This document shows, one piece after another, positions 1-64,000 of a stretch of 64,000 bases of DNA. Source of the DNA: Paenibacillus riograndensis SBR5 (GTDB taxonomy: Bacteria; Bacillota; Bacilli; Paenibacillales; Paenibacillaceae); NCBI RefSeq assembly GCF_000981585.1, contig NZ_LN831776.1, forward strand, positions 4,013,187 through 4,077,186, written 5' to 3'. Every line of letters begins with the position of its first letter. The first letter of the stretch is position 1. A model generated the notes under the pieces. It was not told where the DNA came from, made no database searches, and worked only from the letters and a program-made list of their open reading frames with translations. Both the position numbers and the translations under genes were made by a program.

Positions 1-396
1 CTCGGCATAGAATACCGCTGGCTCAACAAATACGGCCGGGATTATCCGCCGCTGCTGCATTTTATGCTGGAAATGATCACCCACAAGTTCTACCGTAAAT
101 CGAATTTCCTCAGCTTGAATCTGATGCATCCTGTAGAGGTGCGACTTGCCAGTTATTTGTTATCTATCTCCTATGATGAATCCGATCCTAACTTTACCGG
201 CCAGCTGAGTACGATCAACCTGACCGATACTGCCAATTTTATCGGAACGAGCTACAGGCATTTGAACCGGGTCATTTACAAACTTACACAAGACGGTCTG
301 ATCGAACGGGGAAACGGACATCTGCTGGTCAAAGACAAGGCCGGGCTGGCCGCACTCGCGAGCCGCAATATTTATGAACCGAACGGAATGGAGTGA
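1..396 (+). CDS. Crp/Fnr-family transcriptional regulator, C-terminal part
   Basis: The reading frame is open from the first base, so the gene starts before the window and only the last 131 residues are visible. They contain a winged helix-turn-helix (TINLTDTANFIGTSYRHLNR, then the wing around IERGNGHLLV) typical of the DNA-binding domain of Crp/Fnr regulators. The N-terminal cyclic-nucleotide-type sensor domain is outside the window, so the ligand cannot be judged. The spacing of the visible part and the DMT transporter following 7 nt downstream fit the YeiL-like subgroup, which is commonly paired with such transporters; that subgroup assignment is inference. The two genes are probably one transcript. 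Confidence 0.8.
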   Translation, partial: LGIEYRWLNKYGRDYPPLLHFMLEMITHKFYRKSNFLSLNLMHPVEVRLASYLLSISYDESDPNFTGQLSTINLTDTANFIGTSYRHLNRVIYKLTQDGLIERGNGHLLVKDKAGLAALASRNIYEPNGME

Positions 397-403
397 ACTA
401 GAA

Positions 404-898
404 ATGTTAATAGGATTAGTACTGGCGCTGGCCGCCGGTTCCCTGGTAAGTTTGCAGAATATTTTCAACAGCAAGGTCAATGAGCATACGGGGTCATGGT
501 CCACTACAACCTTGGTATTGGGCATGGGGTTTATCGCTTCCCTGCTGATGGGACTGCTTATGGAAGGCAAAAATATGTTCACCCTGCAGCATATGCAGCC
601 CTGGTATTGGTTCAGCGGCATGATCGGCGTAGGCGTAGTCATCTGTCTGGTGCAGGCCACCCGGCTGCTTGGGCCTACTTATGCCATTTCCATTGTGCTT
701 ACCTCACAGCTTGGGTTTGCGCTTCTATGGGATTCACTGGGCTGGCTGGGCCTGACCAAGGTGCCTTTTTCCTTCAATCAGCTTATCGGAGTACTCATCA
801 TTGTTGGCGGGATTCTGGTGTTCAAGCTAGGAGGAGCGCGTGAGCCTCAAAGTGATTCCTCAGCAGGCAAGCCGCAGCAGGTATTGAATTTGAAGTGA
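404..898 (+). CDS. DMT-superfamily transporter of the DUF606/YdcZ type
   Basis: A 164-residue hydrophobic protein with about five membrane helices: MLIGLVLALAAGSLVSLQ at the N-terminus, then segments around TTTLVLGMGFIASLLMGL, WYWFSGMIGVGVVICLV, AISIVLTSQLGFALL and LIGVLIIVGGILVF. The glycine-rich helices and the conserved Q-N near residue 20 match the short DUF606 (YdcZ) proteins. These are half-size drug/metabolite transporter relatives thought to work as dimers in the membrane; the substrate is unknown. An earlier ATG at 374 overlaps the regulator and has no ribosome binding site. The ATG at 404 has GGAATGGAG about 10 nt upstream and was preferred. Expression is probably tied to the preceding Crp-type regulator. 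Confidence 0.75.
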   Translation: MLIGLVLALAAGSLVSLQNIFNSKVNEHTGSWSTTTLVLGMGFIASLLMGLLMEGKNMFTLQHMQPWYWFSGMIGVGVVICLVQATRLLGPTYAISIVLTSQLGFALLWDSLGWLGLTKVPFSFNQLIGVLIIVGGILVFKLGGAREPQSDSSAGKPQQVLNLK

Positions 899-940
899 AA
901 GTGAGCCTTCTGCGGCATCTGAAAGAAGCAGTAAAAAGTA

Positions 941-981
941 AAAAACGCGCATCCGTATGGCGACGGGTACGCGCTTTTTTT
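941..981. terminator. Bidirectional intrinsic terminator
   Basis: An imperfect GC-rich hairpin (CGCGCATCCGT against ACGGGTACGCGC) has an A-run on its left and a run of seven T on its right. It lies between two convergent genes, the transporter on + and the TrpD2-like gene on -, and could stop transcription from both sides. Confidence 0.8.
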
Positions 982-986
982 ATGCT

Positions 987-2039
987 TCAGATGGACAAGC
1001 CAGACTCTGACGGCGTTTTACTGCCAAGCAGTGCGCTTCTCCATTTCATATAGACTGCCCAGGCGTCACCGTTGTCCAGCAAATGTTTGCAGGTATAGAC
1101 ACCTTCTTCAATCGAATTGACTTTTCCGGCCAGATGCAGCCGGGCAGCCCCATTAAGCAGCACCTGATTGTAAAAGGCGATATGTCCGCCTCCTTGCAGC
1201 ACAGCTTCCGCTGCCGACAATTGAAGCCGGGGAGTCCAGTCCATTTCCGGCACCGGCGTTTCCAAGCCCAGCAGTTCCGGATCAATAATGTCCAGGTGGG
1301 CCGTTCCATCGGCAACGTAATACACCCGGTTCGGCCGGTCGATATAGAGATCCTCGGAGCCTTCCGCTCCTTGCACGACCAGTCCTTTGCGGTAGCCAAG
1401 CTTGAGAATCATTCTGGAGATGCGGTCAAAGACCGTATTGTGATAGATTCCAAATACAATGTAGGGAGAGCAGGCGTAATCAATGAACTTTTCTACCGTA
1501 TTAAAGATCGTCCGCATGCCAAGATCCTCACGAAGATGGCGGAGGGACGCAAGAGGCGGACACCACGCTTCTGAGTGGGCGTACAGCACACCGCTTTTGC
1601 CTGCAGATTCCACCATTTCAGCCCGGCTGAGCGCAGTCACCTCAATCCCCGATTCCTGAATAATATCCTGCAGGGTGATCCCCCATTTCGGCGGTAATGA
1701 GGCTGACCCGTGAAGGGTGACAGGCAGACCGGCCGCAGCGCATAAGAAGGCAGCCGGGAATGTTGCGGCAAAAGACTTCTTCCGGCCATCATAAGGCCCG
1801 GCGCAGTCCAGCCCCTGCTGTACCGGTTCACGGTGGGCGTATTTGCGGCAGACAGACACAAAGGCCTCCAGCTCTTCAATGCTCTCCAGCTTGATCCGCT
1901 CCGCAATCAAAAAGGCACCGATTTGCACGGGGGAAGCAGTCAGACCCAGAATTGCCTCAGCTGCGGATTCTGCTTCCTGGTAGCTTAAATCACGGGCCCC
2001 CCGTTTGCCCCGGGCGACTTCTTTTAGAATATTAATCAT
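987..2039 (-). CDS. TrpD2-like phosphoribosyltransferase-fold protein
   Basis: The 350-residue protein has the anthranilate phosphoribosyltransferase fold: a helical N-terminal domain (LSYQEAESAAEAILGLTASPVQIGAFLIA) followed by the alpha/beta domain. The usual GTGGD phosphate loop of TrpD is replaced by AGPYDGRKKSF, and HGSASLPPKWGITLQDI follows. This is the pattern of TrpD2/YbiB proteins, which are generally not tryptophan biosynthetic enzymes, and some of which bind nucleic acid. It lies 12 nt downstream of the ANTAR regulator gene on the same strand, so the two are probably co-transcribed, and they diverge from the nitrite reductase operon. A role in nitrogen control is inferred from position only. 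The ATG at 2039 follows an AAGGAGAA motif. No trp genes are nearby, which argues against tryptophan synthesis. Confidence 0.75.
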   Translation of the reverse strand: MINILKEVARGKRGARDLSYQEAESAAEAILGLTASPVQIGAFLIAERIKLESIEELEAFVSVCRKYAHREPVQQGLDCAGPYDGRKKSFAATFPAAFLCAAAGLPVTLHGSASLPPKWGITLQDIIQESGIEVTALSRAEMVESAGKSGVLYAHSEAWCPPLASLRHLREDLGMRTIFNTVEKFIDYACSPYIVFGIYHNTVFDRISRMILKLGYRKGLVVQGAEGSEDLYIDRPNRVYYVADGTAHLDIIDPELLGLETPVPEMDWTPRLQLSAAEAVLQGGGHIAFYNQVLLNGAARLHLAGKVNSIEEGVYTCKHLLDNGDAWAVYMKWRSALLGSKTPSESGLSI

Positions 2040-2051
2040 ATGGGATTCTCC

Positions 2052-2648
2052 TTAAGTTTGATCCTGCAGCAGTTGATACACCTTGACTATAGAAGTAGCT
2101 ACATCAACCATCCGCTTGCGTTCATTCATGGCTTGCTTGCGAAGAAGATCATAGGCTTCGGATTCGCTGATATTTTTGGCTTTGGAGAGGATGCCTTTGG
2201 CCATATCGATCCATTTGCGCTCTTCAATCCGTGACAACAGCTGCTCCCGCTCCTTCAGCCACTGCTGGCGCTCGAAGCATTGCCTGGCACTGAAATGAAG
2301 AATCCAGTGAATCTCCTGAGGCTGCATGGAAGGGGACAAAATTCCGTCCACCATAATATCATCCCCGCAGGCAGTAACCGACAAGTCAGCCGTTGCTGTG
2401 GTGCACCACCATAAAATGGGGGCGGTTTTGCACTGCATCAGCGCTGCCCGCCAGGAGTTGATCTCAGTAACGGGCAGATTGAGGATGGAGGCATCCGCAT
2501 CACCGATCACCAGCTTTGCCTCCTCTGGAGAAGCTGCCGCCGTGACCACATAACCACAGGAACGAAGCAGGGAATCCGGTCCTGTTGATGAACGCTCTTC
2601 TGTGACGTTCTCTGTTTTGTAATTCTGAATAATCAACAGGGAATGCAT
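2052..2648 (-). CDS. ANTAR-domain antiterminator of the NasT type
   Basis: The 198-residue protein has a degenerate receiver-like N-terminal half (MHSLLIIQNY, then a beta/alpha pattern but no recognisable acidic phosphorylation pocket). A coiled linker (QQWLKEREQLLSRIEERKW) leads to a C-terminal ANTAR domain (IDMAKGILSKAKNISESEAY, DLLRKQAMNERKRMVDVA). ANTAR domains bind paired hexaloop hairpins in leader RNAs and prevent transcription termination. A matching leader is present upstream of the divergent nirB gene at 3062-3160, so this protein is the obvious candidate to control nitrite reductase. No NasS-type nitrate sensor is visible beside it. The ATG at 2648 has AAAAAGGAGCG upstream. The MITE copy at 2702-2918 occupies the likely promoter zone of this gene. 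Confidence 0.88.
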   Translation of the reverse strand: MHSLLIIQNYKTENVTEERSSTGPDSLLRSCGYVVTAAASPEEAKLVIGDADASILNLPVTEINSWRAALMQCKTAPILWWCTTATADLSVTACGDDIMVDGILSPSMQPQEIHWILHFSARQCFERQQWLKEREQLLSRIEERKWIDMAKGILSKAKNISESEAYDLLRKQAMNERKRMVDVATSIVKVYQLLQDQT

Positions 2649-2701
2649 AGTTTGACGCTCCTTTTTACTTCGTAGTCATCGGGTTGGGGAAAATTACCTC
2701 T

Positions 2702-2918
2702 TATATAGAGTGAACTTAAGATATTTACATTAGGGACTTCGTCGGGACTACGGTGAATGTTTGGACTTCCGGCCACTGCCCATCTGCAGATTTCTTGATT
2801 TGTACCGCTGTCCGCGGTGGAAATCCGCAGACAAAGGCGGACGCTACCGCTCCTCCAGTTCCAAACTTCCCCTCCATCCCTTTTCCCTTTTGTTAGTTTT
2901 TCAGGTTCACTTTATATA
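2702..2918. repeat. MITE-like element, copy A
   Basis: This is a 217-bp non-coding element bounded by inverted ends, TATATAGAGTGAAC on the left and GTTCACTTTATATA on the right (one mismatch). Near-identical DNA occurs at 23146-23364 in the same orientation and at 59262-59477 in the opposite orientation. Shared internal blocks include TTTACATTAGGGACTTCGTC and GGTGGAAATCCGCAGACAAA. There is no transposase frame. This copy sits between the ANTAR gene and the nitrogen boxes of the nir promoter. Confidence 0.85.
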
Positions 2919-2932
2919 GATAAGAAAGTTGA

Positions 2933-2949
2933 TGTAATATTATATAACA
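2933..2949. promoter_or_regulatory. GlnR/TnrA-type nitrogen box, perfect match
   Basis: TGTAATATTATATAACA fits the TGTNA-N7-TNACA consensus of the MerR-family nitrogen regulators TnrA and GlnR exactly, and it is a near-perfect palindrome. It lies 15 bp outside the MITE and about 100 bp upstream of the predicted nir transcription start. Confidence 0.65.
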
Positions 2950-2995
2950 CACATTACATGAATTTGTCGATAAATTAAAATTATAAAATTTTATG

Positions 2996-3012
2996 TGTTA
3001 ACAATATTGACG
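2996..3012. promoter_or_regulatory. Second GlnR/TnrA-type box, overlapping the -35
   Basis: TGTTAACAATATTGACG matches TGTNA-N7-TNACA except at the last base. Its right end is the TTGACG -35 hexamer of the nir promoter, so binding here would directly affect polymerase access. With the upstream box it makes a two-site arrangement. Confidence 0.5.
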
Positions 3013-3036
3013 TATTCAGAATTCCTGTAGTATAGT
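3007..3036 (+). promoter_or_regulatory. SigmaA-type promoter of the nirBD-sumT operon
   Basis: A -35 TTGACG (3007-3012) and a -10 TATAGT (3031-3036) are separated by 18 bp. Transcription would start near 3043, just upstream of the two ANTAR hairpins. Confidence 0.6.
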
Positions 3037-3061
3037 CGGGTTAAGAATTTCAACAAGTCTA

Positions 3062-3160
3062 CGAATACAACGGTGTATTCGCTTGAAGCGGCAATGGCGC
3101 CTGCTTTCACTTTATCCAACGGGAGATGTATGTTTCCGTGGTGAGTGAAGCAGGCTTTTT
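3062..3160 (+). promoter_or_regulatory. ANTAR-responsive leader: two hexaloop hairpins plus terminator
   Basis: Hairpin P1 at 3062-3081 has a perfect 7-bp stem (CGAATAC/GTATTCG) and a six-base loop, AACGGT. Hairpin P2 at 3085-3108 has a stem GAAGC-GGC/GCC-T-GCTTTC and the loop AATGGC. Both loops carry A at position 1 and G at position 4, the signature recognised by ANTAR domains. The 3' arm of P2 (GCCTGCTTTCACT, 3099-3111) can instead pair with AGTGAAGCAGGC (3144-3155), giving a strong terminator followed by five T. P2 and the terminator are therefore mutually exclusive. Binding of the divergent NasT-like protein to P1-P2 should allow read-through into nirB; this mechanism is known for nas leaders and inferred here. 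Confidence 0.85.
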
Positions 3161-3190
3161 CTGTTGTCCACATGGAGAGGAGAGAGACAG

Positions 3191-5620
3191 ATGACAGACA
3201 TTCGCAAGAAACTCGTATTGGTGGGCAACGGGATGGCCGGGGTGAGGGCTATCGAGCATTTATTGAAGCTGTCCCCGGAGGCATATGAGATTACCATCTT
3301 CGGCTCAGAGCCGCATCCCAATTACAACCGGATTATGCTGTCCTCTGTTCTGGCAGGTGGCTCCAGCATGGAGGAGATCATTATCAATGATCTGGAGTGG
3401 TACCACAGCCATGGCATCCGGTTATATATGGGGCACACGATTACTTCCATTGATACTGCTAAGCGTAAAGTATACTCGGATAAAGGAATAGTAATGCCCT
3501 ATGATGAGCTGATTCTGGCGACAGGCTCCAATCCGTTCATGCTGCCGCTCCCGGGAGCCGAAAAGGAAGGGGTCATTGCTTTCCGCGATATCAAGGACTG
3601 CCAGATCATGCAGGAAACCTCACAAAGCTACCGCAAAGCCGTGGTGATCGGCGGCGGGCTTCTGGGTCTGGAGGCGGCCAGAGGGCTGCTGCATCTCGGA
3701 ATGGAGGTTTCCGTTGTACACATCCATCCCTATATCATGGAGCGACAGCTGGATGAACCGGCATCCGTGATGCTCCGCAAAGAGCTGGAAGAGCAGGGAA
3801 TGAAGTTTCTGCTGAACAAGCAGTCTGAAGCTATCCTCGGCAAAAAAAGAGTGAAAGGCCTGTTGTTCGCAGACGGGGAAATCGCCGATGCGGATCTGAT
3901 CGTTATGGCTGTCGGCATCAAACCCAATGTGGAGCTGGCGCAGAAAAGCGGAGTTCAGACGAACCGGGGCATCATCGTTAATGATTATATGGAAACCAAT
4001 ATTCCCGGAATCTATGCAGTGGGTGAATGCGCAGAGCACAGAGGGATTGCTTATGGGCTTGTGGCTCCACTGTATGAACAAGGCGCTGTTCTTGCCAAAA
4101 GACTGGCCGGGGTTCCTACGGATGGCTACCCGGGTTCCGTAACCTCAACCAAGCTGAAGGTGTCCGGTGTCGACGTCTTCTCAGCAGGCCAATTCACAGA
4201 GCGGCCCGGCACCAGATCCCTCCGGTACCAGGATGAGATCGAAGGAATCTATAAGAAATTGGTGATTCAGGATGACCAATTGGTCGGCGCCGTTTTATTC
4301 GGGGATACCGGAGATGGTGCCCAGCTCTTCTCCATGATCAAAAATGGCGAAAACATTAAAGGAAAAGAAAAGGAGCTGCTGCTCGGCGTATCCTCAGATG
4401 CGCTGGCTTCTCCCAAAGGCAGCCGGCTCGAAGGAATGGCCGATGACGAAATCATCTGCGGATGCAACGGGGTGTCCAAAGGTGCCATTGCCGAAGCGAT
4501 TCAGTCCGGAGGCTGTACGAGTGTCGGCCAGATCAAAGCCTGCACCAAAGCCTCCGCATCCTGCGGCGGCTGCAAACCGCTGGTAGAAGGACTCCTGCAG
4601 CTATACGCCGGAGACAATGTGGTGACGGTCAAGGAAGGCATCTGCGGCTGCACCACACTGGGACGGGACGAAATTGTCGCTGAAATCCGGCGGATGGAGC
4701 TCAAGACCGTCAAGGAAGTCATGAACGTTCTGGAATGGAATACTGAGGAAGGCTGTGCCAAATGCCGTCCTTCTCTGAATTACTATCTGGGGATGCTGTG
4801 GCCTGAAGAATATATCGATGAAAAAGAATCCCGGATCACGAATGAGCGCTATCATGCCAATATCCAGAAGGATGGAACCTATTCCGTTGTTCCGCGGATA
4901 TATGGCGGCGTAACCTCTCCGGCTGAACTGATGAAGATTGCCGAGGTCGCCGCCAAATTCGAAGTTCCGCTGGTGAAGTTCACCGGAGGACAGCGGCTGG
5001 ATCTGCTCGGGGTCAAAAAAGAAGACTTGCCCAAAATGTGGGAAGAGCTGGATATGCCTTCAGGCCACGCCTACGGCAAGACGCTCCGCACAGTCAAAAC
5101 CTGCGTCGGCTCGACCTTCTGCCGGTTCGGCACCCAGGATGCCATGGGAATGGGAATCCGGCTGGAGAAAGCATTCGAGCGGCTGAATACACCGGGCAAG
5201 GTAAAGCTTGCGGTATCCGGCTGCCCGCGTAATTGCGCGGAAGCAACGATTAAGGATTTTGGCGTGGTCGCCATAGACGGCGGCTGGGAACTGCACATCG
5301 GAGGCAACGGCGGTGTGCATGTGCGGGCCACGGATCTGCTCTGTGTGGTCAAAACCGATGATGAGGTCATCGAGTGGGCCAGTGCATTCCTGCAATATTA
5401 CCGCGAACAGGCCGGCTGGAATGAGCGGACCGCGCAGTGGGTGGAGCGGGTTGGACTGGACAGCATCAAGGAAGTGCTGGAGGTACGGGAGAACCGGCTT
5501 GCCCTTCAGGAGAGAATCCACACTGCGCTTAGTGTGACAACCGATCCCTGGAAGCAGATTGTAAATGAGCCGGAGCTGCGGAAAAATTTCGAGCAGTTGT
5601 CCGAAATGAAGACGGTATAG
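3191..5620 (+). CDS. nirB: Assimilatory nitrite reductase, large subunit
   Basis: An 809-residue cytoplasmic enzyme that reduces nitrite to ammonium with NAD(P)H. The N-terminal third is an FAD/NAD pyridine-nucleotide oxidoreductase (LVLVGNGMAGVRAIEHL, and a second nucleotide fold at AVVIGGGLLGLEAARGL). Two cysteine-rich BFD-like [2Fe-2S] segments follow around residues 420-550 (ICGCNG, CTKASASCGGCKP, ICGCTT, CAKCRP). The C-terminal half is the sirohaem/[4Fe-4S] reductase domain with ligands C638, C644, C678 and C682 (CVGSTFC and CPRNC). The length is normal for NirB/NasD. An upstream in-frame ATG at 3164 lies in the leader; the ATG at 3191, with GGAGAGGAGAGAG just upstream, was chosen. It is the first gene of the nirB-nirD-sumT operon, under the ANTAR leader and nitrogen boxes. 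NasD is an equivalent name in Bacillus. Confidence 0.95.
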   Translation: MTDIRKKLVLVGNGMAGVRAIEHLLKLSPEAYEITIFGSEPHPNYNRIMLSSVLAGGSSMEEIIINDLEWYHSHGIRLYMGHTITSIDTAKRKVYSDKGIVMPYDELILATGSNPFMLPLPGAEKEGVIAFRDIKDCQIMQETSQSYRKAVVIGGGLLGLEAARGLLHLGMEVSVVHIHPYIMERQLDEPASVMLRKELEEQGMKFLLNKQSEAILGKKRVKGLLFADGEIADADLIVMAVGIKPNVELAQKSGVQTNRGIIVNDYMETNIPGIYAVGECAEHRGIAYGLVAPLYEQGAVLAKRLAGVPTDGYPGSVTSTKLKVSGVDVFSAGQFTERPGTRSLRYQDEIEGIYKKLVIQDDQLVGAVLFGDTGDGAQLFSMIKNGENIKGKEKELLLGVSSDALASPKGSRLEGMADDEIICGCNGVSKGAIAEAIQSGGCTSVGQIKACTKASASCGGCKPLVEGLLQLYAGDNVVTVKEGICGCTTLGRDEIVAEIRRMELKTVKEVMNVLEWNTEEGCAKCRPSLNYYLGMLWPEEYIDEKESRITNERYHANIQKDGTYSVVPRIYGGVTSPAELMKIAEVAAKFEVPLVKFTGGQRLDLLGVKKEDLPKMWEELDMPSGHAYGKTLRTVKTCVGSTFCRFGTQDAMGMGIRLEKAFERLNTPGKVKLAVSGCPRNCAEATIKDFGVVAIDGGWELHIGGNGGVHVRATDLLCVVKTDDEVIEWASAFLQYYREQAGWNERTAQWVERVGLDSIKEVLEVRENRLALQERIHTALSVTTDPWKQIVNEPELRKNFEQLSEMKTV

Positions 5621-5632
5621 GAGGAGAACCTG

Positions 5633-5959
5633 ATGGAAATGACCAAAATGCTGGTGGGCAAGGTAACAGATATTGATATTAAGGGCTCCCGTATCGTCAG
5701 GGTAGGTGACCATGAGATTGCACTGTTCCGCCTGTCGGATGGAGAGGTGCTGGCGGTTGAGAACAAGTGCCCGCATAAAGGCGGAGCCTTGTCGGAGGGA
5801 ATGGTCTGCGGTTCAAAGGTGCATTGCCCGCTCCACGATTGGCGTATTGATCTGCACACCGGTGTGGTCCAGGAACCGGATCATGGCCATGTAGTTACGT
5901 ATGAGGTCGAAGTGGACCAGAGCAACGGTTCAATCTATCTGTCGGAGAGAAGCCTATGA
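5633..5959 (+). CDS. nirD: Nitrite reductase small subunit, Rieske-type
   Basis: The 108-residue protein has a Rieske fold and retains both cluster-binding motifs, CPHKGG and CPLHDW. NirD/NasE is the small subunit that associates with NirB and is thought to assist electron transfer or stability. Many NirD proteins have lost the iron ligands, so their presence here suggests a real [2Fe-2S] cluster. The start at 5633 has GGAGGAG 5 nt upstream and lies 12 nt after the nirB stop. Its own stop overlaps the ATG of sumT (ATGA), which indicates translational coupling. Confidence 0.93.
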   Translation: MEMTKMLVGKVTDIDIKGSRIVRVGDHEIALFRLSDGEVLAVENKCPHKGGALSEGMVCGSKVHCPLHDWRIDLHTGVVQEPDHGHVVTYEVEVDQSNGSIYLSERSL

Positions 5960-6723
5960 TCCAAGGGAGTGTTTCAATTGTCGGAGCAGGACCAGGCGAC
6001 CCCGAGCTGCTTACCGTCAAAGCCGTCCGGAGAATACAGACAGCTGACGTGATCCTCTATGACCGGCTGGTGAATGAAGAAATTCTGGGCTGCGGGAAAC
6101 CGGAGGCACTCAGAATCTACTGCGGCAAAGCTCCCGGCCGTCATTCCATGCCGCAGGAAGGCATCGAAAAGCTTATGATTAAATATGCGGCCGCCGGAAA
6201 TCAAGTGGTTCGGCTGAAGGGAGGCGATCCCTATATGTTCGGGCGGGGCGGGGAAGAAGCGCTGGCGGTCGCGGCCGCCGGCATCGCTTATGAGGTTATT
6301 CCGGGTATCACCTCAGCCATCGGTGCGGCGGCTTCGGCCGGAATTCCGCTGACGCACCGCGGGCTGGCGGCCTCTTTTGCTATTGTGACCGGCAGCCGCT
6401 GCCATGATCATGCTTCACCCGTGCACTGGGAAGGGCTTGTCCACAGTGTGGATACGCTGATCATTTATATGGGAGTCAGCACATTGGCTGAAATCCGTGA
6501 GCAGCTATTGAAGCATGGAAAGGACCCTGCGACACCCGCTGCCCTGATCGAGAACGGAACGACGGTCCGGGAACGCGCGGTAACGGGAACACTGGGCAAT
6601 ATTGATAGGCTGGCAGCCGCGATGAAGATCAGCAATCCAGCCATCATCATTATCGGGGAGTCAGTTACCGTAAGAGATCAGCTGCTAAGTTTGGAAAAAG
6701 CGGTGCGTTCCCAGATCGGCTAG
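5956..6723 (+). CDS. sumT: Uroporphyrinogen-III C-methyltransferase
   Basis: The 255-residue SAM-dependent methyltransferase makes precorrin-2, the first committed step to sirohaem, from uroporphyrinogen III. Family motifs are the N-terminal VGAGPGDPELLTVKAVR, the VVRLKGGDPYMFGRGGEE block and VIPGITSAIGAAASAGIPLT. The protein has only the methyltransferase domain, not the CysG fusion, so dehydrogenase and ferrochelatase functions must be encoded elsewhere. It is translationally coupled to nirD by an ATGA overlap. The logic is clear: sirohaem is the NirB cofactor. NasF and CobA are alternative names. Confidence 0.93.
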   Translation: MIQGSVSIVGAGPGDPELLTVKAVRRIQTADVILYDRLVNEEILGCGKPEALRIYCGKAPGRHSMPQEGIEKLMIKYAAAGNQVVRLKGGDPYMFGRGGEEALAVAAAGIAYEVIPGITSAIGAAASAGIPLTHRGLAASFAIVTGSRCHDHASPVHWEGLVHSVDTLIIYMGVSTLAEIREQLLKHGKDPATPAALIENGTTVRERAVTGTLGNIDRLAAAMKISNPAIIIIGESVTVRDQLLSLEKAVRSQIG

Positions 6724-6758
6724 CGGCCGCTGGCGGTTGTATGAGTGTCATAATTAAA

Positions 6759-6772
6759 GTGATTGCAATCAC
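6759..6772. promoter_or_regulatory. Perfect 14-bp palindrome, possible operator
   Basis: GTGATTGCAATCAC is its own reverse complement and lies between sumT and the HesB-like gene, about 84 bp upstream of the latter's ATG. The length and symmetry suit a dimeric repressor. I could not match it to a known box, and a convincing promoter beside it was not found. Confidence 0.3.
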
Positions 6773-6855
6773 AGGAGTTGCGGGTAGAATAGGACTATAC
6801 TACTTTGCGCAGGTTCCGCTACGTACTTATACAGATCAAAGGAGAGAACTGTGAG

Positions 6856-7173
6856 ATGCAAATTCAACTTGACCCGTTAACCCGCAGACGGCTAGGAGAG
6901 AGCCTGGATGGCAGACCGGGATTTCTCAAGCTGTTCTATGATACCGAGGATTGCGGCTGCAATGGCGTCCTTGTCATTCAGATCGTAGACTCGCCAAATG
7001 CTACAGACATCGTCATTCAGAACGAACCCTACACTTTCTTGTGTGACCGCCAGCAGGAATCCTTGTTTGATTCCTCGATGACGCTGGCAGCGGATGAAAA
7101 TTATCCTTCTTATAAGCTCACCAGTCCTTCCAGCCTGTTCAGCTCTAATATTAGGGTTAAGGATCTCCGGTGA
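6856..7173 (+). CDS. HesB/YqkB-like iron-sulfur biosynthesis-family protein
   Basis: The 105-residue protein resembles Bacillus YqkB, a HesB/IscA-like fold. MQIQLDPLTRRRL is followed by the FLKLFYDTEDCGCNGVLVIQI core, which holds the Cys-Gly-Cys pair, and a hydrophilic tail. IscA-type proteins carry or transfer Fe-S clusters. YqkB proteins keep only part of the Cys pattern, so the biochemical role is uncertain. The in-frame ATG at 6805 has no ribosome binding site; ATG 6856 has AAAGGAGAG upstream and was used. Proximity to the Fe-S-rich nitrite reductase is suggestive only, since this gene has its own upstream region. Confidence 0.65.
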   Translation: MQIQLDPLTRRRLGESLDGRPGFLKLFYDTEDCGCNGVLVIQIVDSPNATDIVIQNEPYTFLCDRQQESLFDSSMTLAADENYPSYKLTSPSSLFSSNIRVKDLR

Positions 7174-7241
7174 GCATGGGAGTACCTATTTCACCATGTT
7201 TGATTCGCAGTTTCTGATTTTCAGTAACTTCAGAACGTAAC

Positions 7242-7279
7242 CGGGCAGCAAGCCTCCGTGAATGGGGATTTGCTGCCCG
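7242..7279 (+). terminator. Strong hairpin, probable terminator
   Basis: A perfect 10-bp stem, CGGGCAGCAA/TTGCTGCCCG, closes an 18-base loop and is followed by TTGTATTT, a weak T-tract. It lies downstream of the HesB-like gene and before the vanR-like gene. Confidence 0.55.
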
Positions 7280-7359
7280 TTGTATTTAGAGGAACAGGAT
7301 GCAGGGATCAGCTGTTTCAAGTATAATGGGGACTATCTGAAACAGGAGGCAGTAACGAA

Positions 7360-8049
7360 ATGAAGCCGATTACAATCTTGATTGCGGATGATGAAGCGGA
7401 GATCGCTGAGCTCATTGCCATACACCTGGAGAGGGAGGGCTATCATACGGTCAAGGTTTCGAACGGGAGAGCCGCTATGCAGGCCGTGCAATCCCAACCG
7501 GTAGATCTGGCCATACTGGATATCATGATGCCCGAGCTGGACGGTCATGAGGTCACCCGCCAGATCCGCGAGCAGTACCGGATGCCAATTATTTTTTTGA
7601 GTGCCAAGGCTACGGATCTGGATAAAATAACCGGCCTGGTCCTTGGAGCGGATGATTATATGACCAAGCCGTTTAACCCGATGGAGCTGGTGGCCCGGGT
7701 TAAAGCCCAGCTTCGCCGGGCCCTGCAGCTTAATCAGCCGGCTGAAGACGCGCACGCTGTGCTGCAGATTGGCGGTCTGATCATTGATCCGGATAAACGC
7801 ACCGTCGCAATCTACGGGCAGACGGTGGAGCTCACACCAAAGGAATTTGACATACTGCAGCTGCTGGCCAGCCACCCGAACAAGGTATTCAGTGCAGAAA
7901 ATATCTTTGAACAGGTATGGGGCGAGTCTTATTATGACAGCGGCAATACCGTAATGGTCCATATCCGCACCCTCCGCAAAAAGCTTAGCGAGGACCCCAA
8001 AAAGTTTGTCAAAACCGTCTGGGGCGTAGGATATACGTTCAATGGTTAG
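7360..8049 (+). CDS. OmpR-family response regulator, VanR-like
   Basis: The 229-residue protein has a receiver domain with the acidic pair DDE near residue 10, phosphoacceptor D in LAILDIMMPELDG, and Lys in MTKPFNP. A C-terminal winged helix is typical of OmpR/PhoB regulators (VELTPKEFDILQLLASHPNK, NTVMVHIRTLRKKL, KTVWGVGYTF). The sequence style is that of VanR-type regulators of cell-wall genes. It overlaps the start of the sensor kinase by 8 bp, and the downstream genes encode VanY- and VanZ-like proteins, which are the likely targets. The start codon at 7360 follows AGGAGGC. Function as a cell-wall stress regulator is inferred from family and context. Confidence 0.85.
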   Translation: MKPITILIADDEAEIAELIAIHLEREGYHTVKVSNGRAAMQAVQSQPVDLAILDIMMPELDGHEVTRQIREQYRMPIIFLSAKATDLDKITGLVLGADDYMTKPFNPMELVARVKAQLRRALQLNQPAEDAHAVLQIGGLIIDPDKRTVAIYGQTVELTPKEFDILQLLASHPNKVFSAENIFEQVWGESYYDSGNTVMVHIRTLRKKLSEDPKKFVKTVWGVGYTFNG

Positions 8050-9136
8050 ATACAAGCGCAGTTTCCGCACAAGTATGCTGATGCTGTTCGGGCTCAGTAT
8101 GCTGATCTCCGGTCTCCTTACTTATCTGGTTTATAAAGGGCTCCAGTTCTATTACCATGAAAAGGTTCTGGCAGAGGATGATATTGCCCGCTTGCGGGCT
8201 ATCATCTATAGGATTGGGGATGTTAACTTTTTTTTAATTCTGTTCGTGCCGCTGGCGATCTTCTTTTTTTTCTTGCTGACCAAGCGCTACGCCGCCTATT
8301 TTGACACCATTTCCTCGGGTATTCACAATCTCGCCAACGGTGAGTTTAGCTCCAGGGTGGAGATCACCTCTCACGACGAGTTTCAGGTTATTGCTGAAGA
8401 CATCAACCGGGCGAGCGAGCAGCTGCAAAAAGCTGTGGAGCGGGGGGATTTTGCCGAGAGCAGCAAGGATCAGCTGGTGTTGAATCTGGCACATGATATC
8501 CGGACGCCGCTGACGTCGGTGCTGGGTTATCTGGACTACATTCTGAATCATACAGATCTGACGGCGGAGCAGGTTAAGCATTACACCATGATCGCGTACA
8601 CCAAATCGCAGCGGCTGGAGAAGCTGATTGAAGAGCTGTTCGAGATTACAAGAGTCAACTATGGAATGCTTGCAGTGGTCAAGGCGCCGATCGATCTCAG
8701 CGAGCTGCTGTTCCAGCTTAATGAAGAGCTTTATCCCCTTTTCGAAAAAAACAAGCTAACCTCCAGGCTGCAGATTACGCCCCAGATGGTCATACCTGCG
8801 GATGGGGAGCTGCTTGCCCGCGTCTTTGAGAATCTTTTGACGAATGCAGCGCGGTATGGCAGGGATGGTCAATTTGTGGATATACACTGCAGGCACGAGG
8901 GGGGCAGCGCGGTGGTCCAGATTATTAATTATGGAAATTTCATACCTGCGGAAGAGCTGCCCTTCCTCTTTGATATGTTCTATACAGGAGACCGGGCACG
9001 CACCTCGGATGCGAACAGCACCGGACTTGGGCTTTTTATCGCCAAAAATATCGTTGAGCAGCATGGCGGCACCATCTCTGCAGAGAGCAGTGTAACCCGG
9101 ACCTTATTCGAAGTGCGCCTGCCGATTCAAGCCTGA
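8042..9136 (+). CDS. Sensor histidine kinase, VanS-like
   Basis: A 364-residue membrane kinase. Two helices (SMLMLFGLSMLISGLLTYL and FFLILFVPLAIFFFFLL) flank a short extracellular loop of roughly 35 residues, as in VanS. A HAMP-like segment, the H-box LAHDIRTPLTSVLGYLDY and the ATPase lobe (FENLLTNAARYG, GLGLFIAKNIVEQHGG) follow. It phosphorylates the regulator encoded immediately upstream, with which it overlaps by 8 bp. The small loop leaves little room for a folded sensor domain, so the signal is probably read within or next to the membrane. The short reading-frame overlap suggests translational coupling. Confidence 0.85.
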   Translation: MVRYKRSFRTSMLMLFGLSMLISGLLTYLVYKGLQFYYHEKVLAEDDIARLRAIIYRIGDVNFFLILFVPLAIFFFFLLTKRYAAYFDTISSGIHNLANGEFSSRVEITSHDEFQVIAEDINRASEQLQKAVERGDFAESSKDQLVLNLAHDIRTPLTSVLGYLDYILNHTDLTAEQVKHYTMIAYTKSQRLEKLIEELFEITRVNYGMLAVVKAPIDLSELLFQLNEELYPLFEKNKLTSRLQITPQMVIPADGELLARVFENLLTNAARYGRDGQFVDIHCRHEGGSAVVQIINYGNFIPAEELPFLFDMFYTGDRARTSDANSTGLGLFIAKNIVEQHGGTISAESSVTRTLFEVRLPIQA

Positions 9137-9245
9137 AATCAGACAGAACTAATGAAATTTAAGGAAAATTTAATTTTTTGGCCACTTTGTATTTAAGTTT
9201 TTCCCTGTATTCTGTTGAAACAACGATAAAAGGGAGATGCTTGCA

Positions 9246-10124
9246 TTGAAGAAGTGGCTTTTTTTGTGCATTGTTTTGCTGGTCATCGCGTTCAAAATCT
9301 TTCAAAAAGAAGTGCTGCCGGCCAAGAATCCGACAATTATAGAGCATACGGCTGAAATATCTGCTTCTGGAGAAGACACAGCAACCATACATATAGACAA
9401 AGAACAAATCTACAAAGGAGACCTCATTCTCGTTAACAAAGAGTATCCTGTACATAAGAAAGGGGTTGCCACGGATATCCTTGAGCTATCCCGTCATGAT
9501 GAGCTGACACAGGGGTTTGAATTGCTTGACCGTTCCATCGAGCTGTCGAAGAGGGTAACCGAACGGTTCTCGGAGCTGACCGCAGCGGCCGCTAAGGATG
9601 GTGCAGAGAATTTCCGCATTAGCAGCGGGTACAGGGATCAAGAGGAGCAGGGCAGGCTCTACAAAGAAAAAGGAGCGGATTACGCGCTGCCCGCCGGTTA
9701 CAGTGAACACAACACAGGCCTGTCGCTGGACATTGGCTCTTCGCTTGGAGAAATCAAGGGTTCACCGGAAGGGAAATGGCTCCGGGCTAACGCTTGGAAC
9801 TATGGGTTTATTCTCAGGTACCCCGAAGACAAGACGAATATTACGGGAATTAAATACGAGGCCTGGCATTTCCGCTATGTCGGTCTGCCGCATAGTCTGG
9901 TCATGAAGGAGAAGAACATGGTGCTGGAAGAATATCTTGCCGATCTGAAACAACGGAAGCGCCAGCAGATTACGGTCGCGGACCGCAAATATCTCATGCT
10001 CTATGTACCGGCATCCCAATTGGGCAGTGTTCATGTGCCTGCCGGCCATCCTTATACAGTATCAGGAAACAACAGCGATGGGGTCATTGTCACAGTGGAG
10101 CTCAGCAAGTGGGGCACACCATGA
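9246..10124 (+). CDS. VanY-like D-alanyl-D-alanine carboxypeptidase (M15)
   Basis: A membrane-anchored or secreted zinc peptidase that trims the terminal D-Ala of peptidoglycan stem peptides. After an N-terminal hydrophobic segment (WLFLCIVLLVIAF), the M15B domain shows the SGYRDQEEQGRLY block and zinc motifs SEHNTGLSLD and EAWHFRYVG, with all ligands intact. About 290 residues is normal for VanY-type enzymes. The ATG at 9237 is directly adjacent to AGGGAG and so badly spaced; a TTG at 9246, giving an MKKWLF start, has 9 nt spacing and is preferred. A roughly 110-nt gap separates it from the sensor kinase, so it may have its own regulated promoter. Its stop overlaps the vanZ-like start. Without vanHAX, true vancomycin resistance is not implied. 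Confidence 0.85.
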   Translation: MKKWLFLCIVLLVIAFKIFQKEVLPAKNPTIIEHTAEISASGEDTATIHIDKEQIYKGDLILVNKEYPVHKKGVATDILELSRHDELTQGFELLDRSIELSKRVTERFSELTAAAAKDGAENFRISSGYRDQEEQGRLYKEKGADYALPAGYSEHNTGLSLDIGSSLGEIKGSPEGKWLRANAWNYGFILRYPEDKTNITGIKYEAWHFRYVGLPHSLVMKEKNMVLEEYLADLKQRKRQQITVADRKYLMLYVPASQLGSVHVPAGHPYTVSGNNSDGVIVTVELSKWGTP

Positions 10125-10633
10125 AGAGGCTGGACCGGAAGCTTGTGATATTGGGGGCTGCCGTATATTTGTATGTGCTGATCAAAATCATCTTGTTCAA
10201 GTATGCGCCGGTGGATATTGCTTTCCTCTGGCGTCAGTTGCATAGTGTGCTGGAACATCCTGCAAGGATTCGGTACGGGTTGGCGTTTGCCAACTTTACT
10301 CCTTTTGTCTCAATCAGCCGGAATTTGCATCAGCTCTCCAATCCGCATGATTTCGTCAATCTGTTTGGAAATATTGCGCTGTTTGTTCCCCTGGGGATAT
10401 TCATCCGGCTGTTAGCCAAAGGAGGCTTATTCACAGCTCTTGTACTTTCATTCGGAATAAGCTTTTCTCTGGAAGGCACACAGCTTCTCTTGTCCATGGG
10501 CAGTTTTGATGTCGATGACCTTATATTGAATGTGTTTGGAGGTCTGTTAGGATATATCATTTGCCTGAAAAACCCCCGGAAGCATGGGAAAACGCAATTG
10601 CAGCAGCAGGTTTTAACTGAAAAGACCAGTTGA
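10121..10633 (+). CDS. VanZ-family membrane protein
   Basis: A 170-residue protein with about four membrane helices (LVILGAAVYLYVLIKIIL, LFGNIALFVPLGIFIRLL, LFTALVLSFGISFSLEGTQL, LILNVFGGLLGYIICL). The VanZ signature FVNLFGNIALFVPLG and the acidic motif SFSLEGTQLLLSMGSFDVDD are both present. VanZ proteins are linked to teicoplanin and lipoglycopeptide tolerance by an unsettled mechanism. The longer frame starts with GTG at 10109, but the ATG at 10121 forms an ATGA overlap with the vanY-like stop and was chosen. It ends the vanRS-Y-Z module and is followed by a strong terminator. Confidence 0.85.
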   Translation: MKRLDRKLVILGAAVYLYVLIKIILFKYAPVDIAFLWRQLHSVLEHPARIRYGLAFANFTPFVSISRNLHQLSNPHDFVNLFGNIALFVPLGIFIRLLAKGGLFTALVLSFGISFSLEGTQLLLSMGSFDVDDLILNVFGGLLGYIICLKNPRKHGKTQLQQQVLTEKTS

Positions 10634-10670
10634 GGCAGATCGTAAGTTCCATCTTAGTGTGAAAATAAAA

Positions 10671-10712
10671 GGTCCGGCACCGCCCCGTTATGGCGGTTGC
10701 CGGACTCTTTTC
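10671..10712 (+). terminator. Intrinsic terminator after the vanZ-like gene
   Basis: A GC-rich stem, GTCCGGCACCGCC against GGCGGTTGCCGGAC (one bulge), is followed by TCTTTT. The preceding AAAATAAAA makes it potentially active for the convergent SDR gene as well. Confidence 0.85.
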
Positions 10713-10730
10713 CGTTAGGGAAGCTGGCGG

Positions 10731-11489
10731 TCAATAGGCGGTCCAGCCGCCGTCTGCGGTGACTACCACGCCATTGATAAAGCCCGCCTCATCTGAGGCG
10801 AGAAAAAGCGCAAGCTGTGCGACCTCTCCAGGCTGGCCCATCCTCGGATTAATTGCCATTCCCGGTTGGGTCCGGCCCATTCCGAACTCATTAATATGGG
10901 TCATGCTGGAGCCGATATTGGTTTCGACGCCACCTGGAGCAATCGCGTTGCAGCGGATGCCCGATTTTGCATACATATACCCTGTATTCTTCGTGAATCC
11001 GACAACGGCATGCTTTGAGGCGGTATAAGCAGCACCTGCACGCGCCCCGAACAAACCTCCTATGGAAGCAACGTTGAGGATCACCCCTTTTTCTTTCGGC
11101 AAAAAGACAGTTAACGCCTTGCGTGTAGCCCGCATCACAGAAGTTGTATTGACTGCAAAGATCCGTTCCCAGTCGGCATCGGCAATATCACCGGCCGGCT
11201 CAAAGTTATCCATGATCCCGGCATTGTTGACGAGTATATCCAAGGTTCCATAGGTTGTAACCGTTGTATCGATTAAATGCTGAATATCTGCTTCGTCAGC
11301 AACATTCGCTTGTATGGCGATTGCTTCTCCGCCGGCGGACTGAATCTCCTGCACAGTTTCATTAGCGGCCTCCAGCTTAATATCGGACACTACTACCTTG
11401 GCACCTTCGCTTGCATAGAGGATCGCTATTGCTTTGCCCATTCCGGAAGCTGCACCGGTGACTACCGCGACCTTATCCCGAAGTCTCAT
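10731..11489 (-). CDS. SDR-family NAD(P)-dependent oxidoreductase
   Basis: A 252-residue classical short-chain dehydrogenase. The cofactor motif is TGAASGMG, followed by NNAG, the catalytic Ser in VASIGG and the YTASK active-site Tyr/Lys. It ends in the usual SDEAGFINGVVVTADGGWTAY. Such enzymes reduce or oxidise sugars, alcohols or ketones; the substrate cannot be read from sequence. The frame begins upstream at 11540, but the ATG at 11489 has GGAGG seven nt upstream. It diverges from the sedoheptulokinase-like gene, which leaves room for a shared promoter region of about 105 bp. A sugar substrate is possible from that neighbour, but this is a guess. Confidence 0.85.
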   Translation of the reverse strand: MRLRDKVAVVTGAASGMGKAIAILYASEGAKVVVSDIKLEAANETVQEIQSAGGEAIAIQANVADEADIQHLIDTTVTTYGTLDILVNNAGIMDNFEPAGDIADADWERIFAVNTTSVMRATRKALTVFLPKEKGVILNVASIGGLFGARAGAAYTASKHAVVGFTKNTGYMYAKSGIRCNAIAPGGVETNIGSSMTHINEFGMGRTQPGMAINPRMGQPGEVAQLALFLASDEAGFINGVVVTADGGWTAY

Positions 11490-11594
11490 TGTATTTCCTC
11501 CAATTGTATAATAAGGTTTGTTAGCTATGCCTAGTATCATGGATTGTGCTTTAATTTATGTATAAACGCATCAGATTCGACAGGAGGACAATTT

Positions 11595-12959
11595 GTGAGA
11601 ACGATCGGAATCGATATTGGAACGACCTCGATTACGGGATTGGTATATGATTTGGAAGAACGAAAGGTTCTGCACCGGATTACAACAGAGAATTCGGCGC
11701 AGCTTTCCGGCAGCGGAAAAGAATGGGAACGTCTGCAGGACCCTGCCGTTATCCTCCATCTCGTGCAAGGTATTTTTGAGCAACTCATGTTGCGGGAGCC
11801 AAAGGTTCAAGGGATCGGATTCACCGGACAAATGCATGGGATTGTATATACAGATGCCGCAGGAAAACATGTGAGTCCGCTCTATACCTGGCAGGATGGG
11901 AGAGGAAGTATGCCTTATGACGAATTTCTCACCCATGCGGAGAAGCTGAGTAAGGATACCGGTTATCCGGTTGCTCCCGGCTACGGGCTGGCCACTCATT
12001 TTTATAATCTGGGACATGGGCTTGTTCCCATCGAAGCCGTCAGCTTATGCACCATCGCCGATTATGCCGCCATGAGATTGGCAGAAAGTGCTGATCCCGT
12101 GATTGATTCCACGCAAGCTGCCGGACTGGGATGCTACAGCATCCCAAATGGTGTTTTTGACCTGGAGGCCATTGACCGGTCAGGCATCGGTACAGAGCTG
12201 CTGCCCCGGGTGGTTCAGGCTGGAACGCTTGTGGGATTAACCCGGCAAGGTGTCCCGGTATACACTTCACTTGGAGACAATCAGGCAAGCTTTCTCGGCA
12301 GTGTCCCCTGTCCTGAGGAAACGCTGCTGCTGAACATTGGGACCGGAAGTCAATTGTCGGCCATGCTGGCCGGTTCGACCGGCAGTATAGAGGGATTGGA
12401 AGCACGGCCTTATCCCGGAGGCGGGGTCCTAATGGTTGGAGCCGCACTCAGCGGAGGGAAATCCTATGCGCTTCTGGAGAAGTTCTATCGGCAAGTCATC
12501 GAAGCCTATACGGGACAACCCCAAGAAGAGGTGTACCCTTTATTGAACAAATTATTGGGTGATGGACCGCTCGCAACAGGCGGCCTCACAGTGAACCCGC
12601 AGTTTCTGGGTACACGGCTGAACCCGGAAGCACGGGGGAGCGTGGAGGGGATCACGTTGGACAATTTCACTCCAGGCCTGGTGGCCCATGCTTTTCTCCA
12701 AGGCATTACGGATGAGCTGTATGCCTTTTATAGATCTATAGAGCAGATTGGTTCCGAGGTACAATGGACCCGGCTCATTGGTTCCGGCAACGCGCTGCGC
12801 GCAAATCCGGCGCTGCGCTCGAAAGTGGAAGCGCGGTTCGGACTGCCCCTTACCTTGAGCGCTGCTCCGGAAGAAGCTGCAGTCGGAGCAGCATTGCGCG
12901 CCGCTGTTGGCGCTGGAGGCATTCCAAGCTATCGGGAAGCCGGGCAGTACCTGGGATGA
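11595..12959 (+). CDS. FGGY-family carbohydrate kinase, sedoheptulokinase-like
   Basis: The 454-residue protein has the two actin-like domains of FGGY sugar kinases. The N-terminal nucleotide loop is IGIDIGTTSITGLVYD. GFTGQMHGIVY and TWQDGRG form the sugar site. The second domain has LLNIGTGSQLSAML, and a C-terminal adenosine motif is RLIGSGNALRANPALR. The Q-M-H-G-I pattern and overall arrangement resemble sedoheptulokinases, which make sedoheptulose 7-phosphate for the pentose phosphate pathway; other heptose or ketose sugars remain possible. The start is GTG 11595, preceded by AGGAGG with 7 nt spacing; the upstream ATG at 11544 has none. No sugar transporter is adjacent. Confidence 0.7.
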   Translation: MRTIGIDIGTTSITGLVYDLEERKVLHRITTENSAQLSGSGKEWERLQDPAVILHLVQGIFEQLMLREPKVQGIGFTGQMHGIVYTDAAGKHVSPLYTWQDGRGSMPYDEFLTHAEKLSKDTGYPVAPGYGLATHFYNLGHGLVPIEAVSLCTIADYAAMRLAESADPVIDSTQAAGLGCYSIPNGVFDLEAIDRSGIGTELLPRVVQAGTLVGLTRQGVPVYTSLGDNQASFLGSVPCPEETLLLNIGTGSQLSAMLAGSTGSIEGLEARPYPGGGVLMVGAALSGGKSYALLEKFYRQVIEAYTGQPQEEVYPLLNKLLGDGPLATGGLTVNPQFLGTRLNPEARGSVEGITLDNFTPGLVAHAFLQGITDELYAFYRSIEQIGSEVQWTRLIGSGNALRANPALRSKVEARFGLPLTLSAAPEEAAVGAALRAAVGAGGIPSYREAGQYLG

Positions 12960-12990
12960 AGGGCAGTGCAGTTGACTCAGCAGCTACAGA

Positions 12991-13626
12991 TCAGAACATC
13001 TGCGGAAATTGCTTAATAATCGCCGTGCTAATCATATCGGCCATAACCAAGGCGCCTTTTTCAATAGCGTCATAGAGCTGCACACTTTGCTTGTAATCCT
13101 TTTGGAGCAGAGTCACGGCTTCCGCTTTGGTTAATGCCAGATGCTGATAGAACATTTTTCTGAAATCCTCTTTGGGCAGATACGGATTGAGGCGGCTGAG
13201 AAATTCCACAATCTGATCGCCGTTCGCATACCATTTCTTCTCGGTAGCGGCGGCTGCCGCTTGGTCTCCGGCTTTTGCGGTTTTAACCAGATCAGCTGCA
13301 ATGACTAAATGCTCTTTAATAAGCTGGCCGTAAGCATCGCCTGCTGCTGCTCCATAGAAGGGCTTGAGGGCATCGCCCATATCCGGTCCGTTCTGCAGCA
13401 GACGGGCCACAGTAACCTCAGTGTCAGGCAAGTCAAAAACAATACTGCGGATAACCATACGGGTCCAGGCCACATGCTGCTCCCATAGTGTTCTCATGTG
13501 GAGTATCAGGTTCACCTGCGCTCTGCTAAAGCATTCCGGCGCTGCTCCCGCATATACCGGCATGGACGGGTGCATGGCATTAGGGCTTCCCTGTGCGGGG
13601 GAGTAGGGCCGCCAATAATACTGCAT
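12991..13626 (-). CDS. Conserved hypothetical helical protein
   Basis: A 211-residue protein that I cannot assign to a characterised family. The N-terminus is rich in Pro, Tyr and Trp (MQYYWRPYSPAQGSPN). The rest is predicted helical, with repeated amphipathic stretches (AQVNLILHMRTLWEQHVAWT, LIKEHLVIAADLVKTAKAG, FYQHLALTKAEAVTLLQKDY) that suggest a four-helix bundle. There is no signal peptide or membrane segment. The ATG at 13626 has AGGAGG 8 nt upstream and replaces an earlier unlikely start at 13746. It is convergent with the kinase gene and downstream of lacZ on the same strand, separated from lacZ by a terminator-like hairpin. Confidence 0.7.
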   Translation of the reverse strand: MQYYWRPYSPAQGSPNAMHPSMPVYAGAAPECFSRAQVNLILHMRTLWEQHVAWTRMVIRSIVFDLPDTEVTVARLLQNGPDMGDALKPFYGAAAGDAYGQLIKEHLVIAADLVKTAKAGDQAAAAATEKKWYANGDQIVEFLSRLNPYLPKEDFRKMFYQHLALTKAEAVTLLQKDYKQSVQLYDAIEKGALVMADMISTAIIKQFPQMF

Positions 13627-13693
13627 AAAAAATTCCTCCTTAGTTCCTGTATACCCCATCTTATGGTACATCCGCCCAGGTGGTTCTTCGGAA

Positions 13694-13738
13694 ATCAAAA
13701 GGCACGCTTCTCTTCCTCGTGAAGGGAAACGCGCCTTG
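13694..13738 (-). terminator. Probable terminator of the lacZ transcript
   Basis: On the minus strand AAGGCGCGTTTC pairs with GAGAAGCGTGCCTT around a short loop, and TTTTGATT follows. The stem is imperfect and the T-tract short. Confidence 0.5.
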
Positions 13739-13764
13739 TTCAACACATTATAGAAGTATAAAGA

Positions 13765-16899
<3,135 letters not shown>

Positions 16900-16994
16900 T
16901 TATATTATTATATTCATATTATAAGAGGGCCACTCATCAAGGGATATAGAAGAATATTCGCTTGTATATCACAATATGAAACAGGAGAATGGAC

Positions 16995-17819
16995 ATGGAG
17001 AGCACACTGATTTTCTGCGAGACCGAAGAAATGGCGGCCTTGCCGCTGTATGCGACTACGATCGGGTTCTGGGAGCATCAGCCGGAAATGGAGCGGCCCG
17101 CAGGGTTCCCGGACTATCAGCTGCATCAGGTTCTTGAGGGCAAAGGAGAACTGTTCTTGAAGGACAAACATTACATTGTGGAGCCGGGGGATGTCTTTTT
17201 TCTTTTTCCGCATGTTGTCCATGCCTATGCGCCGATCAGCGCAGCCTGGAAGCTGTCCTGGGTTTCTTTTAATGGAAGGGAGGCGGGAAGCCTGCTGGCG
17301 TATGCCGGAATCCGGGAGTCCGGAACGGGGCGGTTAAGCAGACTCCCGCTGCTGGAGTCTCTGCACAAAATGCTGGAGCTCTCACATGGAAATAGTCTCC
17401 AGATGAATCTGGAGCGTTCCAAGCTGATGTATGCACTGCTGCTGGAGCTCAAAGTTCAGCTGTCGGCACCGGCAGGCGGGCCGGAGGAGCTGGAACGCAT
17501 TAAGCCGGTGCTGCAGCATATCGAAAGCAATCTGCATCGGGCACTTCCGCTCAAAGAATTAGCCGAGGTCGCTTCCATCTCGCCGCAATATCTATGCCGT
17601 CTGTTTCAGCGGACGCTGCACGAACGGCCGGTAACCTATATCAATAAGCAGCGGATCAACCTCAGCAAGCAGCTGATGTTCAGCGGCAGGGAGAAGAGGA
17701 TTTATGAGATCGCAGAGCAGGCGGGGTTTGAGAATACGAGCTATTTCTGCGCCGTCTTCAAACGGGTCACCGGCATGCGGCCGGAGGAGTTCAAGCAGCT
17801 GCATGGGCTGGGGTGCTGA
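16995..17819 (+). CDS. AraC-family regulator, cupin type, probable lacZ activator
   Basis: A 274-residue regulator with an N-terminal cupin sugar-sensing domain (YQLHQVLEGKGELFLKDKHY, then VEPGDVFFLFPHVVHAY). The C-terminal AraC double helix-turn-helix has LPLKELAEVASISPQYLCRL and IYEIAEQAGFENTSYFCAVF, and ends in GMRPEEFKQL. The ATG at 16989 lies only one base after AGGAG; ATG 16995, with 7 nt spacing, is preferred. It is divergent from lacZ, so control of beta-galactoside use is the natural inference. The inducer is unknown. Confidence 0.85.
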   Translation: MESTLIFCETEEMAALPLYATTIGFWEHQPEMERPAGFPDYQLHQVLEGKGELFLKDKHYIVEPGDVFFLFPHVVHAYAPISAAWKLSWVSFNGREAGSLLAYAGIRESGTGRLSRLPLLESLHKMLELSHGNSLQMNLERSKLMYALLLELKVQLSAPAGGPEELERIKPVLQHIESNLHRALPLKELAEVASISPQYLCRLFQRTLHERPVTYINKQRINLSKQLMFSGREKRIYEIAEQAGFENTSYFCAVFKRVTGMRPEEFKQLHGLGC

Positions 17820-18257
17820 TCTTTTGCAGATGCCCCCATTCTCAGACAGCGAGCCCATGAATTGGAGCACCCAGCTTGTCATTGAGGCAGCATATCCGAT
17901 CAGGGAATCAGAAAAGCTGGACAGCCCGGCATTCATAAGCGGCATGGACGAAAAGGCTGAAGACATCAAAGTTTGCGGCGGCTGGCGTAGTTTCATGAGC
18001 AGAGCAGGGGGAGGATGATAATGATCATTATGCTATTGTAAATGCTGGTTTGTAATGTGCTACCGCAAAAACTTCCAGAGGATGGTGAATTATGAATTCC
18101 CCTAGTTTTTTGGCGCTCAACAACGGCAAAAATACCGTTGTTGAGAGCGCACGGGGCGGTTGGCCCGGAAATAACGGCAGAAGTGCCGTTGTTGAGCGCC
18201 CGCAGGGCGGTTCGTTACTTGGAAGCTGGAATACTTCTCTTAACTACCGATGACCGC
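17820..18257. other. Intergenic region with small palindromes, no convincing gene
   Basis: Between the AraC gene and the P-loop kinase gene (both ending here) no frame has a start with a ribosome binding site. The stretch 17820-18018 is open on the + strand in continuation of another frame of the AraC gene and looks coding-like (FSDSEPMNWSTQLVIEA), so a decayed gene end is possible but unproven. The rest holds the palindromic repeats at 18113-18199. Confidence 0.5.
18113..18199. repeat. Two tandem CCGTTGTTGAGCGC palindromes
   Basis: The first unit (18113-18150) is a hairpin of GCGCTCAACAACGG against CCGTTGTTGAGAGCGC. The second (18173-18199) is AACGGCA/TGCCGTT extended by GTTGAGCGC. The shared 3' block CGTTGTTGAG-GCGC shows that they are related. 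A third relative with the AACAACG/CGTTGTT stem is at 41062-41085. They look like dispersed intergenic palindromes. Confidence 0.65.
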
Positions 18258-18848
18258 TTAACGCGAACCATAAATAAACCTCTCAACCGCCTCTGCCGCT
18301 GTCCGGACATCCGGGTCCGAGTTGTCAATTTGCAGGATGTTGTCCGCTGGAAGCGGCCAGGCTATTGTGCGGGTGCCCAATGAAGTGCGGAACGTCTCCC
18401 AATTCTGAAACTTCCAGGCATCGAGCGGCAAATGCCGGCCTTCAATCCGTTCCCGGTACAGCCCGGTGTTGCCCAGACTCACCAGGACAACCTTCACTAC
18501 AATTTCCTCCAGGGTCCGGCCGATCCGGGCCAGCTCACCCCCGATCCAGTCCGGCTCAGCGGCTTCTTTGGTGAATGGCCCCACCACAAACACATCACAG
18601 TCCAGACCCATATTGTCAAGCGCGGCATCCATAGTGATCCTGTAGCCCAAATCGCGGCATAACCTCTTATATTCGGCAGAATCCCGGTCAGCGGGGTCCA
18701 GCCCGTGCATCTGCATAATGACATCCGCAGCAGGCCGGAGCAGGATGTCCATATCCAGGACCGCAGCTTTACGGCGGGACGCAACGGCTTTGGCCAAGGT
18801 CGTTTTGCCGGCCCCCGCCGGTCCCAGGAAAAATACAAGCTGGTTCAT
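18258..18848 (-). CDS. P-loop ATPase/kinase of the AAA_33 type
   Basis: A 196-residue protein with a Walker A motif right at the N-terminus (FFLGPAGAGKTTLAKAVA) and a Walker B-like AAVLDMDILL, as in small zeta-toxin/gluconate-kinase-like phosphotransferases. VDVFVVGPF-type strands (CDVFVVGPFTKEA) and an arginine-rich lid (YRERIEGRHLPLD) follow. These proteins phosphorylate small molecules, nucleotides or antibiotics; no specific substrate can be assigned. No partner antitoxin gene is adjacent, so a toxin role is not supported. The ATG at 18848 has AAGGAGAG upstream. It stands alone between two intergenic regions. Confidence 0.7.
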   Translation of the reverse strand: MNQLVFFLGPAGAGKTTLAKAVASRRKAAVLDMDILLRPAADVIMQMHGLDPADRDSAEYKRLCRDLGYRITMDAALDNMGLDCDVFVVGPFTKEAAEPDWIGGELARIGRTLEEIVVKVVLVSLGNTGLYRERIEGRHLPLDAWKFQNWETFRTSLGTRTIAWPLPADNILQIDNSDPDVRTAAEAVERFIYGSR

Positions 18849-18992
18849 AGGTGTCTCTCCTTAACTGAAAATACTATTACATAATCGTACCATTTTTCAC
18901 CCTGAAAATCTCCTGCCTTTGAATGCAAAGTCACTGACACCCGGCAGATGGAATGCTACCATGCTGATATATACATGCAGGAGGTGGTCCCT

Positions 18993-19523
18993 ATGCGCGG
19001 AAATAACGGTGAACTAACCTATTCCTTAACCGGGGAAGACGGGGGAGCCGGGCAGTACTATAGGGACGTTGCTCTTTTTACAAATGAAGTGCTGATGAAA
19101 TTACATGAAGATCCGTCGATAGCCAAGTTTGGCCGGTATATAGCATTAAGAGAGCCTGAAGCCTGGAATCCGGATATCTATGCCCTTGAATGTCTGCCGG
19201 CCGGCTTCTTTCATCGCTGTACAGGCATAGAAGCCGGAGCCGCAGGGCGCACAGAGCCGTGGACTTGATGAAGGGGATTGCGGGGACTACCGTGCTGGCC
19301 CGGCGCCATCAAGCTTCTGAGCGGATACAGCTGCATTCATTTGCCAAGCTGCTTGGATGGCTGCGCGCCAGCGGAGAGTTCGAGCAGGAGAGCAGGCGGC
19401 TGGGGGTCTGGTTGGATTTTCTCAGAGGCTTGCCGGACAGTGCCGGAGGGAGTCGAGACATGCATCGATATGGAACGTCTTCAGGTTATGCTGGAACAGG
19501 GTAAGCCTTCAAGCAAAACCTGA
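18993..19523 (+). pseudogene. Frameshifted gene of unknown family
   Basis: An excellent AGGAGGTGG ribosome binding site precedes ATG 18993, which opens a coding-like frame (ELTYSLTGEDGGAGQYYRDV up to YALECL). This frame runs into non-coding-looking sequence and stops at 19268. The continuation lies in a second frame from about 19193 (AVDLMKGIAGTTVLARRHQA, SERIQLHSFAKLLGWLR) and ends well only by returning to the first frame near 19440 (VPEGVETCIDMERLQVM, stop at 19523). At least two indels are therefore needed to read about 175 residues. I do not recognise the family. Sequencing error is the alternative, but two separate shifts within 250 bp make decay more likely. Confidence 0.55.
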
Positions 19524-19593
19524 ATATAATAGGATCTTGTGTTATGGTAGATGTTGATCTTCTATTTTTAAGGCTTGGGGGCTTAACAGAACG

Positions 19594-20070
19594 ATGAACA
19601 TCCGGCTTATCGAATACAAGGATAACAGTTCAATTGAACACATCATCAGGGTATGCCTGATCGAGTTCGGCGGGAACCGCGAAGGTCTGGCCTGGGCTGA
19701 TGCGAGCATGCATGATTTGTATCACTACTATAAGGAACCTAACCGGGCTTATTGGATTGTGGAAGAGGACGGGAAGGTGCTTGGCGGCTGCGGCATTGCT
19801 CCTTTTGCCGAATCAGATCAGGTATGCGAATTGCAGAAAATGTACCTCTCCACAAGCATTCGTGGAAGCGGGATAGCTGTAGAATTATTACAAACCGCTC
19901 TGGATTTCGCTGCACTTCATTATAAGCAGTGTTACCTGGAGACCTTGCAGAGCATGCATGCTGCGAACCGGTTTTATCGCAAAAACGGGTTCACGCTGTT
20001 GGAATCCCCGCTTGGCGGGTCAGAGCATTTCGCTTGTGATGCCTGGTACATCAAGAGCTTAGAACACTAA
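19594..20070 (+). CDS. GNAT-family N-acetyltransferase
   Basis: A 158-residue acetyltransferase with the GNAT core. WIVEEDGKVLGGCGIAPF is beta3-beta4. The acetyl-CoA loop is LQKMYLSTSIRGSGIAVELL, carrying the R-G-x-G-I-A pattern. The NRFYRKNGFTLLE motif at the end of alpha4/beta6 is characteristic of this family. The acceptor could be a small amine, antibiotic or protein N-terminus; the sequence does not say. It starts at ATG 19594 after a GGGGG-containing ribosome binding site and is probably monocistronic. Confidence 0.85.
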   Translation: MNIRLIEYKDNSSIEHIIRVCLIEFGGNREGLAWADASMHDLYHYYKEPNRAYWIVEEDGKVLGGCGIAPFAESDQVCELQKMYLSTSIRGSGIAVELLQTALDFAALHYKQCYLETLQSMHAANRFYRKNGFTLLESPLGGSEHFACDAWYIKSLEH

Positions 20071-20135
20071 CCGAAGATTTTTCATTCATAAGATTAATTT
20101 ACTCACAGGCGTTATTCCAGCGGAGGGTAATCACA

Positions 20136-21317
20136 ATGAACAGACGCAAACTTCAACTTTTCTGCTTAATGGCGGCCGGGATGCTGCAAATAGCCGGGTG
20201 TGAAACCCAGTCTGACGCGCAGCCAGATCCAGTCCTGCAGATTCAGGCAGAGAAGAGTAATCAAGACAAGGCTTCAGCAGAGAATAGAGGAACAGGCAGG
20301 GATTATATCTTTCAAAACAGTGACAAGACGCTATTGACCGAAGATAATCTCAGCAACATCGACAGCAGAATGCTGGAGCTGGCGAGAAATGAGATTTTTG
20401 CCCGGCATGGCCAAGTATTTAAGCGGCCGGACCTGAAAGACTATTTTGCAGGCAAACGCTGGTACACAGCCGATGCGGATTACAATGGCAGCCTGACGGA
20501 TACAGAAAGCAGGAACCTGAAGCTGATTCAAAAACATGAGAAGCTCATGTCTGCTAACAAGCTGGAAAAACTGTGGGATGTGGATGATCATGTGCTGGGT
20601 TATCCGCAGGGTGATGAGTCTATCCGGCTTCCGGCAGCAAATGTGGATTTGAATGGCGACGGGACGGTTGAGCATATCCAAATGAACTTAATCCAGCATA
20701 ACGAGGTCAGTGATGAATGGAACCTCTCGGTGAATGATACTGAACTGACAATTGAGCTGTCTGATTCATACTCCACTTCTTATTTCAAAATTGTTGATTC
20801 GGATATCAATGACCCATATTTTGAAATCGCTTTGGAGGACAGCAATGAGTCTGCGCAATTCACAACGGAGTATTACTATTATAACGGGCATAACCTTATA
20901 CATATGGGAACGCTGGACGGGCTTACTGCCAATGCGCTGTCTTTGGATGGAAAAGGAACAGTAACATCATCGAGACAGGCCATTGATTTTCAATGCTGGT
21001 TCTATCTTGAAACATTTAAGCTGGACGGCAATCACATGTGGAAGGCATCCCCGGCTGAGTTTTATCCCATGGAACCGCCTACGCCTTGGGTAGCCAAAGT
21101 GCGTTTTCCAATCTATAAAACCTCCGGGCAACACGATATTCTCAAGTGGGTGGAGCCAGGGGATTCAGTCTATTTCCAGGGCGGAGACACGGAGGGGAAT
21201 GGAAAGATTAAGACAGAGGAGGGTACAACAGGGTGGATTCAAGTCAAGGATGGTCATCTTGCCGGAACGGATACAGATATCTATGACTGTTTTGAGGGGC
21301 TGCTGTTATATGGCTGA
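20136..21317 (+). CDS. Lipoprotein with YARHG domain
   Basis: A 393-residue exported protein. The signal peptide ends in a lipobox (MLQIAGC), so it should be anchored to the outer face of the membrane. A YARHG domain occupies about residues 70-130 (LELARNEIFARHGQVFKRPD, YFAGKRWY), a module found in extracellular proteins of Firmicutes and Bacteroidetes with a presumed cell-envelope binding role. A middle beta-rich domain (DLNGDGTVEHIQMNL, with an acidic D-x-N-x-D-G loop) follows. The C-terminal region (YKTSGQHDILKWVEPGDSVY to GTTGWIQVKDG) looks SH3-like. Function unknown. The ribosome binding site is GCGGAGGG. Confidence 0.8.
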   Translation: MNRRKLQLFCLMAAGMLQIAGCETQSDAQPDPVLQIQAEKSNQDKASAENRGTGRDYIFQNSDKTLLTEDNLSNIDSRMLELARNEIFARHGQVFKRPDLKDYFAGKRWYTADADYNGSLTDTESRNLKLIQKHEKLMSANKLEKLWDVDDHVLGYPQGDESIRLPAANVDLNGDGTVEHIQMNLIQHNEVSDEWNLSVNDTELTIELSDSYSTSYFKIVDSDINDPYFEIALEDSNESAQFTTEYYYYNGHNLIHMGTLDGLTANALSLDGKGTVTSSRQAIDFQCWFYLETFKLDGNHMWKASPAEFYPMEPPTPWVAKVRFPIYKTSGQHDILKWVEPGDSVYFQGGDTEGNGKIKTEEGTTGWIQVKDGHLAGTDTDIYDCFEGLLLYG

Positions 21318-21322
21318 TCCGT

Positions 21323-21352
21323 TTGACAACTAAACCGTCCAGACGGTATAGT
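21323..21352 (+). promoter_or_regulatory. Promoter and TetR operator of the tetR-SMR pair
   Basis: A consensus -35 TTGACA (21323-21328) and -10 TATAGT (21347-21352) are 18 bp apart. The spacer contains a perfect 14-bp palindrome, ACCGTCCAGACGGT (21334-21347), ideally placed for autorepression by the TetR protein encoded 20 bp downstream. Confidence 0.8.
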
Positions 21353-21372
21353 TAATTCAGGACGGTGATGAA

Positions 21373-21930
21373 ATGAGTAAAGACGGCGAAGAAAAAATCC
21401 CGAAGCGGATGCTTATTATACTCGCTGCCATAGAGGTTATGCGTGAGCTGGGCGGAGAGCAATTGACACTGGAGCTGGTTGCCAAGCGGGCCGGAGTCAG
21501 CAAAGGCGGTTTGCTATACCATTTTCCGGGTAAAGAAGCGCTGGTTAACGGTGTGGTGGAGGCGTTGACGAACAGCTTTGAGGCCGATCTGGAAAAACGG
21601 ATTGTTGCGGATCCAATCAGCAGCGGGAGATGGAGCAGGGCTTATATTGAATCCACTTTCGACGAAGCCGGTGTCGGCAATGATGTAGGAACAGTGCTTG
21701 CTTCAGCGCTTTTCCTCAACCCGGAATCCTTAAACGGAATTCGCCATGCCTATGCAGAATGGCAGCGGAATATTGAGAATGACGGGTTGGACCCTGTACA
21801 AACGACCCTCGCCAGACTAGCTGCTGACGGCTTATGGTTTGCGGAGATGTTTGGCCTTGCCCCTCCGGGCAAAGAATTGAAGCAACGGGTGCTTGAGGCT
21901 TTGCTGCAGCTTACAAAGGAGGGAAACTAA
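21373..21930 (+). CDS. TetR-family repressor of the adjacent SMR pump
   Basis: A 185-residue regulator with an N-terminal TetR helix-turn-helix (LTLELVAKRAGVSKGGLLYH, then FPGKEALVNGVVEAL) and a helical ligand-binding C-terminal domain of the TetR_C_37-like kind. Its TAA stop overlaps the ATG of the SMR gene, so they form an operon. A palindromic operator within the promoter spacer supports autoregulation. The inducer is probably a cationic drug or metabolite exported by the pump; that is inference. The start ATG at 21373 has GGTGATGA upstream. Confidence 0.88.
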   Translation: MSKDGEEKIPKRMLIILAAIEVMRELGGEQLTLELVAKRAGVSKGGLLYHFPGKEALVNGVVEALTNSFEADLEKRIVADPISSGRWSRAYIESTFDEAGVGNDVGTVLASALFLNPESLNGIRHAYAEWQRNIENDGLDPVQTTLARLAADGLWFAEMFGLAPPGKELKQRVLEALLQLTKEGN

Positions 21931-22319
21931 TGGCTTATTTGCTGCTGGCGGTATCCATTGCCAGTGAACTGCTTGGAACTTCAATGCTGAAAGCTTCCCA
22001 AGGCTTTACTCGGCTGGTTCCGTCTATTGTGACAGTGGTTGCATTCGTATGTTCGTTCTATTTCTTGTCGATCTCCCTGAAGTCCATTCCCTTGAATACA
22101 GCGTACGCCATCTGGTCAGGGCTTGGTACAGTAATTACAGTGATTGTGTCGGTCGTAATCTGGAAGGAAAAGATTAATACTGCGAGCGTCGTCGGAATCG
22201 CCCTCATCATTATTGGCGTGGTTGTGCTGAATCTGCTGGGTCCGGGTCACGGATCATCCGAAGATGCTTCCGCACAAAGTCAATCCCGTACCGTTCAAGA
22301 GACAAACGGGCTTCAGTAA
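21930..22319 (+). CDS. SMR-family multidrug efflux protein
   Basis: A 129-residue, four-helix transporter of the EmrE/QacC type that exports cationic compounds in exchange for protons. The essential membrane Glu is present in helix 1 (LLAVSIASELLGTSMLKAS), followed by the helix 2-3 motif LNTAYAIWSGLGTVITVIVS and helix 4 VVGIALIIIGVVVLNLLG. The hydrophilic tail after residue 105 is slightly longer than usual. It overlaps the TetR stop (TAATG). Since SMR proteins act as dimers and some need a partner, a lone gene suggests a homodimer. Confidence 0.9.
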   Translation: MAYLLLAVSIASELLGTSMLKASQGFTRLVPSIVTVVAFVCSFYFLSISLKSIPLNTAYAIWSGLGTVITVIVSVVIWKEKINTASVVGIALIIIGVVVLNLLGPGHGSSEDASAQSQSRTVQETNGLQ

Positions 22320-22330
22320 TTCAGGGCCGC

Positions 22331-22364
22331 AAAAAAGCCACTTCATTTTTTGAAGTGGCTTTTT
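22331..22364. terminator. Bidirectional intrinsic terminator
   Basis: AAAAAAGCCACTTCA pairs with TGAAGTGGCTTTTT around a short T-rich loop. The A- and T-tracts allow it to work for both the SMR gene (+) and the convergent FMN reductase gene (-). Confidence 0.85.
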
Positions 22365-22435
22365 ATATTTCTCGCTGAAACGATACCGTCCTTTTAAAGG
22401 ACAGCGAGTCCGTTTCTTTTTGGTAGGGATTTTAA

Positions 22436-22978
22436 TTAGGAACGCAGGCTCTTCAATGCACCGCTCCATGCGAGTACTTGATCAAGCATTGCATTTACGT
22501 TAGGGGTATGAAGTGCAGCCGGCTTGAAGACCGATCCGTTCTCGAAGTCGGTGAACAGGGAGAGAAGTGGATGCACCCGAACATCGGCAACCAGCAGTTC
22601 GCCAAGAATTCCGCGCAAATGCTCTGCAGCGCGGGCACCTCCGGCAGACCCGTAGCTGACAATGCCTGCAGCTTTGTTATTCCATTCTTCACGGGCTGAA
22701 TCAAGCGCATTCTTTAATACCCCAGTAATGCTGTGGTTATATTCCTGGACAATGAACACGAACCCGTCCAGAGTAGCCAACTTAGCGGCCCAGGCCTGTG
22801 CAGGGGCATAGTCTTCTGATTCACCAAGCAGCGGAAGCTTATAGTCGGCAATATCTACGATCTCATAGTGGGCATCTCCGCGTGCATCTGCAATACTTTT
22901 TACCCATTCACCGACCTGCGGACTCACACGTCCTTGGCGGGTGCTGCCTAGAATAATACCGATGTTCAAAGTTGTCAT
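22436..22978 (-). CDS. NADPH-dependent FMN reductase / azoreductase-like flavoprotein
   Basis: A 180-residue flavodoxin-fold oxidoreductase. The FMN phosphate loop is GSTRQGRVSPQVGEWV, the isoalloxazine site FIVQEYNHSITGVLKNALD is characteristic of the family, and GIVSYGSAGGARAAEHLR completes the site. These enzymes reduce flavins, quinones, azo dyes or chromate in the cytoplasm. The ATG at 22978 has AGGAGGAAAA upstream. A 10-bp inverted repeat over its promoter (23071-23092) suggests control by a HxlR- or MarR-type repressor, a common arrangement for quinone-responsive genes, but no such regulator is encoded beside it. Confidence 0.85.
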   Translation of the reverse strand: MTTLNIGIILGSTRQGRVSPQVGEWVKSIADARGDAHYEIVDIADYKLPLLGESEDYAPAQAWAAKLATLDGFVFIVQEYNHSITGVLKNALDSAREEWNNKAAGIVSYGSAGGARAAEHLRGILGELLVADVRVHPLLSLFTDFENGSVFKPAALHTPNVNAMLDQVLAWSGALKSLRS

Positions 22979-23058
22979 CTGATTTTCCTCCTAATAATGT
23001 TTTGTTGGTTTATAAATCATATGTGTTTATCGTTGTTTTTATTATAGCGCATTACTTT

Positions 23059-23092
23059 ATTATAGCAAGTGTTATTTTGGAACCAAAATAAC
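23059..23092 (-). promoter_or_regulatory. Promoter and inverted-repeat operator of the FMN reductase gene
   Basis: Read on the minus strand, a TATAAT (23064-23059) follows TTGGTT with 16 bp spacing. The -35 region lies inside the inverted repeat GTTATTTTGG-AA-CCAAAATAAC (23071-23092), whose arms match perfectly over 10 bp. A repressor bound there would block the -35. Confidence 0.55.
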
Positions 23093-23145
23093 AAACTCAA
23101 CTTTTACCTTACAATGAAGATTGATGAGTCAGACCTTTTTATATC

Positions 23146-23364
23146 TATATAGAGTGAACTTAAGATCTTTACATTAGGGACTTCGTCGGGACTACGGAAA
23201 ATGTTTGGACTTCAGGCCGCTGCCCATCTGCAGATTTCTTGATTGTATACCGCTCTTCGCGGTGGAAATCCGCAGACAAAAGCGGACGCTACCGCTCCGT
23301 AAGTATCCGAACTTCTCCCCCGCCATTTCCCCTTAATTGTACTATTTTCAAGTTCAATTTATTA
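23146..23364. repeat. MITE-like element, copy B
   Basis: A second copy of the ~217-bp element, in the same orientation as the copy at 2702. The left end TATATAGAGTGAAC is intact, while the right end is eroded to GTTCAATTTATTA. The shared block GCCCATCTGCAGATTTCTTG is identical to copy A. It ends 122 bp before the start codon of the GH87 glucanase gene and so forms part of its upstream region. Confidence 0.85.
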
Positions 23365-23486
23365 TGCACGATTTGCATGGAATCGCCTATCTTTCCAGTA
23401 GAAATGCCTATCCGGATTTTCTGCGTAAAAACTATAATGAGTATGTATTGCAGCGGCAATCTTACACATTTTGGAGGAGGTTAATC

Positions 23487-26400
23487 ATGCGCAACAAGTA
23501 TTTTTTATGGCTGGTCCTCGGGACTCTAATGCTCGCAAGCTTGTCTATGGGCGCAGGTCCGTTTACCCCCGCTTCAGCAGCCGGAGCCCCCAATCTGACG
23601 CTCGGCAAAAGCATCACTGCAAGCGGGCACACCCAGAACTACAGTGAGGGCAATGTCCAAGACAGCGATCAGGCTACGTATTGGGAAAGCGTGAACAATA
23701 CATTTCCGCAGTGGCTGCAGGTTGATCTGGGCGCAATCACCAGCATTGATCAAATTGTTCTTAAGCTTCCCGCAGGGTGGGAAGCCCGGACACAGACGCT
23801 TTCGGTTCAGGGCAGCACGGACGGAACGGGATTCACAACCATTCTTGGCAGTGCCGATTATAGCTTCAGCCCTTCCGTGCAGAATAACTCCGTGACCATC
23901 AGCTTCAGTGCAGCAGACACCCGTTATGTGCGTCTGAGCTATACAGCGAATACCGTCTGGCCGGCGGCACAGCTGGCTGAATTTGAAATTTATGGCACCA
24001 GCGGCACCGAACCGACTCCGACCCCGACTGCGACGACAACACCGACAACAATTCCTACAGCTATTCCTACAGCTATTCCTACAGCAACTCCTCCTACTAC
24101 TCCTACAGCTACCGTTGCACCTACTGCAACTGCCACGGCGACACCCGTTCCGGGCAGCAACATCGCCATCGGCAAAGCCATTACCGCTTCTTCCAGCACG
24201 CAATCTTTTGTGTCTGCCAATGCGAATGACAACAGCACCAGCACGTATTGGGAAGGGAACGGCCATCCCAACACGCTGACTCTGGACCTAGGTGCTAATT
24301 ACAATATTACTTCTATCGTGCTGAAACTGAATCCGGCAGCAGAATGGAGCACGCGTAGTCAAACCATACAAGTGCTTGGCCATGACCAGAGCACTTCCAC
24401 CTTCAGCAATCTGGTGACGGCTCAGAGCTATACCTTTAATCCGTCCTCAGGAAATTCAGTTACCCTGCCGTTATCCGCTACTGTCAAACGGCTGCAGTTG
24501 AACATAACCTCCAACTCCGGTGCTCCCTCCGGGCAAATCGCCGAGTTCCAGGTCTTTGGTTCACCTGCTCCGAACCCGGATTTAACGGTTACGGGTATGA
24601 CCTGGTCTCCGGCCTCTCCGGCCGAGGGCAGCGCGGTCACGCTGAATGCTGTCGTCAAAAACAGCGGAAATGCGGCTTCGGGACCGACCACGGTCAACTT
24701 CTATCTGGGCGGTGAACTTGCAGGCTCAGCACCCGTAGGTGAACTTGCGGCAGGTCATTCCGTTACAGTCTCCTTGAACGCAGGAACCAAAAACGCCGCG
24801 TCCTATGCGCTCAGTGCCAAGGTGGATGAGAGCAACACGGTTATCGAGCAGAATGAAAGCAACAATACCTACACCCATCCGTCTAACCTTATAGTTGCTC
24901 CCGCTGCAAGCTCTGATCTGACCGGGACCGCATCCTGGACGCCGGCAACTCCAGTGGCGGGTAGTTCGCTCGGATTTACAGTAAATATTAAAAATCAGGG
25001 AAGTATTGCCTCTGCCAGTGGAGCGCATGACATCACAGTCACCATCCGGAATGCTGGCGGTTCAGCAATCCACACCTTTACCGGATCTTACAGCGGAGTA
25101 ATTGCTGCAGGAGCTTCGGTCAGTGTTTCCATTCCGGGTACATGGACGGCGGGAAACGGAAGTTATACTGTAACCACTACCGTAGCGGCAGATGCTAATG
25201 AGCTTCCGGCCAAACAGGCCAACAACGTGAATACGTCAACTCTGGTTGTGTATGCGCAGCGGGGCGCAAGCGTTCCTTACAGCCGGTACGACACGGATGA
25301 CGCGGCACGCGGAGGAGCAGCCGTATTGAAGTCCGCACCGGATTTCGATCAGGCACAGATTGCCTCGGAAGCTTCCGGTCAGCGCTATATCGCGCTTCCT
25401 GCTAACGGCTCTTATGCTCAGTGGACGGTCAGACAAGGCCAGGGCGGGGCGGGAGTAACGATGAGATTCACAATGCCCGACGCTGCGGACGGCATGGGCC
25501 TGAATGGTTCGCTTGACGCTTATGTTAACGGCGTTAAGGTCAAGACTATAGCCTTAACCTCGTATTACAGCTGGCAGTATTTCTCCGGGGACCAGCCCGG
25601 CGATGCTCCCGGTGCGGGACGCCCGCTGTTCCGGTTCGATGAAGTGCATTGGAAGCTGGACACTCCGCTTCAGGCCGGAGACACGATCCGGATTCAGAAG
25701 AATAACGGGGACAGTCTGGAATACGGAGTCGACTTCCTTGAGATCGAGCCTGTTCCGGCAGCCATAACCCGTCCGGCCAATTCCGTATCCGTTACGGATC
25801 ATGGTGCGGTAGCGAACGATGGCCAGGATGACCTTGCGGCGTTTAACGCGGCAGTGACTGCGGCAGTATCTTCCGGCAAAGCTCTGTATATTCCCGCAGG
25901 AACCTTCAACCTGAGCAGCATGTGGCAAATCGGCTCTGCCAACAGCATGATCAATAATTTTACGGTTACGGGTGCGGGCTTCTGGCATACGAATCTGCAG
26001 TTCACGAATCCTAATGCCGCAGGGGGCGGAATCTCGCTCCGCATTACCGGCAAGCTCGATTTCGGCCATGTGTATATGAATTCCAATTTGCGGTCAAGGC
26101 ATAACCAGAATGCGGTCTACAAAGGTTTTATGGATAATTTCGGCAACAACTCGATCATTCATGATGTCTGGGTAGAGCATTTTGAATGCGGCATGTGGGT
26201 CGGGGATTACGCTCATACTCCGGCCATATATGCCAGCGGACTGGTTATTGAGAACAGCCGGATCCGCAACAACCTGGCGGACGGCATCAACTTCTCGCAG
26301 GGGACCAGCAACTCTACCGTCCGCAACAGCAATGTGCGCAATAACGGAGATGACGGGCTTGCTGTGTGGCCGAGCAACACGTTTGGCGCACCGGATGGTG

Positions 26401-26963
26401 TGAATAATACATTCTCTTACAACACCATTGAGAATAACTGGCGGGCGGGGGGTATTGCCATTTTTGGAGGAAGCGGGCACAAGGCGGATCATAACTACAT
26501 TATCGACACAGTAGGCGGATCAGGCATCCGTTTGAATACTACTTTCTCGGGGGCTCATTTTAATAACAATACCGGCATTCTGTTCTCGGACACTACAATT
26601 ATCAATAGCGGAACCAGTCAGGACCTCTATAACGGGGAACGGGGAGCCATCGATCTTGAAGCTTCCCAAGACCCCATAAAGAACGTAACGTTCACCAACA
26701 TCGACATCTTCAACACCCAGCGGGATGCCATCCAATTGGGATATGGCGGCGGATTCAGCAATATCGTATTTAATAATATTATCATTAACGGTACGGGGCT
26801 GGATGGAGTCACCACCTCACGTTTTTCTGGAGCTCACAAAGGCGCGGCAATCTACACCTATACCGGCAACGGCTCGGCCACCTTCAACAACCTGACCACC
26901 AGCAACATTGCCTATCTTGATCTGTATTACATTCAGAGCGGCTTTGGATTAACCATTCAATAG
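23487..26963 (+). CDS. Secreted alpha-1,3-glucanase (mycodextranase), GH87
   Basis: A 1158-residue exported enzyme. A signal peptide ends near residue 31 (PASAAG). A discoidin (F5/8 type C) domain covers about 35-170, then a Thr/Pro-rich linker (173-221), a second discoidin domain (223-358), two CARDB modules (about 363-588), a carbohydrate-binding-like beta domain (591-756) and a right-handed beta-helix (761-1158). The helix holds the GH87 acidic triad D932, D955 and D956 (ADGINF and NNGDDGLAVW), with the 23/24-residue spacing I recall for characterised Agl enzymes. It should hydrolyse alpha-1,3-glucan of fungal walls or dental-type glucans outside the cell. The ATG at 23487 has GGAGGAGG 6 nt upstream; the open frame extends back to 23337 into the MITE. 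Confidence 0.88.
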   Translation: MRNKYFLWLVLGTLMLASLSMGAGPFTPASAAGAPNLTLGKSITASGHTQNYSEGNVQDSDQATYWESVNNTFPQWLQVDLGAITSIDQIVLKLPAGWEARTQTLSVQGSTDGTGFTTILGSADYSFSPSVQNNSVTISFSAADTRYVRLSYTANTVWPAAQLAEFEIYGTSGTEPTPTPTATTTPTTIPTAIPTAIPTATPPTTPTATVAPTATATATPVPGSNIAIGKAITASSSTQSFVSANANDNSTSTYWEGNGHPNTLTLDLGANYNITSIVLKLNPAAEWSTRSQTIQVLGHDQSTSTFSNLVTAQSYTFNPSSGNSVTLPLSATVKRLQLNITSNSGAPSGQIAEFQVFGSPAPNPDLTVTGMTWSPASPAEGSAVTLNAVVKNSGNAASGPTTVNFYLGGELAGSAPVGELAAGHSVTVSLNAGTKNAASYALSAKVDESNTVIEQNESNNTYTHPSNLIVAPAASSDLTGTASWTPATPVAGSSLGFTVNIKNQGSIASASGAHDITVTIRNAGGSAIHTFTGSYSGVIAAGASVSVSIPGTWTAGNGSYTVTTTVAADANELPAKQANNVNTSTLVVYAQRGASVPYSRYDTDDAARGGAAVLKSAPDFDQAQIASEASGQRYIALPANGSYAQWTVRQGQGGAGVTMRFTMPDAADGMGLNGSLDAYVNGVKVKTIALTSYYSWQYFSGDQPGDAPGAGRPLFRFDEVHWKLDTPLQAGDTIRIQKNNGDSLEYGVDFLEIEPVPAAITRPANSVSVTDHGAVANDGQDDLAAFNAAVTAAVSSGKALYIPAGTFNLSSMWQIGSANSMINNFTVTGAGFWHTNLQFTNPNAAGGGISLRITGKLDFGHVYMNSNLRSRHNQNAVYKGFMDNFGNNSIIHDVWVEHFECGMWVGDYAHTPAIYASGLVIENSRIRNNLADGINFSQGTSNSTVRNSNVRNNGDDGLAVWPSNTFGAPDGVNNTFSYNTIENNWRAGGIAIFGGSGHKADHNYIIDTVGGSGIRLNTTFSGAHFNNNTGILFSDTTIINSGTSQDLYNGERGAIDLEASQDPIKNVTFTNIDIFNTQRDAIQLGYGGGFSNIVFNNIIINGTGLDGVTTSRFSGAHKGAAIYTYTGNGSATFNNLTTSNIAYLDLYYIQSGFGLTIQ

Positions 26964-26972
26964 CAATAGAGG

Positions 26973-27003
26973 AAGGGAGGAGCTTTTACAGCTTCTTCCT
27001 TTT
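26973..27003 (+). terminator. Terminator of the GH87 gene
   Basis: AAGGGAGGAGCT pairs with AGCTTCTTCCTT, allowing two G-U pairs, around a 5-base loop and is followed by TTT. It lies 10 bp after the stop codon. Confidence 0.65.
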
Positions 27004-27068
27004 CCTGTTGTGCGATCTGTTCTGCGGGTATATCATACAGGTAATAGAACCTAAGGAAGGTGAGACTA

Positions 27069-27425
27069 ATGGGGGAGCATCCTTCAACCTCGCAAATCGC
27101 AATATTGAAACAAAAGTACACCGAACTCTACCCGCAAGCTGAAGCGCTGGTGAATGCCTGGGACCCGGTTGGACTTATCGGAGGAGGGGCGCCTCCGGAT
27201 GAATATGACTGTATCACGGTTCAACTGCTGGAACTGCTCGATCAGGGGAAAAATGCCGCCGAAATCTATCAATTTATCCTTCAGGAGCTGTATGACCATT
27301 TTGGAATGGGACTAAATACGGTAAAGGAAGAAAATCTGGGGCCATACATCAGGAAACACAAAGACTTCAGTTCGGCGATCGTACATTGGTACGAAGAACT
27401 TAATCTCACCGTTGATCTGGACTAA
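27069..27425 (+). CDS. Small DUF1871-like protein
   Basis: A 118-residue soluble acidic protein. The central pattern, a helix ending in ALVNAWDP, then an acidic stretch (DEYDCITVQLLELLDQGK) and AAEIYQFILQELYDHFG, resembles the DUF1871 family, small proteins of Bacilli with no known function. The frame opens with GTG at 27060, but ATG 27069 has AAGGAAGG 8 nt upstream and is preferred. It has its own terminator and appears monocistronic. Confidence 0.55.
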   Translation: MGEHPSTSQIAILKQKYTELYPQAEALVNAWDPVGLIGGGAPPDEYDCITVQLLELLDQGKNAAEIYQFILQELYDHFGMGLNTVKEENLGPYIRKHKDFSSAIVHWYEELNLTVDLD

Positions 27426-27450
27426 CCCTTCAAAGTTCAAGCCGGTACAT

Positions 27451-27490
27451 AAGGACCAAAACCAGCTGCATGCTGTGTTTGGTCCTTTTT
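27451..27490 (+). terminator. Terminator of the DUF1871-like gene
   Basis: The stem AAGGACCAAA/TTTGGTCCTT, with inner CAGC/GCTG, is followed by TTTTT. Confidence 0.85.
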
Positions 27491-27617
27491 GCTGTTGATT
27501 GCTTTTACAGCTGAACAGACAGCGGAATGACTAAAAACTGCTGTTTTTTGGCACACTTAAATCACGGCTTGCCGCCCTTGACAGCTGGGCAAAACTATAA
27601 ATTAAGGAATGAGCACC

Positions 27618-29273
27618 ATGTGGTCGACTATTGTATCCTACATCCCCGGATGGGTCATATTTATGCAGGCTGCAATTACATTGCTCTGTCCGCTGGGAAT
27701 TTATTTTATATATAAAAAGCTGTATGCATTCGTCAGCAGTGCAGGACCGAAGATGAAGGCTATCGCTCAACCTAATGCGGAGTCAACAGCGGACAGCCTG
27801 GTCAGCGGACAGTACGAAGCGGATTTGTCGTATGTTCAACAAGCAATTGGCGGGAACAGCGATGTGAATTTTCGGGAGTTTGTGGTAAAAGGGTATGAGC
27901 TTCGGGCTGTACTTGTTTTTGTTAATGGAATGCAGGATGAAGAATTGATCAATAGGCATGTCATGCAGCAGCTCATGTCCGGAAACGGCGGGATGAAGGA
28001 AGAGAAGCAAGATAATCGGGAAACCTTAACCCTGTCCGCTCTGAAATCAAACCTGCTGCCGCTAACAGAGCTTGAGGAAGTTAAAGAACTGGATAAGCTC
28101 CAGGAACGGATTCTTTTCGGGTATACGGCACTGCTGATTGAAGGGATACCGGCTGGACTTCTGGTCGGACAGCCGAACGGGTCTATCCGTGCTATTACGG
28201 AACCGACTTCTGAGGCGCTGCTTCGCGGACCAAGAATCGCCTTTTCAGAAGTGTTAAGTGAGAACACTTCTATGCTGCGCAGACAAGGCTTGAATAAGGA
28301 CCTGGAAATGAAGCTATTCGAGGTGGGTAGTCTAGTGAAACGCAAGCTGGTGATTGCGTACATGAAGGATATCGTCAATCCCGAATTGCTGGAGGAAGTT
28401 AAGACGAGAGTATCCCGGATCGATATGGATTTTATCGCTGAATCAGGTTATGTGGAGCAATTGATAGAGGATAACATTCTGAGCCCTTTTCAGCAAATCC
28501 AAAATACCGAGCGGCCTGACCGGGTAATCAACGCCTTGCTCGAAGGACGGGTTGCCCTGCTTCTGGACGGGACACCCTTTGCATTGATTGTGCCCGTAAC
28601 CTTCAGCATGCTGCTTCAATCACCGGAGGATTACTTTGAGCGGTGGCTGCCTGGAACTTTGCTGCGGATGCTGAGGTTTTTCGCTGCATTCATGGCGCTG
28701 ATGGCACCGGCTTTGTATATTTCCTTTATCTCGTTTCATCCCGGATTGATTCCGACCGAGCTGGTGATCAGCATCATCGAAACCCGCCAGGGGGTGCCTT
28801 TTCCTTCTGTTATTGAAGTTCTGATTCTGGAGGTATCCATAGAAATCCTGCGTGAAGCGGGAATCCGGCTGCCCAAACCGATCGGACCTGCGATGGGCAT
28901 CGTAGGCGGTCTGATTATAGGCGATGCCGCAGTAAATGCGGGAATCGTCAGCCCTTTTCTGGTCATCGTGGTGGCCGTCACTGCGATTTCATCCTTTTCC
29001 ATCCCCATGTACAGTGCAGGCATCACGCTCCGTATTTTAAGGTTTGTTGGCATGATGTTCGCAGCCGTACTTGGCATGCTTGGCACGATTCTGTTTATGC
29101 TGCTGATCTTTATCCATTTGACCAAGCTGAAGAGCTTTGGAGTGCCATATGTCACTCCCTTCTCCCCTCTGCGCTTGAGCGACTGGAAGGATCTCTATAT
29201 TCGTGCACCGCTCCCCTTAATGAAGCGCAGACCTGAAATGATGAAGACACAGAAGAAAAAACGCCGCACTTAG
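27618..29273 (+). CDS. Spore germinant receptor A subunit, GerA/GerKA family
   Basis: A 551-residue inner spore-membrane protein, the A component of a germinant receptor that detects nutrients and starts germination. The large N-terminal soluble region has family motifs RIDMDFIAESGYVEQLIEDN and LLDGTPFALIVPVTF. It is followed by membrane helices and PSVIEVLILEVSIEILREAG, GPAMGIVGGLIIGDAAVNAG and SSFSIPMYSAG. Unusually, an extra hydrophobic helix (WVIFMQAAITLLCPLGIYFI) lies at the very N-terminus before the soluble domain. ATG 27609 is too close to its AAGG; ATG 27618 fits better. It is the first gene of a three-gene receptor operon; expression in the forespore is expected, but I could not pick out a clear sigmaG promoter. 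Confidence 0.92.
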   Translation: MWSTIVSYIPGWVIFMQAAITLLCPLGIYFIYKKLYAFVSSAGPKMKAIAQPNAESTADSLVSGQYEADLSYVQQAIGGNSDVNFREFVVKGYELRAVLVFVNGMQDEELINRHVMQQLMSGNGGMKEEKQDNRETLTLSALKSNLLPLTELEEVKELDKLQERILFGYTALLIEGIPAGLLVGQPNGSIRAITEPTSEALLRGPRIAFSEVLSENTSMLRRQGLNKDLEMKLFEVGSLVKRKLVIAYMKDIVNPELLEEVKTRVSRIDMDFIAESGYVEQLIEDNILSPFQQIQNTERPDRVINALLEGRVALLLDGTPFALIVPVTFSMLLQSPEDYFERWLPGTLLRMLRFFAAFMALMAPALYISFISFHPGLIPTELVISIIETRQGVPFPSVIEVLILEVSIEILREAGIRLPKPIGPAMGIVGGLIIGDAAVNAGIVSPFLVIVVAVTAISSFSIPMYSAGITLRILRFVGMMFAAVLGMLGTILFMLLIFIHLTKLKSFGVPYVTPFSPLRLSDWKDLYIRAPLPLMKRRPEMMKTQKKKRRT

Positions 29274-29301
29274 CCGGAAGCCAGCAGAAGGAGGAAGTTA
29301 T

Positions 29302-30405
29302 GTGTTTGTACGCTCTGACCAAAAAATCACATCCACACAGGCTGCTATATTCCTGACAAACTCTGTTCTCGGAGCCGGAATATTGACGCTGCCCCGATCG
29401 GTTACCGAGTCCGCCAAAACTCCGGATGCCTGGTTGTCGGTCCTGCTGGGAGGCGGGATTATTATGCTGATTATCGTGCTAATGGTTAAGCTCAGCCAGC
29501 AGTTCCCGGGGAAAACGGTCTATCAATACTCCAGACAAATTGCAGGCAGCATTCCCGGGAGCTTCCTTTCCATGCTGCTGATCGTTTACTACATCGTAAT
29601 CGCTGGGTTTGAGATTCGTGTGTTTGCCGAGATCACCATGTTTTTTTTACTTGAAGGCACACCGATCTGGGCCATTGTCATCCCGTTTATCTGGGTGGGG
29701 GCGTATCTGGTCTTCGGCGGGATTAATTCCATTGCCAGAGTGTATCAGATTATTTTTCCGGTCAGCATATTCGTTTTTCTGCTGTGCTATTTCTTCAGCG
29801 GGAGACTGTTTGATATCAATCATTTGCGGCCGTTTCTAGGTGATGGAATAATGCCGGTCATCAGGGGACTAAAATCAACAATCCTGGTGTACACCGGTTG
29901 TGAGGTTGTAATGACATTAACAGCATTTATGCAGCATCCTCAGCAAGCTGTCAAAGCCATGTTAGCCGGAATTGGGATTCCGATGGCGCTGTACTTGATT
30001 ACTGTAGTCATGTCCATTGGCGGACTGTCGATAGATTCAGTGATTACAAGCACATGGCCTACGATTGACCTGATCCGCAGCTTTGAAGTTTCAGGCTTCT
30101 TTTTTGAACGTCTGGAATTCCCGCTGCTAGTCATTTGGATGATGCAGATGTTTTGCAACTTTTGCAGCTTCTTCTTCAACGCATCACTGGGAATCTCCCA
30201 GCTGTATAAACTAAAGATGGCTCCGATTATTTTCGGACTGATGCCGCTCATTTTCCTGGCAACTATGGTTCCTGTACGCATCAACGATGTATTTGCTCTT
30301 GGCGACGCGATCGGATTCACAGGTATAGGCTTATTTATCCTGCTGCCGGTTCTGCTGTCCCTGATTCTGATCGTTCGGAGAAAGGGGCTGAAGCAAAATG
30401 TATAG
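29302..30405 (+). CDS. Spore germinant receptor B subunit, GerKB-like permease
   Basis: A 367-residue membrane protein with ten predicted helices of the APC/endospore germination permease family. The N-terminal QAAIFLTNSVLGAGILTLPR resembles the substrate loop of amino-acid transporters, and EIRVFAEITMFFLLEGTP is conserved in GerB subunits. It probably binds germinant directly. The start is GTG 29302 with GGAGGAAG 4 nt upstream. An ATG at 29300 overlaps it out of frame (ATGTG) and would give only a short peptide. It ends overlapping the C-subunit gene by 8 bp. Confidence 0.92.
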   Translation: MFVRSDQKITSTQAAIFLTNSVLGAGILTLPRSVTESAKTPDAWLSVLLGGGIIMLIIVLMVKLSQQFPGKTVYQYSRQIAGSIPGSFLSMLLIVYYIVIAGFEIRVFAEITMFFLLEGTPIWAIVIPFIWVGAYLVFGGINSIARVYQIIFPVSIFVFLLCYFFSGRLFDINHLRPFLGDGIMPVIRGLKSTILVYTGCEVVMTLTAFMQHPQQAVKAMLAGIGIPMALYLITVVMSIGGLSIDSVITSTWPTIDLIRSFEVSGFFFERLEFPLLVIWMMQMFCNFCSFFFNASLGISQLYKLKMAPIIFGLMPLIFLATMVPVRINDVFALGDAIGFTGIGLFILLPVLLSLILIVRRKGLKQNV

Positions 30406-31597
30406 ACGCAGATTATGTCTTACCTTCTTGGCCGCTGCACTTCTACTGACAGAGACCGGCTGCTGGAGCAGCAATGAGATTGAAGATCTCAGCATGTACA
30501 CTGCGCTAACTATAGATGCCGGGCAGCCAACCCAGACGGAGCAGACCTTCGAGAAAGAGGGAGGAAGCTATTTAAAAGACAATAAAATTACAGTAACGAT
30601 TGAGATTGTTCCGAAACAGTCCTATGGGAATTCCAACAAAACACCGGATACCGGCGCCAAAGCGCCTAACTATGTAAATATTTCGGAAACTGGCGATTCA
30701 GTGCTGGAAATTTTGCGCCAGTTCGCCATTCGCCTGGATCGTCCGGTGATTGGACATCATCTGAAGGTTATTGTGATTTCCAGGCAGCTGCTGCAGGAGC
30801 AGCGAATACAGGATTTGATGGATTTTGTGCTGCGGGATAATGACATTCGCCCCAGCTGCTTAATTTTAATGAGTGAAGGCCGGGCTGCGGATACACTTAA
30901 AACGAAATTTGGCGGTGAGATACCGGCTTTTCACCTTAGAGGCATGACGCGGAACCGTTTTAGAAACAGCAGAATTATGAAGGGCATCATAACATCCGAA
31001 CTTGATGCGCTGATGCATGCCAAAAAAAGCTTTCTATTGCAGAATATCGTTGAAGCGAACCAGGAAGTGGAGTTCTCAGGCGGAGGGGTGATTAAGGGGG
31101 ACACCGGCAGATGGATCGGAAATCTGGAGCAGCAGGATATTGAGAGCATCGCATGGATAAAGGGGGATGTAAAAGGCGGAACGCTCAAGACCTACAATCC
31201 GGATCATCAAACCGTGACCTATGAGATTAAGTCGGCGAAGAGCAAAATATCGGCTAAAGTGAACAAGGATCACGAGCCGGAGTTTCACGTGAGTATTGAA
31301 TCCGAAGGGCGGTTAATCGAAAAATGGAAAGATCCGGGGCTCCCCTCAAAAAAAGAATATCTTGAAAAAATGCAAGGGATATTCAAAGAGAGGCTCACCG
31401 AGATGATTCAATCGCTTATGCATAAAATGCAGTCGGAATTCAAAGTAGAGGTGGCCGGATTCGGGGACCGATTAAGCGTGGAAGAGCCGCAGGAATGGAA
31501 GAAGCTGAAGGATCATTGGGATGAAACCTTCAGCCGCACTCCAGTCACCTTTGATATCAAGCTAACCATTACAGATTATGGCTCATTCACGGAATAA
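30398..31597 (+). CDS. Spore germinant receptor C subunit, Ger(x)C lipoprotein
   Basis: A 399-residue lipoprotein. The signal peptide ends in TETGC and is followed by WSSNEIEDLSMYTALTIDAG, the standard beginning of GerKC proteins. The three-domain Ger(x)C body follows, including PVIGHHLKVIVISRQLLQEQ and the C-terminal helical region AEF-type motif QSEFKVEVAGFGDRL. It is attached to the outer face of the inner spore membrane and completes the A-B-C receptor. It is translationally coupled to the B subunit gene by an 8-bp overlap. Confidence 0.92.
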   Translation: MYRRRLCLTFLAAALLLTETGCWSSNEIEDLSMYTALTIDAGQPTQTEQTFEKEGGSYLKDNKITVTIEIVPKQSYGNSNKTPDTGAKAPNYVNISETGDSVLEILRQFAIRLDRPVIGHHLKVIVISRQLLQEQRIQDLMDFVLRDNDIRPSCLILMSEGRAADTLKTKFGGEIPAFHLRGMTRNRFRNSRIMKGIITSELDALMHAKKSFLLQNIVEANQEVEFSGGGVIKGDTGRWIGNLEQQDIESIAWIKGDVKGGTLKTYNPDHQTVTYEIKSAKSKISAKVNKDHEPEFHVSIESEGRLIEKWKDPGLPSKKEYLEKMQGIFKERLTEMIQSLMHKMQSEFKVEVAGFGDRLSVEEPQEWKKLKDHWDETFSRTPVTFDIKLTITDYGSFTE

Positions 31598-31612
31598 TGC
31601 AGCGCAGGAAGC

Positions 31613-32599
31613 TTACTGGACCAATCCGCTCTGCATCGTTAAGTGTGTCAACTCCTCCAGGACCTGCTCTTCGAGGCTGATCATTTCATGCATTTTTTTG
31701 TGAATCTTCCGCCGCTGAGATAGCTTATTGCCTGAACACATCACTTTGATCATGAATTGATTAATAAGATTCCACTGCTCTCCTGAAAGCTGATAGCCCT
31801 CAGCAGCTTGGGAGAGTGCGGTCAAACCGGCCTCACGGTTAAGCAGACGCAGAAACAGGCTGAACCGGATCCGGTGGATTGGCAGGGTGTTGGCAGCCAG
31901 CATGAAGCTGGAGCTGTATTCAGCAGGACAATCGGCGGTGATCCCCGTATTCAGGTAGGCGTCGGCATAGGCTCTGAGGTGAGCTGCAACCTGGTCCGGC
32001 TGAACCTGATTGATAGGGCTGCTCAGCATTCCTTGAAGCGTAGCCTGCCAATCTGTGTATGAACGCGAAGAATCGCAAAGCTCAAATAATGCATAGAAAT
32101 GACAGGCTTTCTGGAAGACATCGAAATCTACAGGTTCAAGCGTTTTGCCATAGTAGGCATCCGTTAAATAAATAAGATGGCTTGAACGGTCCAGTCCAAC
32201 GGCGAGACAGGCATGGCTGGTATGCAGCTTGCGGAAGGCCAGACACCAGGGGCAGTCATAAGAATCGAATCCGACCAGGACCGGCATTCCCGAAGACAAC
32301 CGGCTCTCCAGCATATCGAGCATGAAGGTTTTGTCCATTTCCGGTTCCTTCCGTTCAATATAACTGAACACAAGGCCATGGTACGCAGACAGAGCTTCGG
32401 TACTGATTCGCGGCAGGGCTAACCGCTCAATCAACGGCTGATCCGGGAACTGCTGTTCTTCAAAGGACACCTGCCAGGCATTCCCGTACATGCACTTGCT
32501 GTCCTTTCCCAGCCATTCGGCCACTGAATGAATGCAGTCATCGATACAGCTGCGGAGCGTGGGGTAGGGGGTGCTCTTAACGGGAACAATGTTCAGCAT
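31613..32599 (-). CDS. BtrH-like papain-fold protein of the biosynthetic cluster
   Basis: A 328-residue protein whose N-terminal half matches the BtrH-type cysteine-peptidase-like fold. Candidate catalytic residues are Cys in SCIDDC, His in TSHACLAVGLD and Asp in YLTDAYYG, in the expected order. A CPWC pair (DCPWCLAF) lies between them. In butirosin synthesis BtrH transfers the acyl group from its carrier protein to the aminoglycoside, so an acyltransfer or release role for the ACP-bound product of the neighbouring operon is plausible. The C-terminal half is helical and unassigned. It overlaps the AraC gene by 23 bp and shares its transcript; its own GGAGA site lies within that gene. The family assignment rests on motif order only, so confidence is moderate. 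Confidence 0.6.
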   Translation of the reverse strand: MLNIVPVKSTPYPTLRSCIDDCIHSVAEWLGKDSKCMYGNAWQVSFEEQQFPDQPLIERLALPRISTEALSAYHGLVFSYIERKEPEMDKTFMLDMLESRLSSGMPVLVGFDSYDCPWCLAFRKLHTSHACLAVGLDRSSHLIYLTDAYYGKTLEPVDFDVFQKACHFYALFELCDSSRSYTDWQATLQGMLSSPINQVQPDQVAAHLRAYADAYLNTGITADCPAEYSSSFMLAANTLPIHRIRFSLFLRLLNREAGLTALSQAAEGYQLSGEQWNLINQFMIKVMCSGNKLSQRRKIHKKMHEMISLEEQVLEELTHLTMQSGLVQ

Positions 32600-33497
32600 T
32601 GCTCATCATCTCCTTCGCCGACAAAAAGTGACTATGAAACCGGTTTCGATAACAGGCAGGAGTCATACCGCTGTACTCGCGGAACAGCCGGTAGAAATAT
32701 TTCATGTCGTATATTCCGACCTCCAGCGCAATAGCCTGTATCCCAAGCTTCGTGAACATCAGCAGCATGCAGCTGTATTTCATGCGGATTTCCTGGAGCA
32801 TCTGGATGTAGGATCTGCCGGTTTTTATTTTGAATAATCGCTGGAACTGGCGGGAGCTCATCGCAATCTGCCGGCTAATCTCCTTCAGGGTGATTTTTTC
32901 GCTGAAATTGCTGATCATATACAGAATGACATCATGCAGCGGATCTTCGTTAATCTGGGGCTGCTGAGTGAAGGGAACGGAGGCAGCGGGCAGAATGAGC
33001 TTCGCCAGCTCGAACAGCAGCGGGTATAACTGCTGTTGATCCTCAGCGGAACCATTGTTATGTATCCCCTGCATACGGCGGAGTAAAAAGGACAGCTCCA
33101 CGTTGTTCTCCCTGTATCCGAACCATTGCTTCAACTCCAGAAGCTTCAGCAATGGAACCATGTCCTCTTCAGAGTACTGTCCCGGCAGTTCGCCGGGAAT
33201 CCTGCAAAGCTCCGGCCTGAGCATACAATTGAGGATGATTAGCGGCTCGGAACCGGTGAGATCCAGCGGCTGAAAGACATGGGATACCCCAGGCGGGATA
33301 ACCAGCAAATCCCCCTGCACAACCTGCATTTTATCCTCAGCGGCCAGATGGATTCCTTCCCCCTGAACCACATAAGCGAGCTCCAAAAAATCGTGCTGAT
33401 GACGTACGGAAGTGACCGTTTCGTGAGTCAGGAGCATTTGAACCGGTGAACAGGAGTCAAATAGATATTCCCCAGTAAATACCGGAAAAACTTCCAT
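32577..33497 (-). CDS. AraC-family regulator of the biosynthetic cluster
   Basis: A 306-residue regulator with a cupin N-terminus (RHQHDFLELAYVVQGEGIHL, VVQGDLLVIPPGVSHVF) and a C-terminal AraC DNA-binding domain (ITLKEISRQIAMSSRQFQRL, then IQAIALEVGIYDMKYFYRLF and GMTPACYRNRF). The frame opens at 33578, but ATG 33497 has GGAGG 7 nt upstream. It diverges from the ACP-ATP-grasp-GT-radical SAM-oxidoreductase operon across 156 bp containing two 15-bp direct repeats (33563-33612) suited to AraC binding. It is the probable pathway-specific activator and is co-transcribed with the BtrH-like gene. Confidence 0.85.
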   Translation of the reverse strand: MEVFPVFTGEYLFDSCSPVQMLLTHETVTSVRHQHDFLELAYVVQGEGIHLAAEDKMQVVQGDLLVIPPGVSHVFQPLDLTGSEPLIILNCMLRPELCRIPGELPGQYSEEDMVPLLKLLELKQWFGYRENNVELSFLLRRMQGIHNNGSAEDQQQLYPLLFELAKLILPAASVPFTQQPQINEDPLHDVILYMISNFSEKITLKEISRQIAMSSRQFQRLFKIKTGRSYIQMLQEIRMKYSCMLLMFTKLGIQAIALEVGIYDMKYFYRLFREYSGMTPACYRNRFHSHFLSAKEMMSNAEHCSR

Positions 33498-33562
33498 AGA
33501 CAAGCCTCCGTTTCCAATTTCCTTATGATATACACCTGGAATCCACCCTAGTATAGCTGAAT

Positions 33563-33612
33563 ATTTTGGCGTATTCAACCATATATTAACATCCGGGATT
33601 TTGGTATATTCA
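33563..33612. promoter_or_regulatory. Paired direct repeats in the divergent promoter region
   Basis: ATTTTGGCGTATTCA (33563-33577) and ATTTTGGTATATTCA (33598-33612) differ at two positions and are spaced 35 bp apart, a little over three helical turns. They lie between the AraC gene and the ACP gene. AraC-type activators commonly use such direct repeats. Confidence 0.65.
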
Positions 33613-33653
33613 TTTCATTCATTCCTAATATGCTCACAGAAAGGGGTATAGAC

Positions 33654-33896
33654 ATGCAGCAGAAAGTCATTGAGATTATCGCTGAAATCAAGGAGGATCC
33701 GGGCCTGCTTCAGACGCTGAACGGGGCTTCCGATCTGACTCTGGATGCCGCACTTGATTCGCTGCAAATCATCAACTTTATTCTGAGAATCGAAGATGAA
33801 TTCGATATTGAAGTAGATTTCGATACCTTTGATCTTGAACATTTGAAATCGGTAGACCGTTTCGCCGCCTATGTCGCCGGGCTTGCCGTGCGATGA
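33654..33896 (+). CDS. Acyl carrier protein
   Basis: An 80-residue acidic four-helix carrier protein. The phosphopantetheine attachment site is Ser36 in AALDSLQIINFIL, and helix III (EFDIEVDFDTFDLEHLKSVD) is typical. The rest of the operon contains no fatty-acid or polyketide genes. The carrier therefore probably holds an amino acid or small acyl group loaded by the ATP-grasp enzyme whose ATG overlaps its stop (ATGA). The start at 33654 has AAAGGGG 8 nt upstream; an earlier ATG at 33630 has none. The protein would need activation by a phosphopantetheinyl transferase encoded elsewhere. Confidence 0.88.
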   Translation: MQQKVIEIIAEIKEDPGLLQTLNGASDLTLDAALDSLQIINFILRIEDEFDIEVDFDTFDLEHLKSVDRFAAYVAGLAVR

Positions 33897-35242
33897 AGAA
33901 CGTTGTACACTGCGGCAGCCTGGAGTCGGAACGATACTGGCGGGAGGAAGACCTGGCCGCTCTGCCGTCCATTCCTGATGCGAAGGCTCTGGCTATCGTT
34001 CAGGCCATGGATGAAATGCTGTTTGTCTTTTGCAGGAGCGGGGATATTCTATTAACCCGTCATGGCATGGAACAGGCTCAATATGACTATCTGCAATCTC
34101 TCAATTATTCATTCAAGACGAATATGAATCCATTAACATTGGGGGTCCGGGAATCCGGCTCAACGCAGAACGCACTGAATGTATTTGAATTGCTGGGCAG
34201 GCTGGACCCCGGGCAGGAAGCGGAGAGGTTAATACCGGAAGGATCTTTGCTTGAACCCTTTGCCGTGCTTCCCGGAACGCAGGAGGCGGTTAGACGCTAT
34301 AAGCTTCTGCCCGGACTCCCGGATGAACAGACCGTACGCAAAGTGAACACCAAAACCTACTCTGCTGCCATGCGGGATAGGCTGTCTTTGCCAAATATCG
34401 CCCAGATTGTCCACAGCGTGGAGGAGCTGCTGCAATCAGGACAGGCGCTGCTGGAGAAGGGGCCTTTTCTGATCAAGGATGAGTACGGTGTATCCGGCAA
34501 AGGAAATCAGCTCGTGGACTCTGACCGCATGCTGCGCAGAATTGCCGGGTACCTGGAATCCAGCCGGAACAAGGGTAAAAGAATCCAATTTGTGCTTGAA
34601 CCCCTGTTGAACCGGGAGGCAGACTTCTCCAGTCAATTTCATATCGATCCTGATGGCCAAATCTCGATCTTGTCTGTTCAGCAGCTGGTCAACCACGGCT
34701 TTGCCTTCGGAGAATCACATTCGCCCGAGCCGCCTCTGCTCGAAAGGCTGGAACGGGAAGGATATTGGGAAATTATGCACAATATTGGACGGGAGCTGTA
34801 TTCAGACGGTTATTATGGCGATGTATGCGTGGACTCCATGCTGCTGCGCGACGGAAGCCTCGCACCTCTGGTGGAGATCAATGCCCGCAAGTCGATGAGT
34901 CTGATTAAACATAATGTGGACCGCCATCTCAAGCAGGAGGGGATGCACACCTGTCTCATACAGGTACCGTTAGCAACTATGGCTGAGGTTCGTTATGAAG
35001 AGCTGCTGCAGCGGCTGGAGCAGGCTGGCATATTATTTTCGCCGGAAGAGGGAGAAGGGGTGATTCCTTTGTCTTCAGGTACACTCCAGCCTCCGGACCC
35101 GTCCCGTTCCACAGGTTCCACCGGTTCCGCCAAAGGCAAGCTGTATGCCGCGTTGGCCTACCGGAATGAAGCCCGCAAAGACAGACTCACCCGGAAGCTG
35201 GACGAATCGCTTCTGCGCACTGGCTATACTATACTGCGTTAA
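33893..35242 (+). CDS. ATP-grasp ligase, probable aminoacyl-ACP synthetase
   Basis: A 449-residue protein with ATP-grasp features: the glycine-rich nucleotide loop FLIKDEYGVSGKGNQLV around residue 200, and the Mg-binding end YYGDVCVDSMLL followed by LAPLVEINARKSMSL. These enzymes activate a carboxylate as acyl-phosphate and join it to an amine or thiol. Immediate coupling to the ACP gene points to loading of an amino acid onto the carrier, as BtrJ does with glutamate in butirosin biosynthesis. That analogy is inference, and the substrate is unknown. A Ser/Thr/Gly-rich low-complexity stretch (about 400-415) precedes the C-terminal helix. Confidence 0.75.
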   Translation: MKNVVHCGSLESERYWREEDLAALPSIPDAKALAIVQAMDEMLFVFCRSGDILLTRHGMEQAQYDYLQSLNYSFKTNMNPLTLGVRESGSTQNALNVFELLGRLDPGQEAERLIPEGSLLEPFAVLPGTQEAVRRYKLLPGLPDEQTVRKVNTKTYSAAMRDRLSLPNIAQIVHSVEELLQSGQALLEKGPFLIKDEYGVSGKGNQLVDSDRMLRRIAGYLESSRNKGKRIQFVLEPLLNREADFSSQFHIDPDGQISILSVQQLVNHGFAFGESHSPEPPLLERLEREGYWEIMHNIGRELYSDGYYGDVCVDSMLLRDGSLAPLVEINARKSMSLIKHNVDRHLKQEGMHTCLIQVPLATMAEVRYEELLQRLEQAGILFSPEEGEGVIPLSSGTLQPPDPSRSTGSTGSAKGKLYAALAYRNEARKDRLTRKLDESLLRTGYTILR

Positions 35243-35258
35243 TGAAAGGAACCCTCCA

Positions 35259-36380
35259 ATGAACAACACAGTGACAGTTCTATGTTCTGGTTTTGGTCTG
35301 GGCTTTTATGTCCCCGGCCTGCTGATTGAGCGGAAGCTCAAGGCGCTTGGCATCGAGGCGCAGATTGAGGTTTTTGAAACCTTAATGTCTGACAGCAAAA
35401 AAAAGCTGACGGATGACAGCCGCAAAGCGTACCAGAAAAATTTTGCCGTAGCCCTGACCTCGCAGAAAATACCGGGGGATATCCGAAACAGCCTTGATTC
35501 TGCTGCCGTTGAACAGATCTTCCGACAATGGCGGCAGGAAAAAAGACAGCACTTCATAGCATTATCCGGGCACTGGGTGCATGTTATGGACAGATACCGT
35601 GAAACTGCCGGTTTTCCTGTGTATGCCGATTTGCTCTATATTGATGCTGATCTTTCGCCGTCATGGAAGAATCTCCGCAGGCTGAACCCAGGTTACGCGG
35701 AAGGCTACCACGAAGTAAGCATGTATGATCCCGGGAAGCGGGAGATCCTCTGCAGCATTGATGCCGGACCCCAGCAAGCGCTGCCCGCTTCGGCAAGAAA
35801 CGGGAGACTGGTTGTGCATGGCGGCGGCTGGGGAATTGGAACATTCCGCGAGAAGTTTGCCGCCCTGGAATCGGCAGGGTATGAGCTGGATATTGCCGCT
35901 TACAGTTCTGAGGAGATTGGAGAGACGATCCACGGAAGACGTTATTATATGAACGACCCGGAATGGCGGACCTGGCTCCGCGACAGCAACGGACAGTATA
36001 CCTTCCCGCCTTTTGCTGAGGTAACCGGCAACCAGGCCAGCCACTTCCCGCCCTGCCGTCACTACCAGGAGGGGATGTACGGTGTCATCCGGCAGGCATC
36101 AGCTGTAATCAGCAAGCCGGGAGGCGGGGCATTGATTGATTCATTGGCTTCAGGCACTCCGCTGGTGCTGCTGGACCCTTTTGGCCCGCATGAGAAAATT
36201 AACAGCGATCTGTGGGTGGAGCTTGGTTACGGCATCCGTTACGGGGAATGGGCCGGGACTGGTTTTGACCGTGAAGAATTGCGTAAGCTGTCGGACAACC
36301 TCCAATCAGCCGCAGGCCGGTACCCCGATTATGCAGCAAGTTATGCAGAACAACTATCCGCAGCGGGAGGGAGAAGCTAA
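35259..36380 (+). CDS. GT-B-fold glycosyltransferase-like protein
   Basis: A 373-residue protein resembling MurG/UGT-type glycosyltransferases. The N-terminal Rossmann half starts VTVLCSGFGLGFYVPGLLIE. The C-terminal nucleotide-sugar site shows VHGGGWGIGTFREKF and SAVISKPGGGALIDSLASGT, then VLLDPFGPHEKINSDLWVE, matching the GGG-T and H-E-x-x-N pattern. It should transfer a sugar, presumably to the ACP-bound or released intermediate of this cluster. The frame opens at 35145 but ATG 35259 has AAAGGA upstream and starts 16 nt after the ATP-grasp stop. Its stop overlaps the radical SAM start (TAATG). Confidence 0.75.
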   Translation: MNNTVTVLCSGFGLGFYVPGLLIERKLKALGIEAQIEVFETLMSDSKKKLTDDSRKAYQKNFAVALTSQKIPGDIRNSLDSAAVEQIFRQWRQEKRQHFIALSGHWVHVMDRYRETAGFPVYADLLYIDADLSPSWKNLRRLNPGYAEGYHEVSMYDPGKREILCSIDAGPQQALPASARNGRLVVHGGGWGIGTFREKFAALESAGYELDIAAYSSEEIGETIHGRRYYMNDPEWRTWLRDSNGQYTFPPFAEVTGNQASHFPPCRHYQEGMYGVIRQASAVISKPGGGALIDSLASGTPLVLLDPFGPHEKINSDLWVELGYGIRYGEWAGTGFDREELRKLSDNLQSAAGRYPDYAASYAEQLSAAGGRS

Positions 36381-37573
36381 TGCAGCCTACCAGCAGAGTT
36401 AATCTGGATGCCAAATCCTTTGAGGCTTTGAAACGCACGATCAGGAATGTCGTCATTCCGCATAGAGAACGCAAGCATGATCCCGGCTTCAAAACCGTTA
36501 TGCCGGAAATTATGTCACTTAAGCTGACCAACCGCTGTAATCTCCGCTGCAAGCATTGCTACCAATGGAATGAATCCGGCTATCATCATGATATGGACAC
36601 AGCCGAGCAGAACCTGGATATGGATTTGGAGATGATCCGCAAGCTTTTGCAGGAAACGGATGAAGCAAAGTCCCGTCTGTATTTATGGGGCGGCGAACCG
36701 CTGTTTCACCGGGATACGAAACCAATTCTGGAGCTTCTGAAAGAGCATCCCCGGGATACGACGATCTGTACCAATGCATATCTGATTCATAAGTATGAAG
36801 AGGAGCTGTGTGCAATCTCAGACAATCTGGAGCTGCTGATACCGATAGAGGGGTTCGAGGATGAGCATGATTTTCTCCGTGGCAGAGGATCATTTCACAA
36901 AGTGATCGAGAACGTGGACCGGCTGGTTGAACTGCGCGAGCAGGGCCGCTTCCGCGGCCGCATCTCCGTGCATAATGTGATTAATGACAATATGATCGGC
37001 AGATTGTATGAACTGGTGGAATTTTTTGAGCAAAAGGGCGTCGATCTGGTACTGCTCTGCTTCCCCTGGTATATTTCTGCGGAAACCAGTCTGGAAATGG
37101 ACCGCTACTACGATGAACACTTCCAGTGGCTGGCGGAGCTTCCGCCGGATCACCGGAGCAGCTGGCATGCCTTCAAATACCATATTAAGCCGGGCAATGT
37201 CCCCAAGCTTACCGAAGACCTGAAGCGGATCAACAGCAACACTTGGCATAATACAAGAATCCGTTACCAGCCGGGACTCGACTTTGATGAATTAGAAGAT
37301 TTTGTGGCCGGCAGGCCGATGGCATCCCGCAGCACGTCGAAATGTCTGGCGCTCAGCACCAGGGTTGATATTGCCCCGAACGGCATGGTGAGTGCATGTA
37401 AATTTTTTGGCGAGCTGGCGATTGGCAATGTGAATGAGCAGTCACTGACGGAAATATGGAACTCGGACCGCTACGACCGGCTGCGGCGCATTCTGGATGA
37501 AGGCTTGTCCCCGGCCTGTTCCAAATGCAATGTGCTGTACTTGAATACCTCTGCTGCGCTGTCCCATGTATGA
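36380..37573 (+). CDS. Radical SAM enzyme with SPASM domain
   Basis: A 397-residue iron-sulfur enzyme. The radical SAM cluster motif CNLRCKHC lies near residue 53, and the SAM-binding LYLWGGEPLFH follows. The C-terminal SPASM region has Cys in SKCLALSTRVDIAPNG, SACKFFGELAIGN and SPACSKC, which can hold one or two auxiliary [4Fe-4S] clusters. Such enzymes modify peptides (oxidation, epimerisation, crosslinking) or oxidise sugars and cyclitols, as BtrN does. I found no precursor-peptide gene or RiPP recognition element nearby, so a small-molecule or ACP-bound substrate is more likely here. The gene is translationally coupled on both sides (TAATG and ATGA). Confidence 0.88.
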   Translation: MQPTSRVNLDAKSFEALKRTIRNVVIPHRERKHDPGFKTVMPEIMSLKLTNRCNLRCKHCYQWNESGYHHDMDTAEQNLDMDLEMIRKLLQETDEAKSRLYLWGGEPLFHRDTKPILELLKEHPRDTTICTNAYLIHKYEEELCAISDNLELLIPIEGFEDEHDFLRGRGSFHKVIENVDRLVELREQGRFRGRISVHNVINDNMIGRLYELVEFFEQKGVDLVLLCFPWYISAETSLEMDRYYDEHFQWLAELPPDHRSSWHAFKYHIKPGNVPKLTEDLKRINSNTWHNTRIRYQPGLDFDELEDFVAGRPMASRSTSKCLALSTRVDIAPNGMVSACKFFGELAIGNVNEQSLTEIWNSDRYDRLRRILDEGLSPACSKCNVLYLNTSAALSHV

Positions 37574-38598
37574 AGAACGGCCATGGACAAACCGACTATA
37601 GGCTCGGTATCTTGGGTGCCTCGAATATTGCTGTTCCAGCTTTGCTGGAGCCTGCGCGGTATGTGGAGACGGTAAGTATAGCCGCAATTGCAAACCGGAC
37701 CTTTGAAAAAGCGGCAAAGCTGGCGGAAACTTACCAGATTCCATATGTGGCGGGCAGTCTGGAGGAGTTGCTGGAGCTAAGCGGTCTGGATGGCGTATAT
37801 ATTGCACTCAGCAATGAGCTTCATACGGAGTGGGCAGTCCGGGCATTGAATGCAGGTAAGCATGTATTGGCAGAGAAGCCGATTGCCTTGAATGCCGAAG
37901 AAGCTGAACGGTTAGGGATGGCCAAGGAAAAACCCGGCTCCCCGAAGCTCGCCGAAGGCCTGATGATCGCGTTTCATCCGTGGCAGCAGGCACTGAAATC
38001 CATTGTCGATTCCGGACAATTCGGCCAATTGCACAGAATCAGGACACGTATTACCGTACCTGCCAAGGACAGGCATGCCGGGAATTACCGCAGTGTCAAA
38101 GCGAAGGGCGGAGGCGCTTTTGCCGATCTGGGCTGCTACTGGCTGCAGTTCCTGCAGGCCATTGTGAGTCTTCAGCCCAGAGAGATTGCGGCACAGTCAT
38201 CGTTTGACGGGCCGGAGGGCTGTGACTGGACCTTTCAGGCGGTGTTAAAATATGCGGATGGACTGGAGGCCGAATGTCTCACTTCCTTTGAGCAGCCATT
38301 CCGGGCTTCGCATACCCTGTATTTTGATCATACGGTGCTGACGATCCCGGATTTCTTCCGCCCGGTCAAAGGGTTCTACAAAATCAAAATACGGCATGAC
38401 CTTCCGGATAACCACAGTACCCTTTGCGAATTCGAGCCGATGAACTATTATGTCAGCCAGCTGGAGGCTTTTGCGGAAATCATGAGCGGGCAAAGGGCGG
38501 AAAAGCTGGAAGCTGTATGGGAACGGGTGCAGATGCACTCCCTAATAATGGCTGAGGCCCGGCAGCACCGGGTTTATCGTGAAGCAAAACGTCATTGA
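37570..38598 (+). CDS. Gfo/Idh/MocA-family oxidoreductase
   Basis: A 342-residue NAD(P)-dependent dehydrogenase. The N-terminal Rossmann fold has RLGILGASNIAVPALLEPA and the family hallmark AGKHVLAEKPIALNAEEAE. The C-terminal catalytic half has FHPWQQALK and GGGAFADLGCYWLQFLQAI. Members oxidise sugar or inositol hydroxyls, so it probably acts on a sugar-like intermediate of the cluster. The start ATG 37570 overlaps the stop of the radical SAM gene (ATGA), making it the last gene of the five-gene operon; a clear terminator follows. An upstream in-frame ATG at 37525 lies inside the radical SAM gene and was not used. Confidence 0.88.
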   Translation: MKNGHGQTDYRLGILGASNIAVPALLEPARYVETVSIAAIANRTFEKAAKLAETYQIPYVAGSLEELLELSGLDGVYIALSNELHTEWAVRALNAGKHVLAEKPIALNAEEAERLGMAKEKPGSPKLAEGLMIAFHPWQQALKSIVDSGQFGQLHRIRTRITVPAKDRHAGNYRSVKAKGGGAFADLGCYWLQFLQAIVSLQPREIAAQSSFDGPEGCDWTFQAVLKYADGLEAECLTSFEQPFRASHTLYFDHTVLTIPDFFRPVKGFYKIKIRHDLPDNHSTLCEFEPMNYYVSQLEAFAEIMSGQRAEKLEAVWERVQMHSLIMAEARQHRVYREAKRH

Positions 38599-38601
38599 CT
38601 T

Positions 38602-38639
38602 AAAACAGCGATTCCCACTACCTGGAGAGTCGCTGTTTT
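38602..38639. terminator. Terminator ending the biosynthetic operon
   Basis: AAAACAGCGA pairs perfectly with TCGCTGTTTT around an 18-base loop. It separates the Gfo/Idh gene from the convergent nucleotidyltransferase gene and may act both ways. Confidence 0.8.
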
Positions 38640-38642
38640 GTA

Positions 38643-39431
38643 TTACCGGTCCTGCAATGAAGGAGGCTGTTCTGCCCAGGATCGCTCATTGTTCCGCACA
38701 TAAATTCCCAGCGCCTGCTCGAAGGAAAGACCGTGATTGTAAAAAGCCAGTATCTTGGCAGCAAAGCGGATGCTCTTATCTGCACCGGGCGCCTGCAGCA
38801 GCTCTGCAGCCAGCCTCCGGAAGTCCTTCGGCTTATGTTCCGCAGCATCTACGGCATCCAGCAGAGCCTTGTGGCTTGGAAAAAGCCTCCGGTTATACGC
38901 CAGGATCATCCTCCCGCTGTAGAACACCAGATTGCTGGCGGTGTGGGCAAGCAGATAGGCGTCATTCGTTTTGGCCGCCTCTTTGGCAAAATAGAAAGCG
39001 TACAAGAAGATCTGGGCACAAAAATCCCGCAGATTGCGCTCCCGGTTCTCTTCAGGATAGACGGGAATCCGGGCTACCAGCTCACCCAGCTCCGGGATTC
39101 TGGAGAACAAAACCTCCGAACCGGTAAAAGCATACCTCGTCGGCTCATTGCCCCGCTCGGACGCAAGCTCCAGAAACCGGAGGTTGATGACTTTTATATC
39201 GGCGTATCCGCCTTCATACGTGCTGACTTCACGGTCCACATAGGATAGAGTATTGTTCCGGTTATAGGTTTCATAGGCCTCATCGGTTAACAGCAGGTGA
39301 ACATCCACATCAGAGGTTTCCTTAGCTGTTCCCTGAGCTACCGAACCACTGGTAATTACAGCCAGACAGGAAGGGTCCTTTTCAAGCTTTCCCGCCAGCT
39401 TCTCCAGCGTCTGTCTGTGATGTGTATACAT
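38643..39431 (-). CDS. Nucleotidyltransferase-domain protein, antibiotic-NTase-like
   Basis: A 262-residue protein with the polymerase-beta-type nucleotidyltransferase motif GSVAQGTAKETSDVDVHLL near residue 27, plus a further acidic residue (GGYADIKVINL). The C-terminal half is an all-helical domain (LRDFCAQIFLYAFYFAKEAA). The architecture is like that of aminoglycoside or lincosamide nucleotidyltransferases, which inactivate drugs by adenylylation, but other substrates are possible. AGGAGG directly abuts an ATG at 39440; ATG 39431, with 9 nt spacing, was chosen. It is convergent with the biosynthetic operon, so self-resistance is an attractive but unproven idea. Confidence 0.7.
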   Translation of the reverse strand: MYTHHRQTLEKLAGKLEKDPSCLAVITSGSVAQGTAKETSDVDVHLLLTDEAYETYNRNNTLSYVDREVSTYEGGYADIKVINLRFLELASERGNEPTRYAFTGSEVLFSRIPELGELVARIPVYPEENRERNLRDFCAQIFLYAFYFAKEAAKTNDAYLLAHTASNLVFYSGRMILAYNRRLFPSHKALLDAVDAAEHKPKDFRRLAAELLQAPGADKSIRFAAKILAFYNHGLSFEQALGIYVRNNERSWAEQPPSLQDR

Positions 39432-39679
39432 CTTTTTCATCCTCCTTAACGAACTCTTAGACCTTAAGCGTATCTGTTGGACAGCCCGACGGCTATGGTC
39501 AATCCGGTCAATCCGGTCATATCTGACTTTGACAGGAATCGCAGTCATTTGGCTCTACAGTATAAAGCGATACGTGAATTTTAAAAAAAGATGCCGCAGG
39601 CTGGTTTAATTTGAGTTTATAAATGAGGTGTACATTAGATTCAGCCTCAACCACTATAAACTTAATAAGGAGTGTAATG

Positions 39680-40888
39680 ATGATGTCAAACGTACTGTTT
39701 TTGAGTGTTTCGGCTCATGGTCATGTCAATCCGACTGTTGGACTTGTGCATGAATTAATTCAGCGGGGGGAAACGGTCACCTATTTCGGGTTCGAAAAAT
39801 TTAGAGCTAAAATCGAACAAACAGGAGCGGTATTCAAAACGTATAAAGAAAATCTGCTGCTCTTTCAAGACGACTTTGCAGAGACTAATGAAGATGTGCT
39901 GGAAGCAAGTGCTGAGGATTTTCTGGAAATGCTGACGGATACGCTCCGGCCCGGCAAGCGGATTATTGAGGATGTATTGGGCCAGATCAGAGGCTTGCAG
40001 TTTGATTATGTGGTCTATACAGCCGCTTTTCCATTTGGAAATGCAATCGCCCAGATTCTAAACATTCCTGCGGTTGCCTCGATGGCTATCTTAGCGACAC
40101 CGGCAGAATTCATGCCTACAGGCGAAGAATCTTCAAAAGCCTCTAGTCTGGACAGTTATCAGGCAATCGTACAGGAGCTGAAGGAAAGCTTTGATGTGGA
40201 GATGCCGCCGGACATACTAGACTGCTTCTATTGCAAGGGCGATATTAGTATCATTTATACCTCCAAAACTTTTATCGCCCATCCCGAATACTACGATGAC
40301 AGCTTCAAGTTCATAGGCCCGCCTATTTTTGACAGACAAGAGAAGGTGGATTTTCCGTTTGAGCAATTGGAAGGAAAAACAGTCATCTATATTTCCATGG
40401 GAACCCGTGTGAGCACCATAATGGAATTATACGACCTTTTCTTCAAAAGCTTTGCCGGTTTCGATGCCGTTGTGGTCATGACCGCTTACGATGTGGACAT
40501 TTCCCAATTCTCCATTCCTGATAACTTTATTGTCCGCAACTATGTTCCGCAACTGGAGGTATTAAAATATACGGATGTAGCTATTACTCATGCAGGAATG
40601 AACAGCACCAGTGACTTGATGTACAGCAATGTGCCTTTTGTAGCGATTCCGATTACCGCGGACCAGCCTTATATGGCCAGAAGAGCTCAAGAATTAGGGG
40701 CGGCTATTGCTCTGGATTTCATGACGGTTACCCCTGGGCTGCTAAGAGCTTCCGTGGAAAAGGTTCTTGCCGATCCCGCCTACCGTGAACATATCCAGCA
40801 GATTAGCAAGTCCTTTCAAGAGGCAGGGGGGTATCCAAAAGCCGTTGATGAGATTTTCAAATTAAAAGAGGAAAGGGAACGGTTATAA
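39680..40888 (+). CDS. Macrolide-family glycosyltransferase, MGT/YjiC-like
   Basis: A 402-residue GT1 enzyme. The N-terminal acceptor domain begins VLFLSVSAHGHVNPTVGLVH, and the C-terminal UDP-sugar site has VIYISMGTRV, YVPQLEVLKYTDVAITHAGM, NSTSDLMYSNVPFVAIPITA and DQPYMARRAQELGAA, all standard for the MGT/YjiC group. These enzymes glycosylate macrolides, flavonoids and other lipophilic acceptors and can inactivate antibiotics. There are three consecutive ATG-type starts (39677, 39680, 39683) after AAGGAG; 39680 gives 7 nt spacing. It is monocistronic and follows the biosynthetic cluster, so a tailoring or resistance role is possible. Confidence 0.85.
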   Translation: MMSNVLFLSVSAHGHVNPTVGLVHELIQRGETVTYFGFEKFRAKIEQTGAVFKTYKENLLLFQDDFAETNEDVLEASAEDFLEMLTDTLRPGKRIIEDVLGQIRGLQFDYVVYTAAFPFGNAIAQILNIPAVASMAILATPAEFMPTGEESSKASSLDSYQAIVQELKESFDVEMPPDILDCFYCKGDISIIYTSKTFIAHPEYYDDSFKFIGPPIFDRQEKVDFPFEQLEGKTVIYISMGTRVSTIMELYDLFFKSFAGFDAVVVMTAYDVDISQFSIPDNFIVRNYVPQLEVLKYTDVAITHAGMNSTSDLMYSNVPFVAIPITADQPYMARRAQELGAAIALDFMTVTPGLLRASVEKVLADPAYREHIQQISKSFQEAGGYPKAVDEIFKLKEERERL

Positions 40889-40931
40889 ACAGTCCTACCA
40901 GGCCTTCGGACAGATAGGCAACCCTAACTTT

Positions 40932-40988
40932 AAACGGCTACGCTGTTCAGTGGAGGACGCGCAGCCGTTATGTTCTTGTATAGGAAAC
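40932..40988 (+). repeat. 56-bp repeat with AACGGCT/AGCCGTT hairpin, copy 1
   Basis: Starts AAACGGCTACGCTGTTCAGT and ends CAGCCGTTATGTTCTTGTAT, then AGGAAAC. The inverted ends AACGGCT/AGCCGTT could form a stem. The other copy is at 41417-41472 in the same orientation with a few differences. Confidence 0.75.
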
Positions 40989-41061
40989 TATGGCTACTTC
41001 CGCATGTGGATAAAATGATGCTTAAAGTTGTGGAATAAATACTTTGTATGAATTTGTAACG

Positions 41062-41085
41062 AACAACGACAGAAATGCCGTTGTT
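41062..41085. repeat. AACAACGACA/TGCCGTTGTT palindrome
   Basis: A 10-bp stem with one mismatch and a four-base loop. It is related to the two palindromes at 18113-18199, sharing the TGCCGTTGTTG core. Confidence 0.5.
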
Positions 41086-41175
41086 GGAGCATCGAAGGCC
41101 GAGTTCTGAGGAATTAGTCGGTCTAGATATTCTAATTTTAACTAGCACTTGCTTACCGGTTTCTTCGCAGGTGCT

Positions 41176-41360
41176 AGTTGGAAAAAGGGAACTTATTTTT
41201 CCGGAAATTAAGAAATCCTGAGAGTGAAGTGGAAAAAGTAAACTTAATTGGGCTACTTTTCTTGTCCAATGGCGAAATGGGCTGAATTAGTGTCCCTTTT
41301 TCCACTTCATCTTCCCGAGGGTAGGGTACTCCGGCAAATTAGTTAAACTTTTTCCACTTA
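41176..41360. repeat. Nested repeats of a TGGAAAAAG motif
   Basis: Two forward copies (GTTGGAAAAAGGGAACTTA from 41177, AAGTGGAAAAAGTAAACTTA from 41227) are followed by two reverse copies (CCCTTTTTCCACTTC ending 41309, TTAAACTTTTTCCACTT ending 41359). The arms pair as one large interrupted palindrome of about 185 bp. Confidence 0.6.
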
Positions 41361-41416
41361 AAAAGTTGCCGTAGGATTCACGGGGGAATCGTTCTCCAGG
41401 TAAAACGCTAGAACAA

Positions 41417-41472
41417 AAACGGCTGCTGTCCAGTGGAGGACGGCGCAGCCGTTATGTTCTTGTATAGGGAAC
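41417..41472 (+). repeat. 56-bp repeat with AACGGCT/AGCCGTT hairpin, copy 2
   Basis: The block from AAACGGCTGCTG to TTGTATAGGGAAC matches the copy at 40932. The core GGAGGACGGCGCAGCCGTTA differs from copy 1 by one inserted base. Confidence 0.75.
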
Positions 41473-41586
41473 GATCCAGTGTAAAAAAATGTGGATATGT
41501 TCGTCCGTAACGGCTGCGGAGAAATCGTGAAGGAATACTACGATCCGTCTTCAGCATGACCCCGTTGATTTTGGAGTGGTTGGGAA

Positions 41587-43242
41587 TTAAGGTTCAATCC
41601 CATAAATCAGCTTTCCTTTATAATAGACTGTGATATGATCATTCGCGGCATAGCTGGTGATGGCCGGTTGAAACGAGTAGTCATCGGCCTGATTGTAATT
41701 CGACCAATCCTTGTGGTGAATGCGGAACTGGATGTCTCCGGTTGAACCGGAAGCTGCGAGCGGGCCTGCACCTGCCGTAAAACCGATCTCCGCATAGGTA
41801 TCTGCACCTGCCAAAGGCGTAGTCAGGGGGACGATCGCTGTCAGCAGTTTTTCATTTCCTAACGCAACATAATCAAACTCCAGGGTCTGCTCCGCACTTC
41901 CATCCCTTGTGTACCAATAACGTATCGTGAGTTCATGTAGCGGAATAGGGCTGCTGGTCTCGTTCCTGAGCTGCAGGCTGGCCCTGATCGAGTTCACAGC
42001 AGTCCCCGTTTCACCTGCAAGGTAGAGTGGGGTTACTTGAGTGTCTCCCGGTTCTGGTTCTTCCCCGGGACCGCCGACAGGCGGAAAGGTGACCGGCTTC
42101 ATAATAAGGTCCAGCATAACCTGCTTCGGCTCATTCCAAGATGTCCAGTCATCCAGCAATAGCCCCCCGGTATCCCCGCTATTCGGATTAAGACTCCAGT
42201 ACGTCCAGTAGAGATTATTCTGGCCGATGTAGCTAACGAGCGCATGCTGCCATTTACCTTCCACCGAGAGAGTATCCACGCTGCGTCCGCCGAATTCCCC
42301 TGCAAGGATGGGGGCAATTTGTTCCTTGCTGATGTATCCCCAGGTATCATCCCACAGCTTCGGCAGATTGTTCGGGAAATCGGCAGCACTGAACCAAGGC
42401 TGTGAAGCGACGCCAGGACCGTAATCATGCGGGGAATAGACCACCCGATCCGGTACTGTAAGCGTAACCGGATTATTGCGCACACCTGTCAGATTACCGC
42501 CCCACCAATAGCTGCTGGAGTTGCCTTGAACATTGGTTTCGATACCTTCAACTATGATCAGCCAGTTCGGATTCACGGCGAGAATCGCATTTCCGGCCCG
42601 TTCGCTGGCCAGCCGCCAGTCTGTGGCAGGATTACCTGTTCCCCAGCTTGCCGTACCGTGCGGTTCATTATGCAGATCGGCTCCAATGACTGTAGGGTTA
42701 TCCGCATATCGCTGAGCAAGCATCACCCAGTCACTGATCCAGCGGGTTTCGGGATAGGCCGCAGTGTACCACAGCGCCGATTGTCCGCCGGAATCCGGCC
42801 GGTGCCGGTCGAGGAAGATCCGAATGCCGCGCTTTCCGGCTTTTTCAATCAGTTTATCCATGATCTGAACCGGCTTCAGACCGGCAAGATCGGGGTTTTT
42901 GGCATAGTCGATACTGTTGGCCGCAGAACCTGAATCGAACATTTGGTTGCAGTATGGCAGCCGGATCAGGTTATACCCTTCCGCTTTGATTTGATCAAGT
43001 ACATTATCCATGGAACGAGTCCACAACCCGTGCGGAGAGTAATTCGCGGTTTCGAAGCCGAACCAGTTGAGCCCGTTGAATACGGCAGGTTTGCCTGCGG
43101 CATCCACGATTCTGTTACCTGAGGTGTGATAATAGCCTGCTGCACCTTCAGCCTTTACTTCATTACCCGGATACGAATAAGCACCTGCCAGCAATACAAA
43201 AGCAACGAACAATACTCCCAGTTTCCTGAACCCAAACGACAT
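41587..43242 (-). CDS. Secreted GH5 endoglucanase with CBM3
   Basis: A 551-residue exported cellulase. A signal peptide (LGVLFVAFVLLAGAYSYPG) precedes the GH5 barrel, with substrate residues in FNGLNWFGFET, acid/base Glu in GADLHNEPHG and nucleophile Glu in ILAGEFGGRS. A Pro/Glu/Gly linker (PPVGGPGEEPEPGD) leads to a C-terminal family 3 cellulose-binding module (TPLYLAGETGTAVNSIRASL, IRYWYTRDG, IQFRIHHKDWSNYNQADDYS). It should cut beta-1,4-glucan outside the cell. The ATG at 43242 has GAGGAGG 7 nt upstream. It is monocistronic and flanked by repeat-rich DNA downstream. Confidence 0.92.
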   Translation of the reverse strand: MSFGFRKLGVLFVAFVLLAGAYSYPGNEVKAEGAAGYYHTSGNRIVDAAGKPAVFNGLNWFGFETANYSPHGLWTRSMDNVLDQIKAEGYNLIRLPYCNQMFDSGSAANSIDYAKNPDLAGLKPVQIMDKLIEKAGKRGIRIFLDRHRPDSGGQSALWYTAAYPETRWISDWVMLAQRYADNPTVIGADLHNEPHGTASWGTGNPATDWRLASERAGNAILAVNPNWLIIVEGIETNVQGNSSSYWWGGNLTGVRNNPVTLTVPDRVVYSPHDYGPGVASQPWFSAADFPNNLPKLWDDTWGYISKEQIAPILAGEFGGRSVDTLSVEGKWQHALVSYIGQNNLYWTYWSLNPNSGDTGGLLLDDWTSWNEPKQVMLDLIMKPVTFPPVGGPGEEPEPGDTQVTPLYLAGETGTAVNSIRASLQLRNETSSPIPLHELTIRYWYTRDGSAEQTLEFDYVALGNEKLLTAIVPLTTPLAGADTYAEIGFTAGAGPLAASGSTGDIQFRIHHKDWSNYNQADDYSFQPAITSYAANDHITVYYKGKLIYGIEP

Positions 43243-43406
43243 TCATTTTCCTCCTCTTAGTGATTTCAATGAGGTCAGACTTTATAGCATACGACCGGGA
43301 TGTTAACGTATTCGTATGAGCCAGGCTGCAAATATGGAGAATCAGCAACATCATTATGACTTTCAGCTTAATCAATGGATATTTTTGAAGAAAGGGGAGG
43401 GATATA

Positions 43407-43672
43407 TTGGGAAAATCTATGGAAGAGGTCATGGCAAGGGAGGCCTTACTGTTTGACGAAGAAGCTTTTTTGAACGGCTGTATGTCGAACACGCAAATTG
43501 TATTCCATCGCCCTAAGCTATATGCGTTCTGATGCAGATGAGCTGGAAATGGTTCAGGAGGCTTCCTGCCGGGCGTGGATGAAACGGAAAAAGCTGAGAA
43601 ACGAGGCGGCAATGAACTTCTCTCTCTTAATTTATGGCTGGATTGTGACGATAATAATCAAAAACATGCATG
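43407..43672 (+). pseudogene. Remnant of an ECF sigma-factor gene
   Basis: Three short frames in succession spell out the start of an ECF sigma factor. The first is MGKSMEEVMAREALLFDEEA from TTG 43407, behind AAGGGGAGGG. The second is FFERLYVEHANC in another frame near 43463. The third is YSIALSYMRSDADELEMVQE, then ASCRAWMKRKKLRNEAAMNF, from 43501. The last block is the sigma2 region that binds core polymerase and the -10. At least two frameshifts are needed, and the sigma4 half is absent, replaced by the chemoreceptor gene. It is almost certainly non-functional. Confidence 0.65.
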
Positions 43673-43690
43673 AATTAGGAGAGCGACATC

Positions 43691-44512
43691 ATGGACAATT
43701 TAAATGCATTAGTGTTAGCTGCACCATTCTTCAAACAAATTCATTCCCAGGATATTATGATTGGAGTTACAGACAAAGAAATATTCCATTACTATGCCCC
43801 CAGCAAGGTACTGGATTTCGGGTTGACCAAAGGAAGCCCAATTCCTCCGGATGACCCTTCCTTGAGCAATGCGCTCGCCGGACGCGCCACGACCAACCGG
43901 CTGGCACCCGAGCTTTATGGAGCGACAGTCATCTCCTCGGCAGTGCCGGTTTATGATGCTGCCGGAGAAATTATCGGCGCATTTGCGATTGCCTACACCC
44001 TGGAAAACGAGGATAAAATGGAGCAGTTGACGAGCAGCATTGAACAGATCAGCGGCCAGCTGGTTGATATGGTCCAGAACGTCGCTGCACAGTCCGAAGA
44101 GCTGTCGGCTACCACCGCCCAGATTCTTGATAATTCACGCAAAACGGTAGAAGAGTCCAATCAAGTAAGCAAAGTGACCGGATTCATCCGGGAAATCTCC
44201 GAACAGACGAATCTGCTTGGCTTGAATGCGGCCATTGAGGCAGCGCGTGTGGGGCAGGAAGGCGCAGGCTTCGGCGTAGTGGCCACGGAAGTGCGCAAGC
44301 TGTCCGTGCACACCAAGGAAGCGACTAAAACAATCGAAGATTCATTGAACACAGTTCAGCGCTCTATCCGGCAGATGGAAAAAGAAATCGAGGCCATTGC
44401 CGCGTCTTCCTCCGAGCAGGCCGAACTGGTCACCGAGTTCAGTGATGTCATTGAACGGCTGAACAAGACCAGCGGGGAGATGGCTAAATTCATCAATTCC
44501 ATTATTCAATAA
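43691..44512 (+). CDS. Soluble methyl-accepting chemotaxis-type signal transducer
   Basis: A 273-residue protein without membrane segments. The N-terminal half (about 1-110) looks like a small PAS- or Cache-like sensor ([40 protein letters not shown]). The C-terminal half is a short chemoreceptor signalling coiled coil with the conserved hairpin tip [20 protein letters not shown], then [15 protein letters not shown]. It should act through CheA/CheW in the cytoplasm or regulate another output. The coiled coil is shorter than in classical receptors. The ATG at 43691 has TTAGGAGAG upstream. No chemotaxis genes are adjacent. Confidence 0.85.
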
Positions 44513-44539
44513 CACCAAATCCATCCCAATCAATCCCAA

Positions 44540-44586
44540 AAATCCGCAGACAGGATGCTATCGTCCTTGTTCTGCGGATTTTTTAA
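44540..44586. terminator. Intrinsic terminator
   Basis: AAATCCGCAGA pairs with TCTGCGGATTT and is followed by a T-run. It lies between the chemoreceptor gene and the convergent RNase J gene. Confidence 0.85.
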
Positions 44587-44592
44587 TTCGGT

Positions 44593-46260
44593 CTAGACCT
44601 CAATAATGATAGGAAGAATCATCGGTCTGCGTTTCGTGCGTTCATATAGGAACTTACCCAGCGTTTCCTTGATCGTCTCCTTGATGATATTCCATTGGCC
44701 CAGGTCAGCCGCGCTCATTTTCTGCAAGGTAGAGGTAATCAGCTGATTGATCTCTTCCATCAGTGTGTCGGAGTTGCGCACATATACAAATCCGCGGGAG
44801 ATGGTATCGGGGTCGTTCAGGATTCGTCCGTCATTTTGGCTTAATGTAATCACTGTAATGAGGATTCCGTCGGCAGACAGCTGCCTCCGGTCGCGCAGTA
44901 CAACGTTGCCGATATCACCAATGCCGAGTCCATCGACGTAGATTTGTCCGGCCGTAATCCGTCCGCTTTGGCGAACATCCCCGGCATTTGATTCCACGAT
45001 ATCCCCGTTTTTCAGGATAAAGATGTTCTCATTCTTGACCCCCACGGCTTCGGCCAGCATGGAGTGATGATGAAGCATCCGGTATTCCCCGTGAATCGGG
45101 ATGAAATATTCAGGCTTCATCAAGGTAAGCATCAGCTTCAGCTCCTCCTGGCTGCCATGCCCCGATACATGAAGCTCACTGCGGGAACCATAGATTACAC
45201 GTGCCCCCAGCATGTACAGATTGTCCACAATTCTGGAAACGTTCCGCTCATTGCCTGGGATTGGATTCGCTGCGAGCAGGACCGTATCACCTTCACTGAT
45301 CTCAAGCTGTCTATGGCTGGAATTGGCCAGCCGGGATAACGCCGCCATGGGTTCGCCCTGGCTGCCGGTGCATAACACAGCGATCCTGCCGCGATCCATT
45401 TTGCCCGCTTCCGCAGGTTCTACCAGCATGCCTTCGGGGATGTTCAGATAGCCCAGCTCCTGGGCAACCCCGACGACATTGACCATGCTCCTGCCCAGCA
45501 GGGCGAGCTTGCGGCCGGTATGCCCGGCAGCGTCTACGATCTGCTGCAGGCGGTGCACATTCGACGCAAAGGTGGAGATAAAAATCCTGTTCTCCGCCTT
45601 ATGAAAGGCTTCCTCCAGATGGGCGCCTACTAGCCTTTCAGAAGGGGTGAAGCCCGGCCGCTCGGCATTCGTGCTCTCGGACAACAGAAACTTGACTCCT
45701 TTTTCACCGATCGCCGCCATTTTATGTATATCGGGATACTGCTTGTTGACGGGGGTCATATCGAACTTGAAATCGCCGGTATGAACCACAGTCCCCTCAG
45801 GGGTATCGAATACAATGCCTAGGCAATCCGGAATACTGTGGTTTGTCCGGAAAAAGGTAATCGTAATAGAGCCGAAATTCAGTGTGGACTCTGTATCAAT
45901 GCAATTTAGCTGGGTCTGGCGCAAGAGGCCGTGTTCCTTCAGTTTCGTCTGAATCAACCCGAGGGTCAGGCGGGAGGCATATACCGGAATATTCAGCTGT
46001 TTGAGAAAATAGGGAATTCCCCCAATGTGATCTTCATGTCCATGTGTCACCACAAGGGCTTTGACTTTGTCTGTATTGCTGAGCAGGTAGGAAATATCAG
46101 GAATGATAAGGTCAATCCCCAGTAAACTTTCATCCGGAAATTTGGATCCGCAATCTATAACGATGATGTCATCGGCGTATTGCAGAAGATACATATTTTT
46201 GCCAATTTCGTACACCCCTCCCAAAGCCGCAATCCACAGACGCTCACCAGTCATCTTCAT
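44593..46260 (-). CDS. Ribonuclease J paralogue
   Basis: A 555-residue metallo-beta-lactamase/beta-CASP RNase with 5'-3' exonuclease and endonuclease activity in mRNA decay and rRNA maturation. The zinc motif THGHEDHIGGIPYF, later His in FRTNHSIPD, HTGDFKFD, the beta-CASP STFASNVHRLQQIV and IPIHGEYRMLHHH are all intact, and the C-terminal domain is full length. The first ATG (46266) touches AGGAGG; the ATG at 46260, with 7 nt spacing, was chosen. Firmicutes usually carry RNase J1 and J2, and this isolated gene may be an additional or J2-type copy; which one cannot be decided here. Confidence 0.88.
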   Translation of the reverse strand: MKMTGERLWIAALGGVYEIGKNMYLLQYADDIIVIDCGSKFPDESLLGIDLIIPDISYLLSNTDKVKALVVTHGHEDHIGGIPYFLKQLNIPVYASRLTLGLIQTKLKEHGLLRQTQLNCIDTESTLNFGSITITFFRTNHSIPDCLGIVFDTPEGTVVHTGDFKFDMTPVNKQYPDIHKMAAIGEKGVKFLLSESTNAERPGFTPSERLVGAHLEEAFHKAENRIFISTFASNVHRLQQIVDAAGHTGRKLALLGRSMVNVVGVAQELGYLNIPEGMLVEPAEAGKMDRGRIAVLCTGSQGEPMAALSRLANSSHRQLEISEGDTVLLAANPIPGNERNVSRIVDNLYMLGARVIYGSRSELHVSGHGSQEELKLMLTLMKPEYFIPIHGEYRMLHHHSMLAEAVGVKNENIFILKNGDIVESNAGDVRQSGRITAGQIYVDGLGIGDIGNVVLRDRRQLSADGILITVITLSQNDGRILNDPDTISRGFVYVRNSDTLMEEINQLITSTLQKMSAADLGQWNIIKETIKETLGKFLYERTKRRPMILPIIIEV

Positions 46261-46266
46261 GCTCAT

Positions 46267-46592
46267 TCCTCCTTTTTTTGATTACGCATATTATGCATAT
46301 CACACCATGGGTTTATCCAAAGCGGGATGATTTTATATCTTGGGAAAGCAATACCGGAGGCGATGACAATCACTGCGGCGGGTTTATGATGGTATTCTCG
46401 AGATCAAAGGCGTACCTGCAGCGATGAGATTCTAAAGTATCAGACGCCGGGCAGAATGTTGATCATCTCATAGATTTTTGTCTATTTCGGTGTTAGTAAC
46501 CTACTAATATAGTTTAAGTAAGTGACGTAACAGCTTTTTCCAAGACCAGTTTGGATTTGCAAGAAAAAGAGCGGAACAGGGAATTTTTCGGT
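46267..46592. other. Intergenic stretch with no supported feature
   Basis: Between the RNase J gene and the tre promoter I see no reading frame with a ribosome binding site. An AT-rich segment near 46490-46530 carries GTTAGTAACCTACTAATA, with TAGTAA/TTACTA-like half sites that might be a regulator site, but no gene fits it. Confidence 0.4.
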
Positions 46593-46640
46593 TTGACAAC
46601 CTGTATATACAAGTGTAAAATCCATACTTGTATATACAGG
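46593..46640 (+). promoter_or_regulatory. Trehalose operon promoter with two TreR-type operators
   Basis: A -35 TTGACA (46593-46598) and -10 TAAAAT (46616-46621) are 17 bp apart. CCTGTATATACAAG (46600-46613) fills the spacer, and its exact reverse complement CTTGTATATACAGG (46627-46640) lies just downstream of the -10. The TGTATATACA core is the site of GntR-type TreR repressors, so double occupancy would strongly block transcription. Confidence 0.85.
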
Positions 46641-46687
46641 TAAAACGAATAGATAAATAGATACCGCATACGGGGAGGGACTTACAC

Positions 46688-48391
46688 ATGGAAACAACAC
46701 CGCAAGCTGACTGGTGGCGCAAGTCTACGGTATATCAGGTTTATCCCAAGAGCTTCAAGGACAGTACAGGCAGCGGGACAGGTGATATCCAGGGGCTAAC
46801 CGGCAAGCTTGACTATTTGCAGGAGCTGGGGATCGACATAGTGTGGCTGCAGCCGGTTTACGTATCTCCACAAAATGATAACGGTTACGATGTCGCAGAT
46901 TACCGGCAAATTGACCCCGCCTTTGGAACCATGGAGGATTTTGAAGAATTGATCCGGGAGCTGAAGAAACGCGGCATGCATCTGATGACCGATATCGTTG
47001 TCAACCATTCTTCTACAGAGCATCCGTGGTTTCAGGAGGCGAGGAAATCCAAGGACAATCCTTACAGGAATTATTACATCTGGCGGGACCCTGCACCGGA
47101 CGGAGGGGTACCCAATAACTGGCAGTCGAAGTTCGGCGGACCGGCTTGGCAATTCGATGAGATTACCGGCCAGTATTTCCTCACCCTGTTTGACAAGACA
47201 CAGGCAGACCTAAACTGGGAAAATGAGCAGGTTAGACAGGAAGTCGCTGACCTGATGATTTTTTGGGCGGAAAAAGGAGTGGACGGCTTCCGGATGGACG
47301 TCATCAATCTGATCTCCAAAGATCAGAGCTTTCCTGACGATGATCCAGCGGCCGTTCCGGGGGATGGGCGAAGATTCTATACCGATGGCCCCCGGGTCCA
47401 TGAATATATCAAAGAACTTTATGCTAAGGTCTTTGGGCCTTACAATCTGGTGACCGTGGGAGAGATGTCCTCAACCACCCTGGAGCACTGCATCCGCTAT
47501 TCCGCACCCGAAGAACGGGAGTTTTCCATGACCTTCAATTTCCATCACCTCAAGGTTGATTATAAGAATGGTCAGAAGTGGGAACTGCAGCCCTATGATT
47601 TTGCCGAACTGAAAGAGCTGTTCACCCGGTGGCAAACCGGAATGCAGCAGGCCGGCGGGTGGAATGCCCTCTTTTGGAATAATCATGACCAGCCCCGTGC
47701 CTTGTCCCGCTTCGCAGATGACGGGAAATACCGCAAGGAAAGCGCTAAAATGCTGGCTACAACACTTCACGGCATGCAGGGCACGCCCTATGTCTACCAA
47801 GGTGAGGAGCTGGGGATGCCCAATCCCGACTGGCATGATATCTCGGAATTCAATGACATTGAATCGAAGAACATGTACCGGATTCTGCAAGAGCGGGGAT
47901 TGTCAGGGGAGCAGGCGCTGGACATTATCCGGGAACGCTCCCGGGATAATTCGCGGACGCCGATGCAGTGGGATGCTTCCGGGCATGCCGGATTCACCAG
48001 CGGGACCCCCTGGCTGAAAGTGGACAGACGATACAAAGAAATCAATGTTCAAGCCGAGCAAATTGATCCAGACTCCATTTTTGCCCATTACAAGCAGTTA
48101 ATTCGTTTGCGGAAGCAAGAACCGGTCATAACAGACGGGATATTCAAAAGATTGGATGAAGGACATCCGCAGATTTTTGCCTATGCCAGAGTGGGTAACA
48201 CGGAGACGCTTATAGTCGTGTCCAGCTTCAGCGGTACGCAGGCCGGCTTTAGTTTTGCAGACGAATTCTGGTCCAGCCGCATCAACAGCCAAGCCGCTGA
48301 ACTGCTGATCGGCAATACGGAACAGACACCCGTGTGGAGCCAGTCCCTTGAGATTCCGCCTTACGGCTCTTATATGTGGATTATCCGCTAA
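46688..48391 (+). CDS. treA: Alpha,alpha-phosphotrehalase, GH13
   Basis: A 567-residue cytoplasmic enzyme splitting trehalose 6-phosphate into glucose and glucose 6-phosphate. GH13 motifs are DIVVNHSSTEHPWF, nucleophile in GFRMDVINLISKD, acid/base Glu in VTVGEMSSTTLEH and FWNNHDQPR. The SFKDSTGSGTGDIQGL opening is typical of TreA/TreC and oligo-1,6-glucosidases. The neighbouring trehalose PTS gene decides the assignment. The ATG at 46688 has GGGGAGGG upstream. It is the first gene of the treA-treP-treR operon. TreC is the Gram-negative name. Confidence 0.92.
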   Translation: METTPQADWWRKSTVYQVYPKSFKDSTGSGTGDIQGLTGKLDYLQELGIDIVWLQPVYVSPQNDNGYDVADYRQIDPAFGTMEDFEELIRELKKRGMHLMTDIVVNHSSTEHPWFQEARKSKDNPYRNYYIWRDPAPDGGVPNNWQSKFGGPAWQFDEITGQYFLTLFDKTQADLNWENEQVRQEVADLMIFWAEKGVDGFRMDVINLISKDQSFPDDDPAAVPGDGRRFYTDGPRVHEYIKELYAKVFGPYNLVTVGEMSSTTLEHCIRYSAPEEREFSMTFNFHHLKVDYKNGQKWELQPYDFAELKELFTRWQTGMQQAGGWNALFWNNHDQPRALSRFADDGKYRKESAKMLATTLHGMQGTPYVYQGEELGMPNPDWHDISEFNDIESKNMYRILQERGLSGEQALDIIRERSRDNSRTPMQWDASGHAGFTSGTPWLKVDRRYKEINVQAEQIDPDSIFAHYKQLIRLRKQEPVITDGIFKRLDEGHPQIFAYARVGNTETLIVVSSFSGTQAGFSFADEFWSSRINSQAAELLIGNTEQTPVWSQSLEIPPYGSYMWIIR

Positions 48392-48418
48392 AACAACGAT
48401 GAAAAAGGGGGAGCAGAT

Positions 48419-50419
48419 ATGGCTATTAACAGGCAGAATGTAGAAGAAATCGTAAAGGCCGTCGGAGGAAAAGAAAATATTGAAGCCGCTACACACTGTG
48501 TAACACGGCTGCGCTTTGCCTTGCATGATGAGAGCCAAGTGGATACAGACGCTCTGGAGAAAAACGACCTGGTCAAGGGCCATTTCTCCTCGCAAGGGCA
48601 ATTCCAGGTGATCATCGGCCCGGGGCTGGTGGACAAGGTATATGACGAAATGCTCAGCATTACTGGAGGGAGCAGGGCAACCAAGGACGAAGTGAAAACG
48701 GCGGCCAGCAAAAAGCAAAATCCGCTGCAGCAGGCGATCAAGACGCTGGCAGATATTTTCATCCCGATTCTGCCGGCCATCGTCATGGCGGGTCTGCTGC
48801 TGGGGATTAATAACATTCTTACGGGTCCTGGCATCTTTTTTGACAGCAAGTCTCTGGTCGAGGTCTATCCGCAGTGGAAGGATTTCGCTTCCATTATTAA
48901 TACGATTGCCAGCACCGCCTTCACCTTCCTTCCGGCTCTAATCGGCTGGTCGGCGGTAACACGCTTCGGAGGCAGTCCGCTGCTGGGGATCGTTCTCGGA
49001 CTTATTCTGGTTCATCCTGATTTGCTTAGCGCTTATGGTTATGCAGATGCCAAGGTGGAAGGCACCGTCCCGGTATGGGATCTGTTCGGCTGGCATGTCA
49101 ACAAAATCGGCTATCAGGGGCAGGTGCTGCCCGTGCTGGTGTCCGCTTATTTACTCGCCCGTCTGGAACGGTGGCTGAATCAAAAGGTGCCCGACTCCTT
49201 CAAACTGCTGATTGTAGCGCCAGTGGCTCTGCTGATTACCGGATTTTTGGCCTTCACGGTTATTGGACCCATTACCTTCGTCATCGCTAATGCAATCACA
49301 TCCGGACTGGTCAGCATCTTTGGCGGTTTTCCGGCGCTGGGCGGATTGATCTATGGAGGATTGTATGCGCTTCTGGTTATTACAGGAATGCATCATACCT
49401 TCCTGGCCGTCGATATCCAGCTGATTGGCTCGGAAGGCGGGACCTTCCTGTGGCCGATGCTTGCATTGTCGAACATTGCCCAGGGGGCTGCCGCACTCGG
49501 GATGATGTTTGTCGCCAAACAGGAAAAAACCAAGGGGCTGGCCGTCACCTCCTCGATCTCCGCTTTCTTGGGAGTTACGGAGCCTGCCATCTTCGGGGTG
49601 AACGTGCGCTTCAAATATCCTTTTATCTTCGGGATGCTGGGTTCAGCCATTGCCGGTGTGCTATTGGCTATGAATAATGTGCTTGCCTCTTCCATCGGGG
49701 TAGGCGGTATTCCCGGATTCCTGTCCATCTTCCCAAGCCAGTGGGGAGTGTTCTTCATCGGCATGGCAATCGTGCTGATTGTGCCTTTCACAGCCACCGT
49801 GCTGTTCGGAAAGGTCCGCAGCCGGGGAACGGATGAGGCTGAGCGTACGGACGATACTACTGCAAAAACCTCAAGCAAAACTGAGCCATCTGCTCCATCA
49901 CACGCACAGGTTCATACAGATTCCGTTCCGGTATCCAGTCCGGCTACAGCCGTTAACGTGCTGGAAGTCCTGTCACCTGTCCGGGGCAGAATTGTGCCTT
50001 TGGAGCAAGTGCCTGACCCGGCCTTCGCGGAGCGGCAGATGGGCAAAGGCGTAGCTGTGGAGCCATTCGAAGGAAAGGTAACCGCACCTTTTGATGCTAC
50101 AGTTGCCCATGTGATTAAGAGTAAACATGCCGTCATTCTGGAGCATGCCTCCGGTGTGCAGCTGCTGATTCATATTGGAATCAATACCGTATCCCTTAAG
50201 GGCAACGGATTCACTTCACATGTCGCCGCAGGTGATAAAGTGAAAGCCGGGCAGCTGTTGCTCGAATTTGACCGCGACGCCATAGCGGCGGCTGGTTACC
50301 CGCTGATCTCACCTATTATTGTCCCGGACGGACAAGATGTCATTGAGCGGGTGGAAGAACTCACCGGCGGAGATGAGGCTCACCGGGATGCCGTATTAAA
50401 GATCTATCTGCAAGGATAA
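48419..50419 (+). CDS. treP: PTS trehalose-specific EIIBCA component
   Basis: A 666-residue membrane transporter that takes up and phosphorylates trehalose. The N-terminal EIIB domain has the phospho-Cys in EAATHCVTRLRFAL. The EIIC channel follows from about residue 105 (IPILPAIVMAGLLLGINNIL) to about 460. After a Ser/Thr/Ala-rich linker, a full EIIA(Glc)-type domain (about 520-666) carries the phospho-His in VQLLIHIGINTVSLKG. Many Bacillus TreP proteins lack EIIA and borrow it, so this fusion makes the permease self-sufficient downstream of HPr. The gene lies 27 nt after treA. Confidence 0.93.
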   Translation: MAINRQNVEEIVKAVGGKENIEAATHCVTRLRFALHDESQVDTDALEKNDLVKGHFSSQGQFQVIIGPGLVDKVYDEMLSITGGSRATKDEVKTAASKKQNPLQQAIKTLADIFIPILPAIVMAGLLLGINNILTGPGIFFDSKSLVEVYPQWKDFASIINTIASTAFTFLPALIGWSAVTRFGGSPLLGIVLGLILVHPDLLSAYGYADAKVEGTVPVWDLFGWHVNKIGYQGQVLPVLVSAYLLARLERWLNQKVPDSFKLLIVAPVALLITGFLAFTVIGPITFVIANAITSGLVSIFGGFPALGGLIYGGLYALLVITGMHHTFLAVDIQLIGSEGGTFLWPMLALSNIAQGAAALGMMFVAKQEKTKGLAVTSSISAFLGVTEPAIFGVNVRFKYPFIFGMLGSAIAGVLLAMNNVLASSIGVGGIPGFLSIFPSQWGVFFIGMAIVLIVPFTATVLFGKVRSRGTDEAERTDDTTAKTSSKTEPSAPSHAQVHTDSVPVSSPATAVNVLEVLSPVRGRIVPLEQVPDPAFAERQMGKGVAVEPFEGKVTAPFDATVAHVIKSKHAVILEHASGVQLLIHIGINTVSLKGNGFTSHVAAGDKVKAGQLLLEFDRDAIAAAGYPLISPIIVPDGQDVIERVEELTGGDEAHRDAVLKIYLQG

Positions 50420-50432
50420 CTTTCATGATAAG

Positions 50433-51185
50433 ATGAGCATGGTGATTCTAGTGAACAAAAATATTTATTCGCACATCTATAATGATTACTCCGCACGGAT
50501 TCAATCGGGACAGCTTCAGGCGGGGAAGAAAATCCCTTCCGAGAGCCAGCTTGCCGCCGCTTACAGCACTTCAAGAGAAACGGTGCGCAAAGCGCTGCAA
50601 ATGCTCTCGGAGAACGGGTACATTCACAAGATCAAAGGCAAGGGATCATTTGTGCTGGATACGCAGCGCCTGAACTTTCCGGTCTCCGGCCTGATCAGCT
50701 TCAAGGAGGTTGCAGATCAGCTGGGGCGTTCGATCCGCACCATTGTCTATGAGAACAGCCTTGTTCCTTGTTCAAGCAGTGTGTCACAGCGTCTGCCTAT
50801 CAGGGAGAATGAACCCGTGTGGAAAGTGATCCGGGCAAGGGAGATCGAAGGCGAGAAGATTATCCTCGACAAGGATTATTTCCTGCCGTCCGTCGTTCCT
50901 TCCATACCGGCTGCTGCCGCTGAGGATTCCATATATGAATACCTGGAAGGCCAGCTGCATCTGCGGATCAGCTACGCCAAAAAGGAAATTTCGGTGGAAG
51001 AAGTGACCTCCGAAGATCGGCAGCTGCTCGACCTGCATGATTACCAGCATATCGTCGTTGTGCGCAACTACGTGCATCTCGTCGATACCCAGCTGTTTCA
51101 GTATACCGAGTCCCGCCACCGGCTGGATAAATTTCAGTTCGTAGATTTTGCCCGCCGGGCGCAAATGGAAGGTAACCCGTTATAA
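50433..51185 (+). CDS. treR: GntR-family trehalose operon repressor
   Basis: A 250-residue HutC/GntR-type repressor with an N-terminal winged helix (KIPSESQLAAAYSTSRETVR, KALQMLSENGYIHKIKGKGS) and a C-terminal UTRA effector domain (from about LGRSIRTIVYENSLVP to the end), expected to bind trehalose 6-phosphate. It closes the tre operon and should act on the paired TGTATATACA operators at 46600-46640. The start is uncertain: ATG 50433, ATG 50439 or GTG 50451 (giving VNKNIYSHIYNDY) are all possible, and none has an ideal ribosome binding site. Confidence 0.9.
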   Translation: MSMVILVNKNIYSHIYNDYSARIQSGQLQAGKKIPSESQLAAAYSTSRETVRKALQMLSENGYIHKIKGKGSFVLDTQRLNFPVSGLISFKEVADQLGRSIRTIVYENSLVPCSSSVSQRLPIRENEPVWKVIRAREIEGEKIILDKDYFLPSVVPSIPAAAAEDSIYEYLEGQLHLRISYAKKEISVEEVTSEDRQLLDLHDYQHIVVVRNYVHLVDTQLFQYTESRHRLDKFQFVDFARRAQMEGNPL

Positions 51186-51279
51186 CAGCAGCTCTAGTCC
51201 AGTACATCACAGGAATCAGCATACACTAAGGGTTAGAGTTGTTTTTAATCAACCGGTATGATAAAATGCACTTAATTTA

Positions 51280-51321
51280 ATGATTGGGGTTGAAAAGGAT
51301 AATGTAGGATTTTCTTGCTGA
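51280..51321 (+). CDS. Possible leader peptide upstream of the ABC-F gene
   Basis: A 13-codon frame, MIGVEKDNVGFSC, whose last four sense codons (GGA TTT TCT TGC) coincide exactly with the first arm of the attenuator at 51307-51318. That placement is what ribosome-mediated attenuation requires. A clear ribosome binding site is missing, and the ATG would lie close to the transcription start, so translation is uncertain. Confidence 0.4.
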   Translation: MIGVEKDNVGFSC

Positions 51322-51501
51322 TCCAGAAACGAATAAAACGTTACAATGCGATAGGTTTCGCATGTTTTATTATGTTTTAAGCAAGAAAGTTCCATTTTCT
51401 TTTCTCTCATACGATAGGTCCTTAATCTGCCCTTATATGGGCTTGATTTGCTGTATCTATTTGAGCTGCGAGAAATGAACTTTCTTGCGGCTTTTATTTT
51501 T
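51307..51501 (+). promoter_or_regulatory. Transcription attenuator of the ABC-F gene
   Basis: Three 12-nt segments compete. Segment A, GGATTTTCTTGC (51307-51318), pairs over its full length with segment B, GCAAGAAAGTTC (51381-51392). B also pairs perfectly with segment C, GAACTTTCTTGC (51477-51488). C forms the loop and right arm of a terminator, AGCTGCGAGAAA/TTTCTTGCGGCT (51464-51492) with TTTATTTTT behind it. When A:B forms, the terminator is free to form; when A is covered by a ribosome, B captures C and transcription continues. Another hairpin (51332-51371) fills the A-B loop. This is the known logic of drug-induced ABC-F leaders, inferred here from pairing alone. Confidence 0.8.
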
Positions 51502-51521
51502 GTATACAGGAGGACCACGCA

Positions 51522-53000
51522 ATGTCATTAATTAATGTTACCGGCCTTACTTTTGCCTATGAGGGCACCTACGATAACATCTTCGAGAACGTGAATTTTC
51601 AGATCGATACCGATTGGAAATTGGGGTTTACGGGAAGGAACGGAAGGGGAAAGACTACTTTTCTTCAACTGCTTCTCGGCAAACATGAATATAGCGGAAC
51701 CATTTCGGCTAAGGTTAACTTTGAATATTTCCCGTATCCGGTGCCTAACAAAGAGTACCATACGCTTGATGTGATCAGCGACATGTTTCCAGACTATGTT
51801 CACTGGCAATTCATGCGTGAGCTGTCGCTATTGCAGGTGGACGAAGACGTTCTGTACCGGCCCTTTGCCTCCTTATCCAATGGGGAGCAGACGAAGGTGC
51901 TGCTGGCTGCATTGTTCATTAAGGAAAACAGCTTTCTGTTGATCGATGAACCCACGAACCATTTGGACATGCATGCCCGGACGCTGGTCAGTGAATATCT
52001 GAATACCAAAAGCGGATATATTCTGGTCTCTCACGACCGATCCTTTCTGGATCACTGTGTAGACCACATTCTGTCCATCAACAAAACTAACATCGAGATT
52101 CAAAAAGGAAATTTCTCCAGCTGGTGGGAGAATAAGCGGAGACAGGATAACTTTGAGCTTGCCCAAAATGAGAAGCTTAGAAAAGACATCAAACGGCTGT
52201 CTGACTCTTCCAAACGCACGGGGAACTGGTCCCATGAAGTGGAGAAATCCAAAAACGGCACCCGGAATTCCGGCTCCAAGATAGACAAGGGCTACGTTGG
52301 CCATAAGGCAGCCAAAATGATGAAGCGCTCCAAATCTATTGAGCAAAGGCAGCAGTCGGCCATTACCGAAAAGTCCAAGCTGCTGAAAAATATTGAGAGC
52401 TCAGACACCCTGGAGATAACGCAGCTTGCTTACCATAAGAACATACTGGCGGAGCTGGAACAGGTCTCTATTTTTTATGGAGAGAAGCAGGTTTGCGCTA
52501 ATGTGAATTTTACGATTGAACAAGGGGAGCGGATCGCGCTTTCGGGTAAAAACGGCTCCGGAAAATCAAGCATCCTCAAATTAATCTGCGGCGAGGTTAT
52601 CCCTTATACGGGCAGCTTTATGAAGGATAGCCAATTGAAAATATCCTATGTGTCCCAAGACACTTCGCATTTGCAGGGCAGCTTAGCCGATTACATCCGG
52701 GACAACGGTATTGACGAGACCCTGTTCAAATCGATTTTGCGTAAGCTTGATTTTTCCAGAAATCAATTTGAGAAGGATCTGTCCACTTACAGCGGCGGTC
52801 AGAAGAAGAAGGTCCTGATTGCCAAAAGCCTGAGTGAACAAGTGCATCTGCACATTTGGGATGAGCCGCTGAATTTTATCGATGTCATTTCCCGGATGCA
52901 GATTGAGGAGCTGCTGCTGGAATATACGCCGACTATCCTTTTTGTGGAGCATGACCGCGAGTTCTGCAGCAACGTAGCTACGAAGACCATTGAACTTTGA
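51522..53000 (+). CDS. Lsa-type ABC-F ribosomal protection protein
   Basis: A 492-residue protein of two ABC ATPase domains without membrane segments. The N-terminus MSLINVTGLTFAYEGTYDNI and FTGRNGRGKTTFLQLLLGK are very close in pattern to Lsa proteins. Signatures are SNGEQTKVLLAALF and IDEPTNHLD in domain 1, and SGKNGSGKSSILKL and SGGQKKKVLIAKSL with WDEPLNFID in domain 2. A basic linker (about 210-300) is the antibiotic-resistance region. Lsa proteins bind the ribosomal E site and dislodge lincosamides, pleuromutilins and streptogramin A. The ATG at 51522 has AGGAGG upstream, directly after the attenuator. Confidence 0.88.
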   Translation: MSLINVTGLTFAYEGTYDNIFENVNFQIDTDWKLGFTGRNGRGKTTFLQLLLGKHEYSGTISAKVNFEYFPYPVPNKEYHTLDVISDMFPDYVHWQFMRELSLLQVDEDVLYRPFASLSNGEQTKVLLAALFIKENSFLLIDEPTNHLDMHARTLVSEYLNTKSGYILVSHDRSFLDHCVDHILSINKTNIEIQKGNFSSWWENKRRQDNFELAQNEKLRKDIKRLSDSSKRTGNWSHEVEKSKNGTRNSGSKIDKGYVGHKAAKMMKRSKSIEQRQQSAITEKSKLLKNIESSDTLEITQLAYHKNILAELEQVSIFYGEKQVCANVNFTIEQGERIALSGKNGSGKSSILKLICGEVIPYTGSFMKDSQLKISYVSQDTSHLQGSLADYIRDNGIDETLFKSILRKLDFSRNQFEKDLSTYSGGQKKKVLIAKSLSEQVHLHIWDEPLNFIDVISRMQIEELLLEYTPTILFVEHDREFCSNVATKTIEL

Positions 53001-53025
53001 ACCCGTTCAGGAAAGGGAAGCTTTC

Positions 53026-54153
53026 ATGAAGAAAGTCATTGTAATCGGATCAGGAATTCTCGGGGCATCAACCGCCTATCACTTAGCCAAAGCAGGTGCA
53101 GATGTCCTTGTGGTAGACCGCAAGGATATAGGGCAAGCAACCGATGCCGCTGCCGGAATCATCTGCCCGTGGCTGTCCCAGCGGCGCAATCAGGCTTGGT
53201 ATCGTCTAGCCACAGCGGGGGCCCGTTATTACCCTGAATTGATTGCGCAGCTTCAAGAAGAAGGAGAAACCGAAACCGGATATGCCCGGGTAGGTGCCTT
53301 AAGTGTTCATCATGATCCGGTAAAAATCGGGCAGATGAAGGAACGGGCCGCGTTGCGCAAGACGGATGCCCCGGAAATTGGAGAAATTACAGAGCTTACG
53401 GAATCTCAAACACGCGGGCTTTTCCCGCTGCTGGCCGAAGGATGGGCTTCCGTTCGCATCAGCGGTGCCGCCAGGGTAGACGGGCGCGCGCTGCGTGATG
53501 CGCTCATCCGGTCCGCACAGCGGAGCGGGGCTGTTGTTATCCACGGGGAGGCATCGCTTCAGGTTCATGCCAACCGTGTAACCGGCGTAACTGCCGGGAG
53601 TACAACCTTTTCGGCTGACAGCATCATTGTATGTGCGGGTGCTTGGGCAAGTGCGCTGCTGCAGCCATTAGGCATTGATTTTAAGGTGCGTTTCCAAAAG
53701 GCGCAAATCATCCATTTGGAGATTCCGGACCGCCAAGACGCAGACGTCTGGCCTGTAATTATTCCGCCTAATGATCAATATCTGCTGGCATTGGATCAGC
53801 AAAGGATCGTTATCGGCTCGACTCACGAAAATGAAATTACGGGCTACGATACGCGAGTCACTGCCGGCGGGATGCAGGAGGTTCTTCATAAAGGGATAGA
53901 CCTGGCGCCAGGTTTAGCGAACTGCACGTATCTGGAGACAAGAGTGGGCTTCCGTCCCTTTACACCCGGATTTCTTCCGGTGATGGGGGCTGTCCCCGGT
54001 TGGGAAGGGCTGATTGCGGCAAATGGACTCGGCGCGTCGGGATTGACGATGGGCCCGTATATAGGAAGGCAGCTGGCACAACTGGCCCTGGGAATGGAAT
54101 TGGAAATAGATATTACTGATTATGATATCCGGAATGCAGTAGATGAAGGCTGA
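53026..54153 (+). CDS. FAD-dependent oxidoreductase, DAO family
   Basis: A 375-residue flavoenzyme with the FAD dinucleotide motif VIVIGSGILGASTAYHLA at the N-terminus and the D-amino-acid-oxidase fold. DAAAGIICPW lines the flavin site, and the C-terminus has GFRPFTPGFLPVMGAV and GLIAANGLGASGLTMGPYIG. Members oxidise D-amino acids, glycine, sarcosine or proline; the substrate is unknown. The frame opens at 52990, but ATG 53026 has GGAAAGGGAAG upstream. It follows the ABC-F stop by 25 nt and could be co-transcribed, so its expression may also respond to the attenuator. Confidence 0.85.
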   Translation: MKKVIVIGSGILGASTAYHLAKAGADVLVVDRKDIGQATDAAAGIICPWLSQRRNQAWYRLATAGARYYPELIAQLQEEGETETGYARVGALSVHHDPVKIGQMKERAALRKTDAPEIGEITELTESQTRGLFPLLAEGWASVRISGAARVDGRALRDALIRSAQRSGAVVIHGEASLQVHANRVTGVTAGSTTFSADSIIVCAGAWASALLQPLGIDFKVRFQKAQIIHLEIPDRQDADVWPVIIPPNDQYLLALDQQRIVIGSTHENEITGYDTRVTAGGMQEVLHKGIDLAPGLANCTYLETRVGFRPFTPGFLPVMGAVPGWEGLIAANGLGASGLTMGPYIGRQLAQLALGMELEIDITDYDIRNAVDEG

Positions 54154-54194
54154 TGCTTGCAGAAATCAGATATAAACAAGGAGCCTGCCAATTA

Positions 54195-54223
54195 TTGCAC
54201 CTTTCCGGTGTTCCTGCTATACT
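54195..54223 (+). promoter_or_regulatory. SigmaA-type promoter
   Basis: TTGCAC (54195-54200) and TATACT (54218-54223) are separated by 17 bp. It is oriented toward the small frame at 54258 and, further on, the EF-G-binding protein gene. Confidence 0.6.
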
Positions 54224-54257
54224 TTTTTTATGTTCATCTTGATAGGGGGTTTTACTG

Positions 54258-54308
54258 ATGGCAATGCCGAATTGCTCATTAGCTAGGAAGTCCTCATGCA
54301 AAGCCTGA
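54258..54308 (+). CDS. Possible 16-residue peptide
   Basis: MAMPNCSLARKSSCKA, with AGGGGG 8 nt upstream and a good promoter 35 bp before it. It could be a leader peptide for the EF-G-binding protein gene 120 bp downstream, a small protein, or coincidence. No terminator hairpin was evident after it. Confidence 0.3.
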   Translation: MAMPNCSLARKSSCKA

Positions 54309-54430
54309 TCTAGGGGCGATACTTTGCGTGAGGGCGGGAGAGTGGATTCAATCGCCCATGCTTGACAATATCGTTTCTAATAATGGCTTTGCACCTTATG
54401 TTTTTTATAATAAATAAGGGGCTGAAAGCT

Positions 54431-55078
54431 ATGAATACACCATTTATTAGAAACCATCAATACAATGTAATTAAGAAACAAACGGATTTTCTCCAGAAGA
54501 CACTGCGGTCCGTTGCGGATCAGAGCGTCTTGAAGACGGTAAGATACCGTACAGCTGTGAATATCATCGAAGCGTTCCCTTCTCTGACAACTGAGCAGGA
54601 ACGGATGCTGGAACAAGTATCGGGCTTAGAGACAGCACATGAATTCCAGAGTTATCTTTACGCGTTAGAGCCATACCTGGAGCCATTTCCGCCGATTACT
54701 CTGAAGCAGATCCAGAAGCTGTTCCCGAAGAATAAAAAGCTCAAAATGCCTGATCTGCAATCGATTGACTTTAGATATGTGACCTATCTGAGCTGGGTAG
54801 ATATAGCTACGAACAAATTGTTCATAGTCTATACGTTCGAAGGACAATTCATCGGCATCGAAGGAAGAATCACGCCGACCCACAAAAAAGGGTACTGCAT
54901 GTTCTGCAACCGGCATCAGGAGCTTGCGTTCATAACGGTCAAGACCAAGCCAGCCAATGCGTTGCCTGATCAATATTCTTCCATTGGCCAATACGTATGT
55001 ATGGACGGCCATGCTTGTAATCAGAGCATTACCAATACAACCTCGCTGGAGAAGTTCATTGACTCCGTTCGTAAATAA
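54431..55078 (+). CDS. FusB/Fbp-type elongation factor G-binding protein
   Basis: A 215-residue protein with an N-terminal helical bundle (MNTPFIRNHQYNVIKKQTDF) and a C-terminal treble-clef zinc finger holding C156, C159 (CMFC) and C190, C196 (CMDGHAC). This is the architecture of FusB/FusC and their Bacillus and Listeria relatives, which bind EF-G and release it from the ribosome, protecting against fusidic acid. Whether it gives resistance or has a housekeeping role is unknown. ATG 54431 has AAGGGG about 9 nt upstream; the frame opens earlier at 54362 without a site. A perfect-stem terminator follows. Confidence 0.85.
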   Translation: MNTPFIRNHQYNVIKKQTDFLQKTLRSVADQSVLKTVRYRTAVNIIEAFPSLTTEQERMLEQVSGLETAHEFQSYLYALEPYLEPFPPITLKQIQKLFPKNKKLKMPDLQSIDFRYVTYLSWVDIATNKLFIVYTFEGQFIGIEGRITPTHKKGYCMFCNRHQELAFITVKTKPANALPDQYSSIGQYVCMDGHACNQSITNTTSLEKFIDSVRK

Positions 55079-55088
55079 CAATAACTGT

Positions 55089-55119
55089 AACAGGCTGCCT
55101 CTAGAGGCAGCCTGTTTTG
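55089..55119 (+). terminator. Perfect-stem terminator
   Basis: A fully symmetric AACAGGCTGCCTCT/AGAGGCAGCCTGTT is followed by TTG. The left end overlaps the region just after the EF-G-binding protein stop. Confidence 0.85.
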
Positions 55120-55154
55120 CTGGAAGCCATATTCTATACTATCTATTCGATTGT

Positions 55155-56165
55155 TCAATTTAATGCGCTTTCATAGTTTTGGGAATCGGAATTCCAATAA
55201 TTGTGATACCAATCCACCGTTTTTCTGATTCCTTCTTCGAGAGAAGTCTCTGCAGACCAATTGAGCGCAGATTTTGCTTTTTCCGTTGACAGGTATTGGT
55301 GCAAAATCTCGCTGTTTTTTTGATGTTCATAAAGCGGTTCAATATGTTCAAGGTTCATGACACGTTGAATGATTTCAATGACTTTTTTTATGTCCCAAAG
55401 CTTGCCTGTTCCAAAATTAAAAACATTACCCGTCCCCTCATTATTTACATAATGGTACATAGCCATATAGGCGGCCATTAAGTCTTGAATATATAAGAAA
55501 TCTCTCATGTATATCCCGTTGGAAGGGATTCTAATAATTGGCGGAAGTTGTGCATACAACCGCTGTATGGTTCCTGGAATTAACCGGCGGAAATTCAAGT
55601 CGCCTCCCCCGAAAATATTGCCGAAACGGCCTATCACTATAGGCAAGTTAAAGCTATGTCTATAACTCTGAGAAATAAGATCGGAACAAGACTTGGAGGC
55701 ATCATAGGGATTTCTGCCTTGAATGGGCATCCCTTCATCATAAGGGAGATCGGGACTGTCACCGTAAACCTTGTCACTGGATGCGACTATTATTTTCGAT
55801 ATCTGGTCCTGGTGAATACGGCAAACCTCCAGCAGATTATATGTACCTTTTACATTTGTTTCAAAAGTTTGCCAGGGGATCTGGTAGGCTAAATCTTGAA
55901 GGGAAACAGCAGCGAGGTGAAAGATAGTGTTGATTTTTCCGTCTGTAATTGCGCGTTCAATCAAGTTGTAATCGGCAATCGAACCATAATAGCAGCGAAT
56001 CTTCTTGTCCAATCCCAGTTTTGCAAACTGGCTTCGCGGGTTGAACTCACTCAAGACAGAGGTTACTTCAGCACCTTGTTCAATGAGATGATGAGTTAGC
56101 CAGGCACCTACAAATCCGGAAGCTCCTGTAACTAAAGCGCGGCAATCCGATAAAGAGCTTTTCAT
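55155..56165 (-). CDS. NAD-dependent sugar-nucleotide epimerase/dehydratase
   Basis: A 336-residue extended SDR. The N-terminal NAD motif is ALVTGASGFVGAWLTHHLIE, followed by HLAAVS, the Ser region IIVASSDKVYGD and the active-site Tyr-Lys in NPYDASKSCSD. The body resembles CDP-glucose 4,6-dehydratase and GDP-mannose dehydratase relatives (FGNIFGGGDLNFRRLIPGTI, FLYIQDLMAAY). It should make a deoxy- or epimerised nucleotide sugar for surface glycans. The frame opens at 56222, but ATG 56165 has GGGAGG 9 nt upstream. AT-rich codon use here is noticeably different from most neighbours, which hints at a separate origin. No other glycan genes are adjacent. Confidence 0.82.
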   Translation of the reverse strand: MKSSLSDCRALVTGASGFVGAWLTHHLIEQGAEVTSVLSEFNPRSQFAKLGLDKKIRCYYGSIADYNLIERAITDGKINTIFHLAAVSLQDLAYQIPWQTFETNVKGTYNLLEVCRIHQDQISKIIVASSDKVYGDSPDLPYDEGMPIQGRNPYDASKSCSDLISQSYRHSFNLPIVIGRFGNIFGGGDLNFRRLIPGTIQRLYAQLPPIIRIPSNGIYMRDFLYIQDLMAAYMAMYHYVNNEGTGNVFNFGTGKLWDIKKVIEIIQRVMNLEHIEPLYEHQKNSEILHQYLSTEKAKSALNWSAETSLEEGIRKTVDWYHNYWNSDSQNYESALN

Positions 56166-56325
56166 CGTGATAACCTCCCAAAGTATTATGGTCAAGACGA
56201 AAGTGAAGGTTGAAATATCCATTTTTGCCGATGATATACCACTCTCTAAATAATTACAATATATTTTTTTCTGTTATGGCTTTTATCTCAAAAAGTACAG
56301 TTGGGAGAGAAGAATATAGCACGAC

Positions 56326-56353
56326 AAAAAAGCCGCCATGCAGGCGGTTTTTT
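56326..56353. terminator. Bidirectional terminator
   Basis: AAAAAAGCCGCC-ATGCA-GGCGGTTTTTT, an A/T-flanked GC stem directly after the epoxide hydrolase stop (minus strand). Confidence 0.85.
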
Positions 56354-56365
56354 GGGGAGGAGATG

Positions 56366-57514
56366 TTATTGTCTAAAAGATCTGTAGAATGCACGAATGT
56401 CATTGGCCAGCGCTTCCGGTTCTTCCATAGCGGTAAAATGCCCGCCGGCGGGCATGGTGGTCCAACGGGTTACATTCAGATTGCGCACCGCCCAGGATTT
56501 AGGCGGCTGTAATACATCCCCGGGAAAGATGGCTATTCCTGTCGGAACTTCTATGCGGCCCAATGGCGGCAAGGAATGCGTATTTTCATAATACATATGT
56601 GCTGTTGAGCCTATGGTGTTAGTCACCCAGTAGATCATTATATGAGTCAACAACTCGTCCTTGCTGTATTTCTGGCTGAGGTCTCCCTTACAATCGCTCC
56701 AGGTGCGGAATTTCTCGATGATCCAGGCTGCCAAACCTACCGGCGAATCGGAAAGTCCATAAGCAAGCGTCTGGGGTTTTGTCGATTGAATGGCCATATA
56801 GCCCCCCTCCTGGGAGATCCATTCAGAAGCGTTTTTCTTATATTGCCGTTCTTCTTCCATACATTCCGACTCGTCCTGTAGAGTTAAGAGACTTCTTATA
56901 ATCCCAACATCCGTTAGATGGATTCCATATAAAAGTTCAGGACGGTTTGCGGCCAGATACCGCGTAACACCGGAGCCCATATCTCCGCCTGCAGCGGCAA
57001 ATTTGGGGAACCCCAATTCCTTTGTCATCAGTTCGGCCCACATTTGGGAGACCCGAAAATTGTTGACGCCCGGCCGATCAGGGTGACCGGAAAATCCGAA
57101 TCCCGGCAGGGAAGGGACAATAACGTCAAAGGAGTCCTCCGGATTCCCGCCATAACTGGCAGGGTCCGAAAGGAGAGGAATAATTTTTTGATAACGAAGG
57201 TAACTGTCGGGCCAGCCATGGGTAAGGATAATGGGGAGAGGGTTAGGGCCTTTGCCGCGCTCGTGCACGAAGTGCACATCTATCCCATCAATATTGGAAC
57301 GAAACTGGGAAAAGCGGTTCAGCATGGATTCTTGGGCACGCCAGTCGTAATGATCCCTCCAATAGGAAACTAGTGATTTTAAAAAACTTAAATCCGTCCC
57401 TCTGTCCCAGCCTGAGTTTTCCAGTTCATCGGGCCAACGGATATGATGCAGCTTATATTGCAGATCGTCAAGAATCTCATCGGAGACATGAATATGAAAC
57501 GGTTCAACAGCCAT
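56366..57514 (-). CDS. Epoxide hydrolase-family alpha/beta hydrolase
   Basis: A 382-residue enzyme. The N-terminal EHN domain (FHIHVSDEILDDLQYKLHHI) is followed by the alpha/beta-hydrolase fold with the oxyanion HGW motif (ILTHGWPDSYLRY), the nucleophile Asp in AAGGDMGSGVTRY, and the C-terminal His in MPAGGHFTAMEEPE. Length and domain order match microsomal-type epoxide hydrolases; the substrate is unknown. The ATG at 57514 has AAAGGAGG upstream. An AraC-type regulator is divergently encoded 108 bp away and may control it. Confidence 0.85.
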   Translation of the reverse strand: MAVEPFHIHVSDEILDDLQYKLHHIRWPDELENSGWDRGTDLSFLKSLVSYWRDHYDWRAQESMLNRFSQFRSNIDGIDVHFVHERGKGPNPLPIILTHGWPDSYLRYQKIIPLLSDPASYGGNPEDSFDVIVPSLPGFGFSGHPDRPGVNNFRVSQMWAELMTKELGFPKFAAAGGDMGSGVTRYLAANRPELLYGIHLTDVGIIRSLLTLQDESECMEEERQYKKNASEWISQEGGYMAIQSTKPQTLAYGLSDSPVGLAAWIIEKFRTWSDCKGDLSQKYSKDELLTHIMIYWVTNTIGSTAHMYYENTHSLPPLGRIEVPTGIAIFPGDVLQPPKSWAVRNLNVTRWTTMPAGGHFTAMEEPEALANDIRAFYRSFRQ

Positions 57515-57622
57515 TATGGTTCCTCCTTTTTTCTTTTTACAACATTATTATATACATGGAGCTTGTATGTTACACTGAATGAAGTGAAGCAATCAACTAT
57601 ACTATTTGACAGGTGATTCCTT

Positions 57623-58477
57623 ATGCCACAAGCAGACCGGCACAAAAAACGAACCGTGAATATAGAATTTGCAGCAGTGGAGGATTTTAGTATTCTTCCA
57701 TATCCGGAACGGTTTACGCTGATTTTTATAACGTCTGGAAGTATAAAGGGGATGCTGAACCAACGTCCAATCTCTGTCAGTGCTCCTGGTGTTCTTTGTT
57801 TGGCTGAAGACGCTCAAGTGCAAGTGATTGAAAAGATTAACGTATCGGCACAATCCTTTCATTTTCACCGCGAATTTCTTAAAAGCGTTAAGCTTTCCGA
57901 AACGTCCGAAACGAAGGAGTATTTTCCTGCACAGCCTAGAATCCAAACAGGACTTTCCCTTTTTTACAGTAATGAAGTACCTCGTGTAACGGAAAAAGCA
58001 TATCCGCTATTGCTCGAATGGTTTTTTATACTGGGTATGGAAGTGAAGGCGCAAAGTGATGAACTTTGGGTGTGCAGAATAAAAAAGTACCTTATTCAAA
58101 TTTTGGGGTTGTTGGAGGAATTGAACCGGACCCGTGAACACTCGCCTGTCGATGCAGTGCTGGACTATATTCACACGAATTATCCGCAAAAGATTTCATT
58201 GGAGGATTTAACAAAATGCGGCCATTTGAACCGTGTGACTCTAAATAAGAGATTTCAGGAAAGATGCGGGAAGACAGCGATGGGTTACCTGCTTTCACAT
58301 CGTTTAAAAGTTGCGGGTGAACTTCTGGTACATACAGATATGAGCCTCAATGAAGTTGCACGTGCGACTGGATTTGAGTACGATACCTACTTTATCAAAC
58401 AGTTTACCGCCAGAAGAGGGATGTCACCGACGACCTATCGGACGGCTTCCCGTAAGTTGGCCAGTGTCAGCAGCTAA
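57623..58477 (+). CDS. AraC-family regulator
   Basis: A 284-residue regulator. The N-terminal half is a cupin-like domain (RFTLIFITSGSIKGMLNQRP, VSAPGVLCLAEDAQVQVIEK). The C-terminal half is the AraC DNA-binding domain (ISLEDLTKCGHLNRVTLNKR, then LNEVARATGFEYDTYFIKQF and GMSPTTYRTAS). It diverges from the epoxide hydrolase gene, the likely target. AGGTGA precedes ATG 57623. Base composition is more AT-rich than the lacZ regulator. Confidence 0.85.
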   Translation: MPQADRHKKRTVNIEFAAVEDFSILPYPERFTLIFITSGSIKGMLNQRPISVSAPGVLCLAEDAQVQVIEKINVSAQSFHFHREFLKSVKLSETSETKEYFPAQPRIQTGLSLFYSNEVPRVTEKAYPLLLEWFFILGMEVKAQSDELWVCRIKKYLIQILGLLEELNRTREHSPVDAVLDYIHTNYPQKISLEDLTKCGHLNRVTLNKRFQERCGKTAMGYLLSHRLKVAGELLVHTDMSLNEVARATGFEYDTYFIKQFTARRGMSPTTYRTASRKLASVSS

Positions 58478-58538
58478 TCTAATTCTATTGCTGAACACTG
58501 CCCGCCCTATGCGGCGGCTTAATCGTTAGCGATCGGAC

Positions 58539-59129
58539 TTATCCCAGCAGTTCTTTGGCTCCGTTCATCAATAAGGGCATAGTCTGTTTAACGAAGGATT
58601 CCGCACTTATTGGACACCCCTCATTGTTCCAAACGTAAGCCGCCCCATACATCCCCCAACTTAACATAATAGAAGCTGTATTTATTAAGAATTGCGCATT
58701 TGGACCCGATTGCATCTTGTCTTTATCTATAAAAGAAAGAATTAGGGTTTGAATTTTTTCCTTTATTTGATTTTCGAAAACAAGTCCAAGCGATGTATAC
58801 CTTCTCTTGCACATAATGCTTAGACCCTTATGAAAATCGCATACCCCCAGAAAAATACTCTGAAGGGTTTCCTCATTTAATACTTCGTGACCGCTTATTC
58901 TACGATTAATGATTGTCATAAATGACTCCATTAGTTTGGCCTCAAGCATTTCGAATTTATCTACAAAGTGCGCGTAAAAGGTCGTCCTGTTAACAGTAGC
59001 CCGCTCCGCAATATCCCTAACGGTTATCGACTCAAAGTCTTTTTCTTGAAGTAATGCAGCAAAAGCGTCTTGAAGGAGCCGCCGTGTACGAATCACACGA
59101 GGATCAGCTTCATTCTTTTTAATTGTCAT
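58539..59129 (-). CDS. TetR/AcrR-family regulator
   Basis: A 196-residue regulator with the N-terminal helix-turn-helix RTRRLLQDAFAALLQEKDFE, SITVRDIAERATVNRTTFYA and HFVDKFEMLEAKLMESF. The C-terminal helical domain belongs to the TetR_C_7-like group found in Firmicutes (LSIMCKRRYTSLGLVFENQI). GAGGAG lies 9 nt before ATG 59129. It diverges from the nitroreductase gene about 400 bp away, with a MITE copy in between, so a regulatory link is possible but not shown. Confidence 0.85.
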   Translation of the reverse strand: MTIKKNEADPRVIRTRRLLQDAFAALLQEKDFESITVRDIAERATVNRTTFYAHFVDKFEMLEAKLMESFMTIINRRISGHEVLNEETLQSIFLGVCDFHKGLSIMCKRRYTSLGLVFENQIKEKIQTLILSFIDKDKMQSGPNAQFLINTASIMLSWGMYGAAYVWNNEGCPISAESFVKQTMPLLMNGAKELLG

Positions 59130-59261
59130 CGTTAGATCTCCTCAACAAAAAAGACATTATAGAGATGGTGTTGTCTATCCAACGCCTTAAGGTTATTGAT
59201 GATTGTGAATCAATCGGTTGTTATTATAACATACAAATACAGCAGGTGCTGTTCAAACAAC

Positions 59262-59477
59262 TATACAGAGTGAACTTGAAAAACTAACAAAAGGGAAAAG
59301 GGATGGAGGGGAAGTTTGGAACTGGAGGAGCGGTAGCGTCCGCCTTTGTCTGCGGATTTCCACCGCGAACAGCGGTACAAATCAAGAAATCTGCAGACAA
59401 CAGCGGCCGGAAGTCCAAACATTCTCCGGAGTCCCGACGAAGTCCCTAATGTAAATTTCTTATGTTCACTCTATATA
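59262..59477. repeat. MITE-like element, copy C, inverted
   Basis: A third copy of the ~217-bp element in the opposite orientation to copies A and B. The ends TATACAGAGTGAAC and GTTCACTCTATATA are inverted repeats. Its reverse complement follows copy A closely throughout, with an altered block near 59395. It ends 55 bp upstream of the nitroreductase start. Confidence 0.85.
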
Positions 59478-59532
59478 GTGTTGCATTGAAACAAAATGCT
59501 GAATGCAGCTTATCACAAAGGAGGAGAGGACC

Positions 59533-60195
59533 ATGTCGGTTTCACAACCGTCGAAAACGGCGGAGCACCAACTTTTTTTCGATGTTATCCAAGCACGCCG
59601 GTCGGTTCGCAGCTTTGATCCCAAGAGCAAAATTTCACGGGAGGAATTGACCGAAATGTTGCGTCAAGCCACGCTGGCCCCTTCAGCCGCTAACCTGCAG
59701 CCGTGGCGGTTTCTCGTTATCGACTCGCCGGAGCTGAAACAGAAGCTGCTTCCGATCGCATTCAATCAACAGCAAGTGGTCGAGGCTTCGGCTGTCATTG
59801 CGGTACTCGGAGATTTGGAGTGTTATAAATGGGCAGAGAAAATTTACGGAATGGCGGTCGATGCGGATTACATGCCTGCAGAGACGGCTAAATCGTTTGT
59901 GGAACGCTATACCGGCATGTATTCGAACATGTCGTCCGAGGCCATCCACCAAAAAGTTTATACCGACGGCGGACTAGTCTCGATGCAACTTATGCTTGTC
60001 GCCCGCGCTAAAGGCTACGACACAGTACCGATGGGCGGCTACGACAAACAAAAGTTCATGGAAGCTTTCCGTATATCAGAACGCTACGTTCCGATTATGC
60101 TGATTGCCATCGGCAAGGCGGCGAAATCCGGTCATCCGACAATGAGGCTGGCAGTCGATGATGTAGCATTCTTTAACGAGATGCCTGAGGAATAA
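59533..60195 (+). CDS. Nitroreductase-family protein
   Basis: A 220-residue FMN-dependent oxidoreductase. The FMN phosphate-binding RRSVRSFDPKSKI, the active-site region LAPSAANLQPWRFLVIDSPE and the C-terminal VPIMLIAIGKAAKSGHPTMR are typical. Homologues reduce nitroaromatics, quinones or enones with NAD(P)H. The frame starts at 59503 but ATG 59533 has GGAGGAGAGG upstream. The MITE immediately upstream probably contributes to, or has replaced, promoter sequence. Confidence 0.88.
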   Translation: MSVSQPSKTAEHQLFFDVIQARRSVRSFDPKSKISREELTEMLRQATLAPSAANLQPWRFLVIDSPELKQKLLPIAFNQQQVVEASAVIAVLGDLECYKWAEKIYGMAVDADYMPAETAKSFVERYTGMYSNMSSEAIHQKVYTDGGLVSMQLMLVARAKGYDTVPMGGYDKQKFMEAFRISERYVPIMLIAIGKAAKSGHPTMRLAVDDVAFFNEMPEE

Positions 60196-60202
60196 CAAAA
60201 TG

Positions 60203-60248
60203 AAAAAGACCTTGGCGCCGCATAAACAAAGGCGGGCTAAGGTCTTTT
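60203..60248. terminator. Bidirectional terminator
   Basis: AAAAAGACCTTGGCGCC pairs with GGCGGGCTAAGGTCTTTT, with a small mismatch. It lies between the nitroreductase gene and the convergent sensor kinase gene, overlapping the latter's stop. Confidence 0.8.
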
Positions 60249-61380
60249 ACAGGTTCTGCATCTCAGATTCTAACAAGGCATCGCGATCTTTAATTGGTAT
60301 TGTGAGCCTAAACGTAAACACATCATTTACATGATCCAGCGTCAGAGTACCCCCATGTCGTTCAGCGATGTTCCTCGCAATGGAAAGACCCAGTCCGGCA
60401 CCGGTTTGAATGCCTTCGCTGCTTCTGGAGTGGTCAACCTTATAAAAACGTTCAAATAGCTTTTCCTGTTGTTCACGAGTTAGAGGAATTCCCCTGTTTT
60501 CGACCTCGATTGCGGCCTGTTTAGGATCTGTTATCATTCGAACGTGGATCGCTCCGGGTTTAACCGAATACTTCAGAGCGTTCATCAGCAAATTATCAAT
60601 CGCTCTGGCGATTTTATCACTGTCCACAAAAATCAACACAGGAGAGCTGCCAATATCCTTTATAATATGAATCGCATTATCATGAGCGATCGGTTCAAAT
60701 TCAAAAAGCAATTGCTTCAGTAACTGGAACAAATCAATCCGGTGTACATTTTGCCGGGTGTCAATGGAATTGAGCCTAGTGTACTCGAATAGATCATCCA
60801 GCAGTTTCTTCAGATGAATGGATTTGTTGTACGTATTTTGCACAAAGCGGGTGTATTCCTCCTGATCCTGGAACGATTTTGTTCTTAAAAGCTCAATGTA
60901 TCCGATGATACTGGTAAGTGGTGTGCGCAGGTCATGCGAAATTCCGGTAATCAGCTCCATCTTGGATCTCTCGTTTTCACGTTCCTTCGCAATCTGCAGC
61001 TGCAAACGTTCTGTCATCTGATTGATATTATAAGCGACCCGCCCAAGTTCATCTTGCCGGTGAACGGGTACCCGGTGATTCAAATCCCCTTCAGTGATCA
61101 TTTGAAGACCACGTTCCAATGTCATCAGGTCCTTGACGATTCGGCGTGTCAGCCCAAAAAAAGTAATAGTAAACACAAGCAGAAAGAAGGGGGTAATAAA
61201 ATATGGGAATGCCTTTTTCAGCCAGTCCATACCTGTCCCTGCCTGGTACACGAAGTAAATGAGCAAATTGTTCAAGGACACGGAAATAATTAGACTTAAC
61301 AGCATGCTGAATAAGATGTTAACCTGTATCAACTTTTTTCTTTTGGGTTGCCGTACGGGTTTATTCAATTTTATAGCCAA
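60247..61380 (-). CDS. Sensor histidine kinase, second VanS-like kinase
   Basis: A 377-residue kinase. Two membrane helices (VNILFSMLLSLIISVSLNNL and FITPFFLLVFTITFFGL) enclose a short loop of about 20 residues. A HAMP domain (LTRRIVKDLMTLERGLQMIT), H-box ISHDLRTPLTSIIGYIELL and ATPase lobe (DNLLMNALKYS, GAGLGLSIARNIAERHGG) follow. The very small extracytoplasmic part suggests intramembrane sensing. It overlaps the upstream response regulator gene by 20 bp. Its targets are unknown because no cell-wall genes lie alongside. Confidence 0.87.
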   Translation of the reverse strand: MAIKLNKPVRQPKRKKLIQVNILFSMLLSLIISVSLNNLLIYFVYQAGTGMDWLKKAFPYFITPFFLLVFTITFFGLTRRIVKDLMTLERGLQMITEGDLNHRVPVHRQDELGRVAYNINQMTERLQLQIAKERENERSKMELITGISHDLRTPLTSIIGYIELLRTKSFQDQEEYTRFVQNTYNKSIHLKKLLDDLFEYTRLNSIDTRQNVHRIDLFQLLKQLLFEFEPIAHDNAIHIIKDIGSSPVLIFVDSDKIARAIDNLLMNALKYSVKPGAIHVRMITDPKQAAIEVENRGIPLTREQQEKLFERFYKVDHSRSSEGIQTGAGLGLSIARNIAERHGGTLTLDHVNDVFTFRLTIPIKDRDALLESEMQNL

Positions 61381-62041
61381 CCCCCCAGACTGTTTTTATA
61401 TATTGAGGATTACGGGGGTCATCATCTAATTTCTCACGCAGGTTACGGATATGGACCATTACTGTATTATCGGAGTTGCCAAAGGGCTCTTTCCATACAC
61501 TTTCATAAATATGCTCTGAACTAAACACCTGTCCCGGGTGGCTGGCCAGCAGCACCAGAATGGCAAACTCCAGAGGCGTTACGGGGATATCGATTCCCTT
61601 TACTTTCACGGAATGCTTACTCTTGTCAATTACAAGGTCTTTAATCAATAGAAGTGAATTGAAATCCGCCTTCCCAATCAACGCTTGCCGCCGGAATTGG
61701 GCTTTTACACGGGCGAGTAATTCCAGCGGATTAAACGGCTTGGTCATGTAATCATCGGCACCGGTGGTTAGCCCCGTAATTTTATCAATATCTTCTTCTT
61801 TTGCAGACAGCATAATAAGGGGAGTGTCTGATACTTCCCTGATTTTTAGGCAGGTCTTGATTCCATCCATACGCGGCATCATGACATCCAGGATCACCAG
61901 CTGAACCGGTGTGGATTCGATAACCTTCAGCGCTTCTTCGCCGTCAGCCGCTTCGATCACATGGTATCCTTCATTTCGTAGATAGACATGAATGATGTCC
62001 CGGATCTCGGAATCATCATCTACAACCAGAACAGTATTCAT
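61361..62041 (-). CDS. OmpR-family response regulator
   Basis: A 226-residue regulator with receiver residues VDDDSEI, phospho-Asp in LVILDVMMPRMDG and Lys in MTKPFNP, and an OmpR-type winged helix (VTPLEFAILVLLASHPGQVF, NTVMVHIRNLREKLDDD, TVWGVGYKIE). It is clearly related to the VanR-like protein encoded at 7360-8049. It is co-transcribed with the downstream kinase (20-bp overlap). AAAGGG lies 9 nt before ATG 62041. Confidence 0.88.
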   Translation of the reverse strand: MNTVLVVDDDSEIRDIIHVYLRNEGYHVIEAADGEEALKVIESTPVQLVILDVMMPRMDGIKTCLKIREVSDTPLIMLSAKEEDIDKITGLTTGADDYMTKPFNPLELLARVKAQFRRQALIGKADFNSLLLIKDLVIDKSKHSVKVKGIDIPVTPLEFAILVLLASHPGQVFSSEHIYESVWKEPFGNSDNTVMVHIRNLREKLDDDPRNPQYIKTVWGVGYKIE

Positions 62042-62113
62042 TCGCGAGGGCCCTTTCTACATGAACTTAGTAGCTTATTATACACTTTTTTAATCAAGCA
62101 GAGAAAGAAGGTG

Positions 62114-62263
62114 ATGGCGGTAAGAAATCCGGAGAGAATCGAAAGGCAGATCATCCCGGAATTCAATACACCGCTACATATCGCCCCTTATTATTTGTCT
62201 GATACAGAAACTTTAATGAAAAAAGCTGAGGAAATTAAGGGGATAATTCTGAAGAAAATCTGA
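62114..62263 (+). CDS. Possible 49-residue protein or gene fragment
   Basis: MAVRNPERIERQIIPEFNTP then LHIAPYYLSDTETLMKKAEE reads like real protein, probably the C-terminal end of a larger family member whose front is missing. AAGAAGGTG precedes the ATG. It overlaps no other gene and lies between the response regulator and the SDR gene. I do not recognise the family; a pseudogene remnant is as likely as a small gene. Confidence 0.35.
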   Translation: MAVRNPERIERQIIPEFNTPLHIAPYYLSDTETLMKKAEEIKGIILKKI

Positions 62264-62337
62264 AGGTTTGATCCATGTCGGCAGCCTGGTCATAGTTGGA
62301 GATTGATCCATCCTCAATCGCTAGACAAGCGGCTCAG

Positions 62338-63189
62338 TTAGCTTGTCAGCCCTTCGCACAAGGTCCACAGTTTGTTGCCCGCCCCATCATCAAACTTGGT
62401 GTAAATCGGTACGGTCTGCTTCTTATCATCGAAGAACACGCCATTTGTGCGTTCTAATTCTTTCGCGGATGCCAGATAAACCCCGATCTCGCATTCTGCT
62501 TTGACCCATGCGTTCATGAGAGGTGCAGCGGCTCTTAAATACCAAGGCGCGTTCCTCGAAAGATTGGATTTCACAAACCCCGGATAAAAAGCGTTGGAGG
62601 TCACTCCCGTTCCTTCCAAACGCCGTGCCAATTCGAAAGCAAACAGCGTCTTGGCGAACAGCGACTGGTTGGCTGCACTCATCCCGCTATACTGGCGCTC
62701 CATTTGAATATCATCGAAGTTAATGACGGGATTCTTAAAAAATCTAGGGTTACCCGACACTGTGATGACGCGTGCAGGCCCGCTTTCCTGGAGGATGTCG
62801 AGCATCCGGTTAGTCAGCAGATAATGGCTAAGCACATTGACCGCGAACGTACGATCAATCCCCTCAGCCGTCAGTTCCTTCTTAAAATAGATTGCACCAC
62901 AAGCATTAACAAGCACATGCAATTGATCGTATTTCCGCTTGATCACATCGCTGACTTCCCGGATCGATGACTGTAGGGAAAGATCCGCCACCACCCAATC
63001 TCCCCTGTTGTTGCCTGTGGCTTCCGAAATATCCTTTAATGCAGCTTGTCCACTCTCCGCACTTCTGCTGATGATCACGACCTTGGCGCCAAGTCTGGCT
63101 AGTCCCGTTGCGATGGCTTTTCCTACTCCGGATGTTCCCCCTGAAATCAAAAATACTCTGTTTTCAATATCCGTACGTGTTTCGTTCAT
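62338..63189 (-). CDS. SDR-family protein lacking the catalytic Tyr and Lys
   Basis: A 283-residue short-chain dehydrogenase-like protein of the retinol-dehydrogenase-type group. The cofactor loop SGGTSGVGKAIATGLARLGA is intact and VNACGA stands for NNAG. Where homologues read MAAYSQSKLAN, this one reads MSAANQSLFAK, so both active-site residues of the YxxxK motif appear replaced (Ala and Leu). The protein may therefore bind NAD(P) without catalysis or use a different chemistry. Two consecutive ATG codons (63192, 63189) follow GGAGGAAAG; the first overlaps the upstream stop. It forms an operon with the NmrA-like gene. Confidence 0.8.
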   Translation of the reverse strand: MNETRTDIENRVFLISGGTSGVGKAIATGLARLGAKVVIISRSAESGQAALKDISEATGNNRGDWVVADLSLQSSIREVSDVIKRKYDQLHVLVNACGAIYFKKELTAEGIDRTFAVNVLSHYLLTNRMLDILQESGPARVITVSGNPRFFKNPVINFDDIQMERQYSGMSAANQSLFAKTLFAFELARRLEGTGVTSNAFYPGFVKSNLSRNAPWYLRAAAPLMNAWVKAECEIGVYLASAKELERTNGVFFDDKKQTVPIYTKFDDGAGNKLWTLCEGLTS

Positions 63190-64000
63190 CATCTTTCCTC
63201 CTTATATATAGCAGCAAAAATTTTCGCGAAGTCTTCGAGCTTGACTTTGCCCAGGTGGTAGTCGGTGGCGCGCAGACTGGCGTAAAATTCATCAGGGCTC
63301 TCACCGGCGCGGCTCATCTGGGCGAAGCGGTTAGCGGTGTCTTCGTGGAAGCCTAGTTTTATCATATTTTCAACGAGGGCTTCGATAGGGATTTGTTGGT
63401 ATTTGGCTTCGATACCATTCTCGGCAAGAGCCTTGAGCCAGTCGTTGCCTGTGGCCCAGTCGCTAACGACGAATTTCGTACTTTTGCCCGCTGGGGTGTG
63501 ATCAATCAGGTCGTAAGCGACATCCGCAATATCAATGGGGCTGACCCAACTGTGCTCTATATTAGCCGAAACTGGACTAAAGAGGGTTTGCATCGTTTTG
63601 AGGCTTTGCATGTCGGCAAAAAGATTGCTGTAAAAGCCGACAGGACGAATATGAGCAACGTTCACGTCTTCAAGCGAGTTAAGCGCGTCTTCTGCAAAAT
63701 GATACATGTAAAGGATGCCAGCGTTAGGGTTGTCAGCACCGACTGAGCTGAGGTTGACGACGTTTTTCACGCCCGAATTTTGCACGGCGGTCTTATAATT
63801 TTCAGCGAGCTCGATGGCGCTCTGCCACATGTCGATGCCGGAGGCAGGATTGATGCCTGAAATCATGAGATAAACAACGTCGCTACCTTTGAAAGCCCGG
63901 GTAAGGAAGTCGGCGTCCCGGTTTGAGCCGACTGCTGATTTGGCACCGAGCGCTTCGATGTCGGCGATACGGTCACTAGAGCTTGTGATGACCGTGACGT
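63189..64000 (-). CDS. NmrA-like NAD(P)-binding protein, partial
   Basis: The frame is open to the right edge of the window, so the N-terminus, including the first glycine-rich NAD(P) loop, is missing; about 270 residues are visible. VTVITSSSDRIADIEALGAK, AVGSNRDADFLTRAFKGSDV and VYLMISG, then NVVNLSSVGADNPNAG and VAHIRPVGFYSN, are typical of the NmrA/atypical SDR group, which act as redox sensors or quinone/flavin reductases. The stop overlaps the start of the following SDR gene (ATGA), so the two are translationally coupled. Confidence 0.82.
   Translation of the reverse strand, partial: VTVITSSSDRIADIEALGAKSAVGSNRDADFLTRAFKGSDVVYLMISGINPASGIDMWQSAIELAENYKTAVQNSGVKNVVNLSSVGADNPNAGILYMYHFAEDALNSLEDVNVAHIRPVGFYSNLFADMQSLKTMQTLFSPVSANIEHSWVSPIDIADVAYDLIDHTPAGKSTKFVVSDWATGNDWLKALAENGIEAKYQQIPIEALVENMIKLGFHEDTANRFAQMSRAGESPDEFYASLRATDYHLGKVKLEDFAKIFAAIYKEER

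Follow-up and report, generated by a model that had tools for sequence, protein, structure and literature searches.

A putative NRPS-free, carrier-protein-templated biosynthetic gene cluster in Paenibacillus riograndensis SBR5

We analyzed a 64,000-nt stretch of Paenibacillus riograndensis SBR5 (NZ_LN831776.1), hereafter the window, and all coordinates are positions within it. On the forward strand, a discrete acyl/peptidyl carrier protein (ACP; 33654-33896, 80 aa, PP-binding) was followed by an ATP-grasp ligase (33893-35242, 449 aa), which was recognized by its profile match to a solved ATP-grasp enzyme and is the candidate loader of the ACP. Next came a glycosyltransferase of predicted GT-B fold (GT; 35259-36380, 373 aa), a radical SAM (rSAM) enzyme with a twitch domain (36380-37573, Radical_SAM and SPASM Pfam matches), and a Gfo/Idh/MocA oxidoreductase (37570-38598, 342 aa, GFO_IDH_MocA). 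The reverse strand carried an AraC-family regulator (32577-33578, HTH_18 and AraC_binding), with a likely true start at ATG 33497, and a 328-aa protein (31613-32599) whose predicted papain fold resembles BtrH, CcbD, and CtaG. The divergent regulatory region common to both arms, marked by conserved blocks, occupied 33573-33653. The ACP/ATP-grasp and rSAM/Gfo/Idh joins were ATGA overlaps (-4 bp), and the GT/rSAM join was TAATG (-1 bp). The genes, overlaps, and coordinates given in the initial annotation were all confirmed; its range missed a nucleotidyltransferase-fold protein of the cluster on the reverse strand (38643-39431, NTP_transf_2), which counts 262 aa from a conserved Met in an ORF reaching 39548. 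An MGT glycosyltransferase at 39623-40888 was excluded from the cluster, as the stretch searched contained it in only three of 24 loci (the window, L032, and L037).

None of the 22 close relatives lacked any of the seven named genes. Join spacing was compared for the window plus 21 close relatives: it was -4 between ACP and ATP-grasp in 20 of the 22, -1 between GT and rSAM in 21, and -4 between rSAM and Gfo/Idh in all 22. Since the join spacing was kept among relatives and dN/dS was 0.00-0.27 for eight cluster genes in the computable pairs (five pairs, excepting the nucleotidyltransferase in all and the AraC gene in three; four pairs with trimmed starts), the arrangement reflects more than chance. 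A wider, non-random sample of 85 loci comprised the window, 45 loci centered on ATP-grasp matches (a one-sequence contig scan gave 5 close ones, and 40 were hand-picked from the match list), and 39 loci around GT matches, hand-picked for genus spread; the genome samples searched overlapped. Locus genes were called as the longest open frames, a method that may overlook short genes, the ACP among them, and the 85-locus counts were redone on all frames of at least 60 aa. In this sample, the ACP, ATP-grasp, GT, and rSAM genes followed in that order on one strand in 67 of 85 loci. The claim that the genes travel together, put up beforehand for refutation, held both here and in the close relatives. 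The GT family was found in 95 of the 295 Paenibacillaceae genomes sampled, and two genomes held four diverged loci each, with differing accessory genes.

The ACP matched PP-binding at 30.1 bits (cut-off 20.8; Pfam), and its phosphopantetheine site, Ser36, was invariant in 16 of 16 aligned rows. Among solved structures, the ATP-grasp profile matched the peptide ligase 8ynd, itself an ATP-grasp enzyme (E 6e-10). In Pfam, the ligase scored 21.5 bits for PGM1_C, below the cut-off of 22.5, and had no PreATP-grasp match; a second ATP-grasp at the related locus L054 has both. E328, N330, and R332 of the VEINARKSM segment were invariant in 16 of 16 rows, and one homologue (P0013) bears the source name '[Butirosin acyl-carrier protein]--L-glutamate ligase'. 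Of the loci selected by ATP-grasp, 44 had a family score of at least 400 bits, and every one of them contained an ACP gene (L075 and L076, scoring below 400 bits, were left out). By profile match the ligase has the ATP-grasp catalytic fold, and it adjoins its own ACP as in BtrJ-type loaders, with loading as its candidate activity.

Because Pfam matches were weak or absent, the identities of the GT and the papain-fold protein were settled by predicted fold. The GT had no Pfam family match; its model (pLDDT 88.7, pTM 0.90) best matched CalG3 (E 5e-11, TM 0.58) and SnogD (E 6e-11, TM 0.57) in Foldseek, at 13-15% identity. There were 353 Foldseek matches at E <=0.001, and the 50 listed were all glycosyltransferases. 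K286, P287, G288, H311, E312, and N315 were invariant in 20 of 20 rows, and these results together assign the protein a GT-B fold with a nucleotide-sugar site. In profile comparison with solved structures, only one hit was significant: the C-terminal part matched a processive diacylglycerol glucosyltransferase (E 6e-7). This match would suit a modification of the envelope or its glycans, in which the carrier and the ATP-grasp ligase would activate an amino acid for a surface glycan or lipid in a Dlt-like manner and the GT would make the acceptor. The weak match of the ACP to DltC models (30.1 bits against a cut-off of 68) and the ABC-2 exporter in many related loci were also consistent with such a role. 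However, antibiotic glycosyltransferases ranked first in the GT fold matches, the Pfam and NCBIfam matches of the window cluster genes included no membrane acyltransferase and no membrane protein, and accessory sets varied strongly among loci of one genome, unlike an envelope pathway; we consider an envelope role improbable. In several genomes of genus g6, GT matches shared an in-frame TGA, which proved to be the gene's own stop with the match reading through it, as worked out in L110 only.

In Pfam, the rSAM enzyme matched Radical_SAM at 67.2 bits (cut-off 29.5) and SPASM at 54.3 bits (cut-off 21.5); among the 25 best NCBIfam matches listed, radical SAM models all stayed below their cut-offs. 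Full SPASM peptide maturases have two auxiliary clusters and about seven auxiliary cysteines. In the rSAM enzyme, the CxxxCxxC motif (C53/57/60) and the auxiliary cysteines C322, C340, C380, and C383 were invariant in 17 of 17 rows, giving four auxiliary cysteines where full SPASM would have more. These four aligned with those of BtrN, whose auxiliary cluster is ligated by four cysteines according to PMC9012708. The pattern of CxxxCxxC plus one four-cysteine auxiliary cluster marks a twitch (BtrN-class) enzyme in place of the SPASM radical enzyme initially annotated. The Gfo/Idh protein matched GFO_IDH_MocA at 72.2 bits (cut-off 24; Pfam), and its best solved relatives were a probable oxidoreductase (4had, E 1e-33) and a sugar 3-ketoreductase (3rbv, E 2e-26). 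For the rSAM catalytic domain, SkfB and 5wgg were the best PDB profile matches, ahead of BtrN; peptide chemistry is therefore conceivable for this enzyme, which was counted against the sugar reading. The same matches, with ATP-grasp and SPASM-like rSAM genes close together, recall grasp-with-SPASM systems, in which the two enzymes would mature a ribosomal precursor (RiPP). Against this stand the presence of a carrier protein, the BtrN-aligned set of only four auxiliary cysteines, and operon joins too tight for a precursor gene: only 13-16 bp separate the ATP-grasp and GT genes, apart from one of the 22 relatives with 148 bp, and the other joins overlapped. RiPP maturation is accordingly very unlikely. 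A defence reading was rejected, as PADLOC gave only weak matches (viperin for the rSAM, 56 bits; PDC-S09 and PDC-M05A for the nucleotidyltransferase, 20-22 bits).

The papain-fold protein scored 19.2 bits for BtrH_N (PF14399; E 0.0015), below the cut-off of 29.7, and was not one of the genome's two listed BtrH_N matches. PDB searches with the single sequence and with the profile gave no significant match, and the protein was linked to known enzymes by fold only. Its predicted structure comprised a papain-like N-terminal and a helical C-terminal domain and superposed over its full length on CcbD/CtaG/AziU-type enzymes, at 10-14% identity to CcbD, AziU2-U3, and CtaG. On this model, these enzymes appeared a better structural comparison than BtrH, which was not among the solved structures listed. 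C18, H126, H129, and D147 were invariant in 17 of 17 rows. Their spacing resembled that of C11/H128/D144 in CtaG and C19/H131 in CcbD, as given in structure entry titles and PMC12945683; the model was weak where the active site is expected, which was counted against a condensing-enzyme role. In the toolkit of ACP, ATP-grasp, and BtrH-type protein proposed earlier, the papain fold was supported and assignment to the BtrH family by sequence was not. We regard the protein as a candidate amide-forming condensing enzyme, with C18, H126 or H129, and D147 as candidate catalytic residues; it could instead be a thioesterase or peptidase. As a hydrolase in the same carrier pathway, it would release or proofread acyl-ACP, an amide would not be its product, and the pathway would yield a glycosylated free acid. 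The low identity to the condensing enzymes, transcription apart from the core, and faster divergence among close relatives (62-97% identity versus 84-98% for the rSAM) favor this alternative, which we still hold to be rather unlikely.

The AraC-family protein matched HTH_18 at 66.6 bits (cut-off 33.6) and AraC_binding at 36.1 bits (Pfam), and all 22 close relatives carried its gene. The TTG start of its ORF (33578) falls in a DNA block that is the same in all 23 aligned rows. Moreover, for three of the five pairs compared, the TTG-started frame is interrupted by a stop codon among its first 30 codons in one or both relatives; the in-frame ATG at 33497 is therefore the likelier start. This block, ATTCAACCATATATT (33573-33587), and a second one, TGGTATATTC (33602-33611), nearly identical across the 23 rows, contain TATATT as a direct repeat, at 33582 and 33605, with a distance of 23 bp. 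The conserved blocks may act as an operator, from which the AraC protein would govern both arms. The nucleotidyltransferase matched NTP_transf_2 at 25.0 bits (cut-off 21; Pfam), with a GS-x9-SDxD motif in 24 of 24 rows and an invariant Met40; a PDB search returned no match at E 1. Of 22 close relatives, 21 had it next to the cluster (more than 1 kb off in four of the 21), as did L090, L098, and L104. It would be a candidate self-protection or tailoring enzyme.

From the observed gene content, conserved operon, folds, active-site residues, and co-inheritance, we infer the steps of an NRPS-free, carrier-protein-templated pathway, a reading to which we assign a probability of roughly 60%. A host phosphopantetheinyl transferase would convert the ACP to its holo form, and the ATP-grasp ligase would charge it with an amino acid or other carboxylic acid. 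With a nucleotide sugar as donor, the GT-B enzyme would glycosylate either the tethered unit or a partner amine. The twitch rSAM enzyme may oxidize (compare BtrN) or dehydrate a sugar carbon, and the Gfo/Idh enzyme may reduce the resulting ketone, giving an epimerized, deoxygenated, or amination-ready sugar. Like CcbD in celesticetin, the papain-fold protein would move the acyl group from the ACP to Cys18 and then to an amine. A small molecule would result, either a glycosylated amino-acid amide or an acyl-aminosugar. Several results were counted against this carrier-templated reading: ATP-grasp was absent from five type B loci, no BtrH-like gene was found in 17 of 85 loci by the thresholds used, and the window cluster lacked the sugar genes neighboring its relatives as well as an exporter, which was present in 50 of 85 loci. 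The papain-fold gene also lies on the opposite strand outside the core operon, and its profile matched the BtrH-like proteins of other loci with a probability of at most 24%. The initial annotation had likewise proposed a small glycosylated, ACP-assembled metabolite; its interpretation was partly supported, in the co-travel of the genes, the carrier toolkit, and the nucleotide-sugar and butirosin-like genes that related loci add to the core, and was inexact on BtrH membership, the SPASM class, and the nucleotidyltransferase it overlooked.

The same core recurs at other loci with different accessory genes, presumably for other products; nucleotide-sugar genes accompany it in L104, L090, and L054. 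The cluster family is large, diversified, and apparently uncharacterized, and searches of an open-access library turned up no description of this cluster. More tentatively, it might represent an unrecognized natural-product class, made by adding a sugar to a block tethered to a discrete carrier protein and remodelling that sugar there by radical chemistry. The ACP, ATP-grasp, GT, and rSAM would then form a reusable Paenibacillaceae chassis, diversified in up to four loci per genome by swapped condensing enzymes, methyltransferases, nucleotide-sugar genes, deacetylases, and exporters. If the carrier-templated reading is right, about a third of the sampled Paenibacillaceae genomes would carry a compact NRPS-free assembly line with apparently undescribed products, and single genomes would carry several. 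Butirosin, the lincosamides, and closthioamide, studied separately, would be linked via one enzyme class, and sugar chemistry on a carrier-bound intermediate would become a testable question with four soluble proteins. Without NRPS/PKS genes, such clusters may escape genome miners that rely on those genes.

The logic of a carrier-loaded block and pieces joined by an amide is common to butirosin, lincomycin-type antibiotics, and closthioamide. For closthioamide of Ruminiclostridium cellulolyticum, PMC6772006 describes the ATP-grasp loader CtaD, the carrier proteins CtaE/CtaH, and the papain-fold peptidyl transferase CtaG. The window cluster resembles that system in its NRPS-independent carrier templating, its ATP-grasp candidate loader, and a papain-fold protein with the overall fold of CtaG, whereas its GT, rSAM, and Gfo/Idh enzymes do not appear in the passages of PMC6772006 on the closthioamide scheme. 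In contrast to closthioamide, Pfam and NCBIfam matches of the window cluster genes included neither a thioamide synthetase nor a transglutaminase, nor a loader resembling acyl-CoA synthetases. Lincosamide carriers are loaded by an adenylation domain; in contrast to lincosamide synthetase (CcbD/LmbD with a carrier protein), the candidate loader here is an ATP-grasp ligase, no thiol-sugar chemistry was seen, and papain-fold identity was 10-11%. In azinomycin, AziU3 acts in aziridine formation on an amino-group carrier protein, and apart from the AziU2-U3 likeness no other azinomycin-like gene was noticed. The butirosin side chain is built by the ACP BtrI, the ATP-grasp BtrJ, the decarboxylase BtrK, the acyltransferase BtrH, and the radical SAM enzyme BtrN. 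The window cluster shares with it a discrete ACP, an ATP-grasp ligase, a papain-fold acyl-transfer candidate, and a twitch radical SAM enzyme; it differs in having no decarboxylase, in a BtrH_N score below the cut-off, and in adding a GT of another kind and a Gfo/Idh enzyme. Both of the only two DHQ_synthase-family genes in the genome exceeded the aroB cut-off and lay outside the window; therefore no 2-deoxy-scyllo-inosose synthase was evident. The related locus L054 shares further features with butirosin: it has a gene for a PLP decarboxylase, an additional ATP-grasp of PGM1 type, and a BtrH protein that scores above the Pfam cut-off.

The gene positions and overlaps proposed for the cluster (31613-38598) in the initial annotation were confirmed in the 7.92 Mb, single-contig genome, and the closest named protein relatives of the window came from Paenibacillus sonchi and P. 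riograndensis. Six of the seven named genes were identified on sequence grounds. The carrier protein (ACP), radical SAM enzyme, Gfo/Idh enzyme and AraC regulator each exceeded the Pfam cut-off, while profile searches matched the ATP-grasp protein to an ATP-grasp peptide ligase of known structure (E 6e-10) and the C-terminal half of the glycosyltransferase (GT) to a glucosyltransferase (E 6e-7). The BtrH-like label of the papain-fold gene (31613-32599, minus strand) was not upheld by Pfam, with a score of 19.2 bits (cut-off 29.7).

Among 100 genomes of the window's Paenibacillus genus, 45 contained an ATP-grasp relative, which was full-length at ≥72% identity in 22 genomes, including the window's own. 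The annotation had made its proposal depend on the genes travelling together, and all seven were present in 22/22 close relatives. The overlapping joins of -4, -1 and -4 bp were kept in 20/22, 21/22 and 22/22, respectively, and dN/dS was 0.00-0.27 for all eight cluster genes in the pairs computed. At one close relative (L037, genome G052), the radical SAM gene lay in two overlapping frames, reflecting an assembly error or a broken copy.

The nucleotidyltransferase-fold gene following the cluster (38643-39431) did so in 21/22 close relatives, at more than 1 kb in four; it was absent from the stretch examined at locus L041 and was also found in the more distant loci L090, L098 and L104. Its GS-x9-SDxD motif was present in 24/24 aligned rows. 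Because this gene accompanies the cluster in relatives, the unit is larger than first drawn. The adjoining macrolide-type glycosyltransferase (39623-40888, plus strand; TIGR01426, 384 bits, cut-off 260) is probably outside the cluster proper, since it lay within the stretch searched in only 3/24 window-type loci. Directly upstream of the cluster, three plus-strand genes (27609-31597) resemble a GerA/GerB/GerC spore-germination operon. Ordinary sugar-use genes encoded a beta-galactosidase (13765-16887), an alpha-1,3-glucanase-like protein (23337-26963) and, together with a PTS transporter and a GntR regulator, an alpha-amylase-family enzyme (46688-51185).

The AraC gene and the operon diverge from one common region. 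There, ATTCAACCATATATT (33573-33587) was the same in 23/23 aligned rows and TGGTATATTC (33602-33611) was nearly the same across them; together they place two direct copies of TATATT at a spacing of 23 bp, which marks a candidate AraC operator.

The GT family occurred in 95/295 sampled Paenibacillaceae genomes (12/19 genera), 62/198 at order level (17/43 genera) and 4/398 at phylum level, one of them outside the Paenibacillaceae sample (G659), these three samples overlapping. Named GT homologues also came from Ruminiclostridium and Clostridium. Across 85 loci (the window, 45 around ATP-grasp matches, and 39 around GT matches hand-picked for spread over genera), the core (ACP, ATP-grasp, GT and radical SAM) stood in this order on one strand in 67, was permuted in 4, and lacked at least one gene in 14 at the thresholds used. 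The window type adds Gfo/Idh, AraC, papain-fold and nucleotidyltransferase genes to the core. A second type adds an adenylation enzyme, a second ACP, an epimerase, a second radical SAM enzyme, an exporter and an FkbM methyltransferase, and a third adds a PIG-L deacetylase, two methyltransferases and a ketosynthase-III-like protein. Locus L054 has a BtrH exceeding the Pfam cut-off, nucleotide-sugar genes, a PLP decarboxylase and, besides the core enzyme, a further ATP-grasp that contains PreATP-grasp and PGM1_C domains; L101 resembles L054 by profile and has a gene of decarboxylase size. An ABC exporter was found at 50/85 loci, none of the window type. Two genomes (G046 and G094) held four loci each. 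GTs of separate loci within one genome were only 32-51% identical, and the nearest relative of the core proteins lay in another genome for 20/20 comparable loci from ten multi-copy genomes. Given this divergence, these relationships and the varied types, the core behaves as an old block that was elaborated repeatedly.

In the window's genus, ATP-grasp was absent between ACP and GT in 5/6 type B loci (L124-L128, in G043, G049, G094, G086 and G046), which kept ACP, GT and radical SAM. All six genomes with type B loci also hold a window-type cluster having ATP-grasp. The enzyme could possibly be supplied in trans; a single ancestral loss would give the same pattern.

In the radical SAM enzyme, the CxxxCxxC motif (53/57/60) and C322, C340, C380 and C383 were invariant in 17/17 rows. 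The latter four align with cysteines of BtrN, which, according to PMC9012708, has a single auxiliary cluster with four Cys ligands and oxidizes a cyclitol alcohol. Simple transfer of BtrN function is disfavoured, because SkfB and 5wgg matched the catalytic domain better and no NCBIfam radical SAM model reached its cut-off among the matches listed.

The predicted GT model (pLDDT 88.7) had calicheamicin-type (E 5e-11) and nogalamycin-type (E 6e-11) glycosyltransferases as top fold matches (TM ~0.58), and a sugar 3-ketoreductase was among the best solved relatives of the Gfo/Idh enzyme. Nucleotide-sugar genes at L104 (nucleotidylyl transferase, epimerase and UDP-glucose dehydrogenase), and likewise at L090 and L054, are consistent with local synthesis of a sugar donor; the window type would draw on host nucleotide sugar. 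Judged from gene families and neighbours, the pathway may comprise loading, glycosylation, radical oxidation or dehydration, reduction and amide transfer, though not necessarily in that order. A host phosphopantetheinyl transferase is available (two genome matches) and would activate the carrier. The sugar chemistry could take place on the carrier protein itself.

No paper on this gene combination turned up in full-text searches of an open-access library, which covers only a minority of subscription papers. The general idea of a papain-fold transacylase is not new, since PMC2922099 already proposes that BtrH-type papain-fold proteins of predicted peptide-forming operons probably act as transacylases. 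Elsewhere in the genome, BtrH_N matched at G000:C1:2758114-2758500 (153.8 bits) and at G000:C1:2137267-2137428 (29.7 bits). With a phosphopantetheinyl transferase match ~1.5 kb away, the latter perhaps marks a further carrier-protein locus. Besides aroB, a second 3-dehydroquinate-synthase-family gene was observed at G000:C1:1248790-1249125 (L140), scoring 340 bits against the aroB model (cut-off 305).
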